A stretch of DNA of 64,000 nt from Pseudomonadota bacterium (GTDB lineage: Bacteria; Desulfobacterota; Desulfobulbia; Desulfobulbales; Desulfurivibrionaceae), in NCBI GenBank assembly GCA_018830485.1, contig JAHJRQ010000012.1:1-64000 (forward strand), written 5' to 3'. Position numbers and translations under genes: made by a program. The stretch's first letter is position 1. The number at the start of each line of letters is the position of its first letter. Of the stretch, positions 1 through 64,000 are shown in pieces. The notes under the pieces were generated by a model, which ran no database searches, was not told where the DNA came from, and saw only the letters and a program-made list of their open reading frames with translations.

Positions 1-127
1 CCTCGAAGCGGTCAACGGCCTTATCCAGGCGGCCAAAAGAAGGGCCAGAGGATACCGAACCACCAAGAACCTGATCAACATGGCCTACCTCATTGCAGGT
101 AAGCTTGATTTCAGGCTGCCCACATGA
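1..127 (+). CDS. ISL3-family transposase, C-terminal fragment (cut by window edge)
   Basis: The frame opening at base 2 is open from the window edge to a TGA at 125-127. The visible 41 residues resemble the conserved C-terminal end of ISL3-type DDE transposases: LEAVNGLIQAAKRRARGY, followed by a YLIAGKL-like segment. This part of the family contains the catalytic Glu (here probably the E of LEAVN). The protein would cut and paste an insertion sequence. Only the last helix is visible, so intactness cannot be judged. The AT-rich DNA that follows (about 200-870) fits an insertion-prone edge. I could not fix the terminal inverted repeat; bases 128-217 are taken as the non-coding right end of the element or flank. 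Confidence 0.7.
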   Translation, partial: LEAVNGLIQAAKRRARGYRTTKNLINMAYLIAGKLDFRLPT

Positions 128-217
128 AACAGCGAGGAGCCCAAGCTCGCCATGCCAAGGCTTGACTTTCAAGACGGTATCTGACCCTAATGGCTTTCTG
201 GTCAAATTGTTATTCTG

Positions 218-835
218 TTACATATTTAATATTTTGATTTTTAGTATAGTAGAATTAATCAAAGATGTTATAAAAGATATACACGAAATACATACAGAGA
301 AAGTTATAAGCATGTGAAAATTAAAAATGTAATGGCAAACCATGAAAACTATACTTAAAATTATTGTAGATGATATTACGTGTTCAAGTTTAGCGTTCTC
401 ATCACAAATATTATTTTCATCTATTATTTCAAGCTTTGCATAGAGTATTAATAAAAAACTTGATATTAAATTCCATCCAGGAAATATAGACAACCAAGCA
501 GCTTTTTGGTACATAATGTATGTGCCGCTCACTATACCTCCAAGGCCATTCATCCAAACTGCGAATATTAACATAAATTGTTTTTCGAGTAATGTTTTTT
601 TTCGTCCTGAAAATGCATGGTAAATACTCAAAAATAATCCAGTAAAAAAAGATAATAGAATTATTAGTAATCCAATTAAGCTCTTATAGTTAACCTTTGT
701 TATTAGCAAATATATATAATTACCGTTTGTGTTGAATATGATAAGTAGTAAGAGACAGTAGCTCATTAAATATAATGCAAGCTCACTGTAGTGAGGGAGG
801 AGAAATTTCTTTAAAAAAGTCATGTTTGTCATCAT
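218..835 (-). CDS. Hypothetical multi-pass membrane protein, AT-rich
   Basis: About 205 residues with roughly six hydrophobic segments separated by short polar loops. One charged loop sits near the middle (SGRKKTLLEKQ) and another later (ENNICDENAKLEH). I recognise no family. Base composition is strikingly AT-rich compared with the GC-rich genes to the right, which suggests recent transfer. The start is uncertain. ATG codons lie at 835, 832 and 823, and an upstream TTG at 871 keeps the frame open, but none has a convincing ribosome binding site. It lies between the transposase tail and the HigBA pair, so it is probably part of an accessory insertion. Orphan cargo or an immunity-type membrane protein are possible, but nothing in the sequence selects between them. 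Confidence 0.55.
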   Translation of the reverse strand: MMTNMTFLKKFLLPHYSELALYLMSYCLLLLIIFNTNGNYIYLLITKVNYKSLIGLLIILLSFFTGLFLSIYHAFSGRKKTLLEKQFMLIFAVWMNGLGGIVSGTYIMYQKAAWLSIFPGWNLISSFLLILYAKLEIIDENNICDENAKLEHVISSTIILSIVFMVCHYIFNFHMLITFSVCISCISFITSLINSTILKIKILNM

Positions 836-929
836 CTTTGTCAGGTATTTAAAAATCAACAACGTTAACAAATGGGGACAGAGCCCGATTTGTTATTCAG
901 CACGTGGTGTTGTGGAGCGGCCCCAATTT

Positions 930-1217
930 TTATGCAGCCACTCTTGTTTTGATCTCGTCAAGGGTGGGTTTGAGGTCTTGCTGGATGAGGTCAAGATCAT
1001 AGGTGTGCTGGAGGTTCAACCAGATATGCGGACCGGTGCCAAACCATTTTCCGAGTCTCAGTGCGGTCTCGGCGGTGATGGCGCGTTTCCCCGCCAAAAT
1101 TTGGGATATCCGGTTGGGCGGCACATGGATATTCTTGGCCAGTTCGGAGGCGCTCATATGGAGCTCGGCAAGTTCTTCGGCGAGAATTTCACCGGGGTGT
1201 ATGGGGGTTCTGCTCAT
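930..1217 (-). CDS. higA: HigA-type antitoxin (XRE helix-turn-helix)
   Basis: About 95 residues. The N-terminus has the HigA/VapI signature HPGEILAEEL, followed by an XRE helix-turn-helix (SASELAKNIHVPPNRISQIL) and GKRAITAETALRLGKWF. In this family the protein binds and neutralises HigB and represses the shared promoter. I prefer the ATG at 1217 because AAAGGTG lies a few bases upstream; a GTG at 1226 would add three residues. The gene follows higB by a few bases on the same strand, giving the toxin-first order typical of higBA. The TGACGTCA palindrome over the -35 of the upstream promoter is a plausible operator; that is inference. Confidence 0.9.
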   Translation of the reverse strand: MSRTPIHPGEILAEELAELHMSASELAKNIHVPPNRISQILAGKRAITAETALRLGKWFGTGPHIWLNLQHTYDLDLIQQDLKPTLDEIKTRVAA

Positions 1218-1228
1218 TTCATTCACCT

Positions 1229-1507
1229 TTAATGGTAGTCGACGATTTCAACGTCATGCGGGCCATCGTCATGCCATGTAAAACAGATACGCCATTGGTC
1301 ATTGATTCTGATGCTAAACTGTCCCTGACGGACACCGCTGAGGGCTTTGAACCGGTTGCTGGGCAGGAGCATGAGTGCTTCGATGGTGTCGGCGGCATCA
1401 AGGATGCGCAGTCGTTTCTCCGCCTGTCTGCAAAAGGCTTGAAAAATGGCGGGACATTCCCCCTCGTGCAGTTTTTTGGTTTTCTTGTCCTTGAAGCTTT
1501 TGATCAT
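1229..1507 (-). CDS. higB: HigB-type toxin (RelE/ParE superfamily mRNA interferase)
   Basis: 92 residues, full length for HigB. It contains the family pattern IKSFKDKKTKKLHEG at the start, then RLRILDAADTIEAL, and the C-terminal sheet RINDQWRICFTWHDDGPHDVEIVDYH in which the Arg and terminal His match RelE-fold toxins. In the family it cleaves mRNA on the ribosome and is held inactive by HigA. The start is the ATG at 1505-1507, only six bases after a perfect TATAAT box, so the transcript may be leaderless or nearly so. Stop TAA at 1229-1231 leaves a short gap before higA, so the pair is surely co-transcribed. Confidence 0.92.
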   Translation of the reverse strand: MIKSFKDKKTKKLHEGECPAIFQAFCRQAEKRLRILDAADTIEALMLLPSNRFKALSGVRQGQFSIRINDQWRICFTWHDDGPHDVEIVDYH

Positions 1508-1541
1508 AATCTAATTATACCCTTTGTACGCGTGACGTCAA
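1508..1541 (-). promoter_or_regulatory. sigma-70 promoter of higBA with overlapping palindrome
   Basis: On the minus strand a -35 box TTGACG (1536-1541) and a perfect -10 box TATAAT (1514-1519) are separated by 16 bases. The -10 ends only six bases before the higB ATG, so transcription is predicted to start at or very near the start codon. The palindrome TGACGTCA (1534-1541) overlaps the -35 box and is a candidate HigA operator. Confidence 0.75.
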
Positions 1542-1637
1542 AGGTATTTTTTGTTGAATCCGGAGTTGGGCCAAGCAGAAACAGGCCTGGTCCCCAGAAA
1601 ACATCCCTCCTGAGCCTTTTGCAAAAAGATAAAAACC

Positions 1638-1715
1638 CCCTTCGACAGGCTCAGGGCGAACGGTAGCCATCTTGAAATTATTATAGCTTCTCCCGTTCAT
1701 GCTAGCCCGACGAAG
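1638..1715. repeat. REP-pair (BIME-like) element, copy 1, right arm degenerate
   Basis: The left arm is CCCTTCGACAGGCTCAGGG followed by CGAACGG. About 30 bases later comes a decayed copy of the inverted second arm (CCGTTCATGCTAGCCC then GACGAAG). The same two-arm element occurs at 41160, 46234, 51238 and 55023. Each arm folds into its own hairpin and the two arms face each other. This copy lies in the 326-base gap between higB and uvrC; apart from the higB promoter I see nothing else there. Confidence 0.85.
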
Positions 1716-1833
1716 AACAACAAAACATTTTGCAAGAGCTCGCTCCTGTTTGACAAAATCCCCTGGGAAGGGTAGTCATATCGCAAAGTCCCTGGTGTAT
1801 TTTCCACACGAACAGCGCCGAATTGCGGTGACC

Positions 1834-3657
1834 ATGCCTCCATTTGATTTCAAAGAATTCCTCCCAACCGTTCCCTTGCAGCCTGGCGTCTATCTGATGA
1901 AGAGCCGGACGGGCGAGGTGCTCTACGTCGGCAAGGCCAGGGAGTTGCGTAAGCGCCTTTCTTCCTACGGTCGCATTGATCAGGGACAGCACGGCAAAAC
2001 CGCGATGCTGCTCTCCCAGGTGCGCTTAATCGAGACCATTGTCACCAATACGGAAAAGGATGCCCTGATCCTGGAATCCGCGCTGATCAAGCAGCACCGG
2101 CCCAAGTACAATGTCATCCTCCGCGACGACAAGAGCTACCCGCTGCTCAAGGTGACGGTGCAGGAGCAGTGGCCCAGGCTGGTGATGACCCGGCGGCGGG
2201 TGAAGGACGGGGCCCGTTATTTCGGCCCCTTTTCCTCCCCCTCGGCCATGTGGGAAACCATCCGCTACCTCAACTCGCTCTTTCCTCTGCGCCGCTGCAA
2301 GGAAAAGAGCCTCAAGCCCAAGTCCCGGCCTTGCCTCAATCACCAGATGGGCCGCTGTCTTGCCCCCTGCGCGGACAAGGTGAGCCGTGAGGCGTACCTG
2401 GAGCTGGTCGATAATGTCCTTCTGGTGCTGGAGGGGAAGAACCAGCAATTGGTCAAGGAGTTGTCCCGGAAGATGGCGCTGGCAGCGGAAGCCCTCCGCT
2501 TTGAGGAGGCGGCCCAATTGCGGGACCGGATCAATTCCCTGAACAAGACCCTGGAGAAGCAGCAGGTGGTGGCAACCCACACCAGGGACCAGGATGTGCT
2601 GGGCTTTACCCGCCAGGGGGATTCCGTGGCCGTGGCCCTGCTCTTTATCCGCAAGGGGGTGATCAGCGGCCAGCAGGCTTTTTTCCTTGCCGATCCTGTG
2701 GGCTCCGACCCTGAGGTGCTGACCGAGGTCCTTTCCCGGTTTTACGGGGAAGAGGGGCAGTATCTTCCCCAGGAGATTCTGCTGCCCTTTGCGGGAAACG
2801 ATGATCCTTTGCTGGCGGAATGGTTGAGCGAAGAGAAGGGCAGTGCGGTGGCCATTGCCTGCCCGCAGCGGGGGGGGCGGGTGCGGTTGCTGGAGATGGC
2901 CGAGAGCAATGCCCAGCAGGTTTTGGTGGCGAGGAAAACGCGGCAAGATTCCTGGCAGGTTCTTGCTGCGGGGCTGCAAAAATCCCTTGGTCTGGCACGG
3001 CTTCCGGAGCGGATCGAGTGTCTGGACATCTCCAACCTGGGCGGCAAGCAGGCGGTGGGCTCCCTGGTTTGTTTTGTTGCTGGGGAAAAGGCCAAGGATC
3101 GTTACCGTCATTATGGAATCCACACGGTGGAGGGGCCGGACGATTACGCCATGATGGGGGAGGTGTTGGCCCGGCGTTTTGCCAGGGGATTGGCGGAAAA
3201 TGACATGCCCGATCTTCTCCTGGTGGATGGCGGCAAGGGCCAGCTCGGTGTGGCCATGCATGCCTTGGCCGATCTCGGCATTCCCGACACGGTTGAGCTG
3301 GCCGGCATTGCCAAGGAAAAGGCAGGGGAGGGGGAGAAACTGTACCGGCCAGGGCGGAAAAATCCGATCATCCTGGACCGCCATTCCCCGGTGCTTCTTT
3401 ATCTCATGCGGATTCGGGACGAGGCGCATCGCTACGGCATAACCATCCACCGGAGGTTGCGGGGCAAAGAGAGTCTGACCTCTTCTCTTGAGCAGATCCC
3501 TGGGGTGGGTAAGGCGCGCAAGGAATTGCTGCTGCGGGAAATCGGCAGCATGCAGCGGTTGGCCCAGGCAAGCGAGGCGGAACTTGGTGCGGTGGCTGGC
3601 ATTGGCCCGGCCCTGGCTGCTCAGATCTGGGCGCATCTGCATGGTGGGGAAAAATAA
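1834..3657 (+). CDS. uvrC: UvrABC excinuclease subunit C
   Basis: 607 residues, normal for UvrC. In nucleotide-excision repair UvrC makes both incisions around a lesion marked by UvrAB. The N-terminal GIY-YIG nuclease shows PGVYLMKSRTGEVLYVGKA at about residues 15-35. A UVR motif follows near residue 210-240 (LRFEEAAQLRDRINSL) for contact with UvrB. The RNase H-like C-terminal nuclease begins near ECLDISNLGG and includes LLLVDGGKGQL, and helix-hairpin-helix repeats lie at the end (IPGVGKARKELL, VAGIGPALAAQIW). I chose the ATG at 1834 because homology starts at PPFDFKEFLPTVP. The frame is open to 1699, but that extension is Arg-rich and non-conserved. No strong ribosome binding site precedes it. 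Confidence 0.96.
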   Translation: MPPFDFKEFLPTVPLQPGVYLMKSRTGEVLYVGKARELRKRLSSYGRIDQGQHGKTAMLLSQVRLIETIVTNTEKDALILESALIKQHRPKYNVILRDDKSYPLLKVTVQEQWPRLVMTRRRVKDGARYFGPFSSPSAMWETIRYLNSLFPLRRCKEKSLKPKSRPCLNHQMGRCLAPCADKVSREAYLELVDNVLLVLEGKNQQLVKELSRKMALAAEALRFEEAAQLRDRINSLNKTLEKQQVVATHTRDQDVLGFTRQGDSVAVALLFIRKGVISGQQAFFLADPVGSDPEVLTEVLSRFYGEEGQYLPQEILLPFAGNDDPLLAEWLSEEKGSAVAIACPQRGGRVRLLEMAESNAQQVLVARKTRQDSWQVLAAGLQKSLGLARLPERIECLDISNLGGKQAVGSLVCFVAGEKAKDRYRHYGIHTVEGPDDYAMMGEVLARRFARGLAENDMPDLLLVDGGKGQLGVAMHALADLGIPDTVELAGIAKEKAGEGEKLYRPGRKNPIILDRHSPVLLYLMRIRDEAHRYGITIHRRLRGKESLTSSLEQIPGVGKARKELLLREIGSMQRLAQASEAELGAVAGIGPALAAQIWAHLHGGEK

Positions 3658-3790
3658 GGGGAAAGGGGCAAGGGGAAAGGCGCAAGGCGGAAGCCCAAGG
3701 ATTATTGTTGCTTTTTGACCCCTGAAAAACTAAATTGCTGAGTTCTGTAATGGATCAGCATTTTTCGGTTGAAAAATTGCAGAATGCAAA

Positions 3791-3903
3791 AAAATCCCCT
3801 CTCCCCCTGCGGGAGAGGGCTAGGGTGATGGGGAAGGTGCATGAGGTGAGGCTGTTGGCAAGTTCACCCACCCCCAACCCCTCCCGTCGAGGGAGGGGAG
3901 TTT
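3791..3903. repeat. Palindromic dispersed repeat (pyrimidine/purine hairpins)
   Basis: Two facing hairpin arms: CCCCTCTCCCCCTGCGGGAG followed by AGGG with CTAGGGTGATGGGG, and later CACCCACCCCCAACCCCTCC followed by CGTCGAGGGAGGGGAG. The arms are complementary to each other as well as internally. This is the layout of the widespread CCCTCTCCC/GGGAGAGGG intergenic repeat. It occupies most of the 337-base gap between uvrC and nifU. The first part of the gap (3658-3700) is a purine-rich GGGGAAAGG-type run; I see no gene or promoter I can support. Confidence 0.7.
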
Positions 3904-3994
3904 AAAGAACGATGAACTGGAATGGCGTGTGCGGCGGGATGTTCGGCCGCCGCACGATACGCCTCTTTTGCTTTGATTGCCGGGAGAAAATACT

Positions 3995-4828
3995 ATGTGG
4001 GAATATACGGACAAGGTTCGGGATCATTTCATGAATCCCCGGAATGTAGGCGAAATCGAGAATGCGGACGGGATCGGCGAGGTCGGCTCCCTTGCCTGCG
4101 GCGATGCCCTGACCCTCTATTTTAAGCTGGACGACACCGGCAAGATTGCCGACGCCAAGTTCAAGACCTTTGGCTGCGCCAGCGCCATCGCTTCCTCTTC
4201 GGCGCTTACCGAGATGATCAAGGGCATCCCCCTTGAAGAGGCGGAAAAAATTACCAACCAGGACATTGCCGAGTATCTCGGCGGCCTGCCCAAGGAGAAG
4301 ATGCACTGCTCGGTCATGGGCCGCGAGGCTCTGGAAGCGGCGATTGCCTATTACCGAGGCATCCCCCTGCCCATGGCGGAAGGGGAGGTGGTCTGCGAAT
4401 GCTTCGGGGTCACCGACCTTGAGGTGAAGCGGGCCATCGAGGAAAACAAGCTCCAGACCGTGGAGGAAATCACCAACTTCACCAAAGCGGGCGGCGGCTG
4501 CGGTAAATGCATCCCCCGCCTGGAAGAGATCCTGCGGGAGGTCCGGCATGAGGCGAAGCCGCTGATCCTTGACCAGCGGCCAGGGAGGCTTACCACCCTC
4601 CAGAAGATCAAGCGGATCGAAGAGGTGCTCGAACGCGAGGTCCGGCCCGCCCTGCGCAAGGATGGCGGCGATATCGAGTTGATCGACGTGGATGGCGATT
4701 TCGTCATCGTCTCCCTGCGCGGGGCCTGCGGCACCTGCAAGAAATCGCAGACCACCCTGAAGGAGTACGTGGAAAAGAAACTGCGCGAGCAGGTGCTGGA
4801 CACCCTGATCGTTGAGGAGGGGAAATAA
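3995..4828 (+). CDS. nifU: NifU, modular Fe-S cluster scaffold protein
   Basis: 277 residues with the full three-part NifU layout. The IscU-like N-terminus carries the scaffold cysteines (LACGDAL, FGCASAIASSSALTEM, MHCSVMG). A central [2Fe-2S] BFD-type domain follows (VVCECFGVTD and GGGCGKCIPR). The C-terminal Nfu domain has the CxxC of RGACGTCKKS. The protein assembles clusters on sulfur delivered by NifS. The start at ATG 3995 gives MWEYTDKV, the standard N-terminus, with GGGAG about 8 bases upstream; a TTG at 3977 would add six non-conserved residues. The stop overlaps the nifS start (TAATG), implying translational coupling. No nitrogenase gene is nearby, so it probably serves the many Fe-S enzymes of this anaerobe in general. 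Confidence 0.96.
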   Translation: MWEYTDKVRDHFMNPRNVGEIENADGIGEVGSLACGDALTLYFKLDDTGKIADAKFKTFGCASAIASSSALTEMIKGIPLEEAEKITNQDIAEYLGGLPKEKMHCSVMGREALEAAIAYYRGIPLPMAEGEVVCECFGVTDLEVKRAIEENKLQTVEEITNFTKAGGGCGKCIPRLEEILREVRHEAKPLILDQRPGRLTTLQKIKRIEEVLEREVRPALRKDGGDIELIDVDGDFVIVSLRGACGTCKKSQTTLKEYVEKKLREQVLDTLIVEEGK

Positions 4829-6042
4829 TGAACACGGTCTACATGGACAACAACGCCACCACCCGGGTTGCCCCGGAGGTGGTCGAGGTCATGCTCCCTT
4901 ATTATTCCGATCTCTACGGCAATCCTTCCAGCATGCACACCTTTGGCGGCCAGGTGGGCAGGGCGGTAGAAGAGGCCCGGGGCAAGATTGCCGCGCTCCT
5001 TGGCGCCCGGCCGGAAGAGCTGATCTTTACCAGCTGCGGCACCGAGTCCGACTCCACCGCCATTCTTTCCGCCCTGCAGTCCTTCCCGGAAAAGCGGCAC
5101 ATCGTCACCACCCGGGTCGAGCATCCGGCGGTGAAAAATCTCTGCGAAAGCCTGGATAAACTCACCGGCCACAAGCACCGGATCACCCAGCTGCCGGTGA
5201 ACAGCGACGGCACCCTCGATCTGAAACTTTATGAAGAAAGCCTCAGCGACGAAACCGCCATTGTCAGTGCCATGTGGGCCAACAACGAGACCGGGGTCAT
5301 TTTTCCCGTCAAGGAGATGGCCGAGATCGCCAAGAGCCGGGGCATCCTGTTCCACACCGACGCGGTGCAGGCGGTGGGGAAAATTCCCATAAACCTGTCA
5401 CAAGTACCGATTGATTTCCTCTCGCTTTCCGGTCATAAATTACACGCCCCCAAAGGCATCGGCGTTCTCTATGTTCGCAAGGGTACGCCTTTTGTCCCCT
5501 TTATCATCGGCGGGCATCAGGAGCATGGCCGTCGGGGCGGCACGGAAAACGTGGCTGGCATCGTCGGCCTGGGCAAGGCATGCGAGATGGCAGCCCAGCA
5601 GATGCAGGATGAAAATACCCGGGTCAAGGCGCTGCGGGACAAGCTTGAGGATGGGCTGCTGGCCAGTATCCCCAACTCGCTGCTCAACGGACACAAGACC
5701 CTGCGCTTGCCCAACACGACCAACATCAGCTTTGAGTTTGTGGAAGGCGAAGCGATTTTGCTGCATCTCGACCGCTTCGGGATCTGCGCCTCTTCCGGGT
5801 CCGCCTGCACCTCCGGGTCGCTTGAGCCTTCGCATGTCATGCGGGCCATGGGTGTGCCCTTTACCGCGGCGCACGGCTCGATCCGCTTGAGCCTCAGCGT
5901 GTACAACACCGAGGCCGAGGTGGACTTCGTGCTGGAGAAATTGCCCCCGGTCATTGCCCAGCTCCGCGAGATGTCGCCGTTTTGGCAGAGCCAGCATAAG
6001 GGCAAGGTCGGCAACAGCCAGTGCAAGTGCAGCTGCTCCTAA
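4828..6042 (+). CDS. nifS: NifS-type cysteine desulfurase
   Basis: 404 residues, PLP-dependent class V aminotransferase fold. The enzyme takes sulfur from cysteine as an enzyme persulfide and passes it to NifU. The N-terminus VYMDNNATTRVAPEVVEVM is classic NifS. The PLP lysine lies in SLSGHKLHAPKGIGVLYV, and the persulfide cysteine in the group I loop SSGSACTSGSLEPSHVM. The C-terminus ends in an unusual Cys-rich CKCSCS tail. It is coupled to nifU by a one-base TAATG overlap and followed by thyX after a short gap, all on the same strand. Confidence 0.97.
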   Translation: MNTVYMDNNATTRVAPEVVEVMLPYYSDLYGNPSSMHTFGGQVGRAVEEARGKIAALLGARPEELIFTSCGTESDSTAILSALQSFPEKRHIVTTRVEHPAVKNLCESLDKLTGHKHRITQLPVNSDGTLDLKLYEESLSDETAIVSAMWANNETGVIFPVKEMAEIAKSRGILFHTDAVQAVGKIPINLSQVPIDFLSLSGHKLHAPKGIGVLYVRKGTPFVPFIIGGHQEHGRRGGTENVAGIVGLGKACEMAAQQMQDENTRVKALRDKLEDGLLASIPNSLLNGHKTLRLPNTTNISFEFVEGEAILLHLDRFGICASSGSACTSGSLEPSHVMRAMGVPFTAAHGSIRLSLSVYNTEAEVDFVLEKLPPVIAQLREMSPFWQSQHKGKVGNSQCKCSCS

Positions 6043-6067
6043 ACTGAAGCGCGATAAGGATAACACC

Positions 6068-7024
6068 ATGAAGGTTATACCGGCTTCGTTTGAGATACTT
6101 GAGGATCTGGACCGCCAGTCCCTGGCTGTGCGCATCGAGGCCTGCGGGCGTTTGTGCTACAAATCCGAGGACAAGATCACCGAGGCTTCGGCCGAGCCTT
6201 TTGTAAAGGGGATTGTCAAGCACGGTCATAATTCGGTCATGGAAATGGCGACCCTGACCCTGCGGGTTGAGATCGACAGCGAATCGCTTGCTACCCAGTT
6301 TTTGAGCGTGATCCCGAAATACATCCAGTTCGACCGGCTGGAAAAAAAGGTGCTGCTCATCACCGGGTCCATTCGGGCATTCCGGGAGCTGGCGCGGGAT
6401 CATGGCAAGATCAAGTTGATCAAGGGCATGGCCGGGTATCTTGCCGCAGCGTATCCGCTTTTCTTTTTTGATCTGGCCCCGAAACGCGGCTGGCTCCCCC
6501 AGGACGGGGTGGTGGTTAACGCCCTTGACCTTGCCGAGGTGGATGGTCTTTCCGCGGATCTGTTGGCAAGGCACCGCCATGTGGCGGTGCGGATTATCAC
6601 CAACCGGGCCGTGACCCATGAGATCGTCCGGCACCGACCCTGTTCCTATTTGCAGGAAAGCCAGCGCTATTGCCGGTATGCCGACGACAAGTTCGGCAAC
6701 GAGGTCACCTTTATAGCGCCGATGTTTTTTGACGAGGGGAGCAGCGAATACAAGCTTTGGGAAAAGGCGATGCTGGAGACGGAAAAGGTTTATCTCAAGC
6801 TCCTGGCCACCTCCTCGCCCCAGGCTGCTCGTACCGTATTGCCCAATTCATGCAAGACCGAGATCATTGTTTTTGCCAATTTGCTGGAGTGGCTGCATAT
6901 CTTCAGGCTGCGCACCCCAAAGAATGCCGAGCCTTCCATGCGCGAGGTGATGATCCCGCTGGCCAAGGCTTTTCAGAAGCGATTCCCGGCTGTTTTCGGG
7001 GATGCCTCTTTTGCGGTGGAGTAG
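6068..7024 (+). CDS. thyX: ThyX, FAD-dependent thymidylate synthase
   Basis: 318 residues. ThyX methylates dUMP to dTMP using methylene-tetrahydrofolate, with NADPH and FAD as reductant, so it draws on the same folate pool as the neighbouring Fhs. The diagnostic ThyX motif is present as RHRPCSYLQESQRY, preceded by THEIV and followed by CRYADD. The N-terminal GHNSVMEMATLTLRV segment also matches. At 318 residues it is longer than the common 220-250; the extra length lies in the central region (residues about 75-160). The ATG at 6068 is chosen because AAGGA lies about 8 bases upstream and the homology begins there, although the frame is open further upstream inside nifS. Confidence 0.95.
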   Translation: MKVIPASFEILEDLDRQSLAVRIEACGRLCYKSEDKITEASAEPFVKGIVKHGHNSVMEMATLTLRVEIDSESLATQFLSVIPKYIQFDRLEKKVLLITGSIRAFRELARDHGKIKLIKGMAGYLAAAYPLFFFDLAPKRGWLPQDGVVVNALDLAEVDGLSADLLARHRHVAVRIITNRAVTHEIVRHRPCSYLQESQRYCRYADDKFGNEVTFIAPMFFDEGSSEYKLWEKAMLETEKVYLKLLATSSPQAARTVLPNSCKTEIIVFANLLEWLHIFRLRTPKNAEPSMREVMIPLAKAFQKRFPAVFGDASFAVE

Positions 7025-7121
7025 GGACTGAGAGAAAATTCGGAGTGCGGGCCAGAGCCTGGCGCCCCATGTTTTGTTGATAGAGAAATCGAGAACAACT
7101 TATCCAAAGAAGGAGAACGAA

Positions 7122-8885
7122 ATGGCTTTTGATGCGGTGAATATGGCAGATTGGCAGATTTCCGAGGCTGCCGAAAAGAACATGCCCACCCCTGAGGAGT
7201 GGCGAGACAAATTAGGGCTCGAGAAAGACGAAATTCTCCCCATGGGCCGTTTGGCCAAGCTCGATTTTCTTAAGATCATCAATCGTCTCAAAAACAAGCC
7301 GGACGGCAAGTACATCGAGGTGACCGCAATTACCCCGACGCCTCTGGGCGAAGGCAAGTCCACCACCTCCTGCGGTCTGATGGAAGGGTTGGGCAAGCGC
7401 GGCAAGAATGTCGGCGGCGCCCTGCGTCAGCCTTCCGGCGGCCCGACCATGAACGTCAAGGGAACCGCGGCAGGCGGCGGCAACTCTCTGCTGATCCCGA
7501 TGACCGAATTCTCTCTTGGCCTCACCGGTGATATCAACGATATCATGAACGCCCACAACCTGGGCATGGTGGCCATGACCGCCCGCATGCAGCACGAGCG
7601 GAACTACAACGATGAGCAGCTGGCCAGATTGACCGGCATGCGTCGGCTTGACATCGACCCCACCCGGGTGGAGTTCGGCTGGATCATCGACTTCTGCGCC
7701 CAGGCGCTGCGCAACATCGTCATCGGTCTCGGCGGTCGTACGGACGGGTACACCATGCAGTCCAAGTTCGGCATCGCCGTGGGCTCCGAGCTCATGGCCA
7801 TCCTGTCCATCGCCACCGACCTGGCGGATTTGAAGGAACGGATCAACAACATCACCGTGGCCTTTGACAAGAGCGGCAAGCCGGTCACCTGCCGCGATTT
7901 GGAAGTGGGCAACGCCATGGCTGCTTTCATGCGCAACACCATCAACCCGACCCTGATGTGCACCGCCGAGTACAACCCCTGCCTGGTCCATGCCGGACCT
8001 TTCGCCAACATCGCCGTCGGCCAGTCTTCCATCATCGCCGACCGGGTTGCTCTGAAGCTGTTTGATTACAACATCACCGAGTCCGGCTTTGCCGCTGATA
8101 TCGGCTTTGAGAAATTCTGGAACGTGAAATGCCGTTACTCCGGCCTCAAGCCGCACGTCTCCGTTCTCACCGCAACCATCCGCGCCCTGAAGATGCACGG
8201 CGGCGGACCCAAGGTTGTTCCGGGCAAGCCCCTGGATGACGCCTACACCAAGGAGAACATCGAACTGGTGGAGAAGGGCTGCGAGAACATGGTCCACCTG
8301 ATCAATGTTATCCGCAAGGCCGGCATCAACCCGGTGGTCTGCATCAACCGTTTTTACTCCGACACCGACGCGGAGTGCAAGGTTGTTCGCCGGATCGCCG
8401 AGGCAGCCGGGGCCCGTTGCGCCGAGTCCAAGCATTGGGAACTGGGCGGCGACGGTGCGCTTGAGTTCGCCGATGCGGTCATCGACGCCTGCAACGAAGA
8501 GAACGACTTCAAGTTCCTCTATCCGCTGGAGATGAAGCTGCGCGACCGGGTTGAGATGATCACCAAGGAAGTATACGGCGGCGACGGGGTTGACTGGTCT
8601 CCCGAGGCGTTGGCCAAGGCCAAGATGCTGGAGAGCGATCCCCAGTATGCCGACTATGCCACCATGATGGTCAAGAGCCACCTGAGCCTGAGCCATGATC
8701 CGACCCTCAAGGGCGTACCCAAGGGCTGGCGTCTGCCGGTGCGGGACATCCTGATCTATTCCGGCGCCAAATTCCTTTGCCCCTGTGCGGGATCGATCAG
8801 CCTGATGCCCGGCACCAGCTCGAACCCGGCCTTCCGCCGCATCGATGTCGATCCGGAGTCAGGGAAGGTTTCAGGGCTGTTCTAA
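7122..8885 (+). CDS. fhs: Formate-tetrahydrofolate ligase
   Basis: 587 residues. It condenses formate, ATP and tetrahydrofolate to 10-formyl-tetrahydrofolate, the second step of the methyl branch of the Wood-Ljungdahl pathway. The P-loop-like segment [12 protein letters not shown], the family blocks [20 protein letters not shown] and [12 protein letters not shown], and the C-terminal [15 protein letters not shown] are all present. It is about 30 residues longer than the 556-residue acetogen enzyme, with extra sequence at the N-terminus. ATG 7122 is preceded by AAGGAG with normal spacing. It closes the nifU-nifS-thyX-fhs run and is followed by a clear terminator. Confidence 0.97.
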
Positions 8886-8910
8886 TAGCCGTTTCCACAT
8901 CGTCTCATTC

Positions 8911-8955
8911 GACACCGGTTAAAGGACGCACGTCTTTTGACCGGTGTTTTTTTTG
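8911..8955 (+). terminator. Rho-independent terminator after fhs
   Basis: The stem arm ACACCGGTTAAAGGAC pairs with GTCTTTTGACCGGTGT (two mismatches) around a four-base loop, followed by a run of eight T. It lies 26 bases after the fhs stop. Confidence 0.9.
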
Positions 8956-9093
8956 TAATGTATGCAGAAAAAATGTAGTTGCCAACAGACGGCCTTCGTC
9001 TGATAGAGGCACCTTTTTGATCCCGTTGCCGTTTTTTGTTTGTTCGGGACAGATATGCTTGTCAGTAGTAGCCAGGATATAGTATCTAAATAT

Positions 9094-9236
9094 TAGAGGC
9101 TTTTGCAAAATAACCACACCGTCATTCCCGAGTGCTTTTATCGGGAATCCAGCTTTGTAAATTCAGCGTGTTATGGATTCCCGCCTGCGCGGGAATGACG
9201 GCTCCCGGACATTAATCCTCATTTTGCAAGAGGCTG
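9094..9236. repeat. MITE-like palindromic element
   Basis: A 143-base element with related inverted ends (AGAGGCTTTTGCAAAAT at 9094 and ATTTTGCAAGAGGCT at the right end). The core pairs CCGTCATTCCCG and CGGGAATCCA with TGGATTCCCG and CGCGGGAATGACGG, so the whole unit can fold into one long hairpin. No coding capacity is seen, so it is probably a non-autonomous miniature element. It fills much of the 402-base gap between fhs and the PilB-like gene; the rest holds only the fhs terminator and about 130 bases without a recognisable feature. Confidence 0.75.
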
Positions 9237-9287
9237 ATTAGATAATTTTTTCCGTGTATAACATCATCTCGGGGCAGTTTCATATCC

Positions 9288-11501
9288 ATGGCAGAAGCAG
9301 ACAAATCAAATTTGCGTTCCACGGTAAAGGATCAATCCGGAGCCGGGAAGATCAAGATCGGCGAACTGCTGCGCAAGGCCGGGCAGATCAGCAGCTACCA
9401 GCTCGATGAAGCCCTGGCCGCCCAGAAAAAATCCGGCGGCCGGTTGAGCAGCATCCTGTTGCGCCTCGGTCATATTGAAGAATCCACCATCGTCAGTTTT
9501 CTGAGCCGGCTGCACAACTATCAATCCGTCGTCATCAGCCGGGAGCCCCCCAAACCGGAAGTCCTGAAGATTCTGCCCTACGAAATTGCCAAGAAATACC
9601 TGGCCTTTCCTTTGCGGCAGATCGGTAAATCCCTCCAGGTCGCCATGGCCGAGCCCACGGACACCGGGGCGGTGGAAAGTTTGCAGGCGGCGGTTAAAAT
9701 GCCGCTGACCGTCTGTGTCTCCACGGAAAAGGATATCGTTGACGCCTACAAGGCCTATTACAAAATCAGCGATGAGGAGCATCAGTCTTTCTTCACCTCG
9801 GTGGGCGCCGAAGATAAGGACGAGGAGCCTGTCACCCAGATCGACGACTTCGGCACCCTGGCCTCCGAGGCGGCCGACGGCATGGAGATTGCCTCGCTGG
9901 AAGACGAGACGGGCGGCGATCAGTATTCCGCCTCGGACGCCCCCATTATTAAGCTGGTCAACGGCATCCTGCTCAAGGCGGTCAACGACGGGGTGAGCGA
10001 TATCCACATCGAGCCCTACGAAAAAACGCTCCAGGTGCGCTACCGCATGGACGGCTCCCTGTACAAGTCCATGAACCTGCCTCTGTCGATCAAGAACGCC
10101 CTGAATTCCCGGATAAAGATCATGTCCCAGCTCGATATCACCGAGCGGCGGGTGCCCCAGGACGGTCGGATACGGATTAAACTGGGACGCAACCGGGCTG
10201 TTGACTTCCGGGTTTCCTCGCTGCCCACCCTGTTTGGCGAGTCCATCGTTCTGCGTATTCTCGACAAGGGCAGCCTCAATGTCGATCTCACTAAACTCGG
10301 CTTTGAGAAGGAAACCTTTGCCACCCTCCAGCGCTGTATCGAGCGGCCCCAGGGACTGCTGCTCGTTACCGGCCCTACAGGCAGCGGCAAGACCGTAACC
10401 CTCTATTCGGTGCTCAACTCGCTCAACAGCGAGGACACCAAGATCCTCACCGCCGAGGATCCTGTGGAGTTCAATTTTAAGGGGATCAACCAGGTCAACG
10501 TCAAAAAGGAAGTGGGCATGACCTTCCCCGCGGCGCTCAAGGCCTTTCTCCGGCAGGACCCCGACATCATCATGGTCGGCGAGATCCGGGACATGGAAAC
10601 CGCCGAGATTGCCATTAAGGCGGCGATGACCGGCCATCTTGTTTTCAGTACCCTTCACACCAATGACTGTCCCGCCACCATCGGCCGTCTGGTTGATATC
10701 GGCATTCCGCCCTTCATGCTGGCCTCCGCGGTCACTATGGTTCTTTCCCAGCGGCTGGCGAGAAAGCTCTGCGTCCATTGCAAGGAGGAGGTGCCCAAGC
10801 CGCCCAAGGAAGAGCTTATCGCCCTGGGTTTCAAAGAGAAGGATTTTGAAAAGGATTTCGTCATCTATGGCCCCAAGGGATGCGCGAAATGCAACGGCGG
10901 TGGCTATAAGGGCAGGGTTGGTCTTTTTGAGCTGATGGAGATCACCGATGAGGTGGCCAAGGCGATCAGCGCCGAGGTGCCCGAAGATCAGCTTCGCAAG
11001 ATCGCCGTGCAGGAAGGAATGACCCCCCTGCGTCGCGCCGGGGTTAAAAAGGTTATCGAAGGGGCCACCAGTATCGAAGAGATCCTGCGGCGCACCGTCA
11101 TCACCGAAGAGAGTCTGCCCGCCTATCTGGTGCATCCGGATATAGAGGAGTACGATGATGGGGATTTCATCATCCGGCAGAACAACAACGACATCGATTT
11201 CTTCAAACTGGTCACCGGCGCGGTATCCGTAATAAAGGATGGCAAGAAAATCGCCGAAATAACCGAGCCGGGTGAGTATTTCGGCGAGATGAGCGCTATT
11301 TCCGGTGAGCCCCGTTCCGCCTCTATCACCTCCAAGGGACGCTCCAAGATAAAGCGTTTTCCCGGCGACAAGCTCCAGGAGATTATTCAGAAATATCCGG
11401 ATGTGGCCAACCATCTGTTTAAGACCGTTGTCAACCGCTTGAGCCAGGCGAACAATATCATTGTCAAACTGGCAAGCGATCGGGCAAAAAAGCCGGAATG
11501 A
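9288..11501 (+). CDS. PilB/GspE-type secretion ATPase with C-terminal cyclic-nucleotide-binding domain
   Basis: 737 residues. Residues about 20-150 form an MshEN/GspE_N domain (IGELLRKAGQISSYQLDEAL). The ATPase core follows with Walker A GPTGSGKT near residue 362, Walker B DPDIIMVGEIRD near 425 and a His-box STLHTND. A tetracysteine zinc site (CVHCKEE, CAKCNGG) lies near 495-540. After the normal GspE end there is a cAMP-receptor-like beta-barrel (about 625-737) with the phosphate-cassette region EYFGEMSAISGEPRSA. Such ATPases drive type IV pilus extension or type II secretion. The extra domain suggests direct control by a cyclic nucleotide, which is inference. No other pil or gsp genes lie nearby, so it is an orphan ATPase. 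The start is ATG 9288, with GGGGCAG upstream. Confidence 0.9.
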   Translation: MAEADKSNLRSTVKDQSGAGKIKIGELLRKAGQISSYQLDEALAAQKKSGGRLSSILLRLGHIEESTIVSFLSRLHNYQSVVISREPPKPEVLKILPYEIAKKYLAFPLRQIGKSLQVAMAEPTDTGAVESLQAAVKMPLTVCVSTEKDIVDAYKAYYKISDEEHQSFFTSVGAEDKDEEPVTQIDDFGTLASEAADGMEIASLEDETGGDQYSASDAPIIKLVNGILLKAVNDGVSDIHIEPYEKTLQVRYRMDGSLYKSMNLPLSIKNALNSRIKIMSQLDITERRVPQDGRIRIKLGRNRAVDFRVSSLPTLFGESIVLRILDKGSLNVDLTKLGFEKETFATLQRCIERPQGLLLVTGPTGSGKTVTLYSVLNSLNSEDTKILTAEDPVEFNFKGINQVNVKKEVGMTFPAALKAFLRQDPDIIMVGEIRDMETAEIAIKAAMTGHLVFSTLHTNDCPATIGRLVDIGIPPFMLASAVTMVLSQRLARKLCVHCKEEVPKPPKEELIALGFKEKDFEKDFVIYGPKGCAKCNGGGYKGRVGLFELMEITDEVAKAISAEVPEDQLRKIAVQEGMTPLRRAGVKKVIEGATSIEEILRRTVITEESLPAYLVHPDIEEYDDGDFIIRQNNNDIDFFKLVTGAVSVIKDGKKIAEITEPGEYFGEMSAISGEPRSASITSKGRSKIKRFPGDKLQEIIQKYPDVANHLFKTVVNRLSQANNIIVKLASDRAKKPE

Positions 11502-11793
11502 TAGGGCTGTAACGTCCTGTATTGCCATCCCCCCTGCAATTATTTCTTTTCCCTTGTTTTTTTCTTCTATTTTCCGCTGGAAAATGTATAGTACAGGGCT
11601 TTTTGCAAGTATATCTACCTATTGAAATATCGTGTCAAGTTGGGTAGTTTTGTCAACTCTGATCGCCATTTTTGCCTTGTCCGCACCGTGCTTATTTGCT
11701 GGTGTTTGTCCGGGAGGCAGGGCAGCGGTTCATTTCCGGCTCTATACGCATTGAAAGTGATATCTATAACTTATTGATATAAGGAGATAATGA

Positions 11794-12681
11794 ATGAGTG
11801 CCACGATTATCAGCGGGACCGAAGTTGCTAAAGCCATTCGCGAAGAATTGAAGACCGAGGTCGCCGATCTTAAGGAAAAACATGCGGTTGTTCCCGGTCT
11901 CGTGACGATTCTGGTGGGGGAAGACCCGGCTTCTCAGTCTTATGTGAGCGCCAAAAACAAAACCGCCCACGCCCTTGGCATTCATTCCGAGCAGATAACA
12001 TTGCCCGCCGACACCAGCGAGCAGGATCTGCTGGCCACGGTGGAAAAATACAACAAAGACAAGAACATCCACGGCATTCTCGTGCAGTTGCCCCTGCCCA
12101 AGCATATCAACGAAACCAATGTGCTCTATGCCATTGATCCGGACAAGGACGTGGACGGCTTCCATCCTGTGAACGTGGGCAAGATGGTGCTGGGCGAGGA
12201 GTGCTTTCTGCCCTGCACGCCCCACGGCATCCTCGAGCTGCTGAGCCGCAGCGGTGTCGAAACCAGCGGCGCCGAGGTAGTGGTCATCGGCCGCAGCAAT
12301 ATCGTCGGCAAGCCCATCGCCAACCTGATGCTCCAGAAGCGCAAGGCCGGCAACGCCACGATCACCCTCTGCCACACCCGCACCAAGGATATGGCCGCCC
12401 ATTGCAAGCGGGCCGATATCATCATCGCTGCGGTCGGCGTGCCCAAGATGGTTACCGCCGATATGGTGAAGGACGGCGTGGTGGTTATCGATGTCGGCGT
12501 GAACCGGATCGGCAAAACCGCGGACGGCAAGGCCATTCTTGCCGGTGATGTGGATTTTGATGCGGTAAAGGAAAAAGCTTCGTATATTACGCCTGTTCCG
12601 GGCGGCGTCGGTCCCATGACCATCACCATGCTGATGAAGAATACCGTGCAGGCGGCCAAGCAGATCGCAGGCGTGAAATAA
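11794..12681 (+). CDS. folD: FolD, methylene-THF dehydrogenase / methenyl-THF cyclohydrolase
   Basis: 295 residues. The bifunctional enzyme interconverts 10-formyl-, methenyl- and methylene-tetrahydrofolate, steps three and four of the methyl branch. The substrate signature VGEDPASQSYVSAKNKTAH contains the catalytic Lys of YVSAKNK. The cofactor-binding segment VVVIGRSNIVGKPIANLML and the closing PVPGGVGPMTITMLMKNTV are all canonical. ATG 11794 has AAGGAG 7 bases upstream. It opens the carbon-fixation block and lies 80 bases ahead of cooS. The 292 bases between the PilB-like gene and folD hold no gene; they are AT-richer and may carry the promoter, but I cannot define boxes with confidence. 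Confidence 0.97.
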   Translation: MSATIISGTEVAKAIREELKTEVADLKEKHAVVPGLVTILVGEDPASQSYVSAKNKTAHALGIHSEQITLPADTSEQDLLATVEKYNKDKNIHGILVQLPLPKHINETNVLYAIDPDKDVDGFHPVNVGKMVLGEECFLPCTPHGILELLSRSGVETSGAEVVVIGRSNIVGKPIANLMLQKRKAGNATITLCHTRTKDMAAHCKRADIIIAAVGVPKMVTADMVKDGVVVIDVGVNRIGKTADGKAILAGDVDFDAVKEKASYITPVPGGVGPMTITMLMKNTVQAAKQIAGVK

Positions 12682-12761
12682 ACGGTTGTTGTAGACAAAA
12701 AGTAATCAGAAGGCATCCGCTTTTCTGTTACATAGCGAACCCAAGATGCTGAGGACACAAG

Positions 12762-14756
12762 ATGGCGATCAAACGAAATGGATGTGAGGGGTGCACGGAT
12801 ATCACCTGCGTCTCCACGCAACAAGTTCTTTCCCAGGATGTAGCCAAGAACGTCAGAACAGCCTATGACCGCGTCAAAGCGCGGGGCATGTCGGCCTGTC
12901 TTTTCGGTTCCGGAGGAACCTGTTGCCGCAACTGCAACATGGGACCCTGCCAGATCATCGACGGCGTGGAAGACATGCTCGGCATCTGCGGCGCCAGCGC
13001 CGACACCGTGGCAGCCAGGAATTTCGCCCGGGTTGTGGCCGCCGGTTCCGCCGCGCACACCGATCATGCCCGTGAGATGGTCAAAGGTTTTATCGATGCC
13101 GCTAGAGGGCATGGTCCGCACCAGATCAAGGATGTGGCCAAACTGAAAAAGCTGGCCGAGGTGTTCGGCATCGTCACCGAAGAGCGTGAGGTCAAGGATA
13201 TCGCCATTGAGCTTGGGGAGAAAGCCCTGGCCGAATTCGGCAAGCAGGATGACGCGCCGCTTTCCATGCTGAAGCGGGCCACCCCGAAACGGCAGGCAAT
13301 CTGGAAGAAACTCGGTATTGCCCCCCGCGGCATCGACCGTGAGGTGGTGGAGATGATGCACCGCACCCATATGGGTGTTGATCATGAGTACGAGAATATC
13401 ATGCTGCAAGCATCCCGTTGCGCCTTGGCTGATGGGTGGGGTTCCTCCATGCTTTCCACGGAGTTGACCGACATCATGTTCGGCACCCCGGTGCCCCGGC
13501 GCGCCATCGTTGACCTTGGCGTCCTGAAAGCCGATCAGGTAAATATCACCGTGCACGGCCATGAGCCCCTTTTGGCAGAGTCACTGTGCATTGCGGCCCA
13601 GGATCCGGAAATGCAGGAACTGGCCAAGAAACAGGGCGCCAAGGGCATCAACCTTGCCGGCGTCTGTTGTACCGGGAACGAAATTCTCATGCGTCGCGGA
13701 ATTCCGGTGGCTGCCGGTTTTGTTCAGCAGGAGATAGTGCTTGCCACCGGCGCCGTCGAGGCAATGGTAGGCGATGTGCAGTGTCTTATGCCCTCCATTG
13801 TTGATGTGGCAGGCAATTTTCATACCGACATCATCACCACAAACTATCGGGCCAAGATCCCCGGCGCCATCCATATCCAGTTTGAGGAGCACGAGGCGCT
13901 CAATTCCGCCAAGCAGATTCTGACCCACGCCATCAAAAACTACAAGAAACGCGGTAAGTGCTATATCCCCCAGGAAACCAAGATGGACGTGGTGGTGGGC
14001 TTCAGCCATGAAACTATCAACACCATGCTGGGCGGTAGTTACCGCGCCAGCTATCGTCCGCTCAACGACAACATCATCAATGGCCGGATTCGCGGAGTGG
14101 CAGCCATCGTCGGTTGTGACAACTTCAAGTTGGCGGATGATGCTCATGAAACCATTGTCCGTGAGTTGTTGAAAAACAATATCCTCGTCCTGGCCACGGG
14201 TTGCGCCGCCACCTCCCTCGGTAAGGCCGGCCTGCTCAATCCCGAGGCGGCCCGTTTTTGCGGCGACAGTCTGCGTGAAGTCTGCGAGGCAGTGGGTATG
14301 CCGCCGGTGTTACACATGGGTTCCTGTGTCGATAACTCCCGGATACTGATCGCCGCCACCGAAATGGTGCGGCAGGGTGGTCTGGGCGACGATATAACCG
14401 ACTTGCCCGCCATCGGCACCGCTCCCCTGTGGATGAGCGAAAAGGCCGTGGCCATCGGTCAATATTTCGTGGCCAGCGGCGCCCAGGTTGTGTTCCAGGA
14501 CTTGCCTGTCACCGGAGCCAAGAACTTCAACAAGTATCTGCTTGAAGGCATCATGGGCACTTTGGGCGCCCACTGGAATGTGGCCAAGGAGCCTTTGGAG
14601 ATTGCCAGGATTATGATCGAGAAGATCGAGGCAAAGCGTGACGCCCTTGGCATCAATAAGAAGAAAGAGCGCGTGCTCTTCGACATGGACATGCGTCGTG
14701 ACCTTGGCGGCGGCGGCTTGAAAGATGTAGGTTGTCACGGCCCGAGCGCGTCTTGA
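12762..14756 (+). CDS. cooS: Carbon monoxide dehydrogenase catalytic subunit (CooS/AcsA)
   Basis: 664 residues, the normal size for the Ni-Fe-S CODH subunit, which reduces CO2 to CO for acetyl-CoA synthase. The N-terminal cysteines GCEGCTDITC and SGGTCCRNCNMGPCQI provide the D and B clusters. C-cluster ligands are visible in HMGVDHEYENIMLQ, AGVCCTGNEILMRRG, VDVQCLMPS-like GDVQCLMPS, IVGCDNFK, ATGCAATSLGKAG and LHMGSCVDNSRI. The genomic context (folD before, metF-acsD, acsB and acsC after) makes it the ACS-associated form rather than a free CO oxidiser. No cooC nickel-chaperone gene is adjacent. The start is ATG 12762, with GAGGACA upstream. Confidence 0.96.
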   Translation: MAIKRNGCEGCTDITCVSTQQVLSQDVAKNVRTAYDRVKARGMSACLFGSGGTCCRNCNMGPCQIIDGVEDMLGICGASADTVAARNFARVVAAGSAAHTDHAREMVKGFIDAARGHGPHQIKDVAKLKKLAEVFGIVTEEREVKDIAIELGEKALAEFGKQDDAPLSMLKRATPKRQAIWKKLGIAPRGIDREVVEMMHRTHMGVDHEYENIMLQASRCALADGWGSSMLSTELTDIMFGTPVPRRAIVDLGVLKADQVNITVHGHEPLLAESLCIAAQDPEMQELAKKQGAKGINLAGVCCTGNEILMRRGIPVAAGFVQQEIVLATGAVEAMVGDVQCLMPSIVDVAGNFHTDIITTNYRAKIPGAIHIQFEEHEALNSAKQILTHAIKNYKKRGKCYIPQETKMDVVVGFSHETINTMLGGSYRASYRPLNDNIINGRIRGVAAIVGCDNFKLADDAHETIVRELLKNNILVLATGCAATSLGKAGLLNPEAARFCGDSLREVCEAVGMPPVLHMGSCVDNSRILIAATEMVRQGGLGDDITDLPAIGTAPLWMSEKAVAIGQYFVASGAQVVFQDLPVTGAKNFNKYLLEGIMGTLGAHWNVAKEPLEIARIMIEKIEAKRDALGINKKKERVLFDMDMRRDLGGGGLKDVGCHGPSAS

Positions 14757-14816
14757 TCTTTTTTTGATAGAGTGTGCTTTTTTAGAAGCAAGAATTAAGG
14801 ATAAGGATCGTAACCG

Positions 14817-17462
14817 ATGAAATCGGGAAGCCGTTTAGAACGGATTTTAACATCAGGAGAGTTCGCCGTAACCGGCGAGCTTGGGCCGCCCAAGAACGGC
14901 AATGCCGAACATGTGCGGGAAAAGGCCAGGCTGCTCAAGGGGAACGTTGACGCGGTCAATATCACCGACTGTCAGACCGCCATTGTCCGCATGTCCAGCA
15001 TCAGCGCCGGGTTGTTGACCCTTGCCGAGGGCGTGGAGCCGGTTATCCAGATGACCTGCCGCGACCGGAATCGGATCGGGATGCAGAGCGATATCCTTGG
15101 CGCTGCCGCCCTGGGGCTCAAGAACCTGCTCTGCCTCACCGGCGATCATCAGAAATTCGGCAACCATCCCGGCTCCAAGGGCGTCTTTGATATGGATTCC
15201 ATCCAGCTCTTGGGAATGGTAAAGACCATGCGGGATGAGAAGAAATTCCAGTGCGGCGAGCTGATCAAGTCGCATGAGCCCAAGCTTTTTCTCGGCGCGG
15301 CGGCAAACCCTTTTGCCGGGCCGTCCGAGCAGTTCCGGGCCGCGCGGCTGGCAAAAAAGGTCGCCAATGGCGCTGATTTCGTCCAGACCCAGATCATCTA
15401 CAATGTGGAACGGTTCGCCAAGTTCATGGAGGCAGTCCGCGATCTCGGCCTGCACAAAAAGGTCCACATCCTGGCAGGCGTTACCCCGCCGAAATCCGTG
15501 GGCATGGCCCGTTATATGAAGAGCTCCGTGCCCGGCATGGATGTCACCGATGAGGTGATCAAACGGATGCAGGGGGCCAAGGACAAGGAAGACGAGGGCA
15601 TCAACATCTGCGTTGATATCATCCGTCAGGTCCGGGAGATAGAAGGGGTGGCCGGGGTGCACATCATGGCCATTGAATGGGAGAGCGCTGTGCCGGAGAT
15701 CGTCAGCCGGGCAGGGCTTGCCACCCGTCCGGTCTTTGCCGACGGGCCTGTCGCCCTTGCGGCGACGGTTTCGGCAATCGAGGTCCGGAGCACGGGGGAT
15801 GCTGGTGAAGAAAGTGATGCTGTCCTGGCGGCAGCCAAGGCTGAGGCGGAACAGATTATCGCTGCAGCCAGGGCGGAGGCCGCCCAGTTCCGTGCGTCAG
15901 CTAGCAGCGTCAGCGGAACCGGTGCGGTTGATCAGGCAAGGATTGAAATAGATGAAGCAGGAGAGGATGCGATGAACGAAAAAGAACGTCAAATGGCGCT
16001 TGAGTCGGTACGCCTCGGTCTTGATGCGCTGAAAAAGGCCTATGGCTTGTCGGACGAGCAGTTCGATGCGTTGGTGAAATTTGCCGGCGCCGAGGCTATT
16101 CTCAAGCGCGAGCCCGTGCTCGCAGTTCCTGTTTCTCCTGCCGCAGCCCCAGTTGCTCCGGCAGCTCCGGCTGCACCTGCACCGGTAGCGGACGAGAGCG
16201 CGGCCAAGAAGGCTGCTGCTGAGGCAGCGGCTGCGGATGAGGCCAAGAAGGCTGAAGCTGCCAAGAAAGCCGCCGCTGATAAGGCTGCGGAAGAGGCTAA
16301 AAAGGCAGAGGCTGCGAAAAAGGCTGCCGAGGCCGCAGCAGCGGATGAGGCCAAAAAGGCTGAAGCTGCCAAGAAAGCTGCCGAGGCTGCGGCTGCCGAA
16401 GCGACCAAGAAAGCTGCGGCTCCTGCCGAGGCAAAGAAGGCTGCTCCGGCAGCGGCACCTGCAGCAGTCGGCGCTGCTGAGCTTGCCCTTGAAAAAACAC
16501 CCCTGAGCGAACGGGCCGCCAAGGTTCCCGAAGCCTCCTACAAACAGGCATACACCGGCGCCATCCGCCAGACAGTTCTGGGCGACGGGGCAAGCGGCAT
16601 CACGGTGGGCGGGGCAAACACCCTGCCGTTCCATCTCTTTGAAGGGACCATGGGCAACGCGCCCAAGATCGCCTTTGACGTGCTGGATGTCAAGCCCGAT
16701 GAATGGCCGGACTCCCTGGCCCGCCATTATCAGGATGTTTTGGACAATCCCGTGGCCTGGGCCCAGAAATGCGTCAAGGAATTTGGCGCCGACGCCATCT
16801 GCATCTCCATGGTCAGCACCGACCCCAACGGCCTGAACCGGCCGGCAGGGGAGGCGGCAAAAGCTGCTGCCGAGGTGGTGAAAAGCATTGAGGTGCCGGT
16901 TATTGTCTGGGGCTGCGGCAACGGCGAAAAGGATACGGAAACCCTGCGGGAGATCACCTCGCTCATCGGCGACAAAAAGGTGTGTCTGGCTCCGCTTTCC
17001 GACAACAACTACCGCGCCATCGGCGCCACAGCCATGGCCTTCCAGTACCCGATGGTCGCTGCTTCGCCCATTGACGTGAACCTGGCCAAGCAGCTCAACA
17101 TCCTGCTGGAGAACCTCGGCGTATCCCTTGACTCCGTGCTGATCGACCCCTCCATCGGCGCGCTGGGCTACGGTATCGAGTACACCTACTCGGTCATGGA
17201 GCGGATCCGCCTTGCCGCCCTTACCCAGAAAGACGAGAAGCTGCAGGTGCCCTTTATCTGCAACCTGGGCCGCGAGGTCTGGAAGGCCAAGGAATGCAGG
17301 TTGCCCTCCGACGAGATGATCGGCGATCAGGAGACCCGCGGCATTCTCATGGAGGCCATCACCGCTTCCTGCATGCTGATGGCGGGTGGCGAGTTGATGA
17401 TCATGCGGCATCCGAGAGCGGCTTCTCTGACCAAGTCGCTGATCAATGGGCTCATGGGTTAG
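14817..17462 (+). CDS. Fused methylene-THF reductase (MetF) and corrinoid Fe-S protein small subunit (AcsD)
   Basis: One uninterrupted 881-residue frame. Residues 1 to about 300 are a MetF TIM barrel (TGELGPPKNGN, LLCLTGDHQ, VQTQIIYNVERF, HILAGVTPPKS) that reduces methylene- to methyl-tetrahydrofolate. Residues about 300-385 include an Ala/Glu-rich coiled-coil segment. Residues 386-560 hold a short helical region and then a long Ala/Lys repeat (EAAKKAAEAAAADEAKKAE type). Residues about 570-881 are AcsD/CdhD, which pairs with AcsC to carry the methyl group on a corrinoid. An ATG at 15972 (residue 386) is in frame and preceded by AGGAGAGG at ideal spacing, so a separate AcsD of about 496 residues could also be made. 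The MetV partner is absent. The main start is ATG 14817. Confidence 0.9.
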   Translation: MKSGSRLERILTSGEFAVTGELGPPKNGNAEHVREKARLLKGNVDAVNITDCQTAIVRMSSISAGLLTLAEGVEPVIQMTCRDRNRIGMQSDILGAAALGLKNLLCLTGDHQKFGNHPGSKGVFDMDSIQLLGMVKTMRDEKKFQCGELIKSHEPKLFLGAAANPFAGPSEQFRAARLAKKVANGADFVQTQIIYNVERFAKFMEAVRDLGLHKKVHILAGVTPPKSVGMARYMKSSVPGMDVTDEVIKRMQGAKDKEDEGINICVDIIRQVREIEGVAGVHIMAIEWESAVPEIVSRAGLATRPVFADGPVALAATVSAIEVRSTGDAGEESDAVLAAAKAEAEQIIAAARAEAAQFRASASSVSGTGAVDQARIEIDEAGEDAMNEKERQMALESVRLGLDALKKAYGLSDEQFDALVKFAGAEAILKREPVLAVPVSPAAAPVAPAAPAAPAPVADESAAKKAAAEAAAADEAKKAEAAKKAAADKAAEEAKKAEAAKKAAEAAAADEAKKAEAAKKAAEAAAAEATKKAAAPAEAKKAAPAAAPAAVGAAELALEKTPLSERAAKVPEASYKQAYTGAIRQTVLGDGASGITVGGANTLPFHLFEGTMGNAPKIAFDVLDVKPDEWPDSLARHYQDVLDNPVAWAQKCVKEFGADAICISMVSTDPNGLNRPAGEAAKAAAEVVKSIEVPVIVWGCGNGEKDTETLREITSLIGDKKVCLAPLSDNNYRAIGATAMAFQYPMVAASPIDVNLAKQLNILLENLGVSLDSVLIDPSIGALGYGIEYTYSVMERIRLAALTQKDEKLQVPFICNLGREVWKAKECRLPSDEMIGDQETRGILMEAITASCMLMAGGELMIMRHPRAASLTKSLINGLMG
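16195..16470 (+). repeat. Ala/Lys-coding low-complexity repeat inside the MetF-AcsD linker
   Basis: Imperfect tandem repeats of GAGGCCAAGAAGGCTGAAGC-type units encode runs such as AKKAEAAKKAAEAAAADE. They resemble TolA-like or histone H1-like helical linkers. The repeat tract is prone to length change by slippage. Confidence 0.75.
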
Positions 17463-17499
17463 CCGTAGTTCTGAATGTGGAATAATTGATATGTCGGGA

Positions 17500-17658
17500 C
17501 CGGCATAAGGTGTCGTAACGAAAAGGTTGTTTCGTAGCGGCTCCTAAATTATCTGAAATTGTGCATTTATCGACTGTAATGCTGAAAAGCCTCACAGAGT
17601 TAAAGCTGAGTTGAGCTGCCTGGCGGCTCAAACGAAACTTAAGCCCTTTGGGTTAAAG
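17500..17658 (+). promoter_or_regulatory. Two-part structured leader element of acsB (shared with hdrA)
   Basis: Part 1 (17500-17550): conserved CGGCATAAGG, an inner stem, a terminal hairpin ACGAAA/TTTCGT, then CTCCTAAATT. Part 2 (17601-17658): conserved TAAAGCTGAG, hairpin TTGAGCTGC/GCGGCTCAA, conserved CGAAACTTA, hairpin GCCC-TTT-GGGT, then the acsB Shine-Dalgarno. The same two parts in the same order occur before hdrA at 25602-25749. Differences fall in loops or preserve pairing (T-G to A-T, G-T to G-C). I do not recognise it as a named riboswitch; a ligand- or RNA-dependent control of translation is inference. Confidence 0.6.
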
Positions 17659-17671
17659 AGGAGATTACCAA

Positions 17672-19876
17672 ATGTCTAAGATCATCTGTTCAGCCGCCAT
17701 CCGCGGGGCTCACAAGATTGTTGATATGGCGGAAGCGAAGTTTGAGGAGGCCATCAAGAAATACGGCCCCGAGCAGGAGGTGCATTTCCCCAACACCGCC
17801 TATTTCCTGCCGATTATTTACAGTATGCTGGGCGCCAAGATACAGACTCTGGGCGACATGAAGGATATCTTCAAGGAATGTCGGACCCTGTTGCCCGAAC
17901 AGGTGAGCGAGAACATCTGGCTGCCGTACCTTGCTCCGGCCCTTGATGCAGGCATGGCCACCTTCTTTGCCGAGGAGATGTTTGAGGCCATCCGCTATCT
18001 CGAAACCCCGGATTTCTACACCAAGACCGAAGACCCGCTGGAGAACAATATCTGGCTGGGAGCTGCCGACGACGTCATCTTCCGGAAGCGCGGCGTTGAG
18101 TTCGTTGACGGCACCGCACCCGGTTTTGCCGCGATCATGGGCACCCCGGAGGACAGCGCCATGGCGGCCAAGATCGCTCTGGAGCTTCAGGAGAAGAACC
18201 TCTACATCTTCATGCATGACCAGTCCAACGGCAAGAACATGGCCGAGAAGCTGGTGGAACAGAAGGTGCAGGTCGGCTGGAACACCCGTCTGGTGCCGTT
18301 CGGCAAGAGCTACACCTCGGCGGTGTTCGCCATCGGCTTTGCCTGCCGCGTGGCCATGGCCTTCGGCGGCATCAAGCCCGGCGACTACAAGGGCAACCTG
18401 ATCTATAACAAGGACCGGACCTTCGCCTTTGTCATGGCATTCGGCCCGGTTTCCGACGAGTGGTACGCCAACGCGGCCGGCGCCATCAACTGGGGCTTCC
18501 CCACCATTTCCGATTATGACATTCCCGAGGTGCTGCCCACCGGTATCTGCACCTACGAGCATGTGGTCAGCCGCGTGCCCCACGACGAAATCGTCCAGAA
18601 GGCCATCGAGGTGCGAGGGCTGAAGGTCAACGTCACTAAGATCGATATCCCCTTGTCATTCGGCCCGGCCTTTGAGGGCGAGCGTATCCGCAAGGACGAC
18701 CTCTTCATGGAGTGCGGCGGCGGCCGGACCTCGGGTGTCGAGGTTCTTGTGTCCAAGGATATGTCCGAGGTGGAGGACGGCAAGGTCACCGTCGAAGGGC
18801 CGGACATCAAGGATCTTCAGGTGGGCCAGAATGTGCCCCTCGGCATCCTGGTCGAGGTTGCCGGGCGCGGCATGCAGTCGGACTTCGAGCCCATCCTCGA
18901 GCGGCAGTTCCATCACCTGATCAACTATATCCAGGGCATCATGCATATGGGCCAGCGGAATATCATGTGGCTCCGTATCGGCAAGGCTGCGGTGGAAAAG
19001 GGCTTTTCCTTCTCCCATATCGGCAAGGTGCTGCACGGCAAGCTGCATCAGGAATTCGGCGCCATTGTCGACAAGATCCAGGTCAAGATCTACACCGAAT
19101 TGGACAAGGTGGAAGAGGTGCAGGAGCTTGCCCGCAAGGTCTACGCCGAGCGCGACGAGCGTTTGGGTTCCATGACCGACGAGACCGAGGAGGTCTTCTA
19201 CTCCTGCACCCTGTGCCAGTCCTTTGCCCCGAGCCATGTCTGTGTTATCACCCCGGAGCGGATCGGCATGTGCGGCGCGTATAACTGGCTGGACGGCAAG
19301 GCATCCTACCAGATCAACCCCACCGGCCCCAATCAGCCGATTCAGAAAGGCGATTGCCTGGATGAGAAGCTCGGCCGCTTCAAGGGAATCAACGATTTTG
19401 TCGATCAGACCTCCCGCGGGGCGGTAACCGATCTTGCTCTGTACTCCCTGATGAACAGCCCGATGACCGCCTGCGGTTGTTTTGAGGCCATTGCCGCCAT
19501 GCTGCCCCAGTGCAACGGGATCATGGTGGTCAACCGCGACTACAGCGGCATGACCCCTTCCGGCATGAAGTTCACCTCCCTGGCCGGTATGGCAGGCGGT
19601 GGCGCACAGACCCCTGGTTTCATCGGTGTTTCCAAGCATTTCATGACCAGCCCCAAGCTGTTTGTCGCCGAGGGCGGCCTCAAGCGCATGGTCTGGCTGC
19701 CCAAGATGATGAAGGAAGAGATCAAGGACAAACTCATCGAGCGCTGCAAGGAAATCGGCATGCCGGAGTTTTACGACATGATCGCCACCGAGGAGAACGG
19801 CACCACGGAGGAGGAAATCCTCGCCTTCATGAAGAAGGTCGGGCATCCGGCTCTTGAAATGGAAGCGCTTGTTTAA
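17672..19876 (+). CDS. acsB: Acetyl-CoA synthase (CODH/ACS beta subunit)
   Basis: 734 residues, close to the 729 of the well-studied acetogen enzyme. It joins CO from CooS, the methyl group from the corrinoid protein and CoA at the A-cluster. Cluster ligands are in place: Cys512, Cys515, Cys524 and Cys534 for the [4Fe-4S] unit (CTLCQSFAPSHVCV, MCGAYNW), and the Cys601-Gly-Cys603 motif (ACGCFEA) for the distal nickel. The bacterial-type N-terminal domain that contacts CODH is present, beginning SKIICSAAIRGAHK. ATG 17672 is preceded by AGAGGAG directly after the structured leader. The 100 bases to acsC contain a heptamer repeat but no terminator. Confidence 0.98.
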   Translation: MSKIICSAAIRGAHKIVDMAEAKFEEAIKKYGPEQEVHFPNTAYFLPIIYSMLGAKIQTLGDMKDIFKECRTLLPEQVSENIWLPYLAPALDAGMATFFAEEMFEAIRYLETPDFYTKTEDPLENNIWLGAADDVIFRKRGVEFVDGTAPGFAAIMGTPEDSAMAAKIALELQEKNLYIFMHDQSNGKNMAEKLVEQKVQVGWNTRLVPFGKSYTSAVFAIGFACRVAMAFGGIKPGDYKGNLIYNKDRTFAFVMAFGPVSDEWYANAAGAINWGFPTISDYDIPEVLPTGICTYEHVVSRVPHDEIVQKAIEVRGLKVNVTKIDIPLSFGPAFEGERIRKDDLFMECGGGRTSGVEVLVSKDMSEVEDGKVTVEGPDIKDLQVGQNVPLGILVEVAGRGMQSDFEPILERQFHHLINYIQGIMHMGQRNIMWLRIGKAAVEKGFSFSHIGKVLHGKLHQEFGAIVDKIQVKIYTELDKVEEVQELARKVYAERDERLGSMTDETEEVFYSCTLCQSFAPSHVCVITPERIGMCGAYNWLDGKASYQINPTGPNQPIQKGDCLDEKLGRFKGINDFVDQTSRGAVTDLALYSLMNSPMTACGCFEAIAAMLPQCNGIMVVNRDYSGMTPSGMKFTSLAGMAGGGAQTPGFIGVSKHFMTSPKLFVAEGGLKRMVWLPKMMKEEIKDKLIERCKEIGMPEFYDMIATEENGTTEEEILAFMKKVGHPALEMEALV

Positions 19877-19920
19877 GAAAAGATAGGAGCAAGGCGCAAG
19901 GCCAAAGGCACGAGGAAACA

Positions 19921-19955
19921 GCCTTTAACCTTTAACCTTGCACCTTTAACCTTTG
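19921..19955 (+). repeat. Short CCTTTAA heptamer array
   Basis: Repeated CCTTTAACCTTTAACCTTGC-type units ending in CCTTTAACCTTTG, preceded by related purine-rich AAGGCGCAAGGCCAAAGGC. It lies between acsB and acsC and reads as slippage-generated simple sequence. Function unknown. Confidence 0.6.
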
Positions 19956-19975
19956 TATACTGGAGGAACAGACAG

Positions 19976-21331
19976 ATGGCTTTAACAGGTATTCAAATCC
20001 TCAAAATGCTTCCCAAGAAGAACTGTGGGGAGTGCGGCATCCCTACCTGTCTCGCCTTTGCCATGAAGGTGGCAGCCGGACAAACGGAAATCGGCGAATG
20101 TCCCTATGTGAGCGAAGAGGTCAAGGAGCAGATCGGCGAAGCCTCCGCTCCCCCGATCCGGACCATTAAAATCGGCTCCGGCGACAGCGCCTATGCCACC
20201 GGCGGCGAGACCTGTCTGTTCCGCCATGAAAAACGTTTTGAAAATCCCACCGGTATCGCAGTGCTGGTCACCACCGACATGAATGACGGTGATGTCGATG
20301 GCCGCATCAGCCGGTTCAAGACCCTGCGCTACGAGCGGGTCGGCGTTCTGCTCAAGGCTGAATTGATCGCGATCAAGGACACCAAGGGCGACAGTGCTGC
20401 CTTTACCGCTCTGACCAAGAAGGTGCTGGACGGTGCTGCCGATGCCGGCATCATCCTGATGAGCGACAAAGCCGACAATCTCAAGGCTGCCGCGGCGGCC
20501 TGCGGCGAGCGCAAGCCCCTGCTCTATGCCGCCACCGCTGAGAATGCCGAGGCCATGGCCGGATTGGCAAAAGAGACCGGTTGCCCGCTGGTTGCCAGGG
20601 GAACAAACCTCGACGACACCGTGGCTGTTTCCGAAAAGCTCCTGGCCGCTGGCCTCAAGGACCTGATGCTCGACTCCGGCGCCCGTACGGTCCGCGCCGC
20701 CCTGGAAGACAGCGTGGTGGGGCGGCGTTCCGCCATCCGCTCCAAGTTCAAGCCCCTGGGCTTCCCGACCATTACCTTTCCCTGCGAGATCTCAGCGGAT
20801 CCGCTGATGGAGGCCATGGTCGCCTCGGTGCTCATTGCAAAATATGCCGGTATCGTTGTGCTTTCCGACCTGCAGGGTGATATCCTTTTCCCGCTGCTTC
20901 TTGAGAGGCTGAACATCTTCACCGATCCGCAGCGCCCCATGGTGGTGCAGGAAGATGTGTACAACATCAACGGCCCCAGCGAGGATTCGCCGGTGCTGAT
21001 CACATGCAACTTCTCGCTTACCTACTTCATCGTTTCCGGCGAGATCGAGGGGAGCAAGGTGCCTTCCTGGCTGTTGATCAAGGACACCGAAGGCCTTTCC
21101 GTCCTCACCGCCTGGGCGGCCGGCAAGTTCGGCGCCGATATGATCGCGGCGTTTATGAAAAAATCCGGGATCGAGTCCAAGGTCAAGCACCGTGAGCTTA
21201 TTATCCCCGGCTATCTTGCCTCTATGAAGGGCGAGCTTGAGGAAGAGCTGGCCGGTTGGACCATTACCATCGGTCCCCGCGAGGCCGGGCATCTGCCCGC
21301 CTTCCTGAAAGAATGGAAGCCCGCGGCTTGA
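19976..21331 (+). CDS. acsC: Corrinoid Fe-S protein large subunit (AcsC)
   Basis: 451 residues. It carries the [4Fe-4S] cluster and, with AcsD, the cobamide that shuttles methyl from methyl-tetrahydrofolate to AcsB. The N-terminal cluster is exact: Cys17, Cys20, Cys25 and Cys42 in KKNCGECGIPTCLAF and IGECP. The TIM-barrel middle and the C-terminal corrinoid-binding region (residues about 320-451, VLITCNFSLTYFIVSGEIE and GWTITIGPREAGHLPAFL) follow. Start ATG 19976 has TGGAGGA upstream. The gene for the methyltransferase AcsE, normally a neighbour, is not seen here. Confidence 0.97.
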   Translation: MALTGIQILKMLPKKNCGECGIPTCLAFAMKVAAGQTEIGECPYVSEEVKEQIGEASAPPIRTIKIGSGDSAYATGGETCLFRHEKRFENPTGIAVLVTTDMNDGDVDGRISRFKTLRYERVGVLLKAELIAIKDTKGDSAAFTALTKKVLDGAADAGIILMSDKADNLKAAAAACGERKPLLYAATAENAEAMAGLAKETGCPLVARGTNLDDTVAVSEKLLAAGLKDLMLDSGARTVRAALEDSVVGRRSAIRSKFKPLGFPTITFPCEISADPLMEAMVASVLIAKYAGIVVLSDLQGDILFPLLLERLNIFTDPQRPMVVQEDVYNINGPSEDSPVLITCNFSLTYFIVSGEIEGSKVPSWLLIKDTEGLSVLTAWAAGKFGADMIAAFMKKSGIESKVKHRELIIPGYLASMKGELEEELAGWTITIGPREAGHLPAFLKEWKPAA

Positions 21332-21411
21332 TTCCTGGTGCTGAAGACGCCGGAGCATTAGTTTTTATTAAGTCCCTTTAACAGGGGCAATTATCACCAT
21401 TAGGTTTTCTG

Positions 21412-24400
21412 ATGATAAACATTCAGATCAACGGGTATGAAATTGTTGCCGAAGAAGGGATCAGCATCCTGGAAGCGGCAAAGCGGGCGGATATTCATAT
21501 CCCGACCCTGTGCTACGTGAACAAGGGGACCTCGGACATTCCCTGCGAGATCTGCGTGGTCAGCGTGGACGGAATTGAGGCGCCGGTGCGCTCCTGCATC
21601 ACCCCGATACAGGAAGGGATGCGGATCACCACCGAGTCCAAGGAGTTGCAGGCCAAGCGCAACGAGCGCATGACCCTCCTCATGGAAACCCATTTCGGCG
21701 ACTGCAAGGCCCCGTGCAATCTCACCTGCCCAGGGCAGATCAACGTGCAGGGCTACATCGCCCATGTGGCCAAGGGCCAGTACGAAGAGGCTCTGCGCTT
21801 GGTCATGGAGCGCAACCCCTTTCCCTTTTCCGTGGGGAGGGTGTGCCCCCGGTTCTGCGAGACCCGCTGCCGCCGGCTTCTGGTTGATGAGCCGGTGTCC
21901 ATCAACCATCTCAAACGCTTTGTCGCCGATTGGTGCATGGCGCACAAGATCGACCTGCGTATTCCCCGCGACCCTGCCACCGGCAAGAAGATCGCGGTTA
22001 TCGGCGGAGGGCCTTCCGGCCTGACCGGCGCCTACTACCTGGCGCGCAAGGGCCACGATGTCACGGTCTTCGAGTCCGCCCCCAAGCTTGGCGGCATGCT
22101 GCGCTACGGCATTCCCGACTACAAGATTCCCCAGGATGTGCTGGATTACGAGATCAGCACCATACTGCGCATGGGGATTAATGTTCGTTTGAGCCAGAAG
22201 TGGGGCGAGGATTTCACCCTGCAATCCCTCAAGGATCAAGGCTACGAAGCAATCCTCATCGCCACCGGCACCCCGGTGGACGAGCGCCTCGATGTCCCAG
22301 GCTGCGCCCTGCCAAAGGTTATCCCGGCCACGAAATTCCTGCGGAACATGTCCGAGGGGAAGGTCGGCAGCTATGGCCGCTCCGCCGTGGTTTTCGGCGG
22401 CAACAACGTGGCCATGGAAGTTGCCCGTTCCCTGTTGCGCAACCAGGTCGGCCAGGTCACCATCATCTATCCCCGCGCCCAGACCGAGATGCCCGCCAAC
22501 CAGCGGAATATTCGGGTGGCGGAAAAAGAGGGCGTCCAGTTCCTGCTCATGGCCGCGCCGGTGAATTTCAGCGATACCGACAGCGGCATCAGCGTGCAGT
22601 TGATACGGACCAAGCTCGGCGAACCCGACGAGAAGGGCATCCGTTATCCCGAGGCGATTCCCGGCTCCACCGTGAACATCAAGGCCGATACCGTCATTGT
22701 TGCCCAGGGCTTGAGCGCCTGCCAAGAAAAATTTGACGGCGGCGAACTGGAAGCCTCTTTGGAGCTGACGCCGAAATACAATATCAAGGCCAATCCGAGA
22801 ACCTCGCTGACCAACCATCCCGGCATCTATGCGGCCGGCGACGTGACCAGCGGGCCGCGTTCGGTGATCCAGGCCGTGGTCGCAGCCCGGCGGGCAGCGG
22901 AGAACATCCATGCCCAGGTCATGGGCATCACCAAGACCGTGGCCGAGAGCCGGTTCAACTTCACCCGGGGCAAGGGCTTTGATGATGTGGATCTCCGCAA
23001 TTTCGAGGGGATCAACATCAAGCTTCGCGAGAAGATGCCCACCCGTCCGCCCCAGATCGCTACCCAGGATTTCAGCGAGATCAAGCTCGGCTTTTCCGAG
23101 CAGATGGCGATCACCGAGGCCAAACGCTGCCTCTCCTGCGGCTGCCGCGCTTACGACCGCTGTGATCTCAAGAAGCTGGCCACGGATTTCGGCCTTGATC
23201 CTACCCGGACCGGAATGGCACCAAAGCCGATCTATACCGAAAAGATCAACCACCCCATGATTCAGGTGGATCTGAACAAGTGCATCTACTGCAAGCGCTG
23301 CAAGAACAGCTGCGAATACAACGCCCTGGAAATCAGCGCCGATGATGTCGATGACAAGGGGCGTCCGGTTGGTCTGCGGTTCCGATTCAAGGAGAACTGT
23401 GTCAACTGCGGAGCCTGCGTGGATAACTGCTCCACCGGGGCGCTGAACAAGAAAGACGCCCTGGTGCCGGTGGTCAACGAGGATATCCGCGAGGTCCGTT
23501 CCACCTGCCCGTACTGCGGAGCTGGCTGCCAGATCATCCTCAAGGTGAAGGGCAATACCCTGATGGAGGTCACGGCGGATCCGGACCTGGCGCCCAATTA
23601 CGGGGCGCTGTGCGTCAAGGGGAGATTCGGCCATAACTTTGTCCAGCACAAGGACCGTCTGACCCGGCCTTTGGTTCGTCGTGGTTCTCAGCTGGTTGAG
23701 ACGAGCTGGGAAGATGCCCTCAATATTGTGGCCAAGCGGTTCTTTGATATCAAGGCCATGTACGGGCCGGATTCCATCTCCGGTTTCAGCTGCGCCAGGG
23801 CCAGCAACGAAGAAAACTATCTGATGCAAAAATTCATGCGGACAGCGATCGGAACGAATAATATCGATCACTGCGCCCGACTCTGACACGCTCCCACGGT
23901 GGCCAGTTTGGCCCTCACCTTCGGCAGCGGCGCAATGACCAACTCCATTGCGGATACAAAGAAAACTGATCTCTTCTTCATGATCGGCAGCAACCCTGAC
24001 ACCAGCCATCCCACCATTGGCCTGCGCATTCACCAGGCCGTGGACCGGGGGGCGAAACTGGTGGTGGTTGACCCTCGCCGGACCAGACTGGCGGAGCGCG
24101 CCGATCTTTGGCTGCGCATCCAGCCGGGCACCGATGTCGCCTTTTTAAACGGGATGATGCAGGTCATTCTCGAGGAAGATCTCTGGGACAAGAAGTTTGT
24201 TGAGGAACGCACCGAGGACTTCGACGAGCTGACTCGGCTGGTCAAGAAATACACCCCCGAGATGGTGGAAAAGATCACCGGCATCAAGGAGGAGCAACTG
24301 CGCCAGGCCGCCCGGATGTATGCGGCTGAGGGCAGAAGCGCTGCTTTCTGGGGCATGGGCATCACCCACTACGTCACCGGCACGGATCGGGTCAAGTCCA

Positions 24401-25530
24401 TCGCCAATTTGGCCATGCTCTGCGGCAAAGTCGGATTGGAAGGCACCGGCTGCAACCCCCTCCGTGGTCAGAACAACGTGCAGGGCGCCTGCGACATGGG
24501 GGCATTGTTCAATACCCTGCCGGGCTACGGCGGTCTTGAAAACGACGACCTCTTTGCCAACTACGAAAAACTCTGGGGCATCAAGCTGCCCCGGCGGCCC
24601 GGCAAGCCGGCCACTGAGGTCTGGGAAAATGTCTTCAAAGGCGATATCCGCGGCCTCTATGTCTTTGGCGAGGACCCGGCCGTTGCCGACGCCAATATCG
24701 CCCATGTCCAGGCAGCCTTGGAAAAGGTCGATTTTCTGGTGGTTCAGGATATTTTCCTGACCGATACCGCCAAGATGGCGGATGTGGTGTTGCCTGCCGC
24801 CTGCTATGCGGAAAAAGACGGCACCTTCACCTGCACCGAGCGCAGGGTCCAGAGGATTCGCAAGGCGGTCGAGCCGCCGGGCGAGGCCAAGCCTGACTGG
24901 CAGATCATCTCCATGCTGTCCCAGCGGATGGGCTATCCCATGCATTATAATTCCGCCTCGGAAATCTTTGACGAGATATGCCAGCTCCTGCCCCAGTACA
25001 AAGGGTTGTCCTATGAGCGCATTGAAAAAGTCGGCCTGCAGTGGCCGGTGCCGGACCAGAATCATCCCGGCACTGCGGTGCTGCATACGGAGAAGTTCAC
25101 CCGCGGTAAGGGCTTGTTCATCCCGGAGGATTACATTCCGCCGGTGGAACTGCCCGATGAGGAATATCCGCTGCTCTTCACCACTGGCCGCGATATTGCC
25201 CGGTACAACTTCAGCAGCATGACCGGCAAGACCCCTGAGATTGACGAAGTCAGTCCGGAGTGCTTTGCGGAAGTCAATCCGAACGATGCCCAGCGTCTTG
25301 GGATCAAGGAGAAGAACTGGGTGCGGCTCACCTCGCGGCGCGGATCGGTGCAGGTGCGTGCCACCATTACAGAACGTTCCCAGGAGGGCACCATTTTTTG
25401 TACCTATAATCACCTGAAAGCATTGGTGAATATGCTGACCCTGGACGCCCTGGACCGACTTTCCAGAACGCCGGAGTACAAGCTGTGCGCCATCAAGATT
25501 GAAGTTTTGGGTGATGAATTGCCTGGCTGA
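21412..25530 (+). CDS. fdhA: Selenocysteine formate dehydrogenase fused to NuoG-, GltD- and ferredoxin-type modules
   Basis: 1372 residues when the in-frame TGA at 23884-23886 is read as selenocysteine (residue 825). Domain order: plant-type [2Fe-2S] ferredoxin (1-80); GltD-type Fe-S domain (about 100-165, CKAPCNLTCPGQ, VGRVCPRFCETRC); FAD/NAD(P) oxidoreductase with IAVIGGGPSGLTGAYYLA near 195; a Cys cluster CLSCGC; two [4Fe-4S] motifs (CIYCKRCKNSC near 624, CVNCGACVDNC near 663); then the molybdopterin FdhA domain with CPYCGAGC near 699 and DHCARL-Sec-HAPTV. It should reduce CO2 to formate or the reverse, coupled to NAD(P)H through the flavin module; coupling is inference. The Sec context is the FdhA catalytic site, so the TGA is not a frameshift or nonsense mutation. 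It lies between acsC and hdrA. Confidence 0.93.
23884..23919 (+). other. Selenocysteine UGA and candidate bSECIS of the first formate dehydrogenase
   Basis: TGA at 23884-23886 is followed after 11 bases by GGTGGCCAGTTTGGCC and then CTCACC. The stem GGCC/GGCC closes around AGTTT, with outer GGT/ACC pairing across an asymmetric bulge. The spacing matches the classical formate dehydrogenase element, but the loop is less typical than in the second fdhA. Confidence 0.75.
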
Positions 25531-25601
25531 CCTGTACTGGGGGAGTGCCTGGGCACTTAAGCCGTCGTTGCAAGTTACTTGTACTATTGGAATGCCATGA
25601 T

Positions 25602-25749
25602 CGGCATAAGGGTCCGGAACGAAATGGTGATTTCGTGCGGCGCCTAAATTTTTATTTTTGAGTGGAGTTACACGATGGGACAAGCAAAAGATAAAGCTGA
25701 GTTGAGCAGCTTGTCTGCTCAATCGAAACTTATGCCCTCCGGGGCTAAA
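25602..25749 (+). promoter_or_regulatory. Two-part structured leader element of hdrA (shared with acsB)
   Basis: Part 1 (25602-25650): CGGCATAAGG, inner CCG/CGG stem, terminal hairpin ACGAAA/TTTCGT, then GCCTAAATT. Part 2 (25692-25749): TAAAGCTGAG, hairpin TTGAGCAG/CTGCTCAA, conserved CGAAACTTA, hairpin GCCC-TCCG-GGGC with a UNCG-type tetraloop. It matches the acsB leader in order and nearly in spacing. Part 2 ends about 15 bases before the ATG at 25765, as in acsB, which raises the possibility that hdrA starts there rather than at 25675. Confidence 0.6.
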
Positions 25750-28700
25750 AAATCAGGGACGGTCATGGTCGTCGGCGGCGGTATTGCCGGGGTCCAGGCG
25801 GCCCTTGATTTGACCGAGCTTGGCTACTATGTCTATCTGGTAGAAAAGTCTGCGGCCATTGGCGGCGCCATGGCACAGTTGGACAAGACGTTTCCAACCA
25901 ACGACTGCTCGCTTTGAATACTCGCGCCTAAGCTGGTAGAGGCCGGTCGGTCTCCCAATATCGAAATCCTGAGCAACGCTGATTTTCTTTCCCTCGACGG
26001 TAAGCCGGGCAGTTTCACGGCCAAGCTGCGGATGCGTCCGCGCTATATCGATGCGGACAAATGCACGGCCTGCGGCCTGTGCACCAAGTACTGCCCCCGG
26101 CATCTGGTGGATCAGTACAACGAGGGTTTGGCCGTTACGCGGCCCATCCATATCGACTATGCCCAGGCCGTGCCTGCCACCTATTTTATCGATCCGGAGG
26201 CATGCCTGTATCTCAAGCATGGCACTTGCCAGATCTGCGTCTGCACCTGTCAGAGCAAGGCCATTGATTTCAGCCAGAAGGCTGAGGAAAAAGAGCTGCA
26301 GATCGGCGCGGTGATCATGGCCCCGGGCTTTGGCCGCATCCCAGATGCAACCCTGGCCAAGTACAGCTACGGTGCGCATCCGGATGTGATGACCAGCCTT
26401 GAGTTCGAGCGGCTGCTCTGCGCCTCCGGCCCATTCGAGGGTGAGGTCAAATGCCTCTCCGACCGCAGGCATCCCAAGAAAATCGCCTTTATCCAGTGCG
26501 TGGGCTCCCGTGATCTCGGCTGCAACAACGGCTACTGTTCCTCGGTCTGCTGCATGTATGCGATCAAGGAAGCCATGGTTGCCAAGGAGCACGACCCCGA
26601 GGTGGAGATCACCATCTACTACATGGACATGCGGACCCAGGGCAAGGGCTTCGATGCCGCCCAGAAGAAGGCCGAGTCCATGGGGATCAAGTTTGTCCGG
26701 GCCAAGGTGGCGGATGTCATGCCGTGGGACAAGAACCTCAAGCTGACCTATTCCACCATGGACGGCAAGCACTCCTTTGAGCCCTTTGATATCGTCGTTC
26801 TTTCCGTGGGCCTCGACGCTCCGGCCGATGCCAAGAATCTTGGCGAGATCGCCGGCTTTGCCTTGAACGAGTATGATTTCTGCAAGACCGAGACCTTTGC
26901 CCCCTTGCTCACCACCAGGCCTGGGGTCATGGTGGCCGGCGCCTTCCAGGGCCCCAAGGATATCCCGGAAAGCGTCACCCAGTCCAGCGCGGCCGCAGGC
27001 ATCGCCGCCGGGTTGATTGCCAAGGATCGCGGCAAGGCCCTGGTCCACAAGACCTATCCGAAAGAGCAGAAAACCGGCAAGGATGAAGAGGTTCGCATCG
27101 GCGTCTTTGTCTGCCATTGCGGGATCAACATCGGCAGCGTGGTCGACGTGCCCGCGGTTGAGCTGTATACCGAGGGCATGGAAGGCGTGGTCTACCATGC
27201 CCAGAGTCTGTACAGCTGCTCCCAGGACGCCCAGGAAGTGCTCAAGGCCAAGATCAAGGAGCATAACCTGAACCGGGTTGTTATCGCCGCCTGTTCTCCG
27301 AGAACCCATGAGCCGCTCTTCCAGGAAACCCTGAAGGACGCGGGCCTGAACCGTTGTCTCTTCGAGATGGTCAATATCCGCGACCACTGCTCCTGGGTCC
27401 ATGCCAACGAGCCCGCGGCCGCGACGCAGAAGTCCAAGGATCTGGTGCGTATGGGTATTGCCAAGGCTCGCCACATCCAGCCCCTGCCCGAGCAGACCGT
27501 GCCGGTTACCCCCAAGGCTTTGGTTCTGGGCGGCGGGGTGGCAGGATTGACCGCGGCTCTTACCTTAGCGGAGCAGGGCTTTCAGACCACGGTGGTGGAA
27601 AAGGAGGCGATCCTGGGCGGTCATCTCCAGCATCTCTCCTTCACCCTGCAGGGCGACACGGTGTCCACGGTGCTCGGCAATCTGACCGACACGGTGAAGA
27701 AGAACAAGAAGATCGAGGTGCTGACCAATACCGAACTGACCCAGGTCAACGGCTTTGTCGGCAACTTCAGCTCGGTGCTCACCACCACCAAGGGCAAGAA
27801 GGCTACGGAAACCACCCTTGACCATGGGGTAATCATCATCGCCACCGGCGGTCGCGAGCATCGGCCCGAGGTGGTGCTGGGCAATCCGGTGAAATACTCC
27901 GACACCATCCTTACCCAGCGCGAGCTGGAACAGCGCTTGTCCGGCAAGGGCAAGAACCTGGCGCCCAAGTCGGTGGTCATGGTGCAGTGCGCCGGCTCCC
28001 GCGGGGATGATCTCAACTACTGCAGCAAGGTGTGTTGTAATCACGCGGTGAAGAATGCATTGAAGATCAAATCGCTTGACCCTGCCTCCCAGGTGGTGGT
28101 GCTCTACCGCGACATGCGCACCTATGGCTTTGCCGAAGACGCCTACCGCGAGGCCAGGGAAAAAGGGGTGGTCTTCATCCCCTACACCATGGACAACAAG
28201 CCCACATTCAAGACCAGCGGCAAGAAGACCAGCGTCACTTTCTACGATCCGATCCTGCGCGACGAGGTCACCATGGCCCCCGAGGTGCTGGCTCTCAGTG
28301 TCGGCATCGTGGCCGAAGGCACCGAGGATATCAGCAAACTCCTCAAGGTGCCGGTGAACGAGGACAAGTTCTTCCTCGAGGCCCATGTCAAGCTGCGGCC
28401 GGTGGAATTGCCGGTGAGCGGGGTCTATGTCTGCGGTCTGGCCCATTCGCCCAAGCCGGTTGAGGAGATCATCGTCCAGGCGCAGGCAGCGGCGGCCAAG
28501 GCTGCCATCCCGCTCTGCAAGGGTTTTGTTTCGGTGGAGCCCACCATTTCCTGCGTGGACAAGGAAGCGTGCATCGGCTGCGGCCTGTGCGAATCGCTCT
28601 GCCCGTATCAGTCCATTCGGATCATCAAGGACGAAAACGGCAAGCGCAAGGCCGAGACCATCACCGCCTCCTGCAAGGGCTGCGGCATCTGCGCCTCGCA

Positions 28701-28782
28701 TTGCCCGGTATTCGCCATCTCCATGGGCGGCTTCACCGACGAACAGATAAACGCGCAAATCACCGCCTTTGGTGCACAATAG
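25675..28782 (+). CDS. hdrA: HdrA-type flavoprotein, double module, selenocysteine-containing
   Basis: 1035 residues with TGA 25915-25917 read as selenocysteine (residue 81) in FPTNDCSL-Sec-ILAPK, where HdrA proteins carry Cys or Sec next to the FAD. Module 1 has the FAD motif [15 protein letters not shown] and ferredoxin-type cysteines ([12 protein letters not shown] near 130). Module 2 begins at [12 protein letters not shown] near 478, has a second FAD motif [13 protein letters not shown] near 617 and two C-terminal [4Fe-4S] motifs ([24 protein letters not shown]). HdrA bifurcates electrons or relays them between ferredoxin, MvhD and other carriers. The neighbouring gene is mvhD; hdrB and hdrC are absent. 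ATG 25675 has GGAG 7 bases upstream, but ATG 25765 (residue 31) is a real alternative because the first 30 codons overlap the leader element. Confidence 0.93.
25915..25943 (+). other. Selenocysteine UGA and weak candidate bSECIS of hdrA
   Basis: TGA 25915-25917 is followed by GCCT-AAGCTGGTAG-AGGC, a short stem with a loop that includes GGT. The hairpin is weak by eye. The Sec assignment rests mainly on the conserved HdrA context on both sides of the codon. Confidence 0.6.
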
Positions 28783-28792
28783 AGGAGCAGGT

Positions 28793-29425
28793 ATGAGTCA
28801 GAAAGATTTCAACCCGAAGATCCTGGGTTTTCTCTGCAACTGGTGCTGCTATGCCGCAGCGGACAGTGCCGGAGTTTCCCGTTACCAGTATCCGCCGAAT
28901 CTGCGGACCATCCGGGTGATGTGCACCGGACGTCTTGATCCGGCCTTTGTCCTGCGCGGGTTTGCCGAAGGCGCCGACGCCATCTTCTCGGGTGGCTGAC
29001 AACTCGGTGAATGCCATTACCAGGTTGGTAATTACGACGCGATGGGTGTGAGTGCATTGGTGAAAAAGGTTCTGGCCGAGGTCGGGATCAATCCGGATAG
29101 GTTTGGTCTGCAGTGGGCCTCTGCGGCGGAGGCGCCGCGCTTTGTCAAACTGATCACCGATTTTACCATGAAGACCAGGGAACTTGGCCCCATAGGCCAG
29201 GCCGAAGGCTTGAGCCCCGAGGAGTTGAAGGTCCGGATCGATAAGGCCCTTGCCCTGGTGAGCGACCGCAAGCTGCGGATCGCCCTGGGCAACGCCACCA
29301 AGACTATCCGCAAGGAATCGATCTTCACCCAGGACTCCATCACCGCCTTGATTGAAGACAAGCTGGCTAAAACCATCACTACCGGCTTGGAAGGTGGTGG
29401 GGCGGAGGTGATTGCCAAGAAGTAA
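28793..29425 (+). CDS. mvhD: MvhD-type [2Fe-2S] electron-transfer protein, selenocysteine-containing
   Basis: 210 residues with TGA 28997-28999 read as selenocysteine at residue 69. The first 140 residues are the MvhD domain: [12 protein letters not shown] (Cys15, 18, 19), MCTGRLD (Cys45), then IFSGG[11 protein letters not shown], where most homologues have Cys. The [2Fe-2S] protein links HdrA to hydrogenase or formate dehydrogenase partners. A C-terminal helical region (about 140-210) is longer than the minimal domain and shows no motif. ATG 28793 is preceded by GAGGAGCAGGT, 11 bases after the hdrA stop, so the two are one transcription unit. A strong terminator follows. Confidence 0.93.
28997..29032 (+). 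other. Selenocysteine UGA and bSECIS hairpin of mvhD
   Basis: TGA 28997-28999, then 16 bases, then a perfect six-pair stem ATTACC / GGTAAT enclosing the loop AGGTT (29016-29032). The GGU-type apical loop fits SelB recognition. Confidence 0.8.
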
Positions 29426-29455
29426 GCGCTATAACCAATGCGGAAGTAATGAGCC

Positions 29456-29503
29456 AACGGGAGGTACGGACAGTTGTCCGCGCCTCCCGTTTTTTTTTGT
29501 TGA
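29456..29503 (+). terminator. Rho-independent terminator after mvhD
   Basis: AACGGGAGG pairs with CCTCCCGTT, with an inner CGGACA/TGTCCG stem, followed by nine T. It ends the Wood-Ljungdahl block. From here to the next gene (about 350 bases) I see no gene or structured RNA I can support; TTGACC near 29664 could be a -35 box. Confidence 0.92.
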
Positions 29504-29850
29504 TGGGGGGCAGGCTTTGCTAATGCCGCTTCCGGATTTTCGGGGCAAATCTTTATCCGTGGCATAGGCTTGCCGAGGAATGATTCCCTTATCGCACAAG
29601 GCGTTTCCCCATGGCCGGATTATATACCTAGCTATAAACCCGATAACCCCGTATAGTTAACTCATTGACCTATCATTCGAAATCATATCTCTAGTCCATT
29701 TCGAACCCTCCAGCCTTTCGGTCATCTCCATCCACCACTTTGTAAATTCCCCTGGAACAGTCCGCATAGTTCCTTTCTGATCTTCCCTGGTCTGTGAAAT
29801 TTTTCACCATGGCCGGAGGTTCGGACTTCGTAGTGATTAAAGGACAAATA

Positions 29851-32800
29851 GTGGGCGTCGGCATTCTCATTGGTTATTTTGCAAAACATGATGTGGCTCG
29901 AAAAGCTTTTCGGGAACTGGCGAGACAGGATTTTCGCCGTGCTGTTTTGCTCCGCAAGGGCGCAAACGGCGAGGTGCATGTCACAAATCCCTTCCTCTGG
30001 CGTCGTGCTTACGGCGTCTCCCTGGCGGTTGTTCTCTGCTGCATGTTGGTCGGATTAGCGTCCCTGGTTCTGAACCGGTTGGGCTTGCTTGCGGACTGGC
30101 AGCTTTTTAATCCGGCCCTTTTTTTGGCGGCTTCCGCCATCGGCACCCTTGCCGCGCTGCTCTGGCTGCGCCGCTCCAGGTACGGGGTTGAAGCCAAGGT
30201 CATTCGTGATCATTCACGCTGGCTTGTTTCCGGGGAATCCGTCCTGATTGTTCAGGCGCCCATCGAATCGTTACAGCGTCCGGTGTCGATGCTGCGGGAA
30301 AGCGGCGATATTCCCCCGACCCTGTTCGTCATGCATCCCAAGCGAGAACGTCGGGCAGAGACGCGGGTTTCCGCGGTAAAGCTTTCCCCGGCCCAGGTTC
30401 TGGAGCATGCGCAACGCCATGCCCGGGAACAGCAGGTGGATCTGAAGCCGCAACACAGTACCGAGCTGCTCAAGCGCCTCAAGCAATCCCGGCAATGGGT
30501 GCGTCAGGTCTGCGCGGATCTTGGGGCGGCGAGCCGCCTGGAACAGAAAGCCACCCCGGCTGCCGATTGGATTCTCGATAACGAGTACATCCTGGAAAGC
30601 AACGCCCGCGATGTCCTGCTGAACCTGCCCCGGAGCTTTTATCGGCAGCTGCCTGCCCTGGGCTCTGATCCTTACCATGGGTTGCCCTGTATCTACGGGC
30701 TGGCCAAGGATCTTGTTTCCCACAACGAACTGCACCTTGACCGGGAGAATATCCTGGCTTTTATCGAGGCCTACCAATCCGTACGCACGCTAACCATCGG
30801 CGAACTCTGGGCAATGCCCCAGATGCTGCGGGTCGCCTTGATCGAAAGCATCCAGAGCCTGGCTGTCACCGCCCTGGCGGATTTGCGCGAACGTCAGTTG
30901 GCGGATTTTTGGGCAAACAGGCTGATCGCCGCCAATCGTCGTGATGCCAACCAACTGTTCGTGATCCTGGCGGAACTTGCCAAAGCCGAGCCTGCTCCAA
31001 GCCCTTATTTCGCCACCCAGTTGGTCGGCTTGCTCTATGACGAGGCCGCGGCATTGTCGGCGGTCCAGAGCTGGCTTGAGCGGACGCTCAAAAAACCACT
31101 GCACGAGCTTAACCTGCGTGAGCAGAACCGGCAGACCAGGGAACAGTTGTCTTGCGGCAACGCCTTCACCAGCCTGCGTCACCTTGCCCTCTTGGATTGG
31201 CGGGAGATGTTCGAGAAACTCAGCCGGGTGGAACACATTCTGCGTCGCGACCCGTCCGGGGTGTATGCGAAAATGGATTTCGCCACCCGTGATCGCTGTC
31301 GGCGGGCCATTGAGGAACTTGCTCGCGCTGCCGACCAGCCAGAAAAACAGGTCGCTGAGCGCGTCATCAACCTGGCGATCCAGGCCCAACATGAATCAAG
31401 TAAGGATGAACGGCGCAGCCATGTCTCCACTTGGTTGCTAGGGGAGGGACGGATTGAACTGGCCCGTCGGCTCACCTGCCGGGAAGCGCTGCGGTACCGG
31501 GTTTTGGAGTGGATTTATCGCCACCATGCCGTCCTGTATTTCCTTGGCATCAGCACCTTTTTCGCCATGTTTATTTTTCTGATCGTTGTCTTCGCCCTGA
31601 TTCCCCAATTCGGCAAGCCCGGGCTGAATCCCGTGTTTCTCTTTGGCCTAGTGCTGCTTCTGGTGATTCCGGTGAGTCAGCTGGCCATCGAAGTGGTCAA
31701 TTATCTGCTCACCCGGCTTCTCCCGCCTCGCCCCTTGCCCAAGATGGATTTTGAGGAGTCGGGCATTCCCGATGCATTCCGCACCCTGGTGGTGGTGCCG
31801 ATGATGCTGGCGAACGCGGAAACGATCCGTGTCGAGGTGGAAAAGCTGGAGATCCGCTACCTGGCCAACAAGGACGCCAATCTGCTCTTCAGCCTGTTCA
31901 CGGACTACCTCGATGCCGACACGCGTTCCTCGGAAGAGGACAGTATCCTGCTCCAGATCGTGAGCGGATGTCTGGACGAGCTCAATCAACGCCATGGCGG
32001 CGAGCGCTTCTTTCTCTTCCATCGCGAACGCACCTGGTGTGAATCCGAGCAGAAATTCATCGGTTGGGAGCGCAAGCGGGGAAAACTGGAGGAGCTGAAC
32101 CGGTTGATCGACAACACCCGGCCCGAGAACGCACCACCCCTGGTTTACGTGGGCGATCCGGACCAGTTGGCGGATATCCGCTTTATCATTACCCTGGACA
32201 GCGACACCCAGTTGCCCCACGCATCGGCCCGCAGGATGGTGGAAACCCTGGCCCATCCCCTCAATCAGCCCCGCTTTGATGCGGCCGGAAAGATTGCCTC
32301 CGGCTATACCATTATCCAGCCGCGGGTGAGCCCGACCCTGCCCAGCACCAGCGCCTCGACCTTCAGCCGGCTCTTTGCCGATGCGGTGGGCATCGACCCC
32401 TATACCCAGGCTATCTCCGATGTCTATCAGGATTTGAGCGGGGAAGGATCCTACCACGGCAAGGGGATTTACGATGTGCGCGCCTTCAGCCGCGTGCTGT
32501 CCGGCCGCTTCCCTGAAGAGTGGGTCTTGAGCCATGACCTGATTGAAGGAGCGCATGTTCGGGTGGGGCTGGCCAGCGATATTGAGCTGTACGATGAATT
32601 CCCCCAGGGGTATCAGAGCTACAGCAGCCGAGCCCACCGTTGGATTCGCGGTGATTGGCAGATCGCGGCCTGGGCGTTCTCCCATGTTCCCCAGGCGTCA
32701 GGCGATCGCGGGATCAATCCGCTCTCCATGCTCAACCGCTGGAAGATTCTCGACAACATGCGCCGCAGCCTATTGCCTGCAACCAGCCTGGGGCTGCTCT

Positions 32801-35800
32801 TGGCTTCCTGGTTCATTTCTTCGAAAACCGGCACCGTTGCCGCCATTGTTGTTGGCATGCAACTGCTTTTTCACCCTTTGGCGCAGCCCTTTACCATGGC
32901 CACCACCTACAAGGGCTTGAAATACTTCTCCCCGTCGAAACTGTTGCACGACCTGCTGCGGGGGTGTGCCGATGGTGCGCTCCTGCCGCACCAGGCGGCA
33001 ATGACCCTGGATGCCATCGCCCGGGTCTGTTACCGCCGCATGATCTCCCGCCGCTACTTGTTGGCATGGAGTGCCCAGTCAACCCATTGGCGCGGTTCCC
33101 GTGGCCAATCGCTTTTCGTGGCAGGCTTGGGCTTGGGCAGCCTCTTCAGTCTCATCGCGGGCTGTGCGATCTGGCGCTTTAGACCGGAGAGTTTGCTCCA
33201 GGCCGCACCCTGGCTTCTGTTGTGGTTTTTCTCTCCGCTCCTCGGCTGGCTCCTGAACCTCCGTTCTGATGCGCAACAGCAGGCACAACCGTTGCCGGAA
33301 GCCGACTCCCGGTTTCTCCGGCAGGTCGCCCGGCGGACCTGGCGCTATTTTTCAGCCTTTGTCAGCGCCGAAACCTCCTGGTTGCCGCCCGATAACTATC
33401 AGGTCGCCCATCAAAACCGGTTGGCCATGCGAACCAGTCCGACCAATATCGGTCTCTGGATGGCCAGCGTTTTGGGCGCCCATGATTCCGGTTATCTGAC
33501 CGTGAATCAGGTGATCGAAAAGCTGACCAGCACCATGGAGAGCCTCAAAAGTTTGGAGCTTCACCACGGCCACCTCCTCAATTGGTATGATATCCAAACC
33601 TTGTCCCCCCTTGAACCCCGCTATGTCTCCACGGTGGACAGCGGCAATCTCCTGGGCGCACTCTGGGCGCTGGAGCAGGGAATTGGCGAGTTGGTGCACG
33701 AGCCTCTTTTGGATGGCAAGGCGTTTGCCGGCATGGCGGATACCGGAGAAATTCTCAAGCAGAATCCACCGTCAGAAGAAATGGATGCCGATTTTCGTCA
33801 CTCCCTGGAGCAGATGTTGGCTGCGTTGTCCGCGTCACCCTCCGGGATTGGCGAGCTTCTTGGTCTGCAACACCGGCTGGAGGTTCTTTGCCGTGCGGTG
33901 CTTGCCAAGGCAGGAGGTGCAGCGTGGGGTTCGGAACTTGAAAATCAGGTCGGTTCCTGGGGTCGGAACAGAGACCGCTATCTCGTCTGGCTTGATATCC
34001 TTGCGGAAAAAAGCGAGGAAGAGCTGGCCTCCTTGGGGTCCGAGGCTGTGCAAGCAATCCGTCACGATCTGTTGCAGGCGCCATCCCTCGTCGCCCTGGC
34101 CCACGGGAAAATTGATTCGATTCCGCTTCTGCATGCCATCCGCAAGGCTGCACACCCTGATAGCGCATCCCTTGTCCCGTGGCTTGACCGGGTTATCGAG
34201 GCCTTTGCCACGGCGCAATGGCTGGCCGGAGAAACCCTTGGCATGGCGGAGCAACTGATCGTCGATATCCGCGCCCTCTCGGCCGGGATGAACATGCGTT
34301 TTCTCTATGATCCCAAGCGCAAGCTCTTTGCCATCGGATACAACGTTTCCACCGATCGGCTGGACGTCTCCAGTTACGATCTCCTGGCCAGTGAGGCGCG
34401 GCTCGGCAGTTTCGTCGCCATTGCCCGGGGCGATGTGCCCCTGGAACACTGGTTCTCCCTGAGTCGCCCGTACGGGGCAATTGGTCGGCAGCGGGTGCTG
34501 CTCAGTTGGACCGGGACCATGTTCGAATATCTGATGCCGCTTTTGTTCCAGTACTCCTACGGCAACTCGCTCCTTGACAAGGCGGCCCGGGAAGCGGTGC
34601 GGGTCCAGATCGCTTACGGCCGCATGCGAGGGGTTCCCTGGGGTATTTCCGAGTCCGCGTTTGCCGATCTTGATCTGAGTAAAACCTATCAGTACAAGGC
34701 CTTTGGCGTGCCGATGCTCGGGTTGAAACGCGGTCTGGAGGAACAGTTGGTCGTTGCTCCCTATGCCACCCTGTTGGCCCTGATCGTGACCCCCCGCGAG
34801 ACGGTGCGGAACCTGAAACACCTGGCCACCCTCGGGTTACTCGGCAATTACGGGTATTACGAGGCCATGGATTTCAGCCGGCAACCGCAGCGGGAGGGCA
34901 GGCGCGGGGTGATCATCGAGGCGTATATGGCCCATCATCAGGGGATGGCGTTTCTCTCTTTGACCAACTTTCTCCATGGCAATCCGTTCCCGCGCCGGTT
35001 TCATGGCGATCCCCGGGTGCGTGCTTTTGAACCCCTGCTTCAGGAGCGCATTCCGGTTCTGCCGTCCTTGCATCTGATTTCAACCCGGCAGAGTGTGCCG
35101 GAACTGCTGGGCGACGATATGATCGCCCCTGCGGGAACCACCTTCACCACCCCCCATACCGCCACGCCCAAGAGTCTGTTGCTCAGCAACGGGCGCTATG
35201 GCTTGATGGTCACCAACAGCGGGGGCGGGTACAGTCAGTGGGGAGGGCAGGAACTCACCCGCTGGCGGTCGGATCAGACCTGCGATGGACTGGGAACCTT
35301 CTGCTACCTCCATGAGGCTGATCCGGATCGTCTCTGGTCCACCACCTATCACCCGGTGGGCGGCAAGTTCGAAGGGTATTCCGTGGATTTCACCCTCGAC
35401 CGGGCCGTATTCCGCCGGGTCGAGAACGGTGTTCATGCGGAAACAGAGGTTGTGGTTTCGCCGGAAGACGATGTGGAGGTGCGCCGCATCACCCTGGTCA
35501 ATCGCTCCGGTCGCGTTCGGAATCTCAATCTCACCAGCTACGTTGAACTTTCCATGGCCCCCCATAACGCGGATCGCCAGCATCCCGCCTTTAACAAGCT
35601 CTTCATCCAGACCGAAGCGCTCCCCGGGCAGCAAGCGCTCCTTGCCTACCGGCGACCGCGCAGTGAAAACGAATCGCCTCTGTATGCGGCCCATTGCCTT
35701 ACCCTGCAGAGTAACGGGGATGAGAGCATGGTTGAAACGGATTGGCAGTTTGAAACCGACCGGGGACGCTTCATCGGCCGCGGACGGACCCTGGCCAATC

Positions 35801-38800
35801 CCATGGGCGCTGTTCAGGCTCTCGGCAACAGCCAGGGCTTTGTCCTTGATCCGATCTTCAGCCTGCGGCGGAGTGTCACCCTGGAGCCCGGCCAGCGCGT
35901 CCAACTTTCCCTGGTGCTCGCCGCCGGGAAAAGCCGCGAACATGTCTTGTTGCTCATGGAGAAGTACACCACCCCCCATGCCGGCGAACGGGCCGTGGAT
36001 TTTGCCTGGCACTCGGCCCAGCAGCAGTTGCAGGTGCTCCATATCCAGCCTGACGAAGCGCGACGATTCCAGCAACTGGCGAGTCATCTGCTCTTTCCCA
36101 ACCCGCTTTTGCGCGCCGGCGGCGAACGTCTGGCCGAGAATCGCAAGGGTCAGGCCGGTTTGTGGCCATACGGCATCTCGGGCGATCTGCCCATTGCCCT
36201 GGTCACCATTGGCGAAGCCCGGGATATCAGCCTGGTTCGCCAGATGCTCCAGGCCCACACCTATTGGCGGATGCACGGTCTTTCCACCGATCTGGTAATC
36301 CTCAACGAGGAGGCGGGCAGCTATGAACGGCCGCTCCAGGAGCGTCTGGAGCAGCTGATCCAGGTCCATGCCCTCTCGGCCGCCACGGATCGGGCAGGGA
36401 CGATTTTTCTGAAGAGCGCGGCGCAGATTCCGGAGGAAGACCTGAAGCTCCTCAAGGCGGCGGCCAGTGTCATGCTGGTGGCGGCGCGGGGCACGCTGCC
36501 CCAGCAATTGGGGGTTCCGGAGGAGGTTCCCGAAGGGTTTGCCGCCCTGGCCCGCAAACCTGCGGTTCGGGAGCCTTCGGCCCCGCTCCCCTTCATGGAA
36601 CTGCACTATTTCAACAGCCTGGGTGGCTTTACCCCGGACGGGCGTGAATACGCGATCTATCTCGGCCCCGGCACCAACACCCCGGCTCCCTGGGTGAACG
36701 TCATCGCCAACCCGACCTTCGGCGCCATGGTCAGCGAAACCGGCGCCGGCTTCACCTGGTACGGCAACAGCCAGCGCAATCGTCTGACCGGCTGGTCCAA
36801 CGATCCCGTGCTGGATCCGGCCTCGGAGGTTCTGTACATTCGCGACGAGGAGAGCGGCGTCTACTGGTCGCCGACCGCCGCGCCGATTCGGGAGAAATCC
36901 GCCTATCGAACCCGGCACGGGGCAGGCTATACAGTCTTTGAGCATAACAGTAACGGGATCGAGCAGGAGCTGACCGTCTTCGTTCCCGTGGATGCGCTTG
37001 GCGGTGCGCCCGTCAAACTGCAACGTCTGCGGCTCACCAACGGTTCCGCCAGAAAGCGGAAACTCTCGCTGACCTACTATGTGGAATTAACCCTGGGCGA
37101 GAACCGGGAAACCTCGCAGATGCATGTGATGACCAACTGGGATGACGAAGTCCGGGGCATGCTGGCGTACAATCGCTTTCATCCCGAATATCCGGAGCGG
37201 GTCGCTTTTGTAACCATGACCCCGCAGGCCGACTCGTACGGCGGCGACCGCACCGCCTTCATCGGCCGCAATCGCTCGCTGGCCAACCCGGCAGCCATGG
37301 AGCTGATCCACCTCTCGCAACGGACCGGCGCCGGCCTGGATCCGTGCGCGGTACTCCGGGTTACCCTTGAATTGTCTCCGGGCGAGCAGCGTGACCTCAC
37401 CTGCATGCTGGGGCAGGCCGACTCCGCAGCCCAGGCCCGGCAACTGGCGCTCCGTTTTCAGGAGGATCTGGCGCTGGAGGAGGCGCTGGCCCAGACCAAG
37501 GATTGGTGGGATACCCTGTTGGGCGCCATCGAGGTGCACACCCCGGAACTGGCCGCCGATCTGCTGATCAACCGTTGGCTGCAGTACCAGTCCCTAGGCT
37601 GCCGGCTTTGGGCGCGTTCCGCTTTTTACCAGTCCGGCGGCGCCTTCGGTTTTCGCGATCAGTTGCAGGATGTCATGGCCTTTCTCTACGCCAGGCCGGA
37701 AATTGCCCGCAACCAGATACTGCTGGCCGCAAGCCGACAATTCAAGGAGGGTGATGTCCAGCATTGGTGGCATGAACCTGCGGGGGCCGGAATCCGCTCG
37801 CGGATCTCCGACGACTTGCTCTGGCTTCCCTATGTGGTGGCGCAGTATGTTCGGACCACCGGCGAGGTGGACCTTCTCAAGGAGGAGGTAACCTTTCTCA
37901 ACGGGCCTATCCTGGCAGACGATCAGTACGAGGTGTTCTCCACCCCGGAGGTCACCTTTGAACGCGCCACCATTTTTGAACACTGCCGCCGCGCGGTCAG
38001 CCACGGCCTGACCATTGGGCCCCACGGCCTCCCCCTGATGGGAACAGGGGATTGGAACGACGGTATGAACCAGGTCGGCGCGGGTGGCAAGGGGGAGAGC
38101 GTCTGGCTCGCCTGGTTTCTCTGCGATCTGTTGCAGGGGATGGCCGAAATGTCCGACCTGCTGCAACAACCGGAGTTGAGCCAGTCCTATCAAGAGGAGA
38201 GGCATGCCCTGATCCAGCGGGTGGAGCAGGCGGGCTGGGACGGGGAATGGTATCTGCGGGGAACCTTCGACGATGGCTCTCCGCTTGGCTCCGCGAAAAA
38301 CACCGAGGCGAGGATCGATTCCCTGCCCCAATCGTGGGCCTGGCTTTCCGGCGCTGCCGATCCCGTGCGGGCCGATCAGGGGCTGGAGTCGGCCTGGCAG
38401 CATCTTGTCCGTCAGGATGAAGGGCTGGTGCTGCTCTTTACGCCTCCCTTCGACACATCCGAACCCTCGCCCGGCTACATCAAGGGGTATCCGCCCGGAG
38501 TGCGGGAGAACGGCGGTCAGTATACGCACGCCGCCCTCTGGCTGGCCATGGCCATGGCTCGTAAGGGGGATGGGGAGCGGGCCGTGCAGCTGCTGCGCAT
38601 GCTCAATCCCATCGAGCACGCCCGCGATGCCGAGTCGGTCTGGCATTACGGGGTTGAACCATACGTGGTCGCGGCCGATGTCTACCGGTTGCCCGGAAGG
38701 ATAGGGCAGGGGGGCTGGTCCTGGTATACCGGGGCGGCATCGTGGATGTACCGGGCTTGGGTGGAAGAGGTTTTAGGCCTGCGGATCCGGGGTGTGCAGA

Positions 38801-39039
38801 TGCAGGTGAATCCGGTCATCCCCGCGACCTGGGAGGGCTTCAGTCTCAGCTATCGGCACGGGGAAACGCTTTACTCCATCGAGGTGGAGAATCCCCACGG
38901 TTGTCTGCGCGGCGTTGCCTGGGTGGAGATGGATGGCCAGCGCGTGCTCGGTGGGGTGATCCCCTTGGAACGGGATTTAGTGAAACATCGGGTTGTGGTC
39001 AGGATGGGAACTCCGGAAGAGTCGAGTGAGGTGGTGTAA
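29851..39039 (+). CDS. ndvB: Cyclic beta-1,2-glucan synthase (NdvB/ChvB family)
   Basis: About 3062 residues. The inner-membrane enzyme starts, extends, cyclises and trims beta-1,2-glucan. A short N-terminal stretch (GYFAKHDVARKAFREL) precedes membrane segments near residues 55-105. More hydrophobic segments lie near 557-625, 975-1017 and 1090-1135. The GT84 transferase between them has LDSDTQLPH near 781 and the RAHRWIRGDW motif near 927. The C-terminal half has two carbohydrate-binding regions and a GH94 phosphorylase-like domain with GTGDWNDGMNQVG near 2731. It is longer than the 2832-residue Agrobacterium ChvB. I prefer GTG 29851 because AAAGGA lies 6 bases upstream; ATG 29809 and GTG 29794 are in frame without a site. 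Terminators flank the gene, so it is monocistronic. The product is probably a periplasmic glucan for osmotic adaptation; role inferred. Confidence 0.92.
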   Translation: MGVGILIGYFAKHDVARKAFRELARQDFRRAVLLRKGANGEVHVTNPFLWRRAYGVSLAVVLCCMLVGLASLVLNRLGLLADWQLFNPALFLAASAIGTLAALLWLRRSRYGVEAKVIRDHSRWLVSGESVLIVQAPIESLQRPVSMLRESGDIPPTLFVMHPKRERRAETRVSAVKLSPAQVLEHAQRHAREQQVDLKPQHSTELLKRLKQSRQWVRQVCADLGAASRLEQKATPAADWILDNEYILESNARDVLLNLPRSFYRQLPALGSDPYHGLPCIYGLAKDLVSHNELHLDRENILAFIEAYQSVRTLTIGELWAMPQMLRVALIESIQSLAVTALADLRERQLADFWANRLIAANRRDANQLFVILAELAKAEPAPSPYFATQLVGLLYDEAAALSAVQSWLERTLKKPLHELNLREQNRQTREQLSCGNAFTSLRHLALLDWREMFEKLSRVEHILRRDPSGVYAKMDFATRDRCRRAIEELARAADQPEKQVAERVINLAIQAQHESSKDERRSHVSTWLLGEGRIELARRLTCREALRYRVLEWIYRHHAVLYFLGISTFFAMFIFLIVVFALIPQFGKPGLNPVFLFGLVLLLVIPVSQLAIEVVNYLLTRLLPPRPLPKMDFEESGIPDAFRTLVVVPMMLANAETIRVEVEKLEIRYLANKDANLLFSLFTDYLDADTRSSEEDSILLQIVSGCLDELNQRHGGERFFLFHRERTWCESEQKFIGWERKRGKLEELNRLIDNTRPENAPPLVYVGDPDQLADIRFIITLDSDTQLPHASARRMVETLAHPLNQPRFDAAGKIASGYTIIQPRVSPTLPSTSASTFSRLFADAVGIDPYTQAISDVYQDLSGEGSYHGKGIYDVRAFSRVLSGRFPEEWVLSHDLIEGAHVRVGLASDIELYDEFPQGYQSYSSRAHRWIRGDWQIAAWAFSHVPQASGDRGINPLSMLNRWKILDNMRRSLLPATSLGLLLASWFISSKTGTVAAIVVGMQLLFHPLAQPFTMATTYKGLKYFSPSKLLHDLLRGCADGALLPHQAAMTLDAIARVCYRRMISRRYLLAWSAQSTHWRGSRGQSLFVAGLGLGSLFSLIAGCAIWRFRPESLLQAAPWLLLWFFSPLLGWLLNLRSDAQQQAQPLPEADSRFLRQVARRTWRYFSAFVSAETSWLPPDNYQVAHQNRLAMRTSPTNIGLWMASVLGAHDSGYLTVNQVIEKLTSTMESLKSLELHHGHLLNWYDIQTLSPLEPRYVSTVDSGNLLGALWALEQGIGELVHEPLLDGKAFAGMADTGEILKQNPPSEEMDADFRHSLEQMLAALSASPSGIGELLGLQHRLEVLCRAVLAKAGGAAWGSELENQVGSWGRNRDRYLVWLDILAEKSEEELASLGSEAVQAIRHDLLQAPSLVALAHGKIDSIPLLHAIRKAAHPDSASLVPWLDRVIEAFATAQWLAGETLGMAEQLIVDIRALSAGMNMRFLYDPKRKLFAIGYNVSTDRLDVSSYDLLASEARLGSFVAIARGDVPLEHWFSLSRPYGAIGRQRVLLSWTGTMFEYLMPLLFQYSYGNSLLDKAAREAVRVQIAYGRMRGVPWGISESAFADLDLSKTYQYKAFGVPMLGLKRGLEEQLVVAPYATLLALIVTPRETVRNLKHLATLGLLGNYGYYEAMDFSRQPQREGRRGVIIEAYMAHHQGMAFLSLTNFLHGNPFPRRFHGDPRVRAFEPLLQERIPVLPSLHLISTRQSVPELLGDDMIAPAGTTFTTPHTATPKSLLLSNGRYGLMVTNSGGGYSQWGGQELTRWRSDQTCDGLGTFCYLHEADPDRLWSTTYHPVGGKFEGYSVDFTLDRAVFRRVENGVHAETEVVVSPEDDVEVRRITLVNRSGRVRNLNLTSYVELSMAPHNADRQHPAFNKLFIQTEALPGQQALLAYRRPRSENESPLYAAHCLTLQSNGDESMVETDWQFETDRGRFIGRGRTLANPMGAVQALGNSQGFVLDPIFSLRRSVTLEPGQRVQLSLVLAAGKSREHVLLLMEKYTTPHAGERAVDFAWHSAQQQLQVLHIQPDEARRFQQLASHLLFPNPLLRAGGERLAENRKGQAGLWPYGISGDLPIALVTIGEARDISLVRQMLQAHTYWRMHGLSTDLVILNEEAGSYERPLQERLEQLIQVHALSAATDRAGTIFLKSAAQIPEEDLKLLKAAASVMLVAARGTLPQQLGVPEEVPEGFAALARKPAVREPSAPLPFMELHYFNSLGGFTPDGREYAIYLGPGTNTPAPWVNVIANPTFGAMVSETGAGFTWYGNSQRNRLTGWSNDPVLDPASEVLYIRDEESGVYWSPTAAPIREKSAYRTRHGAGYTVFEHNSNGIEQELTVFVPVDALGGAPVKLQRLRLTNGSARKRKLSLTYYVELTLGENRETSQMHVMTNWDDEVRGMLAYNRFHPEYPERVAFVTMTPQADSYGGDRTAFIGRNRSLANPAAMELIHLSQRTGAGLDPCAVLRVTLELSPGEQRDLTCMLGQADSAAQARQLALRFQEDLALEEALAQTKDWWDTLLGAIEVHTPELAADLLINRWLQYQSLGCRLWARSAFYQSGGAFGFRDQLQDVMAFLYARPEIARNQILLAASRQFKEGDVQHWWHEPAGAGIRSRISDDLLWLPYVVAQYVRTTGEVDLLKEEVTFLNGPILADDQYEVFSTPEVTFERATIFEHCRRAVSHGLTIGPHGLPLMGTGDWNDGMNQVGAGGKGESVWLAWFLCDLLQGMAEMSDLLQQPELSQSYQEERHALIQRVEQAGWDGEWYLRGTFDDGSPLGSAKNTEARIDSLPQSWAWLSGAADPVRADQGLESAWQHLVRQDEGLVLLFTPPFDTSEPSPGYIKGYPPGVRENGGQYTHAALWLAMAMARKGDGERAVQLLRMLNPIEHARDAESVWHYGVEPYVVAADVYRLPGRIGQGGWSWYTGAASWMYRAWVEEVLGLRIRGVQMQVNPVIPATWEGFSLSYRHGETLYSIEVENPHGCLRGVAWVEMDGQRVLGGVIPLERDLVKHRVVVRMGTPEESSEVV

Positions 39040-39140
39040 GCATCGCCTGCTGGAAGATGCGGCCGCTGATAGGCAAAGCAGGAGATAACACTCCGGCGCC
39101 TGGTTGTTCCCGATTGCTGGGCATGGAGCAAAATGATGGA

Positions 39141-39181
39141 AAATGGGTGTGCGAACGATTGTTCGGATACCCATTTTTTTG
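39141..39181. terminator. Terminator between ndvB and the convergent formate dehydrogenase operon
   Basis: AAAATGGGT pairs with ACCCATTTT around an inner CGAAC/GTTCG stem, with T-rich sequence on the right and A-rich sequence on the left. It can stop transcription in both directions and lies between two convergent genes. Confidence 0.85.
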
Positions 39182-39195
39182 CCAGGTAAAAGCCG

Positions 39196-40041
39196 TCAGC
39201 CATCCAGCTCCATGATCTTCAGCTGCCGCAGCTCGGCCAGGCTGAAGACCGGGCCGTCCGCACAGGCCATCTTGCCGTCCATGTGGCAGTGGCGGCAGAT
39301 GCCCACCCCGCATTTCATGTGGCGCTCCATGGTGGTGAGTACTTGATGGTCGCTAAAGCCCATGCTGGCCAGCCTGCCGAGCACCGCCCGAAACATCAGG
39401 GGCGGGCCGCAAACCAGGGTGGTGCTTTGGTTTACGTTCGGCTTCAAGTCGTCCAGCAGGGAAGTGACCAGACCAACTGCCCCATCCCATCCCGGTTCCG
39501 CGGCATCAACGGTGAGGCGGCAATCCACCCCCTGTTTTTTCCACAGTCCAAGATCGGATTGAAAGGCGATGTCCGATGGCGTGCGGCTGCCGTAGAGCAC
39601 GGTGAGCGTGCCGAATTGATCCCGCTGATCCAGGCATCCGTTGATTACACCCCTGAGTGGAGCCAAGCCGATGCCTCCGGCCACGAACAACAGGTCTTTC
39701 TTCTGGAGTTGCTCCATGGGAAAAGGCCGTCCGTATGGGCCGCGCAACCCGATGGTGTCGCCTGTCCGCAGCCCGTGCATGGCGGCGGTGAGTTTCCCTG
39801 CCCGACGGACGCTCAAATGAATGGCCCCGGGCCGGGTGGGCGTCGAGGAGATGGAGATGGGCGCTTCCCCGCAATGGGGCATGGAGACCATCATGAATTG
39901 GCCCGGCTGGTGACGGAAGGCGTTGTTGTAAGTGTGGTCGCTGAAGGCAAGGACAAAGGTGGATATCTGGGAGTTCTCGACAATGATCTGCTCCACCTTG
40001 GCCTGTCTGGGCAGATAGATATCGGTGATGGGCTGGGGCAT
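39196..40041 (-). CDS. FAD/NAD(P)-binding electron-transfer subunit (HydG/AsrB/PyrK-like)
   Basis: 281 residues of the ferredoxin-NAD(P) reductase fold. The FAD-binding region has HQPGQFMMVSMP and SISSTP; the nucleotide-binding region has FVAGGIGLAPLRGVI and LVCGPPLM. The C-terminal [2Fe-2S] loop is MKCGVGICRHCHMDGKMACADGP. Such subunits pass electrons between NAD(P)H and an Fe-S partner in sulfhydrogenase, anaerobic sulfite reductase and FlxB complexes. It is the last gene of the fdhA operon and lies 24 bases after the HydB-like subunit, so here it most likely connects formate oxidation to NAD(P). Which nucleotide is used cannot be read by eye. Confidence 0.88.
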   Translation of the reverse strand: MPQPITDIYLPRQAKVEQIIVENSQISTFVLAFSDHTYNNAFRHQPGQFMMVSMPHCGEAPISISSTPTRPGAIHLSVRRAGKLTAAMHGLRTGDTIGLRGPYGRPFPMEQLQKKDLLFVAGGIGLAPLRGVINGCLDQRDQFGTLTVLYGSRTPSDIAFQSDLGLWKKQGVDCRLTVDAAEPGWDGAVGLVTSLLDDLKPNVNQSTTLVCGPPLMFRAVLGRLASMGFSDHQVLTTMERHMKCGVGICRHCHMDGKMACADGPVFSLAELRQLKIMELDG

Positions 40042-40065
40042 GGTATTGTTCCGGTTGGTTGAGGG

Positions 40066-41127
40066 TTACAGGCTGCCCTGGCAGGCGCGCTCCACAAAAC
40101 GGACGATGTCGGTACCGCCGAAGCAGATACCCACGCAGCGGCCGCACCCCACGCAGCTCGGTCTGCCCGTGAGGCGCACGTCATCGCGGAGTTTGTGGGT
40201 AAAGCGCTGGCGGATGGCCTCGGTCTTGGCCTGCACCGGATTGTGGCCGCCAGCCATGGCAGTAAAGCCGGCAAAGGTGCAAGCGTCCCAGCTCCGCAAC
40301 CGCTGGCCGCTTATGGCATCAAGCGGCTGATCGCTGATGGTGAAGCAGGTGCAGGTGGGGCAGAGATAGGCGCAGCCGCCGCAATCCTGGCAGCGCAGGG
40401 ACAATTCGGCAAAGACCTCATCCGGCACGGCGTCGGCTTCCAGACGCCGGATGGCCTGTTCCACATGTACCTGGCGGCTGAAGCGGCCGCGCGCTTCCAA
40501 AAAGGCTTGATACCGGGCGGCGCGATCCTTGTCGGTCGCGGCGGCAAAAAATCCCTGCCAGCGCTCGATTAGTCCATGGCCCGATGTCCGTCCGGCCTCC
40601 ACCAGGAAACGGTCGCCCAGATCGGTGAGCTGCAGATCGCTGCCCATTTCGATAAAGGGGCCGGAGCCTGTGGCGTTGCAGAAGCACTTCGGGGCAGGGG
40701 AGTTGCAGTTGATCCCGATCAGCACCGAGCCCTGGCGACGGCGGAGGTAGAAAGGGTCGCGCTGCCGGCGGGAAAAGACCACATCCATGTAGAGCACGGC
40801 GGAGAGATCGCAGGGGTGCACCCCGAAATAGACCGTGGGCGGGATGGATGTCGGGATGGGCTGGAAGTCGTACCCCTCCGGGCTGGTTGTATAGGTGTAC
40901 AGCCGCTCCTGCTGGGGCAAGAAGAACTGCTTGAGCGAGTTCTGCGGCGGCTCGTTCAGCTCGATCTCCGCCGCGTCCAGGTCGTCGATCACCGTGAACA
41001 GCACATCGGAGTGGCGGTTGCGCACCGGCGCCACCAGGCGGTACTCCTTGGCCAGTTTGCGCAGGAATCCCTTCAGGTGATCCTTTTTCAGGAGATGGCT
41101 GTCAGCCAACTCGGATGTGTGGGGCAT
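40066..41127 (-). CDS. 4Fe-4S dicluster electron-transfer subunit (HydB/AsrA-like)
   Basis: 353 residues. The N-terminal half is an AsrA/HydB-type domain (VYFGVHPCDLSAVLYMDVVF, NCNSPAPKCFCNATGSG). The C-terminal half has two [4Fe-4S] motifs (CQDCGGCAYLCPTCTC and CVGCGRCVGICFGG). It should relay electrons between the formate dehydrogenase and the downstream FAD subunit. The start is ATG 41127 because AAGGA lies about 7 bases upstream; the frame is open eight codons further to 41151. A REP-pair repeat separates it from fdhA, but no terminator is seen. Confidence 0.88.
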   Translation of the reverse strand: MPHTSELADSHLLKKDHLKGFLRKLAKEYRLVAPVRNRHSDVLFTVIDDLDAAEIELNEPPQNSLKQFFLPQQERLYTYTTSPEGYDFQPIPTSIPPTVYFGVHPCDLSAVLYMDVVFSRRQRDPFYLRRRQGSVLIGINCNSPAPKCFCNATGSGPFIEMGSDLQLTDLGDRFLVEAGRTSGHGLIERWQGFFAAATDKDRAARYQAFLEARGRFSRQVHVEQAIRRLEADAVPDEVFAELSLRCQDCGGCAYLCPTCTCFTISDQPLDAISGQRLRSWDACTFAGFTAMAGGHNPVQAKTEAIRQRFTHKLRDDVRLTGRPSCVGCGRCVGICFGGTDIVRFVERACQGSL

Positions 41128-41159
41128 GGGTAATTCCTTTTGCGAAACCATTAAAATTG

Positions 41160-41238
41160 CCCTTCGACAGGCTCAGGGTGAACGGAAGTTATCTTGTTGT
41201 ATTGATTATTCCGCTCGTGCTGAGCCTGTCGAAGCACC
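41160..41238. repeat. REP-pair (BIME-like) element, copy 2
   Basis: CCCTTCGACAGGCTCAGGG then TGAACGG, a 30-base spacer, and the opposite-facing CCGCTCGTGCTGAGCCTGTC then GAAGCACC. It sits inside the second formate dehydrogenase operon, between fdhA and the HydB-like gene. Confidence 0.9.
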
Positions 41239-41260
41239 TGTTAGGAGCATAGCCCGTATC

Positions 41261-43300
41261 TCATGATGACATCGTCTTTTCCACCCGCACCGCGCAGACC
41301 TTGTACTCCGGGCATCCCGAGCCGGTGTCAAAGGCATCGTTGGTGAGCCGATTGATGGGCGCTTCGGCAAAGTGGAAGGTGGTGTAGACCATGCCTGGTT
41401 CCACCTGATCGGTGATGCTTGCGGCCAGGGTTATCTCGCCCCGCCGGGAGACCAGCCGTACCATTTCGCCCTGGCGCAACCCCATGGCTTTGGCATCCTT
41501 GGGGTTGATCTGGAGCACGGCATGGTCGCATTCTCGGCTCAGCCGTTCGCTTTTGCGGGTCATGGTGCCGGTGTGGTACTGGTGGTAAATCCGGCCGGTC
41601 ATCAGCAATAGCGGGTATTCCTGGTCTGGCGTCTCGCCGGGCTCGGTGTGGCTGGCAGGCATGAAGTGGCCCTTGCCTCGGGTGAAGTAATACTTGTGCA
41701 GGAAGGGCGTGCCCGCATGGCTGCGGTCCCAGCATGGCCATTGCAACCCCCAGTTCTGCTCAAGGCGGTCGTGGTGCATGCCGCCGTAGATGGGGGAGAG
41801 CAGGGCGATTTCCTCCATCACCTCACCGCTGGAGTCGTACTCCATGGCATAGCCCAAGCGATTGGACAAGGCCATGATGATCTCGCTGTCGGCGCGGCAC
41901 TCCCCTGGCGGCGCTACGGCCTTGCGCACCATCTGTACCCTGCGCTCCGAGTTGGTAAAACTGCCGCTTTTTTCGGCAAAGCAGGCAGCCGGGAAGACCA
42001 CTTGGGCAAGCCGCGCCGTTTCGGTGAGGAAGATATCGCTCACCACCAGGAAATCCAGGCCGCGCAGGGTTTCCTCCACCTTGTTCAAGGTTGGGTCGCT
42101 GAGCATGGGGTTTTCGCCCATGATGAACATGGCTCGGATCGGCCCCTGCGCACCGCCGTGGGTCATCTTCACCAGGGTCATGCCCGGAGCCTCCGGCAGG
42201 CTTACTCCCCAGGCCCGCTCGAACTTGTCCCGGTAATCCTGGTTGGCCACGTCCTGGTAGCTGGGGAGCATGTTGGGCAGCGCCCCCATGTCGCAGGCAC
42301 CCTGCACGTTGTTTTGGCCCCGGAGCGGATCGACCCCGGTGTCTTCCTTTTCGATGTGGCCAGCCAGCATGGCCAGGTTGGCGATGGTCTGCACGTTTTC
42401 GGTGCCGCAGACATGCTGGGTAACGCCCAGGCAGTAGCAGATCACCGCCTTGCGGGCCCGGCCATAGAGCTGGGCTGCCTGGCGGATCAGGGGCAGATCC
42501 ACGCCGGTGAGCGCGGCGGTTGCTTCAAGATCAAGGCGGTTGAGCATGTCGCGCAGGGCCAGGAAGTTTTCGGTGCGCATCTCGATGAACAGGTCGTCGG
42601 CCAGCCCCTCGTCCAGCAAAACCCGCATCATGGCGTTGAGCAGGGGGATGTCGGTGCCGGGGCGCAGGGCGAGGTGGAGATGAGCGCACTCGGCCAGCCG
42701 GGTGCGGCGCGGGTCGATGACGATGAGCCTGGCGCCGCGGTCCACCGCATCCAGCATCCTCCGGGCCACCTGGGGGTGGGCCTCGGTGGTGTTGGAGCCG
42801 GAAACCAGGATCACCTCCGCGTTTTCGATCTCGTTGATGGAATTGGTCATGGCCCCGCTGCCGAAGGTGGTGGCAAGACCTGCCACCGTGGGGGCGTGTC
42901 AGAGTCGGGCGCAGTGGTCCACGTTGTTGGTATTCAGCGCGGTGCGGGCGAACTTTTGCAGCAGGTAGTTTTCCTCGTTGGTGCACTTGGCCGAGGCGAG
43001 TACGCCGATGGCCGATCCGGAGTGCTGGTCCCGGATGTGCCCGAGCTGCCGGGCGGTAAAATCCAGGGCCTCCTCCCAGGGTGACGGGGTGAGCACGCCG
43101 TTTTTGCGGATCAGCGGGGTGGTGAGTCGGTCGGGATGGTTGATGGATTCGTGGATGTGCCAGCCCTTGACGCAGAGGTTGTCGCGGGAAACCGGGTGAT
43201 GCCGACTGGGCTGGCTGCCGCGGACTTGGCCATCCTCCACATGCAGATACAGGCCGCAGCCGCAGCCGCAGTAAACACAGGTGGTCAGTACATCTTGCAT
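41261..43300 (-). CDS. fdhA: Selenocysteine formate dehydrogenase catalytic subunit (second copy)
   Basis: 679 residues with TGA 42899-42901 (minus strand) read as selenocysteine at residue 134 in DHCARL-Sec-HAPTVAGL. The N-terminal [4Fe-4S] motif is CVYCGCGCGLYLHV. The molybdopterin domains follow (GSNTTEAHPQV, DPRRTRLAECAH, PLRGQNNVQGACDMGALP) and the C-terminal cap is RLVSRRGEITL. It is the unfused, E. coli FdhF-sized form, unlike the 1372-residue copy at 21412. ATG 43300 has GGAG 7 bases upstream; open frame further upstream is non-conserved. It heads an operon with HydB- and HydG-like subunits, giving a probable NAD(P)-linked formate dehydrogenase. Confidence 0.95.
42869..42901 (-). other. 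Selenocysteine UGA and canonical bSECIS of the second fdhA
   Basis: After TGA (42901-42899) and 11 bases comes a perfect stem GGTGGCA / TGCCACC around the loop GGTCT. Both the spacing and the GGTCT loop match the E. coli fdhF element as I know it. Confidence 0.9.
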
Positions 43301-43429
43301 ACCGTTTCTCCTCTTTGGCTCAGGCCAGGACACGGATGCGTCCGGACAGCCTGTTCCAATTGTAGCAGAGAAACAGCGGGGGAACCAAAGGGATAATGTC
43401 CTAGGGGAACCTTGCAAAATCCGTCGCAC

Positions 43430-43505
43430 CGGTGAAAACCGGTGCCCATTTTTTTACAACCCCCAGAACCTACTGGATACCGGCTTTCGCCGGTATGACG
43501 GAACA
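43430..43505. repeat. Hairpins upstream of the second fdhA (terminator-like plus repeat half)
   Basis: GCACCGGTGAAAACCGGTGC followed by CCATTTTTTT is a terminator-like hairpin read rightward. It is followed by TGGATACCGGCTTTCGCCGG then TATGACGG, which resembles one half of the MITE-like palindrome at 9094. No gene is seen in 43301-43560. Confidence 0.6.
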
Positions 43506-43560
43506 CATATTCGGCACGATTTTTTCAAGGCTCCCCCAGCTTTTTGTGGGGGGGCTGCGC

Positions 43561-44070
43561 TTATTCCTGGCCGTCGGGGTTGTCGTCGCGCCGCCGTTTA
43601 AAAGGGAGATGCGGAGGATGCACATGCACTCCTTCGCGCAGCAGGAGAAAGCTGGTTTCCAGCAGCTCGACTCCGGTAAGCACCCCCACCGTCAGCACGG
43701 CCAGAACCACGCCGGCATGCTCATGGCCCAGGCCGACGACCGAGCCGATGGCAGCCAGCATCCAGATTACCGCGGCCGAAGTAACTCCCTGCAATAAGCC
43801 CTCCTTGGCCATGATCACGCCCGCACCGAGAAAGCCGATGCCGGTGACCACCTGGCCCACCACCCGGCTGGGATCGGCGGTCGCTATATCCGCAGTGATC
43901 AGCGCCCCCAAGGCGACAAAGACCTCGGTGCCGAGACAGATCAGGATGCTGGTGCGGATGCCAGCCGGTTTGCCGCGCAGCTGGCGCTCCAGGCCGATAA
44001 TGCCGCCGCAGATAATGGCCACGGCGATGCGCTGCCAGAAGATCGGGGTGTAGGGGTCGAACACTGGCAT
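43561..44070 (-). CDS. MgtC/SapB-family membrane protein
   Basis: 169 residues with four or five hydrophobic segments. The N-terminal family block is clear (IICGGIIGLERQLRGKPAGIRT), followed by GTEVFVALGAL and GIGFLGAGVIMAKEGLLQGVTSAA. MgtC proteins modulate membrane ATPase activity and magnesium or acid tolerance in some bacteria. Many homologues, including this size class, have no assigned role. The short His/Arg-rich C-terminus lacks the ACT-like domain of Salmonella MgtC. It is isolated between the fdhA operon and a regulator gene. Confidence 0.88.
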   Translation of the reverse strand: MPVFDPYTPIFWQRIAVAIICGGIIGLERQLRGKPAGIRTSILICLGTEVFVALGALITADIATADPSRVVGQVVTGIGFLGAGVIMAKEGLLQGVTSAAVIWMLAAIGSVVGLGHEHAGVVLAVLTVGVLTGVELLETSFLLLREGVHVHPPHLPFKRRRDDNPDGQE

Positions 44071-44165
44071 GGGCAGAGGCTCCGTTGAGACTGTTTCAGT
44101 GAAGTTTCCCCACAGGGGAAAGTAGTGTTGTTCTTATGCCAATCTATTGCTGAAATCGCAAGGTG

Positions 44166-44513
44166 TCAATCAGGCTCATGCTCTTGCATCCCAAGAATGC
44201 TGAAAAGCGGATCGTCAATCGCCTCGCTGCGGCAGACCGGGCATTTGCCGGGCGGCGTCATCCGCTCGCGCTTGGCAAAAACGAAACCGCAGGCCCGGCA
44301 CTCCGCCGGGGTCACCGCAAGCACCGCGCCGGTGGAGTGCAGGCTGCGGCGGATGTGTTCAAGATGGGAGGAGACCTCCTTTTCCGGAAGGTGGACTGCG
44401 ATGGAAATATCCTTTGCTGATACGGGCCCCTCGGCGAGAAGCGCGATGATGGCCTGACGGGTCGTCTCCTGGGCGATGCGGGGAACCACTGGTTTTCGTG
44501 GTTTGTGCTTCAT
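44166..44513 (-). CDS. Small winged-helix regulator with C-terminal zinc ribbon
   Basis: 115 residues. The N-terminal part (TTRQAIIALLAEGPVSAKDI, HLPEKEVSSHLEHIRRSL) reads as an ArsR-like winged helix. The C-terminal part has a four-cysteine ribbon (CRACGF and CPVCRSE). This layout matches a family of predicted transcriptional regulators with a Zn ribbon; targets are unknown. I start it at ATG 44513. The frame is open to 44747, but that region overlaps the neighbouring lipid kinase and is not conserved-looking. No strong ribosome binding site is seen. Confidence 0.75.
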   Translation of the reverse strand: MKHKPRKPVVPRIAQETTRQAIIALLAEGPVSAKDISIAVHLPEKEVSSHLEHIRRSLHSTGAVLAVTPAECRACGFVFAKRERMTPPGKCPVCRSEAIDDPLFSILGMQEHEPD

Positions 44514-44563
44514 GGCGCTTTGCTGGAGATTCCGTTGATGGGGAGCCAGGCCGGAGGAGAGGG

Positions 44564-45490
44564 TCAGGGGTTGTTTCGCAAGTCTGCCGTCAAAAAAGGG
44601 CGGGGAAGGCTTCCGGGGACAGGGACAAAAACCTCCAAGGCTTTCGGGCACAGTTCGAACAGGGCAGGCGTTTTGGTGGTGATTTCGCCATCGGTGTTCA
44701 CCCGTTTGGGGTGCTGGGTCGAGATCGTGATCTTTTGTCCCTTCCATCGCGAAATCCCGATCCGTTCACCGAATCGGCCGCTTCGCAAGGCAGGCAACAA
44801 AAAGAAGATATGCCACCAGTGGGGCATTTCCAGGCTGTACAGATCAAGGCATCCGTCGTCGATGGCCGCGTCCTCGGCAATGGTCATGCCACCTCCATAG
44901 TAACGGCCATTGCCGACGGCAATCTGCAGGGAACTCCGCCGCAGTTCCTCCCCTTCATCCACCCGGATCAGGGCCTCGAAACGCCGGGCTGTCAGCAGGG
45001 CCCGCAGGGTGGCAATCGCATAGGCGAGCACCCCCCACCGCCGCTTCAATCCTTTGGACAACTCCTGGGTGATCCTGATACTGAGTCCGCAACTGGCGAC
45101 ATTGAAGAAATACTTGCCATTGACCCGGCCCAGATCGATCCGTTGCCGGTGCCCATGGGCAATCACCGCGCAGGCATCCGGCAGCGAGCTCGGCAGGTTG
45201 AGGGTCCGAGCAAGGTCGTTGGCCGTACCCAGGGGCAGCAACCCAAGAGGAAGGCCGCTTTCTACCACGGCATCCACCGCGACGTTGAAGGTGCCGTCCC
45301 CGCCGCCGATCACCACTGCGGAGACCTTGTCGCGGTAATGGTGAATGGAGTTGGCAAAATCGGCGGATTCCCTGATCTGCCCGACGATATACTGCACCCC
45401 CAGATCGTTGAAGCAAGCAACTGCCTCGCCGAACCGCATGAGTCCCTGCTTGGAGTGGAGGTTGATCAACAGAAGGATTGGAAGATTCAT
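44564..45490 (-). CDS. Diacylglycerol kinase-family lipid kinase (YegS/BmrU-like)
   Basis: 308 residues. The DAGK catalytic motif VVIGGGDGTFNVAVDAV and the following LGLLPLGTANDLARTL are intact. The C-terminal beta-sandwich has GNGRYYGGGMTIAEDA and DGEI. Members phosphorylate diacylglycerol, sphingoid bases or phosphatidylglycerol; the substrate here cannot be told. It lies 50 bases upstream of the zinc-ribbon regulator on the same strand. Confidence 0.92.
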   Translation of the reverse strand: MNLPILLLINLHSKQGLMRFGEAVACFNDLGVQYIVGQIRESADFANSIHHYRDKVSAVVIGGGDGTFNVAVDAVVESGLPLGLLPLGTANDLARTLNLPSSLPDACAVIAHGHRQRIDLGRVNGKYFFNVASCGLSIRITQELSKGLKRRWGVLAYAIATLRALLTARRFEALIRVDEGEELRRSSLQIAVGNGRYYGGGMTIAEDAAIDDGCLDLYSLEMPHWWHIFFLLPALRSGRFGERIGISRWKGQKITISTQHPKRVNTDGEITTKTPALFELCPKALEVFVPVPGSLPRPFLTADLRNNP

Positions 45491-45534
45491 CGATAATTAT
45501 CTGCCACCCTGTTAGTGGAGAATCCGTTCGCTTT

Positions 45535-46146
45535 TTACTGCTCCAAATTAGACACGATATCCGGAATCGCCTGCTTCATCACATCCTGCATGGTGTTGCG
45601 GAGCATGGTCTCGGCCAGACGGTCGCGGTCCCTGATCGCCAGGTCGCTGCCCTTTGCTTCGTAGCGCAGCTTGCGCACCGGCGCGCCGTTCTTCATGACG
45701 GTGAGGGAAACGCTGATGGTGCAGGTGGCGTCAACCTGGGGAACCTTGGTGATCTGATCAACCACCACCCTGGCCTCGCTGATCTCAACCACCTTGCTGT
45801 ACATATCCGGGGCTTTCTTTGCCGGGATCACCGCATAGCCGGTCTGGCTCAATTCGCGCTGCAAAGCGCTCTGCACCAGGCCTGCGGGGGAGACGCCGCT
45901 CCACAGGGTATCGACCATCACGCCGTCACCGTTCTTGGTGTTGCCGATGGCCCAGGCACCGGATGCTGTTGGCGGCTGCAACTCGGCGTTGATGAGATAG
46001 AGGTCGCCGCCGCCGAAGCGGGTGGAGGTGATGGGATCGTAGCGCATGACAAGCTGCTTGGTGTAGGTTGCGCAGCCTCCGAGGATGAGGAGGGCCATAA
46101 GGGAAAGGGCCAGCAGGTTGCGACGGCGGGGGGTGAAATGTTTCAT
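45535..46146 (-). CDS. Putative lipoprotein of unknown function
   Basis: 203 residues. A signal peptide with basic N-terminus (MKHFTPRRRN) and lipobox LILGGC predicts lipidation at Cys25. The mature part is soluble, with alternating strands (VVEISEARVVVDQITK, CTISVSLTVMKNGAPVRKL). I do not recognise the family; it recalls small outer-membrane lipoproteins of the YajG type, but this is a weak impression. The start at ATG 46146 is supported by AAGGAG 7 bases upstream. Confidence 0.75.
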   Translation of the reverse strand: MKHFTPRRRNLLALSLMALLILGGCATYTKQLVMRYDPITSTRFGGGDLYLINAELQPPTASGAWAIGNTKNGDGVMVDTLWSGVSPAGLVQSALQRELSQTGYAVIPAKKAPDMYSKVVEISEARVVVDQITKVPQVDATCTISVSLTVMKNGAPVRKLRYEAKGSDLAIRDRDRLAETMLRNTMQDVMKQAIPDIVSNLEQ

Positions 46147-46233
46147 GGGGTTCTCCTTGAATTGTTCTATTTTCTTTGTGCCGGAAGAGCCCGGCATTGC
46201 GTATTTTCTGGGTTTGGAAAAACTGACTTAAGC

Positions 46234-46315
46234 GGTGCTTCGACAGGCTCAGCACGAGCGGAAATTTAATACGTTAGAAAAGATATCTCCGTTCGCCCTG
46301 AGCCTGTCGAAGGGC
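46234..46315. repeat. REP-pair (BIME-like) element, copy 3
   Basis: GGTGCTTCGACAGGCTCAGC then ACGAGCGG, a spacer of about 30 bases, and the facing CCGTTCGCCCTGAGCCTGTC then GAAGGGC. It has the opposite arm order to copy 2. It lies between the lipoprotein gene and rlmN. Confidence 0.9.
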
Positions 46316-46414
46316 TGTTTTGTAATGCTATGATGACATCTTCATCGGAATGTTATGCCCAACGGGGTGGGGAAGTCAATGGGAAAAACCTGAAATGGCA
46401 TGGAAGGGCAGGGG

Positions 46415-47461
46415 CTATTCGTCCTCTTCGTCCGCTTCCGCCGCAAGCTGGCCGCAGGCGGCGGAGATGTCCCCGCCTCGGGACTCGCGGATCAGGGCGG
46501 TGATGCCGGAATCGCGCAGGGTTTGCTGGAACAGCTCCACCCGTTCGCGCGGTGGGCTCTGGTAAGGAAAGGTCTTGTTTTCGTTGTAGGGCAAGAGGTT
46601 GACCTTGCAGCTTAATTTGTGCAGCTTTTTGATCAGCAGCTTGGCATGACGCACGGAATCGTTAAGATCTTTGATCATGATGTACTCGATCATGACCTTG
46701 CGGCGGCTGGGCAGCGGGTAGGCGCGGCAGGCGGCCAACAGATCGTCCACCGGGTAGGTCTTATTGATGGGCATGAGCTGGGTGCGGGTTTCGTCGTCTG
46801 CCGCGTGCAGGGAGATGGCGAGATTCACCGTCACCGCCTCGCCTAGTTCCTTGAGCTTGGGGATGATGCCGCAGGTGGAGACGGTGATTCTCCGGCTGGA
46901 AAAATCAAGGCCGGTTTGCTCCATGAGGATGTTGAGGGAGTCGATCAGGTTGTCGAAGTTGGCCAGGGGCTCGCCCATGCCCATGAAGACCAGGTTGTTG
47001 ATCCGGTTCTTTCCTAAAGCCTGGACAATCTCGGTGATGGCCTGGACCTGGCCCACGATCTCGGCGGCGGTCAGGTTGCGGACAAAGCCCATGGTGCCGG
47101 TGAGGCAGAAGTTGCAGCCCATGGCGCAGCCCACCTGGGAGGAGACGCAGAGGGTCAGGCGATCCCCCTCGGGGATGAGCACGGATTCGATCACCGCCCC
47201 GTCGTCCAACCGAAAGCCGTATTTGACGCTGCCGTCCTGGGAGCGCTCCTCCATGGCCGGGGTGATCCGGCTGATCGTGGCGATCTCCGCAAGTTTACTC
47301 CGGACCTCCTTGGAGATGTCGGTCATCTGCGAAAATTCGCTGATCCCGGTGCGGTAGAGCCAGGCAAAGATCTGCTGGGCCCGAAAGGCCGGCCAGCCCT
47401 GGGCTTTGACCCACTCGCGCATCTGGAGCAGGGTGAGATTTTTCAGTTCGATTGTATCCAT
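46415..47461 (-). CDS. rlmN: RlmN, dual-specificity 23S rRNA/tRNA adenine-C2 methyltransferase
   Basis: 348 residues. A radical SAM enzyme that methylates A2503 of 23S rRNA and A37 of some tRNAs. The cluster motif is CAMGCNFC, followed by TGTMGFVRNLTAAEI. The GMGEPLANFDNL block, the methyl-carrying Cys in VSTCGIIP, and the C-terminal Cys in the GGDISAACGQL segment are all present. The start overlaps the stop of the upstream radical SAM gene by one base (TAATG), so the two are coupled. Confidence 0.96.
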   Translation of the reverse strand: MDTIELKNLTLLQMREWVKAQGWPAFRAQQIFAWLYRTGISEFSQMTDISKEVRSKLAEIATISRITPAMEERSQDGSVKYGFRLDDGAVIESVLIPEGDRLTLCVSSQVGCAMGCNFCLTGTMGFVRNLTAAEIVGQVQAITEIVQALGKNRINNLVFMGMGEPLANFDNLIDSLNILMEQTGLDFSSRRITVSTCGIIPKLKELGEAVTVNLAISLHAADDETRTQLMPINKTYPVDDLLAACRAYPLPSRRKVMIEYIMIKDLNDSVRHAKLLIKKLHKLSCKVNLLPYNENKTFPYQSPPRERVELFQQTLRDSGITALIRESRGGDISAACGQLAAEADEEDE

Positions 47462-48333
47462 TACAGGGCTCGCAGGTATTCGGGTTTGAGTCGGGTCTGT
47501 CCGGCCAGGGCTTGGTCGATGGCCACAAGCACCGCTTCTTTATCCCGGGGCACTCTGGCGTTGATCGCCAGGTAATTGGAGGCGTGGTTACTCTGGAGCT
47601 GACCCTTTTTCAGGTCGAGATGTTCCACCATGGTGCGCAGCTCGGCCAGCATGCCATGCTGGGAGGGGAGTTCGAATTCTCCGGCCTTTTCAAGCCGATA
47701 GAGCGGGGTGTTCTCAAGGAGCATCAGGGTGAGGATGCCGGTCTGGTTGGGTTCCATGGCCGACAACACCTGGCCGGTGGCCTCGGCGTGCTCTTGGGAA
47801 AGGGCGGTTCCGGCGATGCCGAGCAGGGCGGTGACCGAAAGAAAGAGATTGGCTGCCTTCACCCGCTGGCCCGCCTCGATCATCTGCGCGGCGTTGGCGC
47901 CCTTGTCTATGGCGACAAGGACCGGATCAAAGCCGCTCTCCAGCCCCATGTAGACCCGGTGCAGGCCGAGGGCTTTCAGTTCCAGGAGCTGATCCACGCT
48001 TTTATTGCGGATGGCCCTGGCATTGCCGTAAAGGCTGACCCGGTTCACCCAGGGTAGCCGCTGTTTGATCTTGGTAAGCAAGTCGACCAACCGAGCTTGG
48101 CTCAGAGCCAGCACGTCGCCGTCGGCCAGGAACACTCGGGATTGCCTGAGGCAATATTTTGCGGCAAAATCAAGATCCGCCTCGACTATTGCCCAGTCCT
48201 TGATGCGGAAGCGTTCCTCTTTGTAAGTGCCGCAGAAGGTGCATCGGTTGTGCGAGCAGCCCACCGTCACCTGGAGGATGATGCTGTCCGCCTCGCTGGG
48301 CGGGCGGATGATATGGGCGCCTTCGTAATGCAT
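47461..48333 (-). CDS. Radical SAM protein of unknown substrate
   Basis: 290 residues. The N-terminus IIRPPSEADSIILQVTVGCS leads into CSHNRCTFCGTYK, a C-x4-C-x2-C cluster motif unlike the standard C-x3-C-x2-C. A family of radical SAM proteins with this RPPSEA signature is common in anaerobes; its reaction is not known to me. Later strands include FLADGDVLAL, RVSLYGNARAI and GLHRVYMGLESG, typical for SAM binding in the barrel. It is coupled to rlmN by a one-base overlap. Confidence 0.82.
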   Translation of the reverse strand: MHYEGAHIIRPPSEADSIILQVTVGCSHNRCTFCGTYKEERFRIKDWAIVEADLDFAAKYCLRQSRVFLADGDVLALSQARLVDLLTKIKQRLPWVNRVSLYGNARAIRNKSVDQLLELKALGLHRVYMGLESGFDPVLVAIDKGANAAQMIEAGQRVKAANLFLSVTALLGIAGTALSQEHAEATGQVLSAMEPNQTGILTLMLLENTPLYRLEKAGEFELPSQHGMLAELRTMVEHLDLKKGQLQSNHASNYLAINARVPRDKEAVLVAIDQALAGQTRLKPEYLRAL

Positions 48334-48335
48334 AT

Positions 48336-48408
48336 TTCAGCTATAAGCCTTCAGCTTTTAGTCGTCAGCTGAGGGCTTACAGCTTATAGCTAACGACTAA
48401 AAGCTGCC
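48336..48408. repeat. Interlaced inverted repeats between serC and the radical SAM gene
   Basis: AGCTTTTAGTCGT at the left pairs with ACGACTAAAAGCT at the right (13 perfect pairs). AGCTATAAGC pairs with GCTTATAGCT (10 pairs). The unit also contains direct repeats of CAGCT/AGCT. Stems are strong but lack a T-run, so I list it as a repeat rather than a terminator. Confidence 0.75.
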
Positions 48409-48412
48409 CCAA

Positions 48413-49495
48413 TCATCCGTTCTTTTTCTCGAACTCTTTCATGAAAGCAACCAGCGCCTCGACCCCGGCCTTGGGGAAGGCGTTGTAGATCGACGCCCGG
48501 CAGCCGCCCACGGAGCGATGCCCCTTGAGGCCGTCCAGGCCAAGGGCGGTGGCCTCCTTGATGAACTGGGCCTCAAGCTCCGGGGTGGGCAGGTTGAAGG
48601 TGATGTTCATGTTGGAGCGGGAGCCTGGCTGGGCATGGCCCCGGTAGAAATCAGTGGAGTCGATGGCGTTGTAAAGGATGGCCGCCTTCTCCTGGTTGAG
48701 CTTCTCCATGGCTGCGACGCCGCCCAGTTTCTTGAGCCATTTGAGGACCAAGCCCACCACGTAGATGGAAAAGCAGGGCGGGGTGTTGAACATGGAGCCG
48801 TTGTCCGCATGAGTTTTGTATTTCAGCATGGTGGGCAGGGTTTCCGGAGCGCGGTCCAGCAGATCCTCGCGGATGATGACCACCGTGACCCCGGCAGGCC
48901 CCATGTTCTTCTGGGCTCCGGCATAGACGATGCCGAAGGGGGTGATGTCGAACTCGCGAGAGAGGATGTCCGAGGACATGTCGGCAATCAGCATCTTCTC
49001 GCTCTTGGGCATGGTGGGGAACTGGGTGCCGTAGATGGTGTTGTTGGTCACGAAATAAAGGTATTCCGAGGCCGGATCAACGGTATAGTCGGTATCCTTG
49101 GGCACGTGGTTGAAGGTGGACTCCTCGCTGGAGTAGGCTACCTGTACCTTGCCGAACAGCTTGGCCTCCTTGATCGCCTTCTTGGCCCACACCCCGGTGT
49201 TGAGGTAGGTGGCTGTCTTGCCCTCGCCCAGCAAGTTCATGGGGATCATGGCGAACTGCATGGAGGCGCCGCCCTGGAGGAAGAGCACCTTGTAGTTGGC
49301 CGGAATCTTCATCAACTCGCGGAGGTTCGCCTCGCACTCGTCCACCACGGCAATGAAATCCTTGGAGCGGTGGCTCATCTCAATGAGGCCCATGCCCTTG
49401 TTGTTGAAGTTTACAATGTCCTTGGCGGCCTGGATGAGAACCTCCTCGGGGAGGGTGGACGGTCCGGCGCTGAAGTTGTAAATTCTCTCGGGCAT
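48413..49495 (-). CDS. serC: Phosphoserine aminotransferase
   Basis: 360 residues. PLP enzyme of serine biosynthesis that converts 3-phosphohydroxypyruvate to phosphoserine, and can serve in pyridoxine synthesis. The N-terminus RIYNFSAGPSTLPEEVL, the FLQGGASMQFAMIPMNLL block, the PLP Lys in YAGAQKNMGPAGV, and the C-terminal GHRSVGGCRASIYNAFP are canonical. The start is ATG 49495 with AAAGGAG at ideal spacing; longer open frame upstream runs into miaA on the other strand. It is divergent from miaA. Confidence 0.97.
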   Translation of the reverse strand: MPERIYNFSAGPSTLPEEVLIQAAKDIVNFNNKGMGLIEMSHRSKDFIAVVDECEANLRELMKIPANYKVLFLQGGASMQFAMIPMNLLGEGKTATYLNTGVWAKKAIKEAKLFGKVQVAYSSEESTFNHVPKDTDYTVDPASEYLYFVTNNTIYGTQFPTMPKSEKMLIADMSSDILSREFDITPFGIVYAGAQKNMGPAGVTVVIIREDLLDRAPETLPTMLKYKTHADNGSMFNTPPCFSIYVVGLVLKWLKKLGGVAAMEKLNQEKAAILYNAIDSTDFYRGHAQPGSRSNMNITFNLPTPELEAQFIKEATALGLDGLKGHRSVGGCRASIYNAFPKAGVEALVAFMKEFEKKNG

Positions 49496-49669
49496 GATCT
49501 TCTCCTTTGTTGGATATATGGTATATAGATGTGTTATGCGTTGATAATGCTGGTTTTTTCGGCATGGCGTTGCCTGCCGCCCGGCTGAATTGCAAACTTG
49601 TATTTGTACCGGAAACCAGCCTGAAGAACAATTCTTTTCTTTGCTGCATATAAGGATACACCGTAATCC

Positions 49670-50626
49670 ATGGATGGACCAGCCACAGCATCGCCGGTGC
49701 GCGAGCCCGTGCTCGTTCTCATCGGCCCCACCGCCGTGGGCAAGACCGCGCTCTCTCTCGCCTTGGCCGAGCGGTTTTCCTGCGAGATCGTGGGTCTCGA
49801 TTCCATGCAGATTTACCGGCATATGGACATCGGCACTGCCAAGGCCACAGCGGCGGAACGGGCCCGGGTGCCCCATCATCTCCTCGATGTGGTGAACCCG
49901 GACGAGGAGTACCATGTGGCCCGTTATGTGGCCGACGCCATCGAGGCTTGCAGGCAGATCATCGCCCGGGGCAACCGGCCCTTGTTGGTGGGCGGCACGG
50001 GGTTGTATCTCAAGGGGTTGCTGGAGGGGTTGTTCGAGATTCCTGCCATACCGGATGCGGTGCGGGCCAGCTTGCGCCAGCGCTTGGCGGAAGAGGGGAG
50101 GGCAGTGCTTTTTGCGGATCTCTCCCAGTGCGATCCGGAATCCGCCGAACGTATCCACCCCAACGACACCCACCGCTTGTTACGAGCCCTGGAGATTTTT
50201 CAGGCCACGGGTAAATCGTGGAGCGAACATCTCCGCGAGCAGCAGGTGCAGCCTGCCTTGAGCACGGTCTTGCAGCTTGGCCTGCATTGCGAGCGGGAAG
50301 CGCTCTACGAGCGGATCAATCTGCGGGTGGAGCAGATGGTTGCCGAGGGCTTGCTGGGGGAGGTGGAAAAATTACTGGCCATGGGGTATGATCCAAGTCT
50401 CAAGGCCATGCAGTCCATCGGCTACCGGCACATGCTCCAGTTTCTTAAAGGGGAATGGGATTGGGACGAGACCCTGTTTCTCCTGGCCCGGGATACCCGG
50501 CGCTATGCCAAGCGGCAGATGACCTGGTTTGGCAACGATCTTGATATCCGCTGGTTTGCACCCACCGACACGGCGCCGATTTTCGAATGCGTCAGCGGGT
50601 TTCTTGCCGAAACACAAGGAGCGTGA
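49670..50626 (+). CDS. miaA: tRNA dimethylallyltransferase
   Basis: 318 residues. It adds the dimethylallyl group to A37 of tRNAs reading UNN codons, providing the substrate for MiaB, which is encoded about 5 kb downstream. The P-loop GPTAVGKTALS, the LDSMQIYRHMDIGTAK block, HHLLDVVNPDE and VGGTGLYLKGLLEG are all intact. ATG 49670 is chosen although the AAGGA upstream is somewhat far (about 14 bases). pgsA follows after 7 bases, so the two are co-transcribed. Confidence 0.96.
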   Translation: MDGPATASPVREPVLVLIGPTAVGKTALSLALAERFSCEIVGLDSMQIYRHMDIGTAKATAAERARVPHHLLDVVNPDEEYHVARYVADAIEACRQIIARGNRPLLVGGTGLYLKGLLEGLFEIPAIPDAVRASLRQRLAEEGRAVLFADLSQCDPESAERIHPNDTHRLLRALEIFQATGKSWSEHLREQQVQPALSTVLQLGLHCEREALYERINLRVEQMVAEGLLGEVEKLLAMGYDPSLKAMQSIGYRHMLQFLKGEWDWDETLFLLARDTRRYAKRQMTWFGNDLDIRWFAPTDTAPIFECVSGFLAETQGA

Positions 50627-50633
50627 GTATCCC

Positions 50634-51194
50634 ATGAATATTCCCAATCTTCTCACCATCGGCAGGATTTTGCTGGTCCCCCTTTTGGTCATCTTTCTTC
50701 TGGACGGCAGGGAGATTGCAGCCTTCTGGGTTTTTGTCGTGGCCGGGGTCACCGATGCCCTGGACGGCTTCCTGGCAAGGGTGCTGAAACAGAAAACCGA
50801 ATTCGGCGCGTTCATCGATCCCATTGCCGACAAGCTGCTGCTGATCACCTCGTACATAACCCTGGCGGTCCTGGGAATCTTGCCGAAATGGCTGGCTGTG
50901 ATCGTGGTGAGCAGGGATGTGATCATCTGCGGCGGGATCGGCATCCTCATGCTCTACAACCGCGACTTCAAGATCAAGCCCTCCCTGGTCAGCAAGGTGA
51001 CCACCTTCCTGCAACTGCTCACCGTGGTTTTTTATCTTGGTCACGACTTTTTGCAGCCCATTTTCCCCATGGGCAGCTATCTGCTGTATCCCACCGCTGG
51101 TTTCACCATCCTCTCCGGGGCGCATTACATCATCAGGGGCTTCGGCATTCTCGGCGACCCCGAGGCCGCTACCCAGCGCCAGGAAGATGAGTAG
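50634..51194 (+). CDS. pgsA: CDP-diacylglycerol-glycerol-3-phosphate 3-phosphatidyltransferase
   Basis: 186 residues with four to five membrane segments. The CDP-alcohol phosphotransferase signature D-x2-D-G-x2-A-R-x8-G-x3-D-x3-D is present as DALDGFLAR, then GAFIDPIADKL. The N-terminus NIPNLLTIGRILLVPLLV is typical of PgsA, which commits CDP-diacylglycerol to phosphatidylglycerol synthesis. ATG 50634 has AAGGAG about 14 bases upstream. A REP-pair element follows the stop. Confidence 0.93.
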   Translation: MNIPNLLTIGRILLVPLLVIFLLDGREIAAFWVFVVAGVTDALDGFLARVLKQKTEFGAFIDPIADKLLLITSYITLAVLGILPKWLAVIVVSRDVIICGGIGILMLYNRDFKIKPSLVSKVTTFLQLLTVVFYLGHDFLQPIFPMGSYLLYPTAGFTILSGAHYIIRGFGILGDPEAATQRQEDE

Positions 51195-51237
51195 CTTTCT
51201 TCTGTTTCTCGGCGAATGCCTGTGTTTCACAGAGATA

Positions 51238-51313
51238 CCCCTCGACAGGCTCAGGGCGAGCGGTGGATACACTCGTGGAAGGAAATACCGTTCATGCTGA
51301 GCCTGTCGAAGCA
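51238..51313. repeat. REP-pair (BIME-like) element, copy 4
   Basis: CCCCTCGACAGGCTCAGGGC then GAGCGG, about 27 bases of spacer, and facing CCGTTCATGCTGAGCCTGTC then GAAGCATC. It lies between pgsA and recJ. Confidence 0.9.
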
Positions 51314-51403
51314 TCGTTTTTTTGATATGTCTTGTTTGCACACGTTTTTAAAATAATAAGCATAAAACATAAAGTAACACATGAGGAATATTCTTTGTCC
51401 AGA

Positions 51404-53143
51404 ATGGAGAAAATCTGGGAAATAGCGACCGTTGATCACGCCCGGGTGAACCTCTTGGCTGCCGAGCTTGGTCTGCCCAAACCGCTGGCTGCGATGCTTT
51501 TGAGCAGGGGCGTGGAAAACCGGGCCCAGGCAGAGCGATTTTTTTCTCCCTCCCTGGCCGATCTGCCCTCGCCCTTTCTCATGAAGGGGATGAAGGAGGC
51601 AGTGGAGGTTGTCTTGCAGGCGCTTGCCCGGCAGGCGCCGGTGATTGTCTATGGCGACTACGATGTGGACGGCACCACCGGGGCAGCCCTTTTTTTCTTG
51701 TTTCTTGAAAAAATCGGATTTTCAGAAAGATATGTGTCTCAACCTCATCGGTTACATGAAGGATACGGTGTGCACCTTGAGGCGATCAGGCGGAGCGTTC
51801 CCGAGGAAGTGCTGGAGCGGTCTCCCCTGGTAATCACCGTTGATTGCGGAATTTCCAGCCACATGCAGGTTCGGCAGCTACGGGAATTGGGATGCGCAGT
51901 CATTGTTACGGACCATCATCAAGCGCCCGAGGAATTGCCCCAGGCCGAAGCAGTGCTGAATCCCTGGCAAAAAGGGTGCGAGTTTCCGGAGAAAAGTCTG
52001 GCCGGAGTCGGGGTTGCCTTCTATCTGGCCATGGGGATCAGAAAAGCGCTGCATGAGCAAGGGGGCTATGGACTAGGAAAGGAGATGCCCAACCTCAAGG
52101 CGTATCTCGATCTGGTGGCCATTGGCACGGTTGCTGATATGGTCCCGATTATAGGTGTAAATCGCATATTAGTTAAAGCAGGACTTGAGGTTTTGTCCGG
52201 TACTGTACGGCCTGGTCTGGCGGAACTTTGCAGGGTTTCAGGTATTGGAGATTCCGGGGTAACCTGCGAAGATATCGGCTTTCGTTTAGGGCCCCGCCTC
52301 AATGCTGCCGGGCGGATGGGGGATGCCGGAAGGGCGCTGGCGTTGCTGGTGACCGAGGACCGGGGGCGTGCCAGGGATCTGGCCCAGGAACTGAACAACG
52401 AAAATGAATTAAGAAAATCCGTGCTTGAGGCCATGTGTCAAGAAGGAGAGGCCCAGGCTCAAGCCGCCATGCTGGCTGGGAAAAATGGTCTGATTATTGT
52501 TGGGGAGGGGGGGCACCCCGGAGTGATCGGGATTGGCGCAGCCAGAATGGTCGAAAGGTTTAACCGGCCTACGCTCTTTTTCACCCTGAAAGATGGCGTA
52601 GCCAAGGGTTCCGGAAGATCGTTGCCAGGCGTGAATTTGCACGCAATACTTCATAAAAAGTATGAGCTTTTTAGCGCCTTTGGCGGCCACGAAGCAGCTG
52701 TGGGGCTGACCTTGCCCATCGAGAATCTCCCGGAGCTGGAGGAATATTTTCAGCAACGGCTCGGCGAGATTCTCACGGAATCAATGCTCGCCCCCAAGGT
52801 TGGCATTGATTGGCATGAAGAAGGCGGCGGCATCTTCGATCCGGCATTTTTGCGGATGTATGAAAAGATGGCGCCGTTTGGCATGGGCAATCCGGAGCCG
52901 GTTTTCAGCGTTCAGGGGGTAACAGAGAAACCCCGCGAGGTTGGCGTCAATCATTTAAAATTCACCGCGCGGTTCAACGGAGCGATTCTCAGCGGGATCG
53001 GTTTTGGGATGGCCGGAGATTTTCAGGCTCTTCTTGAGAGCGGTCAGCCTTTAAATATGGCCTTCAGACTCCGCCGTAATACCTACCGCGATAAAACCAG
53101 TTGGCAGGTGGAAGCGGTGGATTTTAAGCAGTTATCCGTTTGA
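51404..53143 (+). CDS. recJ: Single-stranded-DNA-specific exonuclease RecJ
   Basis: 579 residues. The 5'-3' exonuclease acts in recombination and mismatch repair. DHH-family metal motifs are intact: VYGDYDVDGTT, ITVDCGISS, VTDHHQAPEELP and, in the DHHA1 part, GGHEAAVGLTL. The OB-fold C-terminus follows (VGVNHLKFTARF). I start at ATG 51404; an in-frame TTG at 51395 has AGGA 7 bases upstream and would add three residues, so the exact start is open. The upstream 80 bases after the REP-pair are AT-rich and may contain its promoter. Confidence 0.94.
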   Translation: MEKIWEIATVDHARVNLLAAELGLPKPLAAMLLSRGVENRAQAERFFSPSLADLPSPFLMKGMKEAVEVVLQALARQAPVIVYGDYDVDGTTGAALFFLFLEKIGFSERYVSQPHRLHEGYGVHLEAIRRSVPEEVLERSPLVITVDCGISSHMQVRQLRELGCAVIVTDHHQAPEELPQAEAVLNPWQKGCEFPEKSLAGVGVAFYLAMGIRKALHEQGGYGLGKEMPNLKAYLDLVAIGTVADMVPIIGVNRILVKAGLEVLSGTVRPGLAELCRVSGIGDSGVTCEDIGFRLGPRLNAAGRMGDAGRALALLVTEDRGRARDLAQELNNENELRKSVLEAMCQEGEAQAQAAMLAGKNGLIIVGEGGHPGVIGIGAARMVERFNRPTLFFTLKDGVAKGSGRSLPGVNLHAILHKKYELFSAFGGHEAAVGLTLPIENLPELEEYFQQRLGEILTESMLAPKVGIDWHEEGGGIFDPAFLRMYEKMAPFGMGNPEPVFSVQGVTEKPREVGVNHLKFTARFNGAILSGIGFGMAGDFQALLESGQPLNMAFRLRRNTYRDKTSWQVEAVDFKQLSV

Positions 53144-53340
53144 TTTTATTTGTTTTTATTTAACTATACATAATATACATTATGCGACGTTGCGTATTAA
53201 GGTGAATCTTGAGGCTGACTTGGAGCCCCTTTCACGAGCATTTTTTCTGTTTTCTTGGTAAAGAATTCCCTGTTCATGAAGCCGATATTTTCGGATGGAT
53301 CTGAATCAATCCGAATCACATTATCTATATGGAGATGGTT

Positions 53341-54786
53341 ATGAATCGTGATATCTATCAGGAGCCCCTGGTCAGCCGCTACACCAGCCGCGAGATGCAG
53401 GAGCTTTTTTCTGAACGCACTAAGTTTGAAACCTGGCGTCGCTGCTGGATCGCCCTGGCCGAGGCCCAGCATGAGTTGGGTCTTACCGATCTTGTCACCC
53501 CTGCCATGCTTGATGAATTGCGGTCCCACGCCACGGATATCGATTTCGAGGTGGCAGCTGCCAAGGAAAAAGAGATTCGCCACGATGTCATGGCCCATGT
53601 CTATGCTTATGGGCTCAAGTGCCCCACTGCTGAGCCGATCATTCATCTTGGCGCAACTTCGCAGTTTGTTGGCTGCAATACTGATTTGCTGCTGCAGAAA
53701 AAAGGGCTGCAGCTCATCAAGAAAGCTCTGGTCAACGTCATTGCCAACCTGGCCGCATTCTCTCGCCAACACAAGGAGTTGGCGACATTAGGTTACACCC
53801 ACTATCAAGCCGCACAGCCCACCACGGTGGGCAAGCGGAACACCCTGTATATTCAGGATCTGCTCATGGATCTTGAATACCTTGAGCATCTGGAAGCGCA
53901 GATCAAGGCCCGGGGCGCCAAGGGTACGGTCGGCACCCAGGCGACCTTTATCGAACTCTTCAAGGGAGACCACGATAAAGTTCGTAAAATGGATGAGCTT
54001 GTTGCTGAAAAGCTTGGATTTTCCGAGATTTTTGCTGTTACAGGCCAAACATACACCCGCAAGCTTGACATGAAGACCATCGAGACCCTGGCCGGTATCG
54101 GCGCCACGGCCCACAAGTTTGCCGTGGATCTCCGGTTGCTCAGCAATCTCAAGGTCCAGGAAGAACCCTTTGAAAAGAATCAGGTTGGCAGTTCGGCCAT
54201 GGCCTACAAGCGCAACCCCATGCGTTCCGAACGTATGACCGGCTTGGCAAGAAAGCTCATGGGATTGGTAGGCAATTTCGGCGCAACCTACGCCAATCAG
54301 TGGTTCGAGCGCACCCTGGACGATTCGGCCATCCGCCGCATGGATATCCCCCAGGCCTTTTTGCTCACCGATGCAATCCTGAAATTGTTTCTCAATGTTT
54401 CCAGCGGAATGGTTGTTTATCCGAAACAAATTGCGCGTCATTTGGCTCAGGAGCTCCCCTTCATGGCCACGGAGAAAATTCTCATGGCTTGTGTGGAGAA
54501 AGGAAAGAGCCGCCAGGAGATGCACGAGGTGGTCAAGGTGCATTCCGTGGCCGCAGGTAAGGTGGTCAAGGAAGAAGGCATGGAAAACGATCTGCTCACC
54601 CGGCTTGCCAATGATCCGGCTGTACCCTTCACCGTGCAGGAACTGAAAGAATTGGTTGGTGACGGCAGCGATTTTGTCGGTCGGGCTCCGCAGCAGACCG
54701 ATGAATTTCTCGATGAGGTTGTCCTGCCCCGGCTTGCCCAATATAAGGATATTCTTGGCGGGGTTGATTCCGCTCTGTCCGTCTAA
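53341..54786 (+). CDS. purB: Adenylosuccinate lyase
   Basis: 481 residues. It acts twice in purine synthesis, releasing fumarate from SAICAR and from adenylosuccinate. The fumarase-superfamily signature GSSAMAYKRNPMRSERM is present. The catalytic His region TLGYTHYQAAQPTTVGKR and the N-terminal PLVSRYTSREMQELFS also match. The start at ATG 53341 has GGAG 7 bases upstream; in-frame ATGs at 53335 and 53329 are possible. The stop overlaps the next start (TAATG). The 197 bases upstream are AT-rich and hold no gene. Confidence 0.96.
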   Translation: MNRDIYQEPLVSRYTSREMQELFSERTKFETWRRCWIALAEAQHELGLTDLVTPAMLDELRSHATDIDFEVAAAKEKEIRHDVMAHVYAYGLKCPTAEPIIHLGATSQFVGCNTDLLLQKKGLQLIKKALVNVIANLAAFSRQHKELATLGYTHYQAAQPTTVGKRNTLYIQDLLMDLEYLEHLEAQIKARGAKGTVGTQATFIELFKGDHDKVRKMDELVAEKLGFSEIFAVTGQTYTRKLDMKTIETLAGIGATAHKFAVDLRLLSNLKVQEEPFEKNQVGSSAMAYKRNPMRSERMTGLARKLMGLVGNFGATYANQWFERTLDDSAIRRMDIPQAFLLTDAILKLFLNVSSGMVVYPKQIARHLAQELPFMATEKILMACVEKGKSRQEMHEVVKVHSVAAGKVVKEEGMENDLLTRLANDPAVPFTVQELKELVGDGSDFVGRAPQQTDEFLDEVVLPRLAQYKDILGGVDSALSV

Positions 54787-55013
54787 TGGAAATCATGGCA
54801 AGTTCCCTGGCCAGTTGCCGGATCCGCATTGACCCGGAGCAGATCTATTTTTTGAAATTCATCCTCGAGGCCTATGATAATCTGACCATCATGTCCACCG
54901 TGGATCGGATGGAGGGATTGGTGGAGCTGAAATATCCACATGAGTTGAAGCAGGATGTGCTTGGCATTGTGCGGAGTATGGCCCAGCGGCTCAGGCTGGA
55001 AGAATTTGTTTAG
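54786..55013 (+). CDS. Small conserved hypothetical protein (DUF4911-like)
   Basis: 75 residues: IRIDPEQIYFLKFILEAYDN in the first half and LVELKYPHELKQDVLGIVRSM in the second. The size, the F/Y-LKFILEAYDNL core and the genomic class recall DUF4911 proteins of Desulfobacterota. These are thought to be small single-domain proteins of unknown role. It overlaps the purB stop by one base (TAATG), so it is certainly translated after purB. A REP-pair element follows. Confidence 0.8.
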   Translation: MEIMASSLASCRIRIDPEQIYFLKFILEAYDNLTIMSTVDRMEGLVELKYPHELKQDVLGIVRSMAQRLRLEEFV

Positions 55014-55022
55014 GAAACACAA

Positions 55023-55102
55023 CGGTGCTTCGACAGGCTCAGCACGAACGGAAGACCATACGCTAAGAAAATATCCGTTCACCCTGAGCCTGTCGAAGGG
55101 CT
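55023..55102. repeat. REP-pair (BIME-like) element, copy 5
   Basis: CGGTGCTTCGACAGGCTCAG then CACGAACGG, a spacer of about 27 bases, and facing CCGTTCACCCTGAGCCTGTC then GAAGGGC. Arm order is as in copy 3. It lies between the DUF4911-like gene and miaB. Confidence 0.9.
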
Positions 55103-55144
55103 GGTGTTGACGTTTTCATTTACACCTAAGGTAACACATCAAGC

Positions 55145-56476
55145 ATGCCCCAGCTTCTCTACATCGAAACCTTCGGCTGCCAGATGAATGAGCGTGATTC
55201 CGAGATCATGGCCCAACTTCTTGGCGAGCATTCCTATGTCCAAACCAATAAGCCAGAACAGGCTGATGTGGTGGTGGTCAACACCTGCAGCATCCGGGGC
55301 AAGGCCGCGCACAAAGCGTACAGCTGCTTTGGCCGCTACAAGAAGCTTAAGGGAAAAGGCCACGACTTTATCCTGGCCGTGACCGGTTGCGTGGCCCAGC
55401 AGGACGGCGCGGCCCTGCTGGAGCGGATGCCCTATATTGATATCGTCATGGGCCCGCAGTCGATCTACACCCTCCCCTCTTTGGTTGCGGCATTCCGCCG
55501 GGACAGGAAATCCCTGGTGGCCACGGAGCTTTCCGCTGATTTTGTCATCCCCCCTTTTCTCCCCAACCTGGCCGAGGGCCCTGCGCATAAACGGTTTATC
55601 ACCATCATGCAGGGGTGCGACAATTTCTGCACCTACTGCGTGGTGCCCTATACCCGGGGCCGCGAGATCAGCCGGAGTTTTGGTGATATTCTGGCCGAGG
55701 CGACCCATCTTGTGCGCCAGGGGGTTAAGGAGATCACCCTCATAGGGCAGAACGTCAATTCCTACGGTCAAAAAGGTTGCGACACCAAGCAGAACCAGGG
55801 TTTTCCCGAACTTCTCCGGGCGGTGGCTGGTATTGACGGCTTGCAGCGGCTGCGTTTCACCTCTTCCCATCCCAAGGATCTTTCCGAGGAATTGATGCGC
55901 TGTTTTGCCGAGATCCCCGTGCTCTGCCCGCATTTCCATCTTCCGGTCCAGTCTGGCTCAAACAGTATTTTGCAGCGCATGAACCGCAAGTACACCATCG
56001 AGGCCTATCTCGACAAGGCGGCCAGACTGCGGGAATACCGGCCGGACATCGCCCTGACCACCGATATCATTGTCGGTTTTCCCGGCGAAACGGACGATGA
56101 TTTTGCCGCCACCATGCAGGTAATGGAGACGGTGCAATACCACGGCGCCTATTCCTTCAAGTATTCCGACCGCCCCAATGCCAAGGCCGCTGATTTCCCC
56201 GACAAGGTCGCTGAAACGGTCAAGACCGAGCGGCTTGCCCGCTTGCAGGCGCGGCAGGAGGAGATTGCCCTGGCGCTTAAGCAGGCGGACATTGGGAAAA
56301 CGGTGGAGGTCATGGTGGAAGGGGCAAGCAAGTCTCCAGCCAATCAATGGAGCGGTCGGACCGGTGGTAATCAGATCGTGAATTTTTCCTGCGAGGCCAA
56401 GTTGGTGCCAGGGCAGTTGCTCATGGTTGAGATTGAGAGTGCCTGCCAGAATTCCTTACGCGGAAAAATGCTCTAG
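55145..56476 (+). CDS. miaB: MiaB, tRNA-2-methylthio-N6-dimethylallyladenosine synthase
   Basis: 443 residues. A radical SAM methylthiotransferase that modifies i6A37, the product of MiaA. The N-terminal UPF0004 domain binds the auxiliary cluster through ETFGCQMNERD, VVNTCSIRGKA and AVTGCVAQQDG. The radical SAM motif is GCDNFCTYCVVPYTRGRE. A C-terminal TRAM domain (about 375-443) includes VEVMVEGASKSPANQWSGRT, the usual MiaB rather than RimO pattern. The start is ATG 55145, with AAGGTAA upstream. Confidence 0.96.
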   Translation: MPQLLYIETFGCQMNERDSEIMAQLLGEHSYVQTNKPEQADVVVVNTCSIRGKAAHKAYSCFGRYKKLKGKGHDFILAVTGCVAQQDGAALLERMPYIDIVMGPQSIYTLPSLVAAFRRDRKSLVATELSADFVIPPFLPNLAEGPAHKRFITIMQGCDNFCTYCVVPYTRGREISRSFGDILAEATHLVRQGVKEITLIGQNVNSYGQKGCDTKQNQGFPELLRAVAGIDGLQRLRFTSSHPKDLSEELMRCFAEIPVLCPHFHLPVQSGSNSILQRMNRKYTIEAYLDKAARLREYRPDIALTTDIIVGFPGETDDDFAATMQVMETVQYHGAYSFKYSDRPNAKAADFPDKVAETVKTERLARLQARQEEIALALKQADIGKTVEVMVEGASKSPANQWSGRTGGNQIVNFSCEAKLVPGQLLMVEIESACQNSLRGKML

Positions 56477-56586
56477 CCTGAAAAAGCCAGAACATCGTGC
56501 GTTGGGTTGTGCTATGATGACGATAAATTTAGCCTCCGATCATAATCAGATAATGATAGTCCTAAAAAAGATCACACATTACCGCC

Positions 56587-57573
56587 ATGGGAAAACAAAT
56601 TCGCATCTACCTCGCAGACAATTCCGCTTCAGGTGTTCGTCATGCTGAAATCACAAACTGGACGGGACAAGCATTTGCTTGCCCTCGAACGAGATTTAAT
56701 GAGCTTAAAGATTGGCCTGAGATAAAGCGACCAGGCGTTTATTTTCTCTTTGGAATCAACGAAACAACTGGGGATAATATTGTCTATATTGGCGAATCAG
56801 AGAACGTGCTGGATCGGCTCAACTCTCATATTTCAGGTAAAGACTTTTGGTCTGAGCTTATTGCCTTCACAAGCAAAGACGAAAACCTGACAAAGAGCCA
56901 CGCAAAGTATCTTGAATCCAGACTCGTATCTATCGCAACACATGCACGTCGCTATGAAGTGAAAAATTCTGCTGCTCCTCAACCCCCTACACTTTCAAGG
57001 GGAGAAAGGGATGCGATGGAAGAATTTTTATTGTTGGCCAAGTTGCTTTTAGGAGTTCTTGGGCATCGAGTGTTAGACCCTTATGCTCCAGTGCTTCATC
57101 GACCAGCAAAAGAGGAGATGCAGGGCGAATATACTCTTCCTCAATCATCCGCTATTTCGCTAGAAGTCTCTCCACTTACAAACACAACTATTCTGAAGCT
57201 CCGAGATAAAAAATATTCTGCTGATGCCATAATTACCGATGAAGGCATGGTGGTCTTGGCCGGCTCTCAAGCCACAAAAAAACCTCTACCCAGCCTAGCC
57301 CGGGGCTATCTATCTCTTCGTGAAAATCTTATTGCCAAAGGCGTCCTTTCCGAAAACAATGACATATTGGTGTTCACTCAGGACCAGCTATTCTCTAGTC
57401 CATCACAGGCGGCATCCATAATTTTGGGATCCTCAAGGAATGGACCAAAGGAATGGGGCATGCAACTCCTCGAACCGAAATGCAACTCTGACGAATTACT
57501 GCGCGAATTAGAGTCATCCAATGGTGATAGACTAACACGCGATTACAAACAGATGGAGACCTCCCATGATTGA
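56587..57573 (+). CDS. GIY-YIG nuclease-domain protein with C-terminal DUF4357-like domain
   Basis: 328 residues. Residues about 45-120 are a GIY-YIG domain (PGVYFLFGINE, NIVYIGESENVLDRLNSHI). The C-terminal part (DKKYSADAIITDEGMVVLAG, then RGYLSLRENLIAKGVLSEN) matches the DUF4357 domain found in such proteins. Function is not established; phage defence or mobile-element origin has been suggested for relatives. Codon use and base composition are clearly AT-richer than in miaB and the PHP gene on either side, so it is probably a recent acquisition. It overlaps the next gene by 8 bases. Confidence 0.85.
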   Translation: MGKQIRIYLADNSASGVRHAEITNWTGQAFACPRTRFNELKDWPEIKRPGVYFLFGINETTGDNIVYIGESENVLDRLNSHISGKDFWSELIAFTSKDENLTKSHAKYLESRLVSIATHARRYEVKNSAAPQPPTLSRGERDAMEEFLLLAKLLLGVLGHRVLDPYAPVLHRPAKEEMQGEYTLPQSSAISLEVSPLTNTTILKLRDKKYSADAIITDEGMVVLAGSQATKKPLPSLARGYLSLRENLIAKGVLSENNDILVFTQDQLFSSPSQAASIILGSSRNGPKEWGMQLLEPKCNSDELLRELESSNGDRLTRDYKQMETSHD

Positions 57574-58216
57574 TCTACATACCCACTCCCTGTTCAGCGA
57601 CGGTGAACTCGTCCCCGCCGAGCATCTGCGCCGGGTGGAAATCCTCGGTTATTCCGCCATTGCCATCACCGATCACGCCGATTCCTCGAATATTGATTTC
57701 ATCATCCCCCGCATCGTGCAGGCGGCGGCTGATCTGAACAAATACTCCAAGACCCAGCTCCTGCCCGGCATCGAACTGACCCATGTGCCGCTTGAGCAGA
57801 TCGGCGAACTCACCCGCAGGGCGCGGCAGCTTGGGGCCAAGATCGTGGTTGGCCACGGGGAAACCCCGGTGGAGCCGGTGCGGCCCGGGACCAATCGGGC
57901 CACGCTTGAGGCAGGGGTCGATATCCTGGCCCACCCCGGATTTATCACCCTGGAAGAGGCCGAACTGGCTGCGAAAAAGGGCATCCTCCTTGAGCTGTCC
58001 GGACGCAGGGGGCATTCGCTCACCAACGGGCATGTGGCCAAGATGGCCCTGGCCGCTGGGGCTGGTATGGCGGTGAACGCCGACGCCCATGGCCCCGGCG
58101 ACTTTCTCACCGCGAAAATGGCGGAGATGGTGGCGCTTGGCGCCGGACTTTCCTCCGAGGAATATGCCAAAATTCGCAACGCCATGGCGGCGCTGGTTGC
58201 CAGAGTAGCCGGCTGA
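57566..58216 (+). CDS. PHP-domain phosphoesterase
   Basis: 216 residues. The metal-binding PHP motifs are present: DLHTHSLFSDGE, ITDHADSS, LLPGIELTHVP, VVGHGETPVEP and VNADAHGPGDFL. The family includes histidinol-phosphate phosphatases and RNA/DNA phosphoesterases; the exact substrate is not readable. ATG 57566 lies inside the end of the GIY-YIG gene. The gene precedes the peptidase/ligase trio by 29 bases and may belong to that operon. Confidence 0.88.
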   Translation: MIDLHTHSLFSDGELVPAEHLRRVEILGYSAIAITDHADSSNIDFIIPRIVQAAADLNKYSKTQLLPGIELTHVPLEQIGELTRRARQLGAKIVVGHGETPVEPVRPGTNRATLEAGVDILAHPGFITLEEAELAAKKGILLELSGRRGHSLTNGHVAKMALAAGAGMAVNADAHGPGDFLTAKMAEMVALGAGLSSEEYAKIRNAMAALVARVAG

Positions 58217-58245
58217 TCCTCGCACGATTGCCAGGAGGAACCACC

Positions 58246-58989
58246 ATGGAAGCCTTCCTTGATGTGACCATCCTGCCGCAGCCCGACGACACCACCTGCG
58301 GCCCCACCTGTCTCCATGCCGTGTACCAATACTACGGCGACAACATCCCGCTGGCTCGGGTGATCGACGAGGTGAAAAGCCTGGAAACCGGCGGCACCCT
58401 GGATGTCTTCCTGGCCTGCCATGCCCTGCGCCGGGGCTACAAGGCGCGGATCTACACCTACAACCTCCAGGTTTTCGACCCCACCTGGTTTCTCCATGAT
58501 GCGGACTATATCGAGGAGCGGCTCCTGGCCCAGATGGAGGCCAAGGACGATGCAAAGCTCCACCTTGCCACCCGGGGCTATCTCAACTTTCTCAATCTCG
58601 GCGGGGAGCTGCGCTTTGCCGATCTCACCCCTGCCCTGCTCCGCAAATACCTGAAACGCTCCATCCCCGTGCTCACGGGCCTGAGTTCCACCTATCTCTA
58701 CCGGAGCATGCGGGAATATGGTGATCTCTGCGAGGATGACGATGTGCGCGGCCACCCTTCCGGCCATTTTGTTTTGCTCTGCGGCTACAACCGGCCCGAT
58801 CGGCTGGTGGCCATTGCCGACCCGCACATGGGCAACCCCCTGGCCGTCGGCCAGCAGTATGAGGTCTCCATAGACCGGGTCATCTGCTCCATCCTGCTGG
58901 GCATCGTCACCTACGACGCCAACCTGCTCATCATCGAGCCCTCCAGGAAAAAAGGTAATAGCCGGGCGAACCACACGGTGCAGGCATGA
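58246..58989 (+). CDS. C39-like papain-fold cysteine peptidase
   Basis: 247 residues. The catalytic Cys lies in TTCGPTCLHAVYQYYGDNI, the His in HPSGHFVLLCGYN, and an acidic residue in AIADP, the order of C39-like peptidases. There is no transmembrane segment or ABC module, so it is cytoplasmic rather than a bacteriocin exporter. The stop overlaps the RimK-like start (ATGA), tying it to the two ligases that follow. The likely role is cleavage or transfer on a small peptide made by them; this is inference. The start at ATG 58246 has AGGAGGA upstream. Confidence 0.82.
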   Translation: MEAFLDVTILPQPDDTTCGPTCLHAVYQYYGDNIPLARVIDEVKSLETGGTLDVFLACHALRRGYKARIYTYNLQVFDPTWFLHDADYIEERLLAQMEAKDDAKLHLATRGYLNFLNLGGELRFADLTPALLRKYLKRSIPVLTGLSSTYLYRSMREYGDLCEDDDVRGHPSGHFVLLCGYNRPDRLVAIADPHMGNPLAVGQQYEVSIDRVICSILLGIVTYDANLLIIEPSRKKGNSRANHTVQA

Positions 58990-60467
58990 AGGTTCTCATT
59001 GTCGTCAACGACCCCAAGGACTGGCCCCTGGCCATCAAGGAGGTGCAGATCGTCCCTGCCCGCGCCTATCTCACAGACGCCGCCTATGCGGAAATGACCT
59101 CGGCCAGGGTGTTCAACCTGTGCAAATCCTACCGCTACCAGAGCACCGGCTATTATGTTTCGCTGCTGGCGGCGGCCAGGGGGCACAAGCCCCTGCCGGA
59201 CGTGGCCACCATCCAGGATTTCAAGACCCAGGCCATAATCCGCATCGCCTCCGACGACCTGGACCAGATCATCCAGCAGAGCCTGGGCCAGATAAAATCG
59301 CCGGAATTCGTGGTGAGCATCTATTTCGGCCATAACGTGGCCAAGCGGCACGAAAAGCTCGCCCAGCAGTTGTTCAAGATCTTCCAGGCCCCTTTCCTGC
59401 GCGCCAGCTTCAGCCACAATGACAAAGAGGGCAAATGGCAATTGGCCACCATCACCCCCATGGCGGCCAGCGATATTCCGCCAGACCACCGCGATTTTGC
59501 CGTGGAGATGGCCCGCGAGTACTTCAAGGGACGGCATCGCATCTTTCACCGGCGGCGCACCGCCCGCTACGATCTGGCCATTCTCCACGACCCGGCCGAG
59601 GCGGAAGCGCCTTCCAACACCAAGGCCATGCAGCGTATGGTCAAGGCGGCGGAGAGTGTTGGTTTTGCCACGGAGTTCATCCAAAAGGATGATTACGGCA
59701 GGCTCGCCGAATTCGATGCCCTGTTCATCCGGGAAACTACCAGTGTTTTGCACCACACCTACCGGTTCGCCCGCAGGGGTGTGGCCGAGGGGCTGGTGGT
59801 GATCGACGACCCCGAGTCGATCCTGCGCTGCACCAACAAGGTGTTTCTGGCCGAGATCCTCACCAGGCACCGGATTCCCATCCCCAAGACCCGCATCGTC
59901 CACCAGGGCAACTGGCAGCAATTCGGTGCGGAGCTGGGGTTTCCCTGCGTGCTTAAAAAACCGGACAGCTCTTTTTCCCAAGGCGTGGTCAAGGTGGAAA
60001 ACGAGGCGGAGCTGGCCCGCGAGCTTCCGGCCCTGCTGCAAAAATCAGAGTTGGTCATCGCCCAGGAATTCATGCCCACCACCTTTGACTGGCGGGTCGG
60101 GGTTTTTGACGGGCAGCCGCTCTTTGCCTGCAAGTACTTCATGGCCCGCAAGCATTGGCAGATCATCAAGCGCGATTCCGCCGGGCGCAAGATTACGGAC
60201 GGCGAGGCCGAGACCCTGCCGGTGGAGCATTGCCCGCCGGGGCTGATCAAGCTGGCGCTCAAGGCCTCGGCCCTCATCGGCGACGGGCTCTACGGGGTGG
60301 ATATCAAGCAGGTGGGCAGCCGCTTCTATCTCATCGAGATCAACGACAACCCCAATATCGACGCGGGCGTGGAAGACAGGGTGCTGAAAGACGAGCTCTA
60401 CCTGCGTCTGATGCGGGTCTTTGCCCGCAGGGTGGACGAGCGCAAGGGCGGAGGGCTGTGGGCGTGA
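58986..60467 (+). CDS. RimK-like ATP-grasp ligase with N-terminal RLAN domain
   Basis: 493 residues. Residues 1 to about 190 form the RimK-like ATP-grasp N-terminal (RLAN) domain (VVNDPKDWPLAIKEVQIVPA). The ATP-grasp core follows: FPCVLKKPDSSFSQGVVKV, VIAQEFMPTTFDWRVGVFDG and FYLIEINDNPNID, the last giving the Mg ligands. ATP-grasp enzymes join a carboxylate to an amine through an acyl phosphate, often adding Glu to peptides. It overlaps the peptidase gene (ATGA) and the GCS2-like gene (GTGA), so the three are translated together. Confidence 0.88.
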   Translation: MKVLIVVNDPKDWPLAIKEVQIVPARAYLTDAAYAEMTSARVFNLCKSYRYQSTGYYVSLLAAARGHKPLPDVATIQDFKTQAIIRIASDDLDQIIQQSLGQIKSPEFVVSIYFGHNVAKRHEKLAQQLFKIFQAPFLRASFSHNDKEGKWQLATITPMAASDIPPDHRDFAVEMAREYFKGRHRIFHRRRTARYDLAILHDPAEAEAPSNTKAMQRMVKAAESVGFATEFIQKDDYGRLAEFDALFIRETTSVLHHTYRFARRGVAEGLVVIDDPESILRCTNKVFLAEILTRHRIPIPKTRIVHQGNWQQFGAELGFPCVLKKPDSSFSQGVVKVENEAELARELPALLQKSELVIAQEFMPTTFDWRVGVFDGQPLFACKYFMARKHWQIIKRDSAGRKITDGEAETLPVEHCPPGLIKLALKASALIGDGLYGVDIKQVGSRFYLIEINDNPNIDAGVEDRVLKDELYLRLMRVFARRVDERKGGGLWA

Positions 60468-61702
60468 GTGGGGACGGATTGTTCACAAAATTCGGGGTCG
60501 AGCTGGAGTACATGCTGGTCCGCGAGGACAGCCTGGATGTGGCGCCCATTGCCGACCGCATTCTGGAACGGATTGCAGGCGGGATCACCAATGAGGTGGA
60601 ACGCGGGATCATGGGTTGGTCCAACGAACTGGCCCTGCATGTGATCGAGATCAAGAACAGCGAGCCAGTCCCTGCCCTGCCCATGCTGGCGGAAAAATTT
60701 CAGCACGAGGTTGCGGCGCTGGCGCAGGTGGCGGCCGAACAGGGGGCGATTCTTCTGCCCACGGCCATGCATCCCTGGATGAACCCGCACACCGAAACCC
60801 TGCTCTGGCCCCACGGCAGCAAGGAAATCTACAACACCTACAACCGGATCTTCAACTGCCAGGGCCACGGCTGGTCCAACGTGCAGTCCACCCATCTCAA
60901 TCTGGGCTTTGCAACGGATGCGGGGTTTGGCCGGCTGCACGCGGCGATTCGGGTGCTGCTTCCCATCCTTCCGGCCATTGCAGCCAGCTCGCCTGCGGTG
61001 GACGGCGTCCTCACCGGCTGGCTGGATACCCGGCTCCATTATTACCGGAATAATCAGCAACGGATTCCCTCCATCACCGGTCAGGTCATTCCGGAGCCGG
61101 TTTTCAGCGAGGCTGAGTATGAACGGGAGATTTACCAGCGTCTGCGCCGCGACATCGCGCCCCATGATCCGGACGGGGTGCTGGAAGCGGAATGGCTCAA
61201 CTCCCGGGGGGCCATTGCCCGGTTCGACCGCAACGCCATCGAGATCCGGGTGCTGGACATCCAGGAGTGCCCGCTGGCCGATGTGTCCCTGGCCGTGCTG
61301 ATCTGCGCGGTGCTGGAAGGTTTGACTGCGGGGCGTTGGTCCGCGTCTGTCGAGCTGAAGGCGGCGGAAACCGTGGGGCTGGCGGAGATCTTCAGCGACA
61401 CGGTCCGCGAGGGTGAACAGGCTGTGATCGATAACTGCCGTTACCTTGCTCTGTTTGACAGAGGGGGAAGCGCAGCCATGACCGCGGGAGAGCTTTGGCA
61501 GGAGTTGGCTACGGATTGCGCCCCGGTGCTGGCCGAAGCCGGGTACGGTATCCAGCAGAGTGTGGAGACCATGCTTGCCCATGGCCCGTTGTCCCGGAGG
61601 ATTATCCGGGCGCTTGGTGCCAATCCGAATCGGGAGCGGTTGCGGGAGGTGTACCGGGAGCTGGGCTTTTGCCTTGCCCAGGGGCGCCTTTTTTTGCAAT
61701 AG
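60464..61702 (+). CDS. GCS2-like carboxylate-amine ligase
   Basis: 412 residues related to the second glutamate-cysteine ligase family. Active-site strands are seen in GVELEYMLVRED, HVIEIKNSEP, LLWPHGSKEIYNTYNRIF and the Asn/His-rich STHLNLGF; NAIEIRVLDIQECPLADVSL is a conserved C-terminal block. It should activate a glutamate-like carboxylate with ATP and join it to an amine. The start at GTG 60464 overlaps the RimK-like stop (GTGA) and has GGAGGG 8 bases upstream. With its two partners it forms a candidate small-peptide pathway. Confidence 0.86.
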   Translation: MSGDGLFTKFGVELEYMLVREDSLDVAPIADRILERIAGGITNEVERGIMGWSNELALHVIEIKNSEPVPALPMLAEKFQHEVAALAQVAAEQGAILLPTAMHPWMNPHTETLLWPHGSKEIYNTYNRIFNCQGHGWSNVQSTHLNLGFATDAGFGRLHAAIRVLLPILPAIAASSPAVDGVLTGWLDTRLHYYRNNQQRIPSITGQVIPEPVFSEAEYEREIYQRLRRDIAPHDPDGVLEAEWLNSRGAIARFDRNAIEIRVLDIQECPLADVSLAVLICAVLEGLTAGRWSASVELKAAETVGLAEIFSDTVREGEQAVIDNCRYLALFDRGGSAAMTAGELWQELATDCAPVLAEAGYGIQQSVETMLAHGPLSRRIIRALGANPNRERLREVYRELGFCLAQGRLFLQ

Positions 61703-61711
61703 GCTCAGATC

Positions 61712-62686
61712 TCAACGGGCCGGACCGGGCTGCGGCGGTCCGAGTTGTTGCAGGTAGTGAGTTGTAATGACGTCGGATAGCTCGGGCACTCGGTTGAGCT
61801 TATGCTGTTCCTTAAGAAAGGTCGCGGTCTGGCCGAGGCTGGCAGTCGTGACACCGTCAAGCTGTAGACGGTAACTATGGCGCTGCATGGCCTTGCCGAC
61901 CATCTCCGGAGACAGCCCGGTTTCCTTGCTGAGCAGCAGTGCGGTTTCTTCAGGGTAGCGGTGGACAAACTGTTCAGCCCGAGCCAAGGCGCGCATAAAA
62001 CGGTGCAGTTCCTCATTCCGCTTGCTCATCAGGCTGGTTTTTACCAGTATCAGCAGCGGGTAGTTGTTTCCTAGACCACCCAAATCGGCCAGTTCACGGC
62101 CTCTCTTTTGCTCAGCCAGGGAAGGGGTCGGTTCGCTGGCCACAAAGGCATCCAGCGAACGTGCGGCCAGGGCATCGGGCATGAAGGCCGGATCAAGGTC
62201 AATGATCTGCAGGTCAAGGTAACTAATGCCCTTGGCTGCCAGCAGGGCCAGAAAACCGCCGTGGGTGGAGGTGCCTTTCTTGACACCGATTCTTTTCCCC
62301 TTCAAATCGGTCAGGCTGCGTATGGGGCTGGTTGGGGGCACGATGATCCGGTGCCGCTTTTCGCCGGATCCGTGGCTGGCGATGATGCGCAAGGCTGGTT
62401 CCCGCGATACGGCCAAGAGGGCGGCGGTGTCGCCCATGGTGGCGACATCAACGGCTCCGGTAAAGATCGCCTCGGCACAGGCTGCTCCATTGTTGAACAG
62501 TAGTCCCTTGACCCGAAGGCCTTCCTCGGCAAAAAAGTCCTTATTGAGCGCGATGATCGAAACAGCGTCGCCGATCCGGTTCTGATAGGCAAAGCGGAGC
62601 GGCTCTGCCGCAACCGCCGCAGAAGCCATTGGCAAAAGAACAGGGAAAAAAAAGAACATTGTCACTGCCAGGCGAAACAGATTCAT
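61712..62686 (-). CDS. ABC-transporter substrate-binding protein (SsuA/TauA/NMT1-like)
   Basis: 324 residues. A signal peptide (NLFRLAVTMFFFFPVLLPMA, cleavage after the ASAAVAAE region) precedes an NMT1-like periplasmic binding fold: LRFAYQNRIGD, AEEGLRVKGLLFN, GAVDVATMGDTAALL, KGKRIGVKKGTSTHG. The ligand could be a sulfonate, nitrate or pyrimidine-like compound and cannot be assigned. It overlaps the ATPase stop (ATGA) at its 5' end and is the last gene of the operon. The start is ATG 62686. Confidence 0.88.
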   Translation of the reverse strand: MNLFRLAVTMFFFFPVLLPMASAAVAAEPLRFAYQNRIGDAVSIIALNKDFFAEEGLRVKGLLFNNGAACAEAIFTGAVDVATMGDTAALLAVSREPALRIIASHGSGEKRHRIIVPPTSPIRSLTDLKGKRIGVKKGTSTHGGFLALLAAKGISYLDLQIIDLDPAFMPDALAARSLDAFVASEPTPSLAEQKRGRELADLGGLGNNYPLLILVKTSLMSKRNEELHRFMRALARAEQFVHRYPEETALLLSKETGLSPEMVGKAMQRHSYRLQLDGVTTASLGQTATFLKEQHKLNRVPELSDVITTHYLQQLGPPQPGPAR

Positions 62687-63468
62687 AGCCCATGCACTCC
62701 TCGGCTTGATGATGCAATGCAGCACGGCAGCGTGTCGAGCTCGGCGCGCAGCAACGCTGTGGTCTCTGTAAACTCCCGTGATGTGCGGAGGCGAGGCCGC
62801 TTGGAAGGGAGGTGTATATCTGCGTGGATCGTATCGGGGGCCGGCCCCATGACAATGACCCGTTCCGCCAGAAATACAGCTTCTTCCACGTTGTGGGTAA
62901 TATAGACAACCGTGACCGGACGAATTTCGCAGATCCTCAGCAGCTCATCCTGCAGCCGTTCCCTGCTGTTTGCGTCGAGGGCGCTGAACGGTTCGTCCAT
63001 CAGCATGACCTTGGGTTGCAGGGCCAGAATACGGGCAATGGCAACACGCTGTCGCATACCGCCGGACAGGCTGACAGGCCAGGCCGCGGTGTGGGGCAGC
63101 ATTCCCACCAGGTCGAGGTATTCTTGGGCAACGGCCGTACATTGCTCATGAGACAGGCCTTGCTGACAGAGGCCAAATCGGACATTGTCGAGTACCGTCA
63201 TCCACGGAAACAGGGTGGCATCCTGAAAGATCACCCCCCGGTCCGGCCCCGGCTTGTCTACCGGAACATCCTGGAACAGCACCCGGCCTGAGGTGGGGGC
63301 TATAAACCCGGCTATCAGGTTCAACAGGGTGGTCTTGCCGCAGCCGCTTGGCCCCAGCAGACAGGTAAACCGGTTTTCCGCAAAGGCAAGGGAGATATCC
63401 TGCAGGATGAACAGCCCGGTGGCTCTGCCGGGGCTATACTGTTTGCTGACCTGATCGAGCCGGATCAT
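62683..63468 (-). CDS. ABC-transporter ATPase (SsuB/TauB-like)
   Basis: 261 residues. Walker A GPSGCGKTTLLN, Q-loop GVIFQDATLFPWMTV, signature LSGGMRQRVAIARIL, Walker B VMLMDEPFSALD and the switch His in VVYITHNVEEA are all intact. The closest pattern is the nitrate/sulfonate/taurine class. The stop overlaps the binding-protein start and its own start overlaps the permease stop, so all three are coupled. Confidence 0.94.
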   Translation of the reverse strand: MIRLDQVSKQYSPGRATGLFILQDISLAFAENRFTCLLGPSGCGKTTLLNLIAGFIAPTSGRVLFQDVPVDKPGPDRGVIFQDATLFPWMTVLDNVRFGLCQQGLSHEQCTAVAQEYLDLVGMLPHTAAWPVSLSGGMRQRVAIARILALQPKVMLMDEPFSALDANSRERLQDELLRICEIRPVTVVYITHNVEEAVFLAERVIVMGPAPDTIHADIHLPSKRPRLRTSREFTETTALLRAELDTLPCCIASSSRGVHGL

Positions 63469-64000
63469 TTCAGGGGTCCGCCTTCGAGGTGGTAGTGTTT
63501 CAGGGTTGTGCGTTCAAGCGGACGGAACAGGCCGTATTCGATCAGGATGCCTATCAGGGCGATAATCGTAAGACAGGCAAAGGCTCCGGTATAATCCAGG
63601 TTCCAGCGGGACTCGACAATTGAATAGCCAAGGCCGGTACCGGTACCGACCACCATTTCAGCCGCCAGCAGCACCCGCCAGCTGTTTCCCAGGCCAAGCC
63701 GCAGACCGCTTATGGTTGCGGGCAGGGCGCCGGGCAACAATACCTGGAAAAAGAGGGATCTTTTCCCGGCCCCCAGCATCCTGGCTGCACGAAGATAGGT
63801 GCCGTCCAGATGTTTGACTCCGGCCAGCACGGTTATGGCGACGGGAGGAAAGGCAGCCATGGCGATTATGAAGATGGTCGCTGGTTCTCCGAGACCGAAA
63901 ATCAGAAGAGCAATAGGAATCCAGGCCAATCCGGGAATCAACTGCAGCAGATGGACAATCTGCCCCGTGGCCAGTTCAAGGCGGCGGCAGACCCCCGCCG
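63465..64000 (-). CDS. ABC-transporter permease (SsuC/TauC-like), N-terminus beyond window
   Basis: The frame is open to the window end, with at least 177 residues visible. Membrane segments and the EAA-type loop are seen (GTYLRAARMLGAGKRSLFF, VLLPGALPATISGLRLGLG), and the region upstream of a TTG at 63941 continues the family pattern (HLLQLIPGLAWIPIALL), so the true start lies outside. It overlaps the ATPase start by 4 bases. Confidence 0.9.
   Translation of the reverse strand, partial: AGVCRRLELATGQIVHLLQLIPGLAWIPIALLIFGLGEPATIFIIAMAAFPPVAITVLAGVKHLDGTYLRAARMLGAGKRSLFFQVLLPGALPATISGLRLGLGNSWRVLLAAEMVVGTGTGLGYSIVESRWNLDYTGAFACLTIIALIGILIEYGLFRPLERTTLKHYHLEGGPLK

Follow-up and report, generated by a model that had tools for sequence, protein, structure and literature searches.

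A conserved trio of C39-like, RLAN-RimK and GCS2-family genes as a candidate pathway for capped peptides

Ligases that combine an RLAN domain with a RimK-type ATP-grasp domain are reportedly among those for which Iyer et al. predicted, in 2009, a genomic neighbourhood with papain-like peptidases and GCS2 proteins. The Pfam entry PF14401 reportedly lists the same two neighbours of RLAN, and gives a GNAT fused to a papain-like peptidase as the usual, though not obligatory, neighbour. To our knowledge, no product is known for either the GNAT or the GCS2 form, and a literature search, with most subscription papers outside its reach, recognised no experimental study of the gene trio described here. 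The trio lies in a 64,000-nucleotide stretch of contig JAHJRQ010000012.1 (the window) from a member of the Desulfurivibrionaceae. It shares with these neighbourhoods the ligase family and the papain-like peptidase and GCS2 as neighbours, but its papain-like enzyme is free, and GCS2 (accompanied at other loci by an FGase-family gene) replaces GNAT. A GNAT-papain fusion was not found beside the trio, where a free C39-like gene stands instead; the fusion form is present in other genomes. The original prediction had proposed an undescribed pathway. A biosynthetic route is still the best reading, but the association of RLAN with a papain-like peptidase and GCS2 has reportedly been noted before.

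Other described systems resemble the trio in part. The GNAT-DUF3335 and RLAN-RimK pair, as in Azospirillum (locus L137), has a ligase and a papain-like domain homologous to those of the trio, but an acyltransferase instead of GCS2; the regions read contain neither GCS2 nor FGase. The RimK-RimB system for glutamylation of ribosomal protein S6 has in common the ATP-grasp fold, the Glu-contact residues and the pairing of ligase with peptidase, whereas the trio adds the RLAN domain and a GCS2 partner, and its peptidase is a cysteine enzyme where RimB is aspartic. Among solved structures, LysX and ArgX, which work with LysW, come nearest in fold to the ATP-grasp part; no LysW gene was found in the own genome. 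The glutathione/phytochelatin pathway (GshA, GshB and PCS) offers like steps in a GCS2 ligase, an ATP-grasp ligase and a related papain fold, but the families differ except for GCS2, and some hosts of the trio also have GshB.

Gene layout and enzyme families

Each gene of the trio shares 4 bp with the next, ATGA between the C39-like and RLAN-RimK genes and GTGA between the RLAN-RimK and GCS2-like genes (Table 1). The reading of start and stop codons bears out the predicted overlapping trio on one strand; these junctions were taken from the sequence itself, while gap sizes at other loci rest on automatic start choice. AGGAGG precedes the ATG of the C39-like gene, and GGAGGG precedes the GTG of the GCS2-like gene. 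A PHP-domain gene just upstream is possibly on one transcript with the trio. Pfam matches agreed with the predicted families of all three proteins.

Table 1. Features of the trio locus, in window positions
Feature	Coordinates	Strand	Details
PHP-domain phosphatase-like gene	57566..58216	+	NF004981, E 1e-86; just 5' of the trio
Free C39-like papain-fold cysteine amidase/acyltransferase gene	58246..58989	+	247 aa; ATG at 58246, TGA ends at 58989
RLAN + RimK-type ATP-grasp ligase gene	58986..60467	+	493 aa; ATG at 58986, TGA ends at 60467
GCS2-family carboxylate-amine ligase gene	60464..61702	+	412 aa; GTG at 60464, TAG ends at 61702

The C39-like protein matched PF13529 (E 4e-10) and PF03412 (24.7 bits; cut-off 22), and a Pfam domain search found no fused ABC exporter in it. 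The residues Q12, C18, H174 and D192 are all present, and the catalytic residues were found in 75 of 75 aligned rows, a count valid for these rows only, since L060, L118 and others are left out of the alignment. By VIA-align, the AlphaFold model (mean pLDDT 92.3) was tied between C39 (6mpz_B, Z 16.6) and the primitive phytochelatin synthase Alr0975 (2bu3_A, Z 16.4 over 162 residues). Foldseek placed C39 (E 1.5e-6) above phytochelatin synthase (E 6.7e-4), and a sequence-profile search returned C39 only. According to PMC3855540, the second-substrate site of Nostoc PCS consists of Lys206 and Tyr207. The C39-like protein gave no match to PF05023 (phytochelatin synthase, C83) at E <= 0.001. Lys206 and Tyr207 presumably sit at +5 and +6 past the catalytic Asp; at this spacing, used in place of a structure-based residue alignment, the C39-like protein has N197 and P198 and not the Lys/Tyr pair. 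On these grounds, phytochelatin synthase was rejected as the identity of the protein despite the VIA-align tie. The prediction of a free C39-like peptidase stands as to family and free-standing form; the enzyme is not an exporter-linked leader peptidase.

The RLAN-RimK protein matched PF14401 (E 6e-49) over the RLAN domain (residues ~25-173) and PF08443 (E 2e-9) for the RimK-type ATP-grasp domain (residues ~195-486), with no match to PF02955 (GshB-type) at E <= 0.001. In a fold search with the predicted structure (mean pLDDT 86.8), residues 195 onward were closest to ArgX (Z 26.5), LysX (Z 26.2) and RimK (Z 25.4); almost no row of this search covered the RLAN domain. In RimK, the residues R64, R189 and N262 contact bound poly-Glu, as stated in PMC10092738. 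The invariant R249, R370 and N453 of the RLAN-RimK protein align with these three residues. Residues of the R370 and N453 type are general to carboxylate-activating ATP-grasps.

The GCS2-like protein matched PF04107 (E 1e-28), and its gene is the only PF04107 match in the genome. G11, E13, E15, H59, E62, N146, R190, E260 and R262 were invariant in 73 of 73 aligned rows, so that the GCS2 active-site motifs G-x-E-x-E and E-x-R are kept. Every named GCS2 subfamily model fell below its cut-off; the closest, TIGR02050 (YbdK-like), scored 53.6 bits against a cut-off of 176.4. The protein had been predicted as a glutamate-cysteine-ligase relative, and its GCS2 membership holds, but the use of cysteine is not implied because the TIGR02050 score lies so far below the cut-off. 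A reading of the substrate from solved relatives was also rejected, because these gave weak matches to plant glutamate-cysteine ligases only. Known relatives in the GCS2 family attach gamma-Glu to small amines.

Conservation of the trio and its neighbourhood

All 27 RLAN loci found in 58 related genomes keep the order C39 - RLAN-RimK - GCS2 on one strand (at L032 and L041, a contig end cuts the GCS2 copy), and so do 90 of 102 non-redundant loci, with the C39 frame damaged or partial in three of the 90 (L060, L065 and L089). Because this order and strand recur both in relatives and in the non-redundant loci, the three-gene coupling is real and not due to chance. The 63 named trio loci cover 14 named phyla. 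A one-genome-per-species collection yielded at least 591 confirmed relatives of the ligase, part of which were checked for the trio: the 80 loci scanned were the best 80 by similarity to the query, so that the share of trios is biased upwards. Pairwise protein distances across 64 loci correlated for the three protein pairs (Spearman 0.54, 0.39 and 0.52, compared with maxima of 0.21, 0.21 and 0.18 from 500 permutations), as would be expected from joint inheritance; near-identical rows of the own genus are omitted from the wide alignments and trees. Neither a failure of the trio to recur elsewhere nor a loss of active-site residues, the two grounds for doubt named with the original prediction, was seen in the loci and aligned rows covered.

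Directly 3' of GCS2, an FGase-family (N-formylglutamate amidohydrolase-like) gene was found in 44 of the 84 loci with more than 700 bp of DNA there; the other 40 carry none, and no such gene was found in the own genome or in any of 36 GNAT-type regions. The PHP gene precedes the trio in 13 of the 27 relatives' loci, its link with the trio being confined to three genera of the family, the own genus among them, and was not among the recurrent neighbours outside the family. Its linkage with MiaB was judged to be local synteny and set aside as evidence of function. A comparison of 18-120 aa ORFs within 1.5 kb on either side of the 90 trio loci revealed no convincing conserved peptide that could be a precursor or carrier; by position and strand (overlap was not computed), the small-ORF families common to at least four loci resemble shadow frames of neighbouring genes such as FGase and PHP. 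Among the recurrent neighbours within 5 kb, transporter genes were rare: of the 102 loci, 4 had an MFS gene and 5 an ABC ATPase gene, the latter count including the window's own convergent ABC set. The flanks and recurrent neighbours therefore agree with the earlier remark that no precursor or exporter is visible. None of the other biosynthetic genes near the trio occurred at more than about 4 of 102 loci, no gene that might encode a protein target recurs at a fixed place in the neighbourhoods, and a search of the own genome (about 98% complete) did not find LysW (TIGR01206).

In a sample of Pseudomonadota, 36 of 37 RLAN-RimK genes adjoin a GNAT acyltransferase, which is fused to a papain-like DUF3335 domain in 26 cases and alone in 10; the remaining gene adjoins C39 and GCS2. 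The sample contains near-identical rows (e.g. L201-L204), three genomes contribute two RLAN genes each, and the tree used for counts excludes L139, L136 and L206. Since none of the 36 GNAT-linked genes has GCS2 beside it, this ligase takes either GNAT or GCS2 as its partner; relatives of these GNATs were likewise absent near the 90 full trios. In 12 of the 36 GNAT-type regions, the GNAT and RLAN genes do not share a strand but are transcribed away from each other. The two forms apparently arose by one deep split, and the alternation, as a single change on the tree, does not amount to repeated independent evidence. The DUF3335 domain aligned with the C39-like protein by hhalign (probability 80%, E 1.4e-5), with the catalytic Q, C, H and D matched.

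Proposed pathway and alternatives

We propose, with a probability of roughly 0.45, that the trio encodes a cytoplasmic three-enzyme pathway that assembles free building blocks into a small peptide with a capped N terminus. The GCS2-like ligase would use ATP to couple an amine to the gamma-carboxyl group of glutamate and so produce gamma-Glu-X, and RLAN-RimK would then activate the free carboxyl group of gamma-Glu-X and add another amino acid, which by comparison with LysX, ArgX and RimK is most likely acidic. The C39-like enzyme may form an acyl-enzyme with the product, followed by hydrolysis or transfer, and would set its length or recycle it, while the FGase-like hydrolase, where encoded, would free glutamate. 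In the sister branch, GNAT would fill the capping place of GCS2, leaving an acetyl (or other acyl) cap and not a gamma-glutamyl one.

In favour of this pathway are the conservation of the trio, its correlated distances and invariant catalytic residues, the nearness of the ATP-grasp domain to ArgX, LysX and RimK, all ligases of acidic amino acids, with the Glu-contact residues kept, and also the FGase link, the GNAT/GCS2 alternation and the lack of a convincing precursor ORF and of LysW. Against it, the families by themselves leave substrates and products unfixed, FGase is missing from the own genome and from nearly half of the loci with room for it, two of the three Glu-contact residues are of a general type, the GNAT/GCS2 switch is single, and a third of the GNAT regions are divergent. 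RLAN-RimK genes also occur without GCS2 and C39 (L081, L096, L105, L112, L124, L133 and L135 of P. aeruginosa); the ligase can therefore dispense with both, which also fits a protein target. Such a target is central to a somewhat unlikely alternative, reversible protein tagging, in which RLAN-RimK (with GCS2) would put acidic residues on a protein terminus and the C39-like enzyme would remove them, as RimK and RimB do on S6. The RimK-like fold and Glu-contact residues agree with tagging, but the small-amine chemistry of GCS2 relatives argues against it, and the replacement of GCS2 by GNAT suggests capping over chain addition. The neighbourhood of ligase and peptidase recalls the RimK-RimB pairing, as given in PMC12239564, but no candidate target gene recurs nearby, though a target may lie elsewhere.

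The alternation of GNAT and GCS2, together with the restriction of the FGase-like hydrolase to the GCS2 form, would also suit transient amine protection, in which a gamma-glutamyl (GCS2) or acetyl (GNAT) mask is added, the ATP-grasp enzyme acts on the masked intermediate and C39 or FGase removes the mask, as in butirosin and LysW-linked lysine synthesis. The closeness to LysX and ArgX points the same way, as does BtrH, a papain-fold acyltransferase according to PMC10318531. However, the scarcity of other biosynthetic genes near the trio and the lack of both LysW and FGase in the own genome make protection improbable. A glutathione- or phytochelatin-like thiol, with gamma-Glu-Cys made by GCS2, RLAN-RimK as glutathione synthetase and the C39-like protein as phytochelatin synthase, is very unlikely: the VIA-align tie and the own genome, with one 27-bit match to GshB and no second GCS2, are consistent with it, but the other fold, profile and residue evidence favours C39, and 8 of 8 named trio carriers tested exceed the PF02955 cut-off, four of them at 132-249 bits (including T. 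thioparus at 241 and N. communis at 249 bits). Glutathione replacement was rejected as a general explanation because these carriers already match PF02955; among the 58 relatives, 26 matched, at best with 73 bits. We give hardly any credence to a RiPP system, already disfavoured, in which the C39 enzyme would cleave a double-glycine leader; the C39 family match agrees with it, but there is no convincing conserved small ORF nearby, no fused exporter and no widely recurrent one.

It is possible, though doubtful, that RLAN-RimK is the core of unrecognised, phylum-spanning capped-peptide pathways with exchangeable GNAT (acyl) and GCS2 (gamma-glutamyl) forms, the latter served by C39-like and FGase-like hydrolases of its own, and that both forms would make one and the same cytoplasmic metabolite, widespread but missed so far. 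Because the trio is a compact set with intact active sites, the long-standing prediction from comparative genomics can now be tested directly in laboratory hosts. The exchange of GNAT and GCS2 leads to the prediction that one branch puts an acyl cap, and the other a gamma-glutamyl cap, on the same core compound; if true, a peptide metabolite or tag would be common to many bacterial species.

Gene organization and conservation of the trio

The three overlapping genes lie at 58246-61702, as the original prediction had placed them, and Pfam confirmed the family that it had assigned to each. The junction overlaps read from the window sequence are ATGA (C39-like/RLAN-RimK) and GTGA (RLAN-RimK/GCS2-like). 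In NCBIfam, the RLAN-RimK protein scored below the cut-offs for LysX (66.3 versus 275.6 bits) and the RimK family (63.3 versus 143.4 bits), the GCS2-like protein scored below that for the YbdK type (53.6 versus 176.4 bits), and the C39-like protein gave no match at E ≤ 0.001. The tRNA and Rfam searches of the window gave no matches.

Trio genes and other features of the window
Feature	Position	Strand	Basis or observation
C39-like gene	58246-58989	+	Sequence; Pfam PF13529 and PF03412
RLAN-RimK gene	58986-60467	+	Sequence; Pfam PF14401 and PF08443
GCS2-like gene, GTG start	60464-61702	+	Sequence; Pfam PF04107
Formate-dehydrogenase-like protein	21412-25530		In-frame TGA (23884-23886) within the molybdopterin domain, frame continues (DHCARL-TGA-HAP); we take this pattern as typical of a selenocysteine codon
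Single 3081-aa ORF	29794-39039		GH94 supersandwich and catalytic domains, glucoamylase-like domain, weak glycosyltransferase stretch; resembles cyclic beta-1,2-glucan synthases
DUF4357 protein	56587-57573		Weak GIY-YIG stretch; between miaB and the PHP gene
ABC transporter set	61712-63941	-	NMT1/THI5-like binding protein; convergent, after the trio

PF14401 was present in 27 of the 58 related genomes, the source genome of the window counted, and in none of the 14 well-known control genomes in which it was sought. The original prediction depended on the trio being conserved elsewhere, and such conservation was found: the C39, RLAN-RimK and GCS2 genes lay in the same order on one strand at 27/27 PF14401 loci of the relatives, and all three were present at 90 of 102 non-redundant loci, a set obtained after the removal of five duplicates and including the best 80 of at least 591 confirmed relatives from the one-genome-per-species collection scanned. 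Because the best 80 were kept, the wider-locus counts lean towards near relatives. The C39 frame was damaged or partial at three of the 90 trio loci (L060, L065 and L089). In this set, with its best 80 of at least 591, the 63 named trio loci came from 14 named phyla, plus two unassigned; since many are metagenome bins, single phylum labels may be wrong. Gaps of less than 30 bp separated C39 from RLAN at 82 of the 90 trio loci and RLAN from GCS2 at 80. The 12 loci without the full trio lacked C39 (three: L064, with GCS2 in two frames, L103 and L123), GCS2 (two: L069 and L082, the latter at a contig end) or both (seven: L081, L096, L105, L107, L112, L124 and L133). Across 64 loci, the protein distances of the three genes correlated, as expected of genes inherited together.

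Predicted folds and active-site residues

By VIA-align, the model of the C39-like protein (mean pLDDT 92.3) matched the C39 peptidase 6mpz_B (Z 16.6, rmsd 2.0, 134 residues) and, tied with it, the primitive phytochelatin synthase Alr0975 (2bu3_A; Z 16.4, rmsd 2.4, 162 residues). Foldseek ranked C39 domains first (E 1.5e-6 versus 6.7e-4 for phytochelatin synthase), a profile search with the protein returned C39 proteins only, PF05023 (phytochelatin synthase) was not matched, and the second-site residues Lys206/Tyr207 of Alr0975 had no counterparts in the window protein. According to an excerpt of PMC3855540, Alr0975 converts glutathione to gamma-Glu-Cys by cleavage; thus, a fold related to that of the C39-like enzyme can act on gamma-glutamyl peptides. 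The papain-fold enzyme BtrH is described as an acyltransferase in an excerpt of PMC10318531. Given cleavage by Alr0975 and transfer by BtrH, either hydrolysis or transfer is possible for the C39-like enzyme.

From residue 195 on, the RLAN-RimK model (mean pLDDT 86.8) matched ArgX (Z 26.5), LysX (26.2) and RimK (25.4), with glutathione synthetase a poorer match (Z 21.1). An excerpt of PMC10092738 names R64, R189 and N262 of P. aeruginosa RimK as contacts of bound poly-glutamate, together with S7, R8, S14 and S68. The first three, which were the contacts compared, aligned in a profile alignment with R249, R370 and N453 of the RLAN-RimK protein, and these were invariant among the aligned rows.

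Missing active-site residues would have counted against the original prediction; they were intact in all aligned rows of all three proteins, namely the papain residues Q12, C18, H174 and D192 (75/75 C39-like rows), K285, K324, R370, D439, E451 and N453 (89/89 RLAN-RimK rows), and E13, E15, E55, H59, E62, N146, R190, E260 and R262 (73/73 GCS2 rows).

The FGase-family gene and other neighbours

A gene of the FGase family (PF05013) came directly after GCS2 on the same strand at 45 loci, 44 of them among the 84 with more than 700 bp of DNA there, and the four copies that were scanned gave E values of 7e-21 to 5e-28; at two more loci (L108 and L115) the gene lay elsewhere in the locus. A Legionella record carries the consecutive annotations RimK family protein, glutamate-cysteine ligase family protein and N-formylglutamate amidohydrolase. 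The PF05013 search of the source genome gave no match and no FGase was found beside the trio among the loci of its genus, indicating that FGase is an optional part. One FGase-like protein (L132, 10705-11967; 420 aa) has an extra C-terminal stretch that is weakly HD-like (E 3e-4, below the cut-off).

The remaining flanks varied from family to family. The commonest neighbours apart from FGase, counted within 5 kb and outside the source genus, were a PAS/sensor-like family (12 loci, both sides and both strands), an ABC ATPase and a protein-kinase-like family (five loci each), and GATase and an MFS carrier (four loci each); the PAS and kinase labels were assigned by eye. At four Thiobacillus-like loci, recurrent neighbours within 5 kb reflected local synteny. 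A class II glutamine amidotransferase family (GATase_4; Pfam on L086 only) was encoded close to the trio, on the other strand, at L080, L086, L088 and L092; EgtC is a gamma-glutamyl hydrolase of this kind. The ATPase family of the convergent ABC set occurred near only 5 of the 102 loci. Among 13 relatives' loci with the PHP gene, a DUF4357 gene between miaB and PHP was confined to the source genome, and the miaB-PHP and PHP-C39 gaps ranged from overlap to more than 1 kb, as though genes were gained and lost at this site.

Alternation of GCS2 with GNAT and a proposed pathway

Of 150 evenly drawn Pseudomonadota genomes, the centre genome T. thioparus among them, 34 carried RLAN genes, 37 in all. 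A GNAT-DUF3335 fusion adjoined 26 of these genes and a stand-alone GNAT adjoined 10 (co-directional with RLAN in 24 of the 36 cases, divergent in 12); the remaining one, in T. thioparus, belonged to a C39-RLAN-GCS2-FGase set. No relatives of GCS2, C39 (trio profiles) or FGase were found at E ≤ 1e-5 in the 36 GNAT-type regions (6.7-10.5 kb each), and no relatives of these GNATs near full trios. The sole GNAT match in the 102 loci was at L107, which lacks C39 and GCS2; there, a stand-alone GNAT (9455-9907) directly follows the Nevskiaceae RLAN-RimK gene found by the trio search. The DUF3335 part of an Azospirillum protein (Pfam PF11814, E 6e-84) was homologous to the window C39-like protein (hhalign probability 80%, E 1.4e-5), and DUF3335 is frequently fused with GNAT according to an excerpt of PMC10318531. 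In a tree of 131 RLAN-RimK proteins built with FastTree, a single change accounted for the exchange of GCS2 and GNAT, suggesting one deep event, while fused versus free GNAT required seven, suggesting that the papain portion of GNAT-type systems was gained or lost repeatedly; GCS2-type versus solitary genes required eight. Read most simply, GNAT and GCS2 would share one kind of job, placing an acyl group onto an amine.

The Pfam entry, following Iyer et al. 2009, reportedly describes the RLAN family together with neighbours that include a papain-like peptidase and GCS2. What the present analysis adds is the clean alternation of GNAT with GCS2 and the link to FGase, although Iyer et al. may already report both; no experimental work on the trio was recognised in a literature search.

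In the source genome, the trio GCS2 was the sole PF04107 match, GSH-S_ATP gave a single weak match (27 bits) and LysW was absent. The trio is not simply a substitute for glutathione, because PF02955 scored above the cut-off in 8/8 named trio carriers tested (241 bits in T. thioparus, 249 bits in N. communis), and replacement was rejected as a general explanation on this ground. Two serious rivals are protein tagging, which we consider rather unlikely, and transient protection, which appears less probable still. We tentatively favour a capped-peptide pathway, at a probability of roughly 0.45. The analysis itself establishes how the genes are ordered and conserved, their intact active sites, the predicted folds of two of the proteins and the alternation; the substrates, reaction order and product, as we infer them, would be as follows. 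The GCS2 ligase would form gamma-Glu-X, the carboxyl end of which RLAN-RimK would lengthen; the C39-like enzyme would trim or transfer the peptide, and FGase, where present, would allow glutamate to be recycled.
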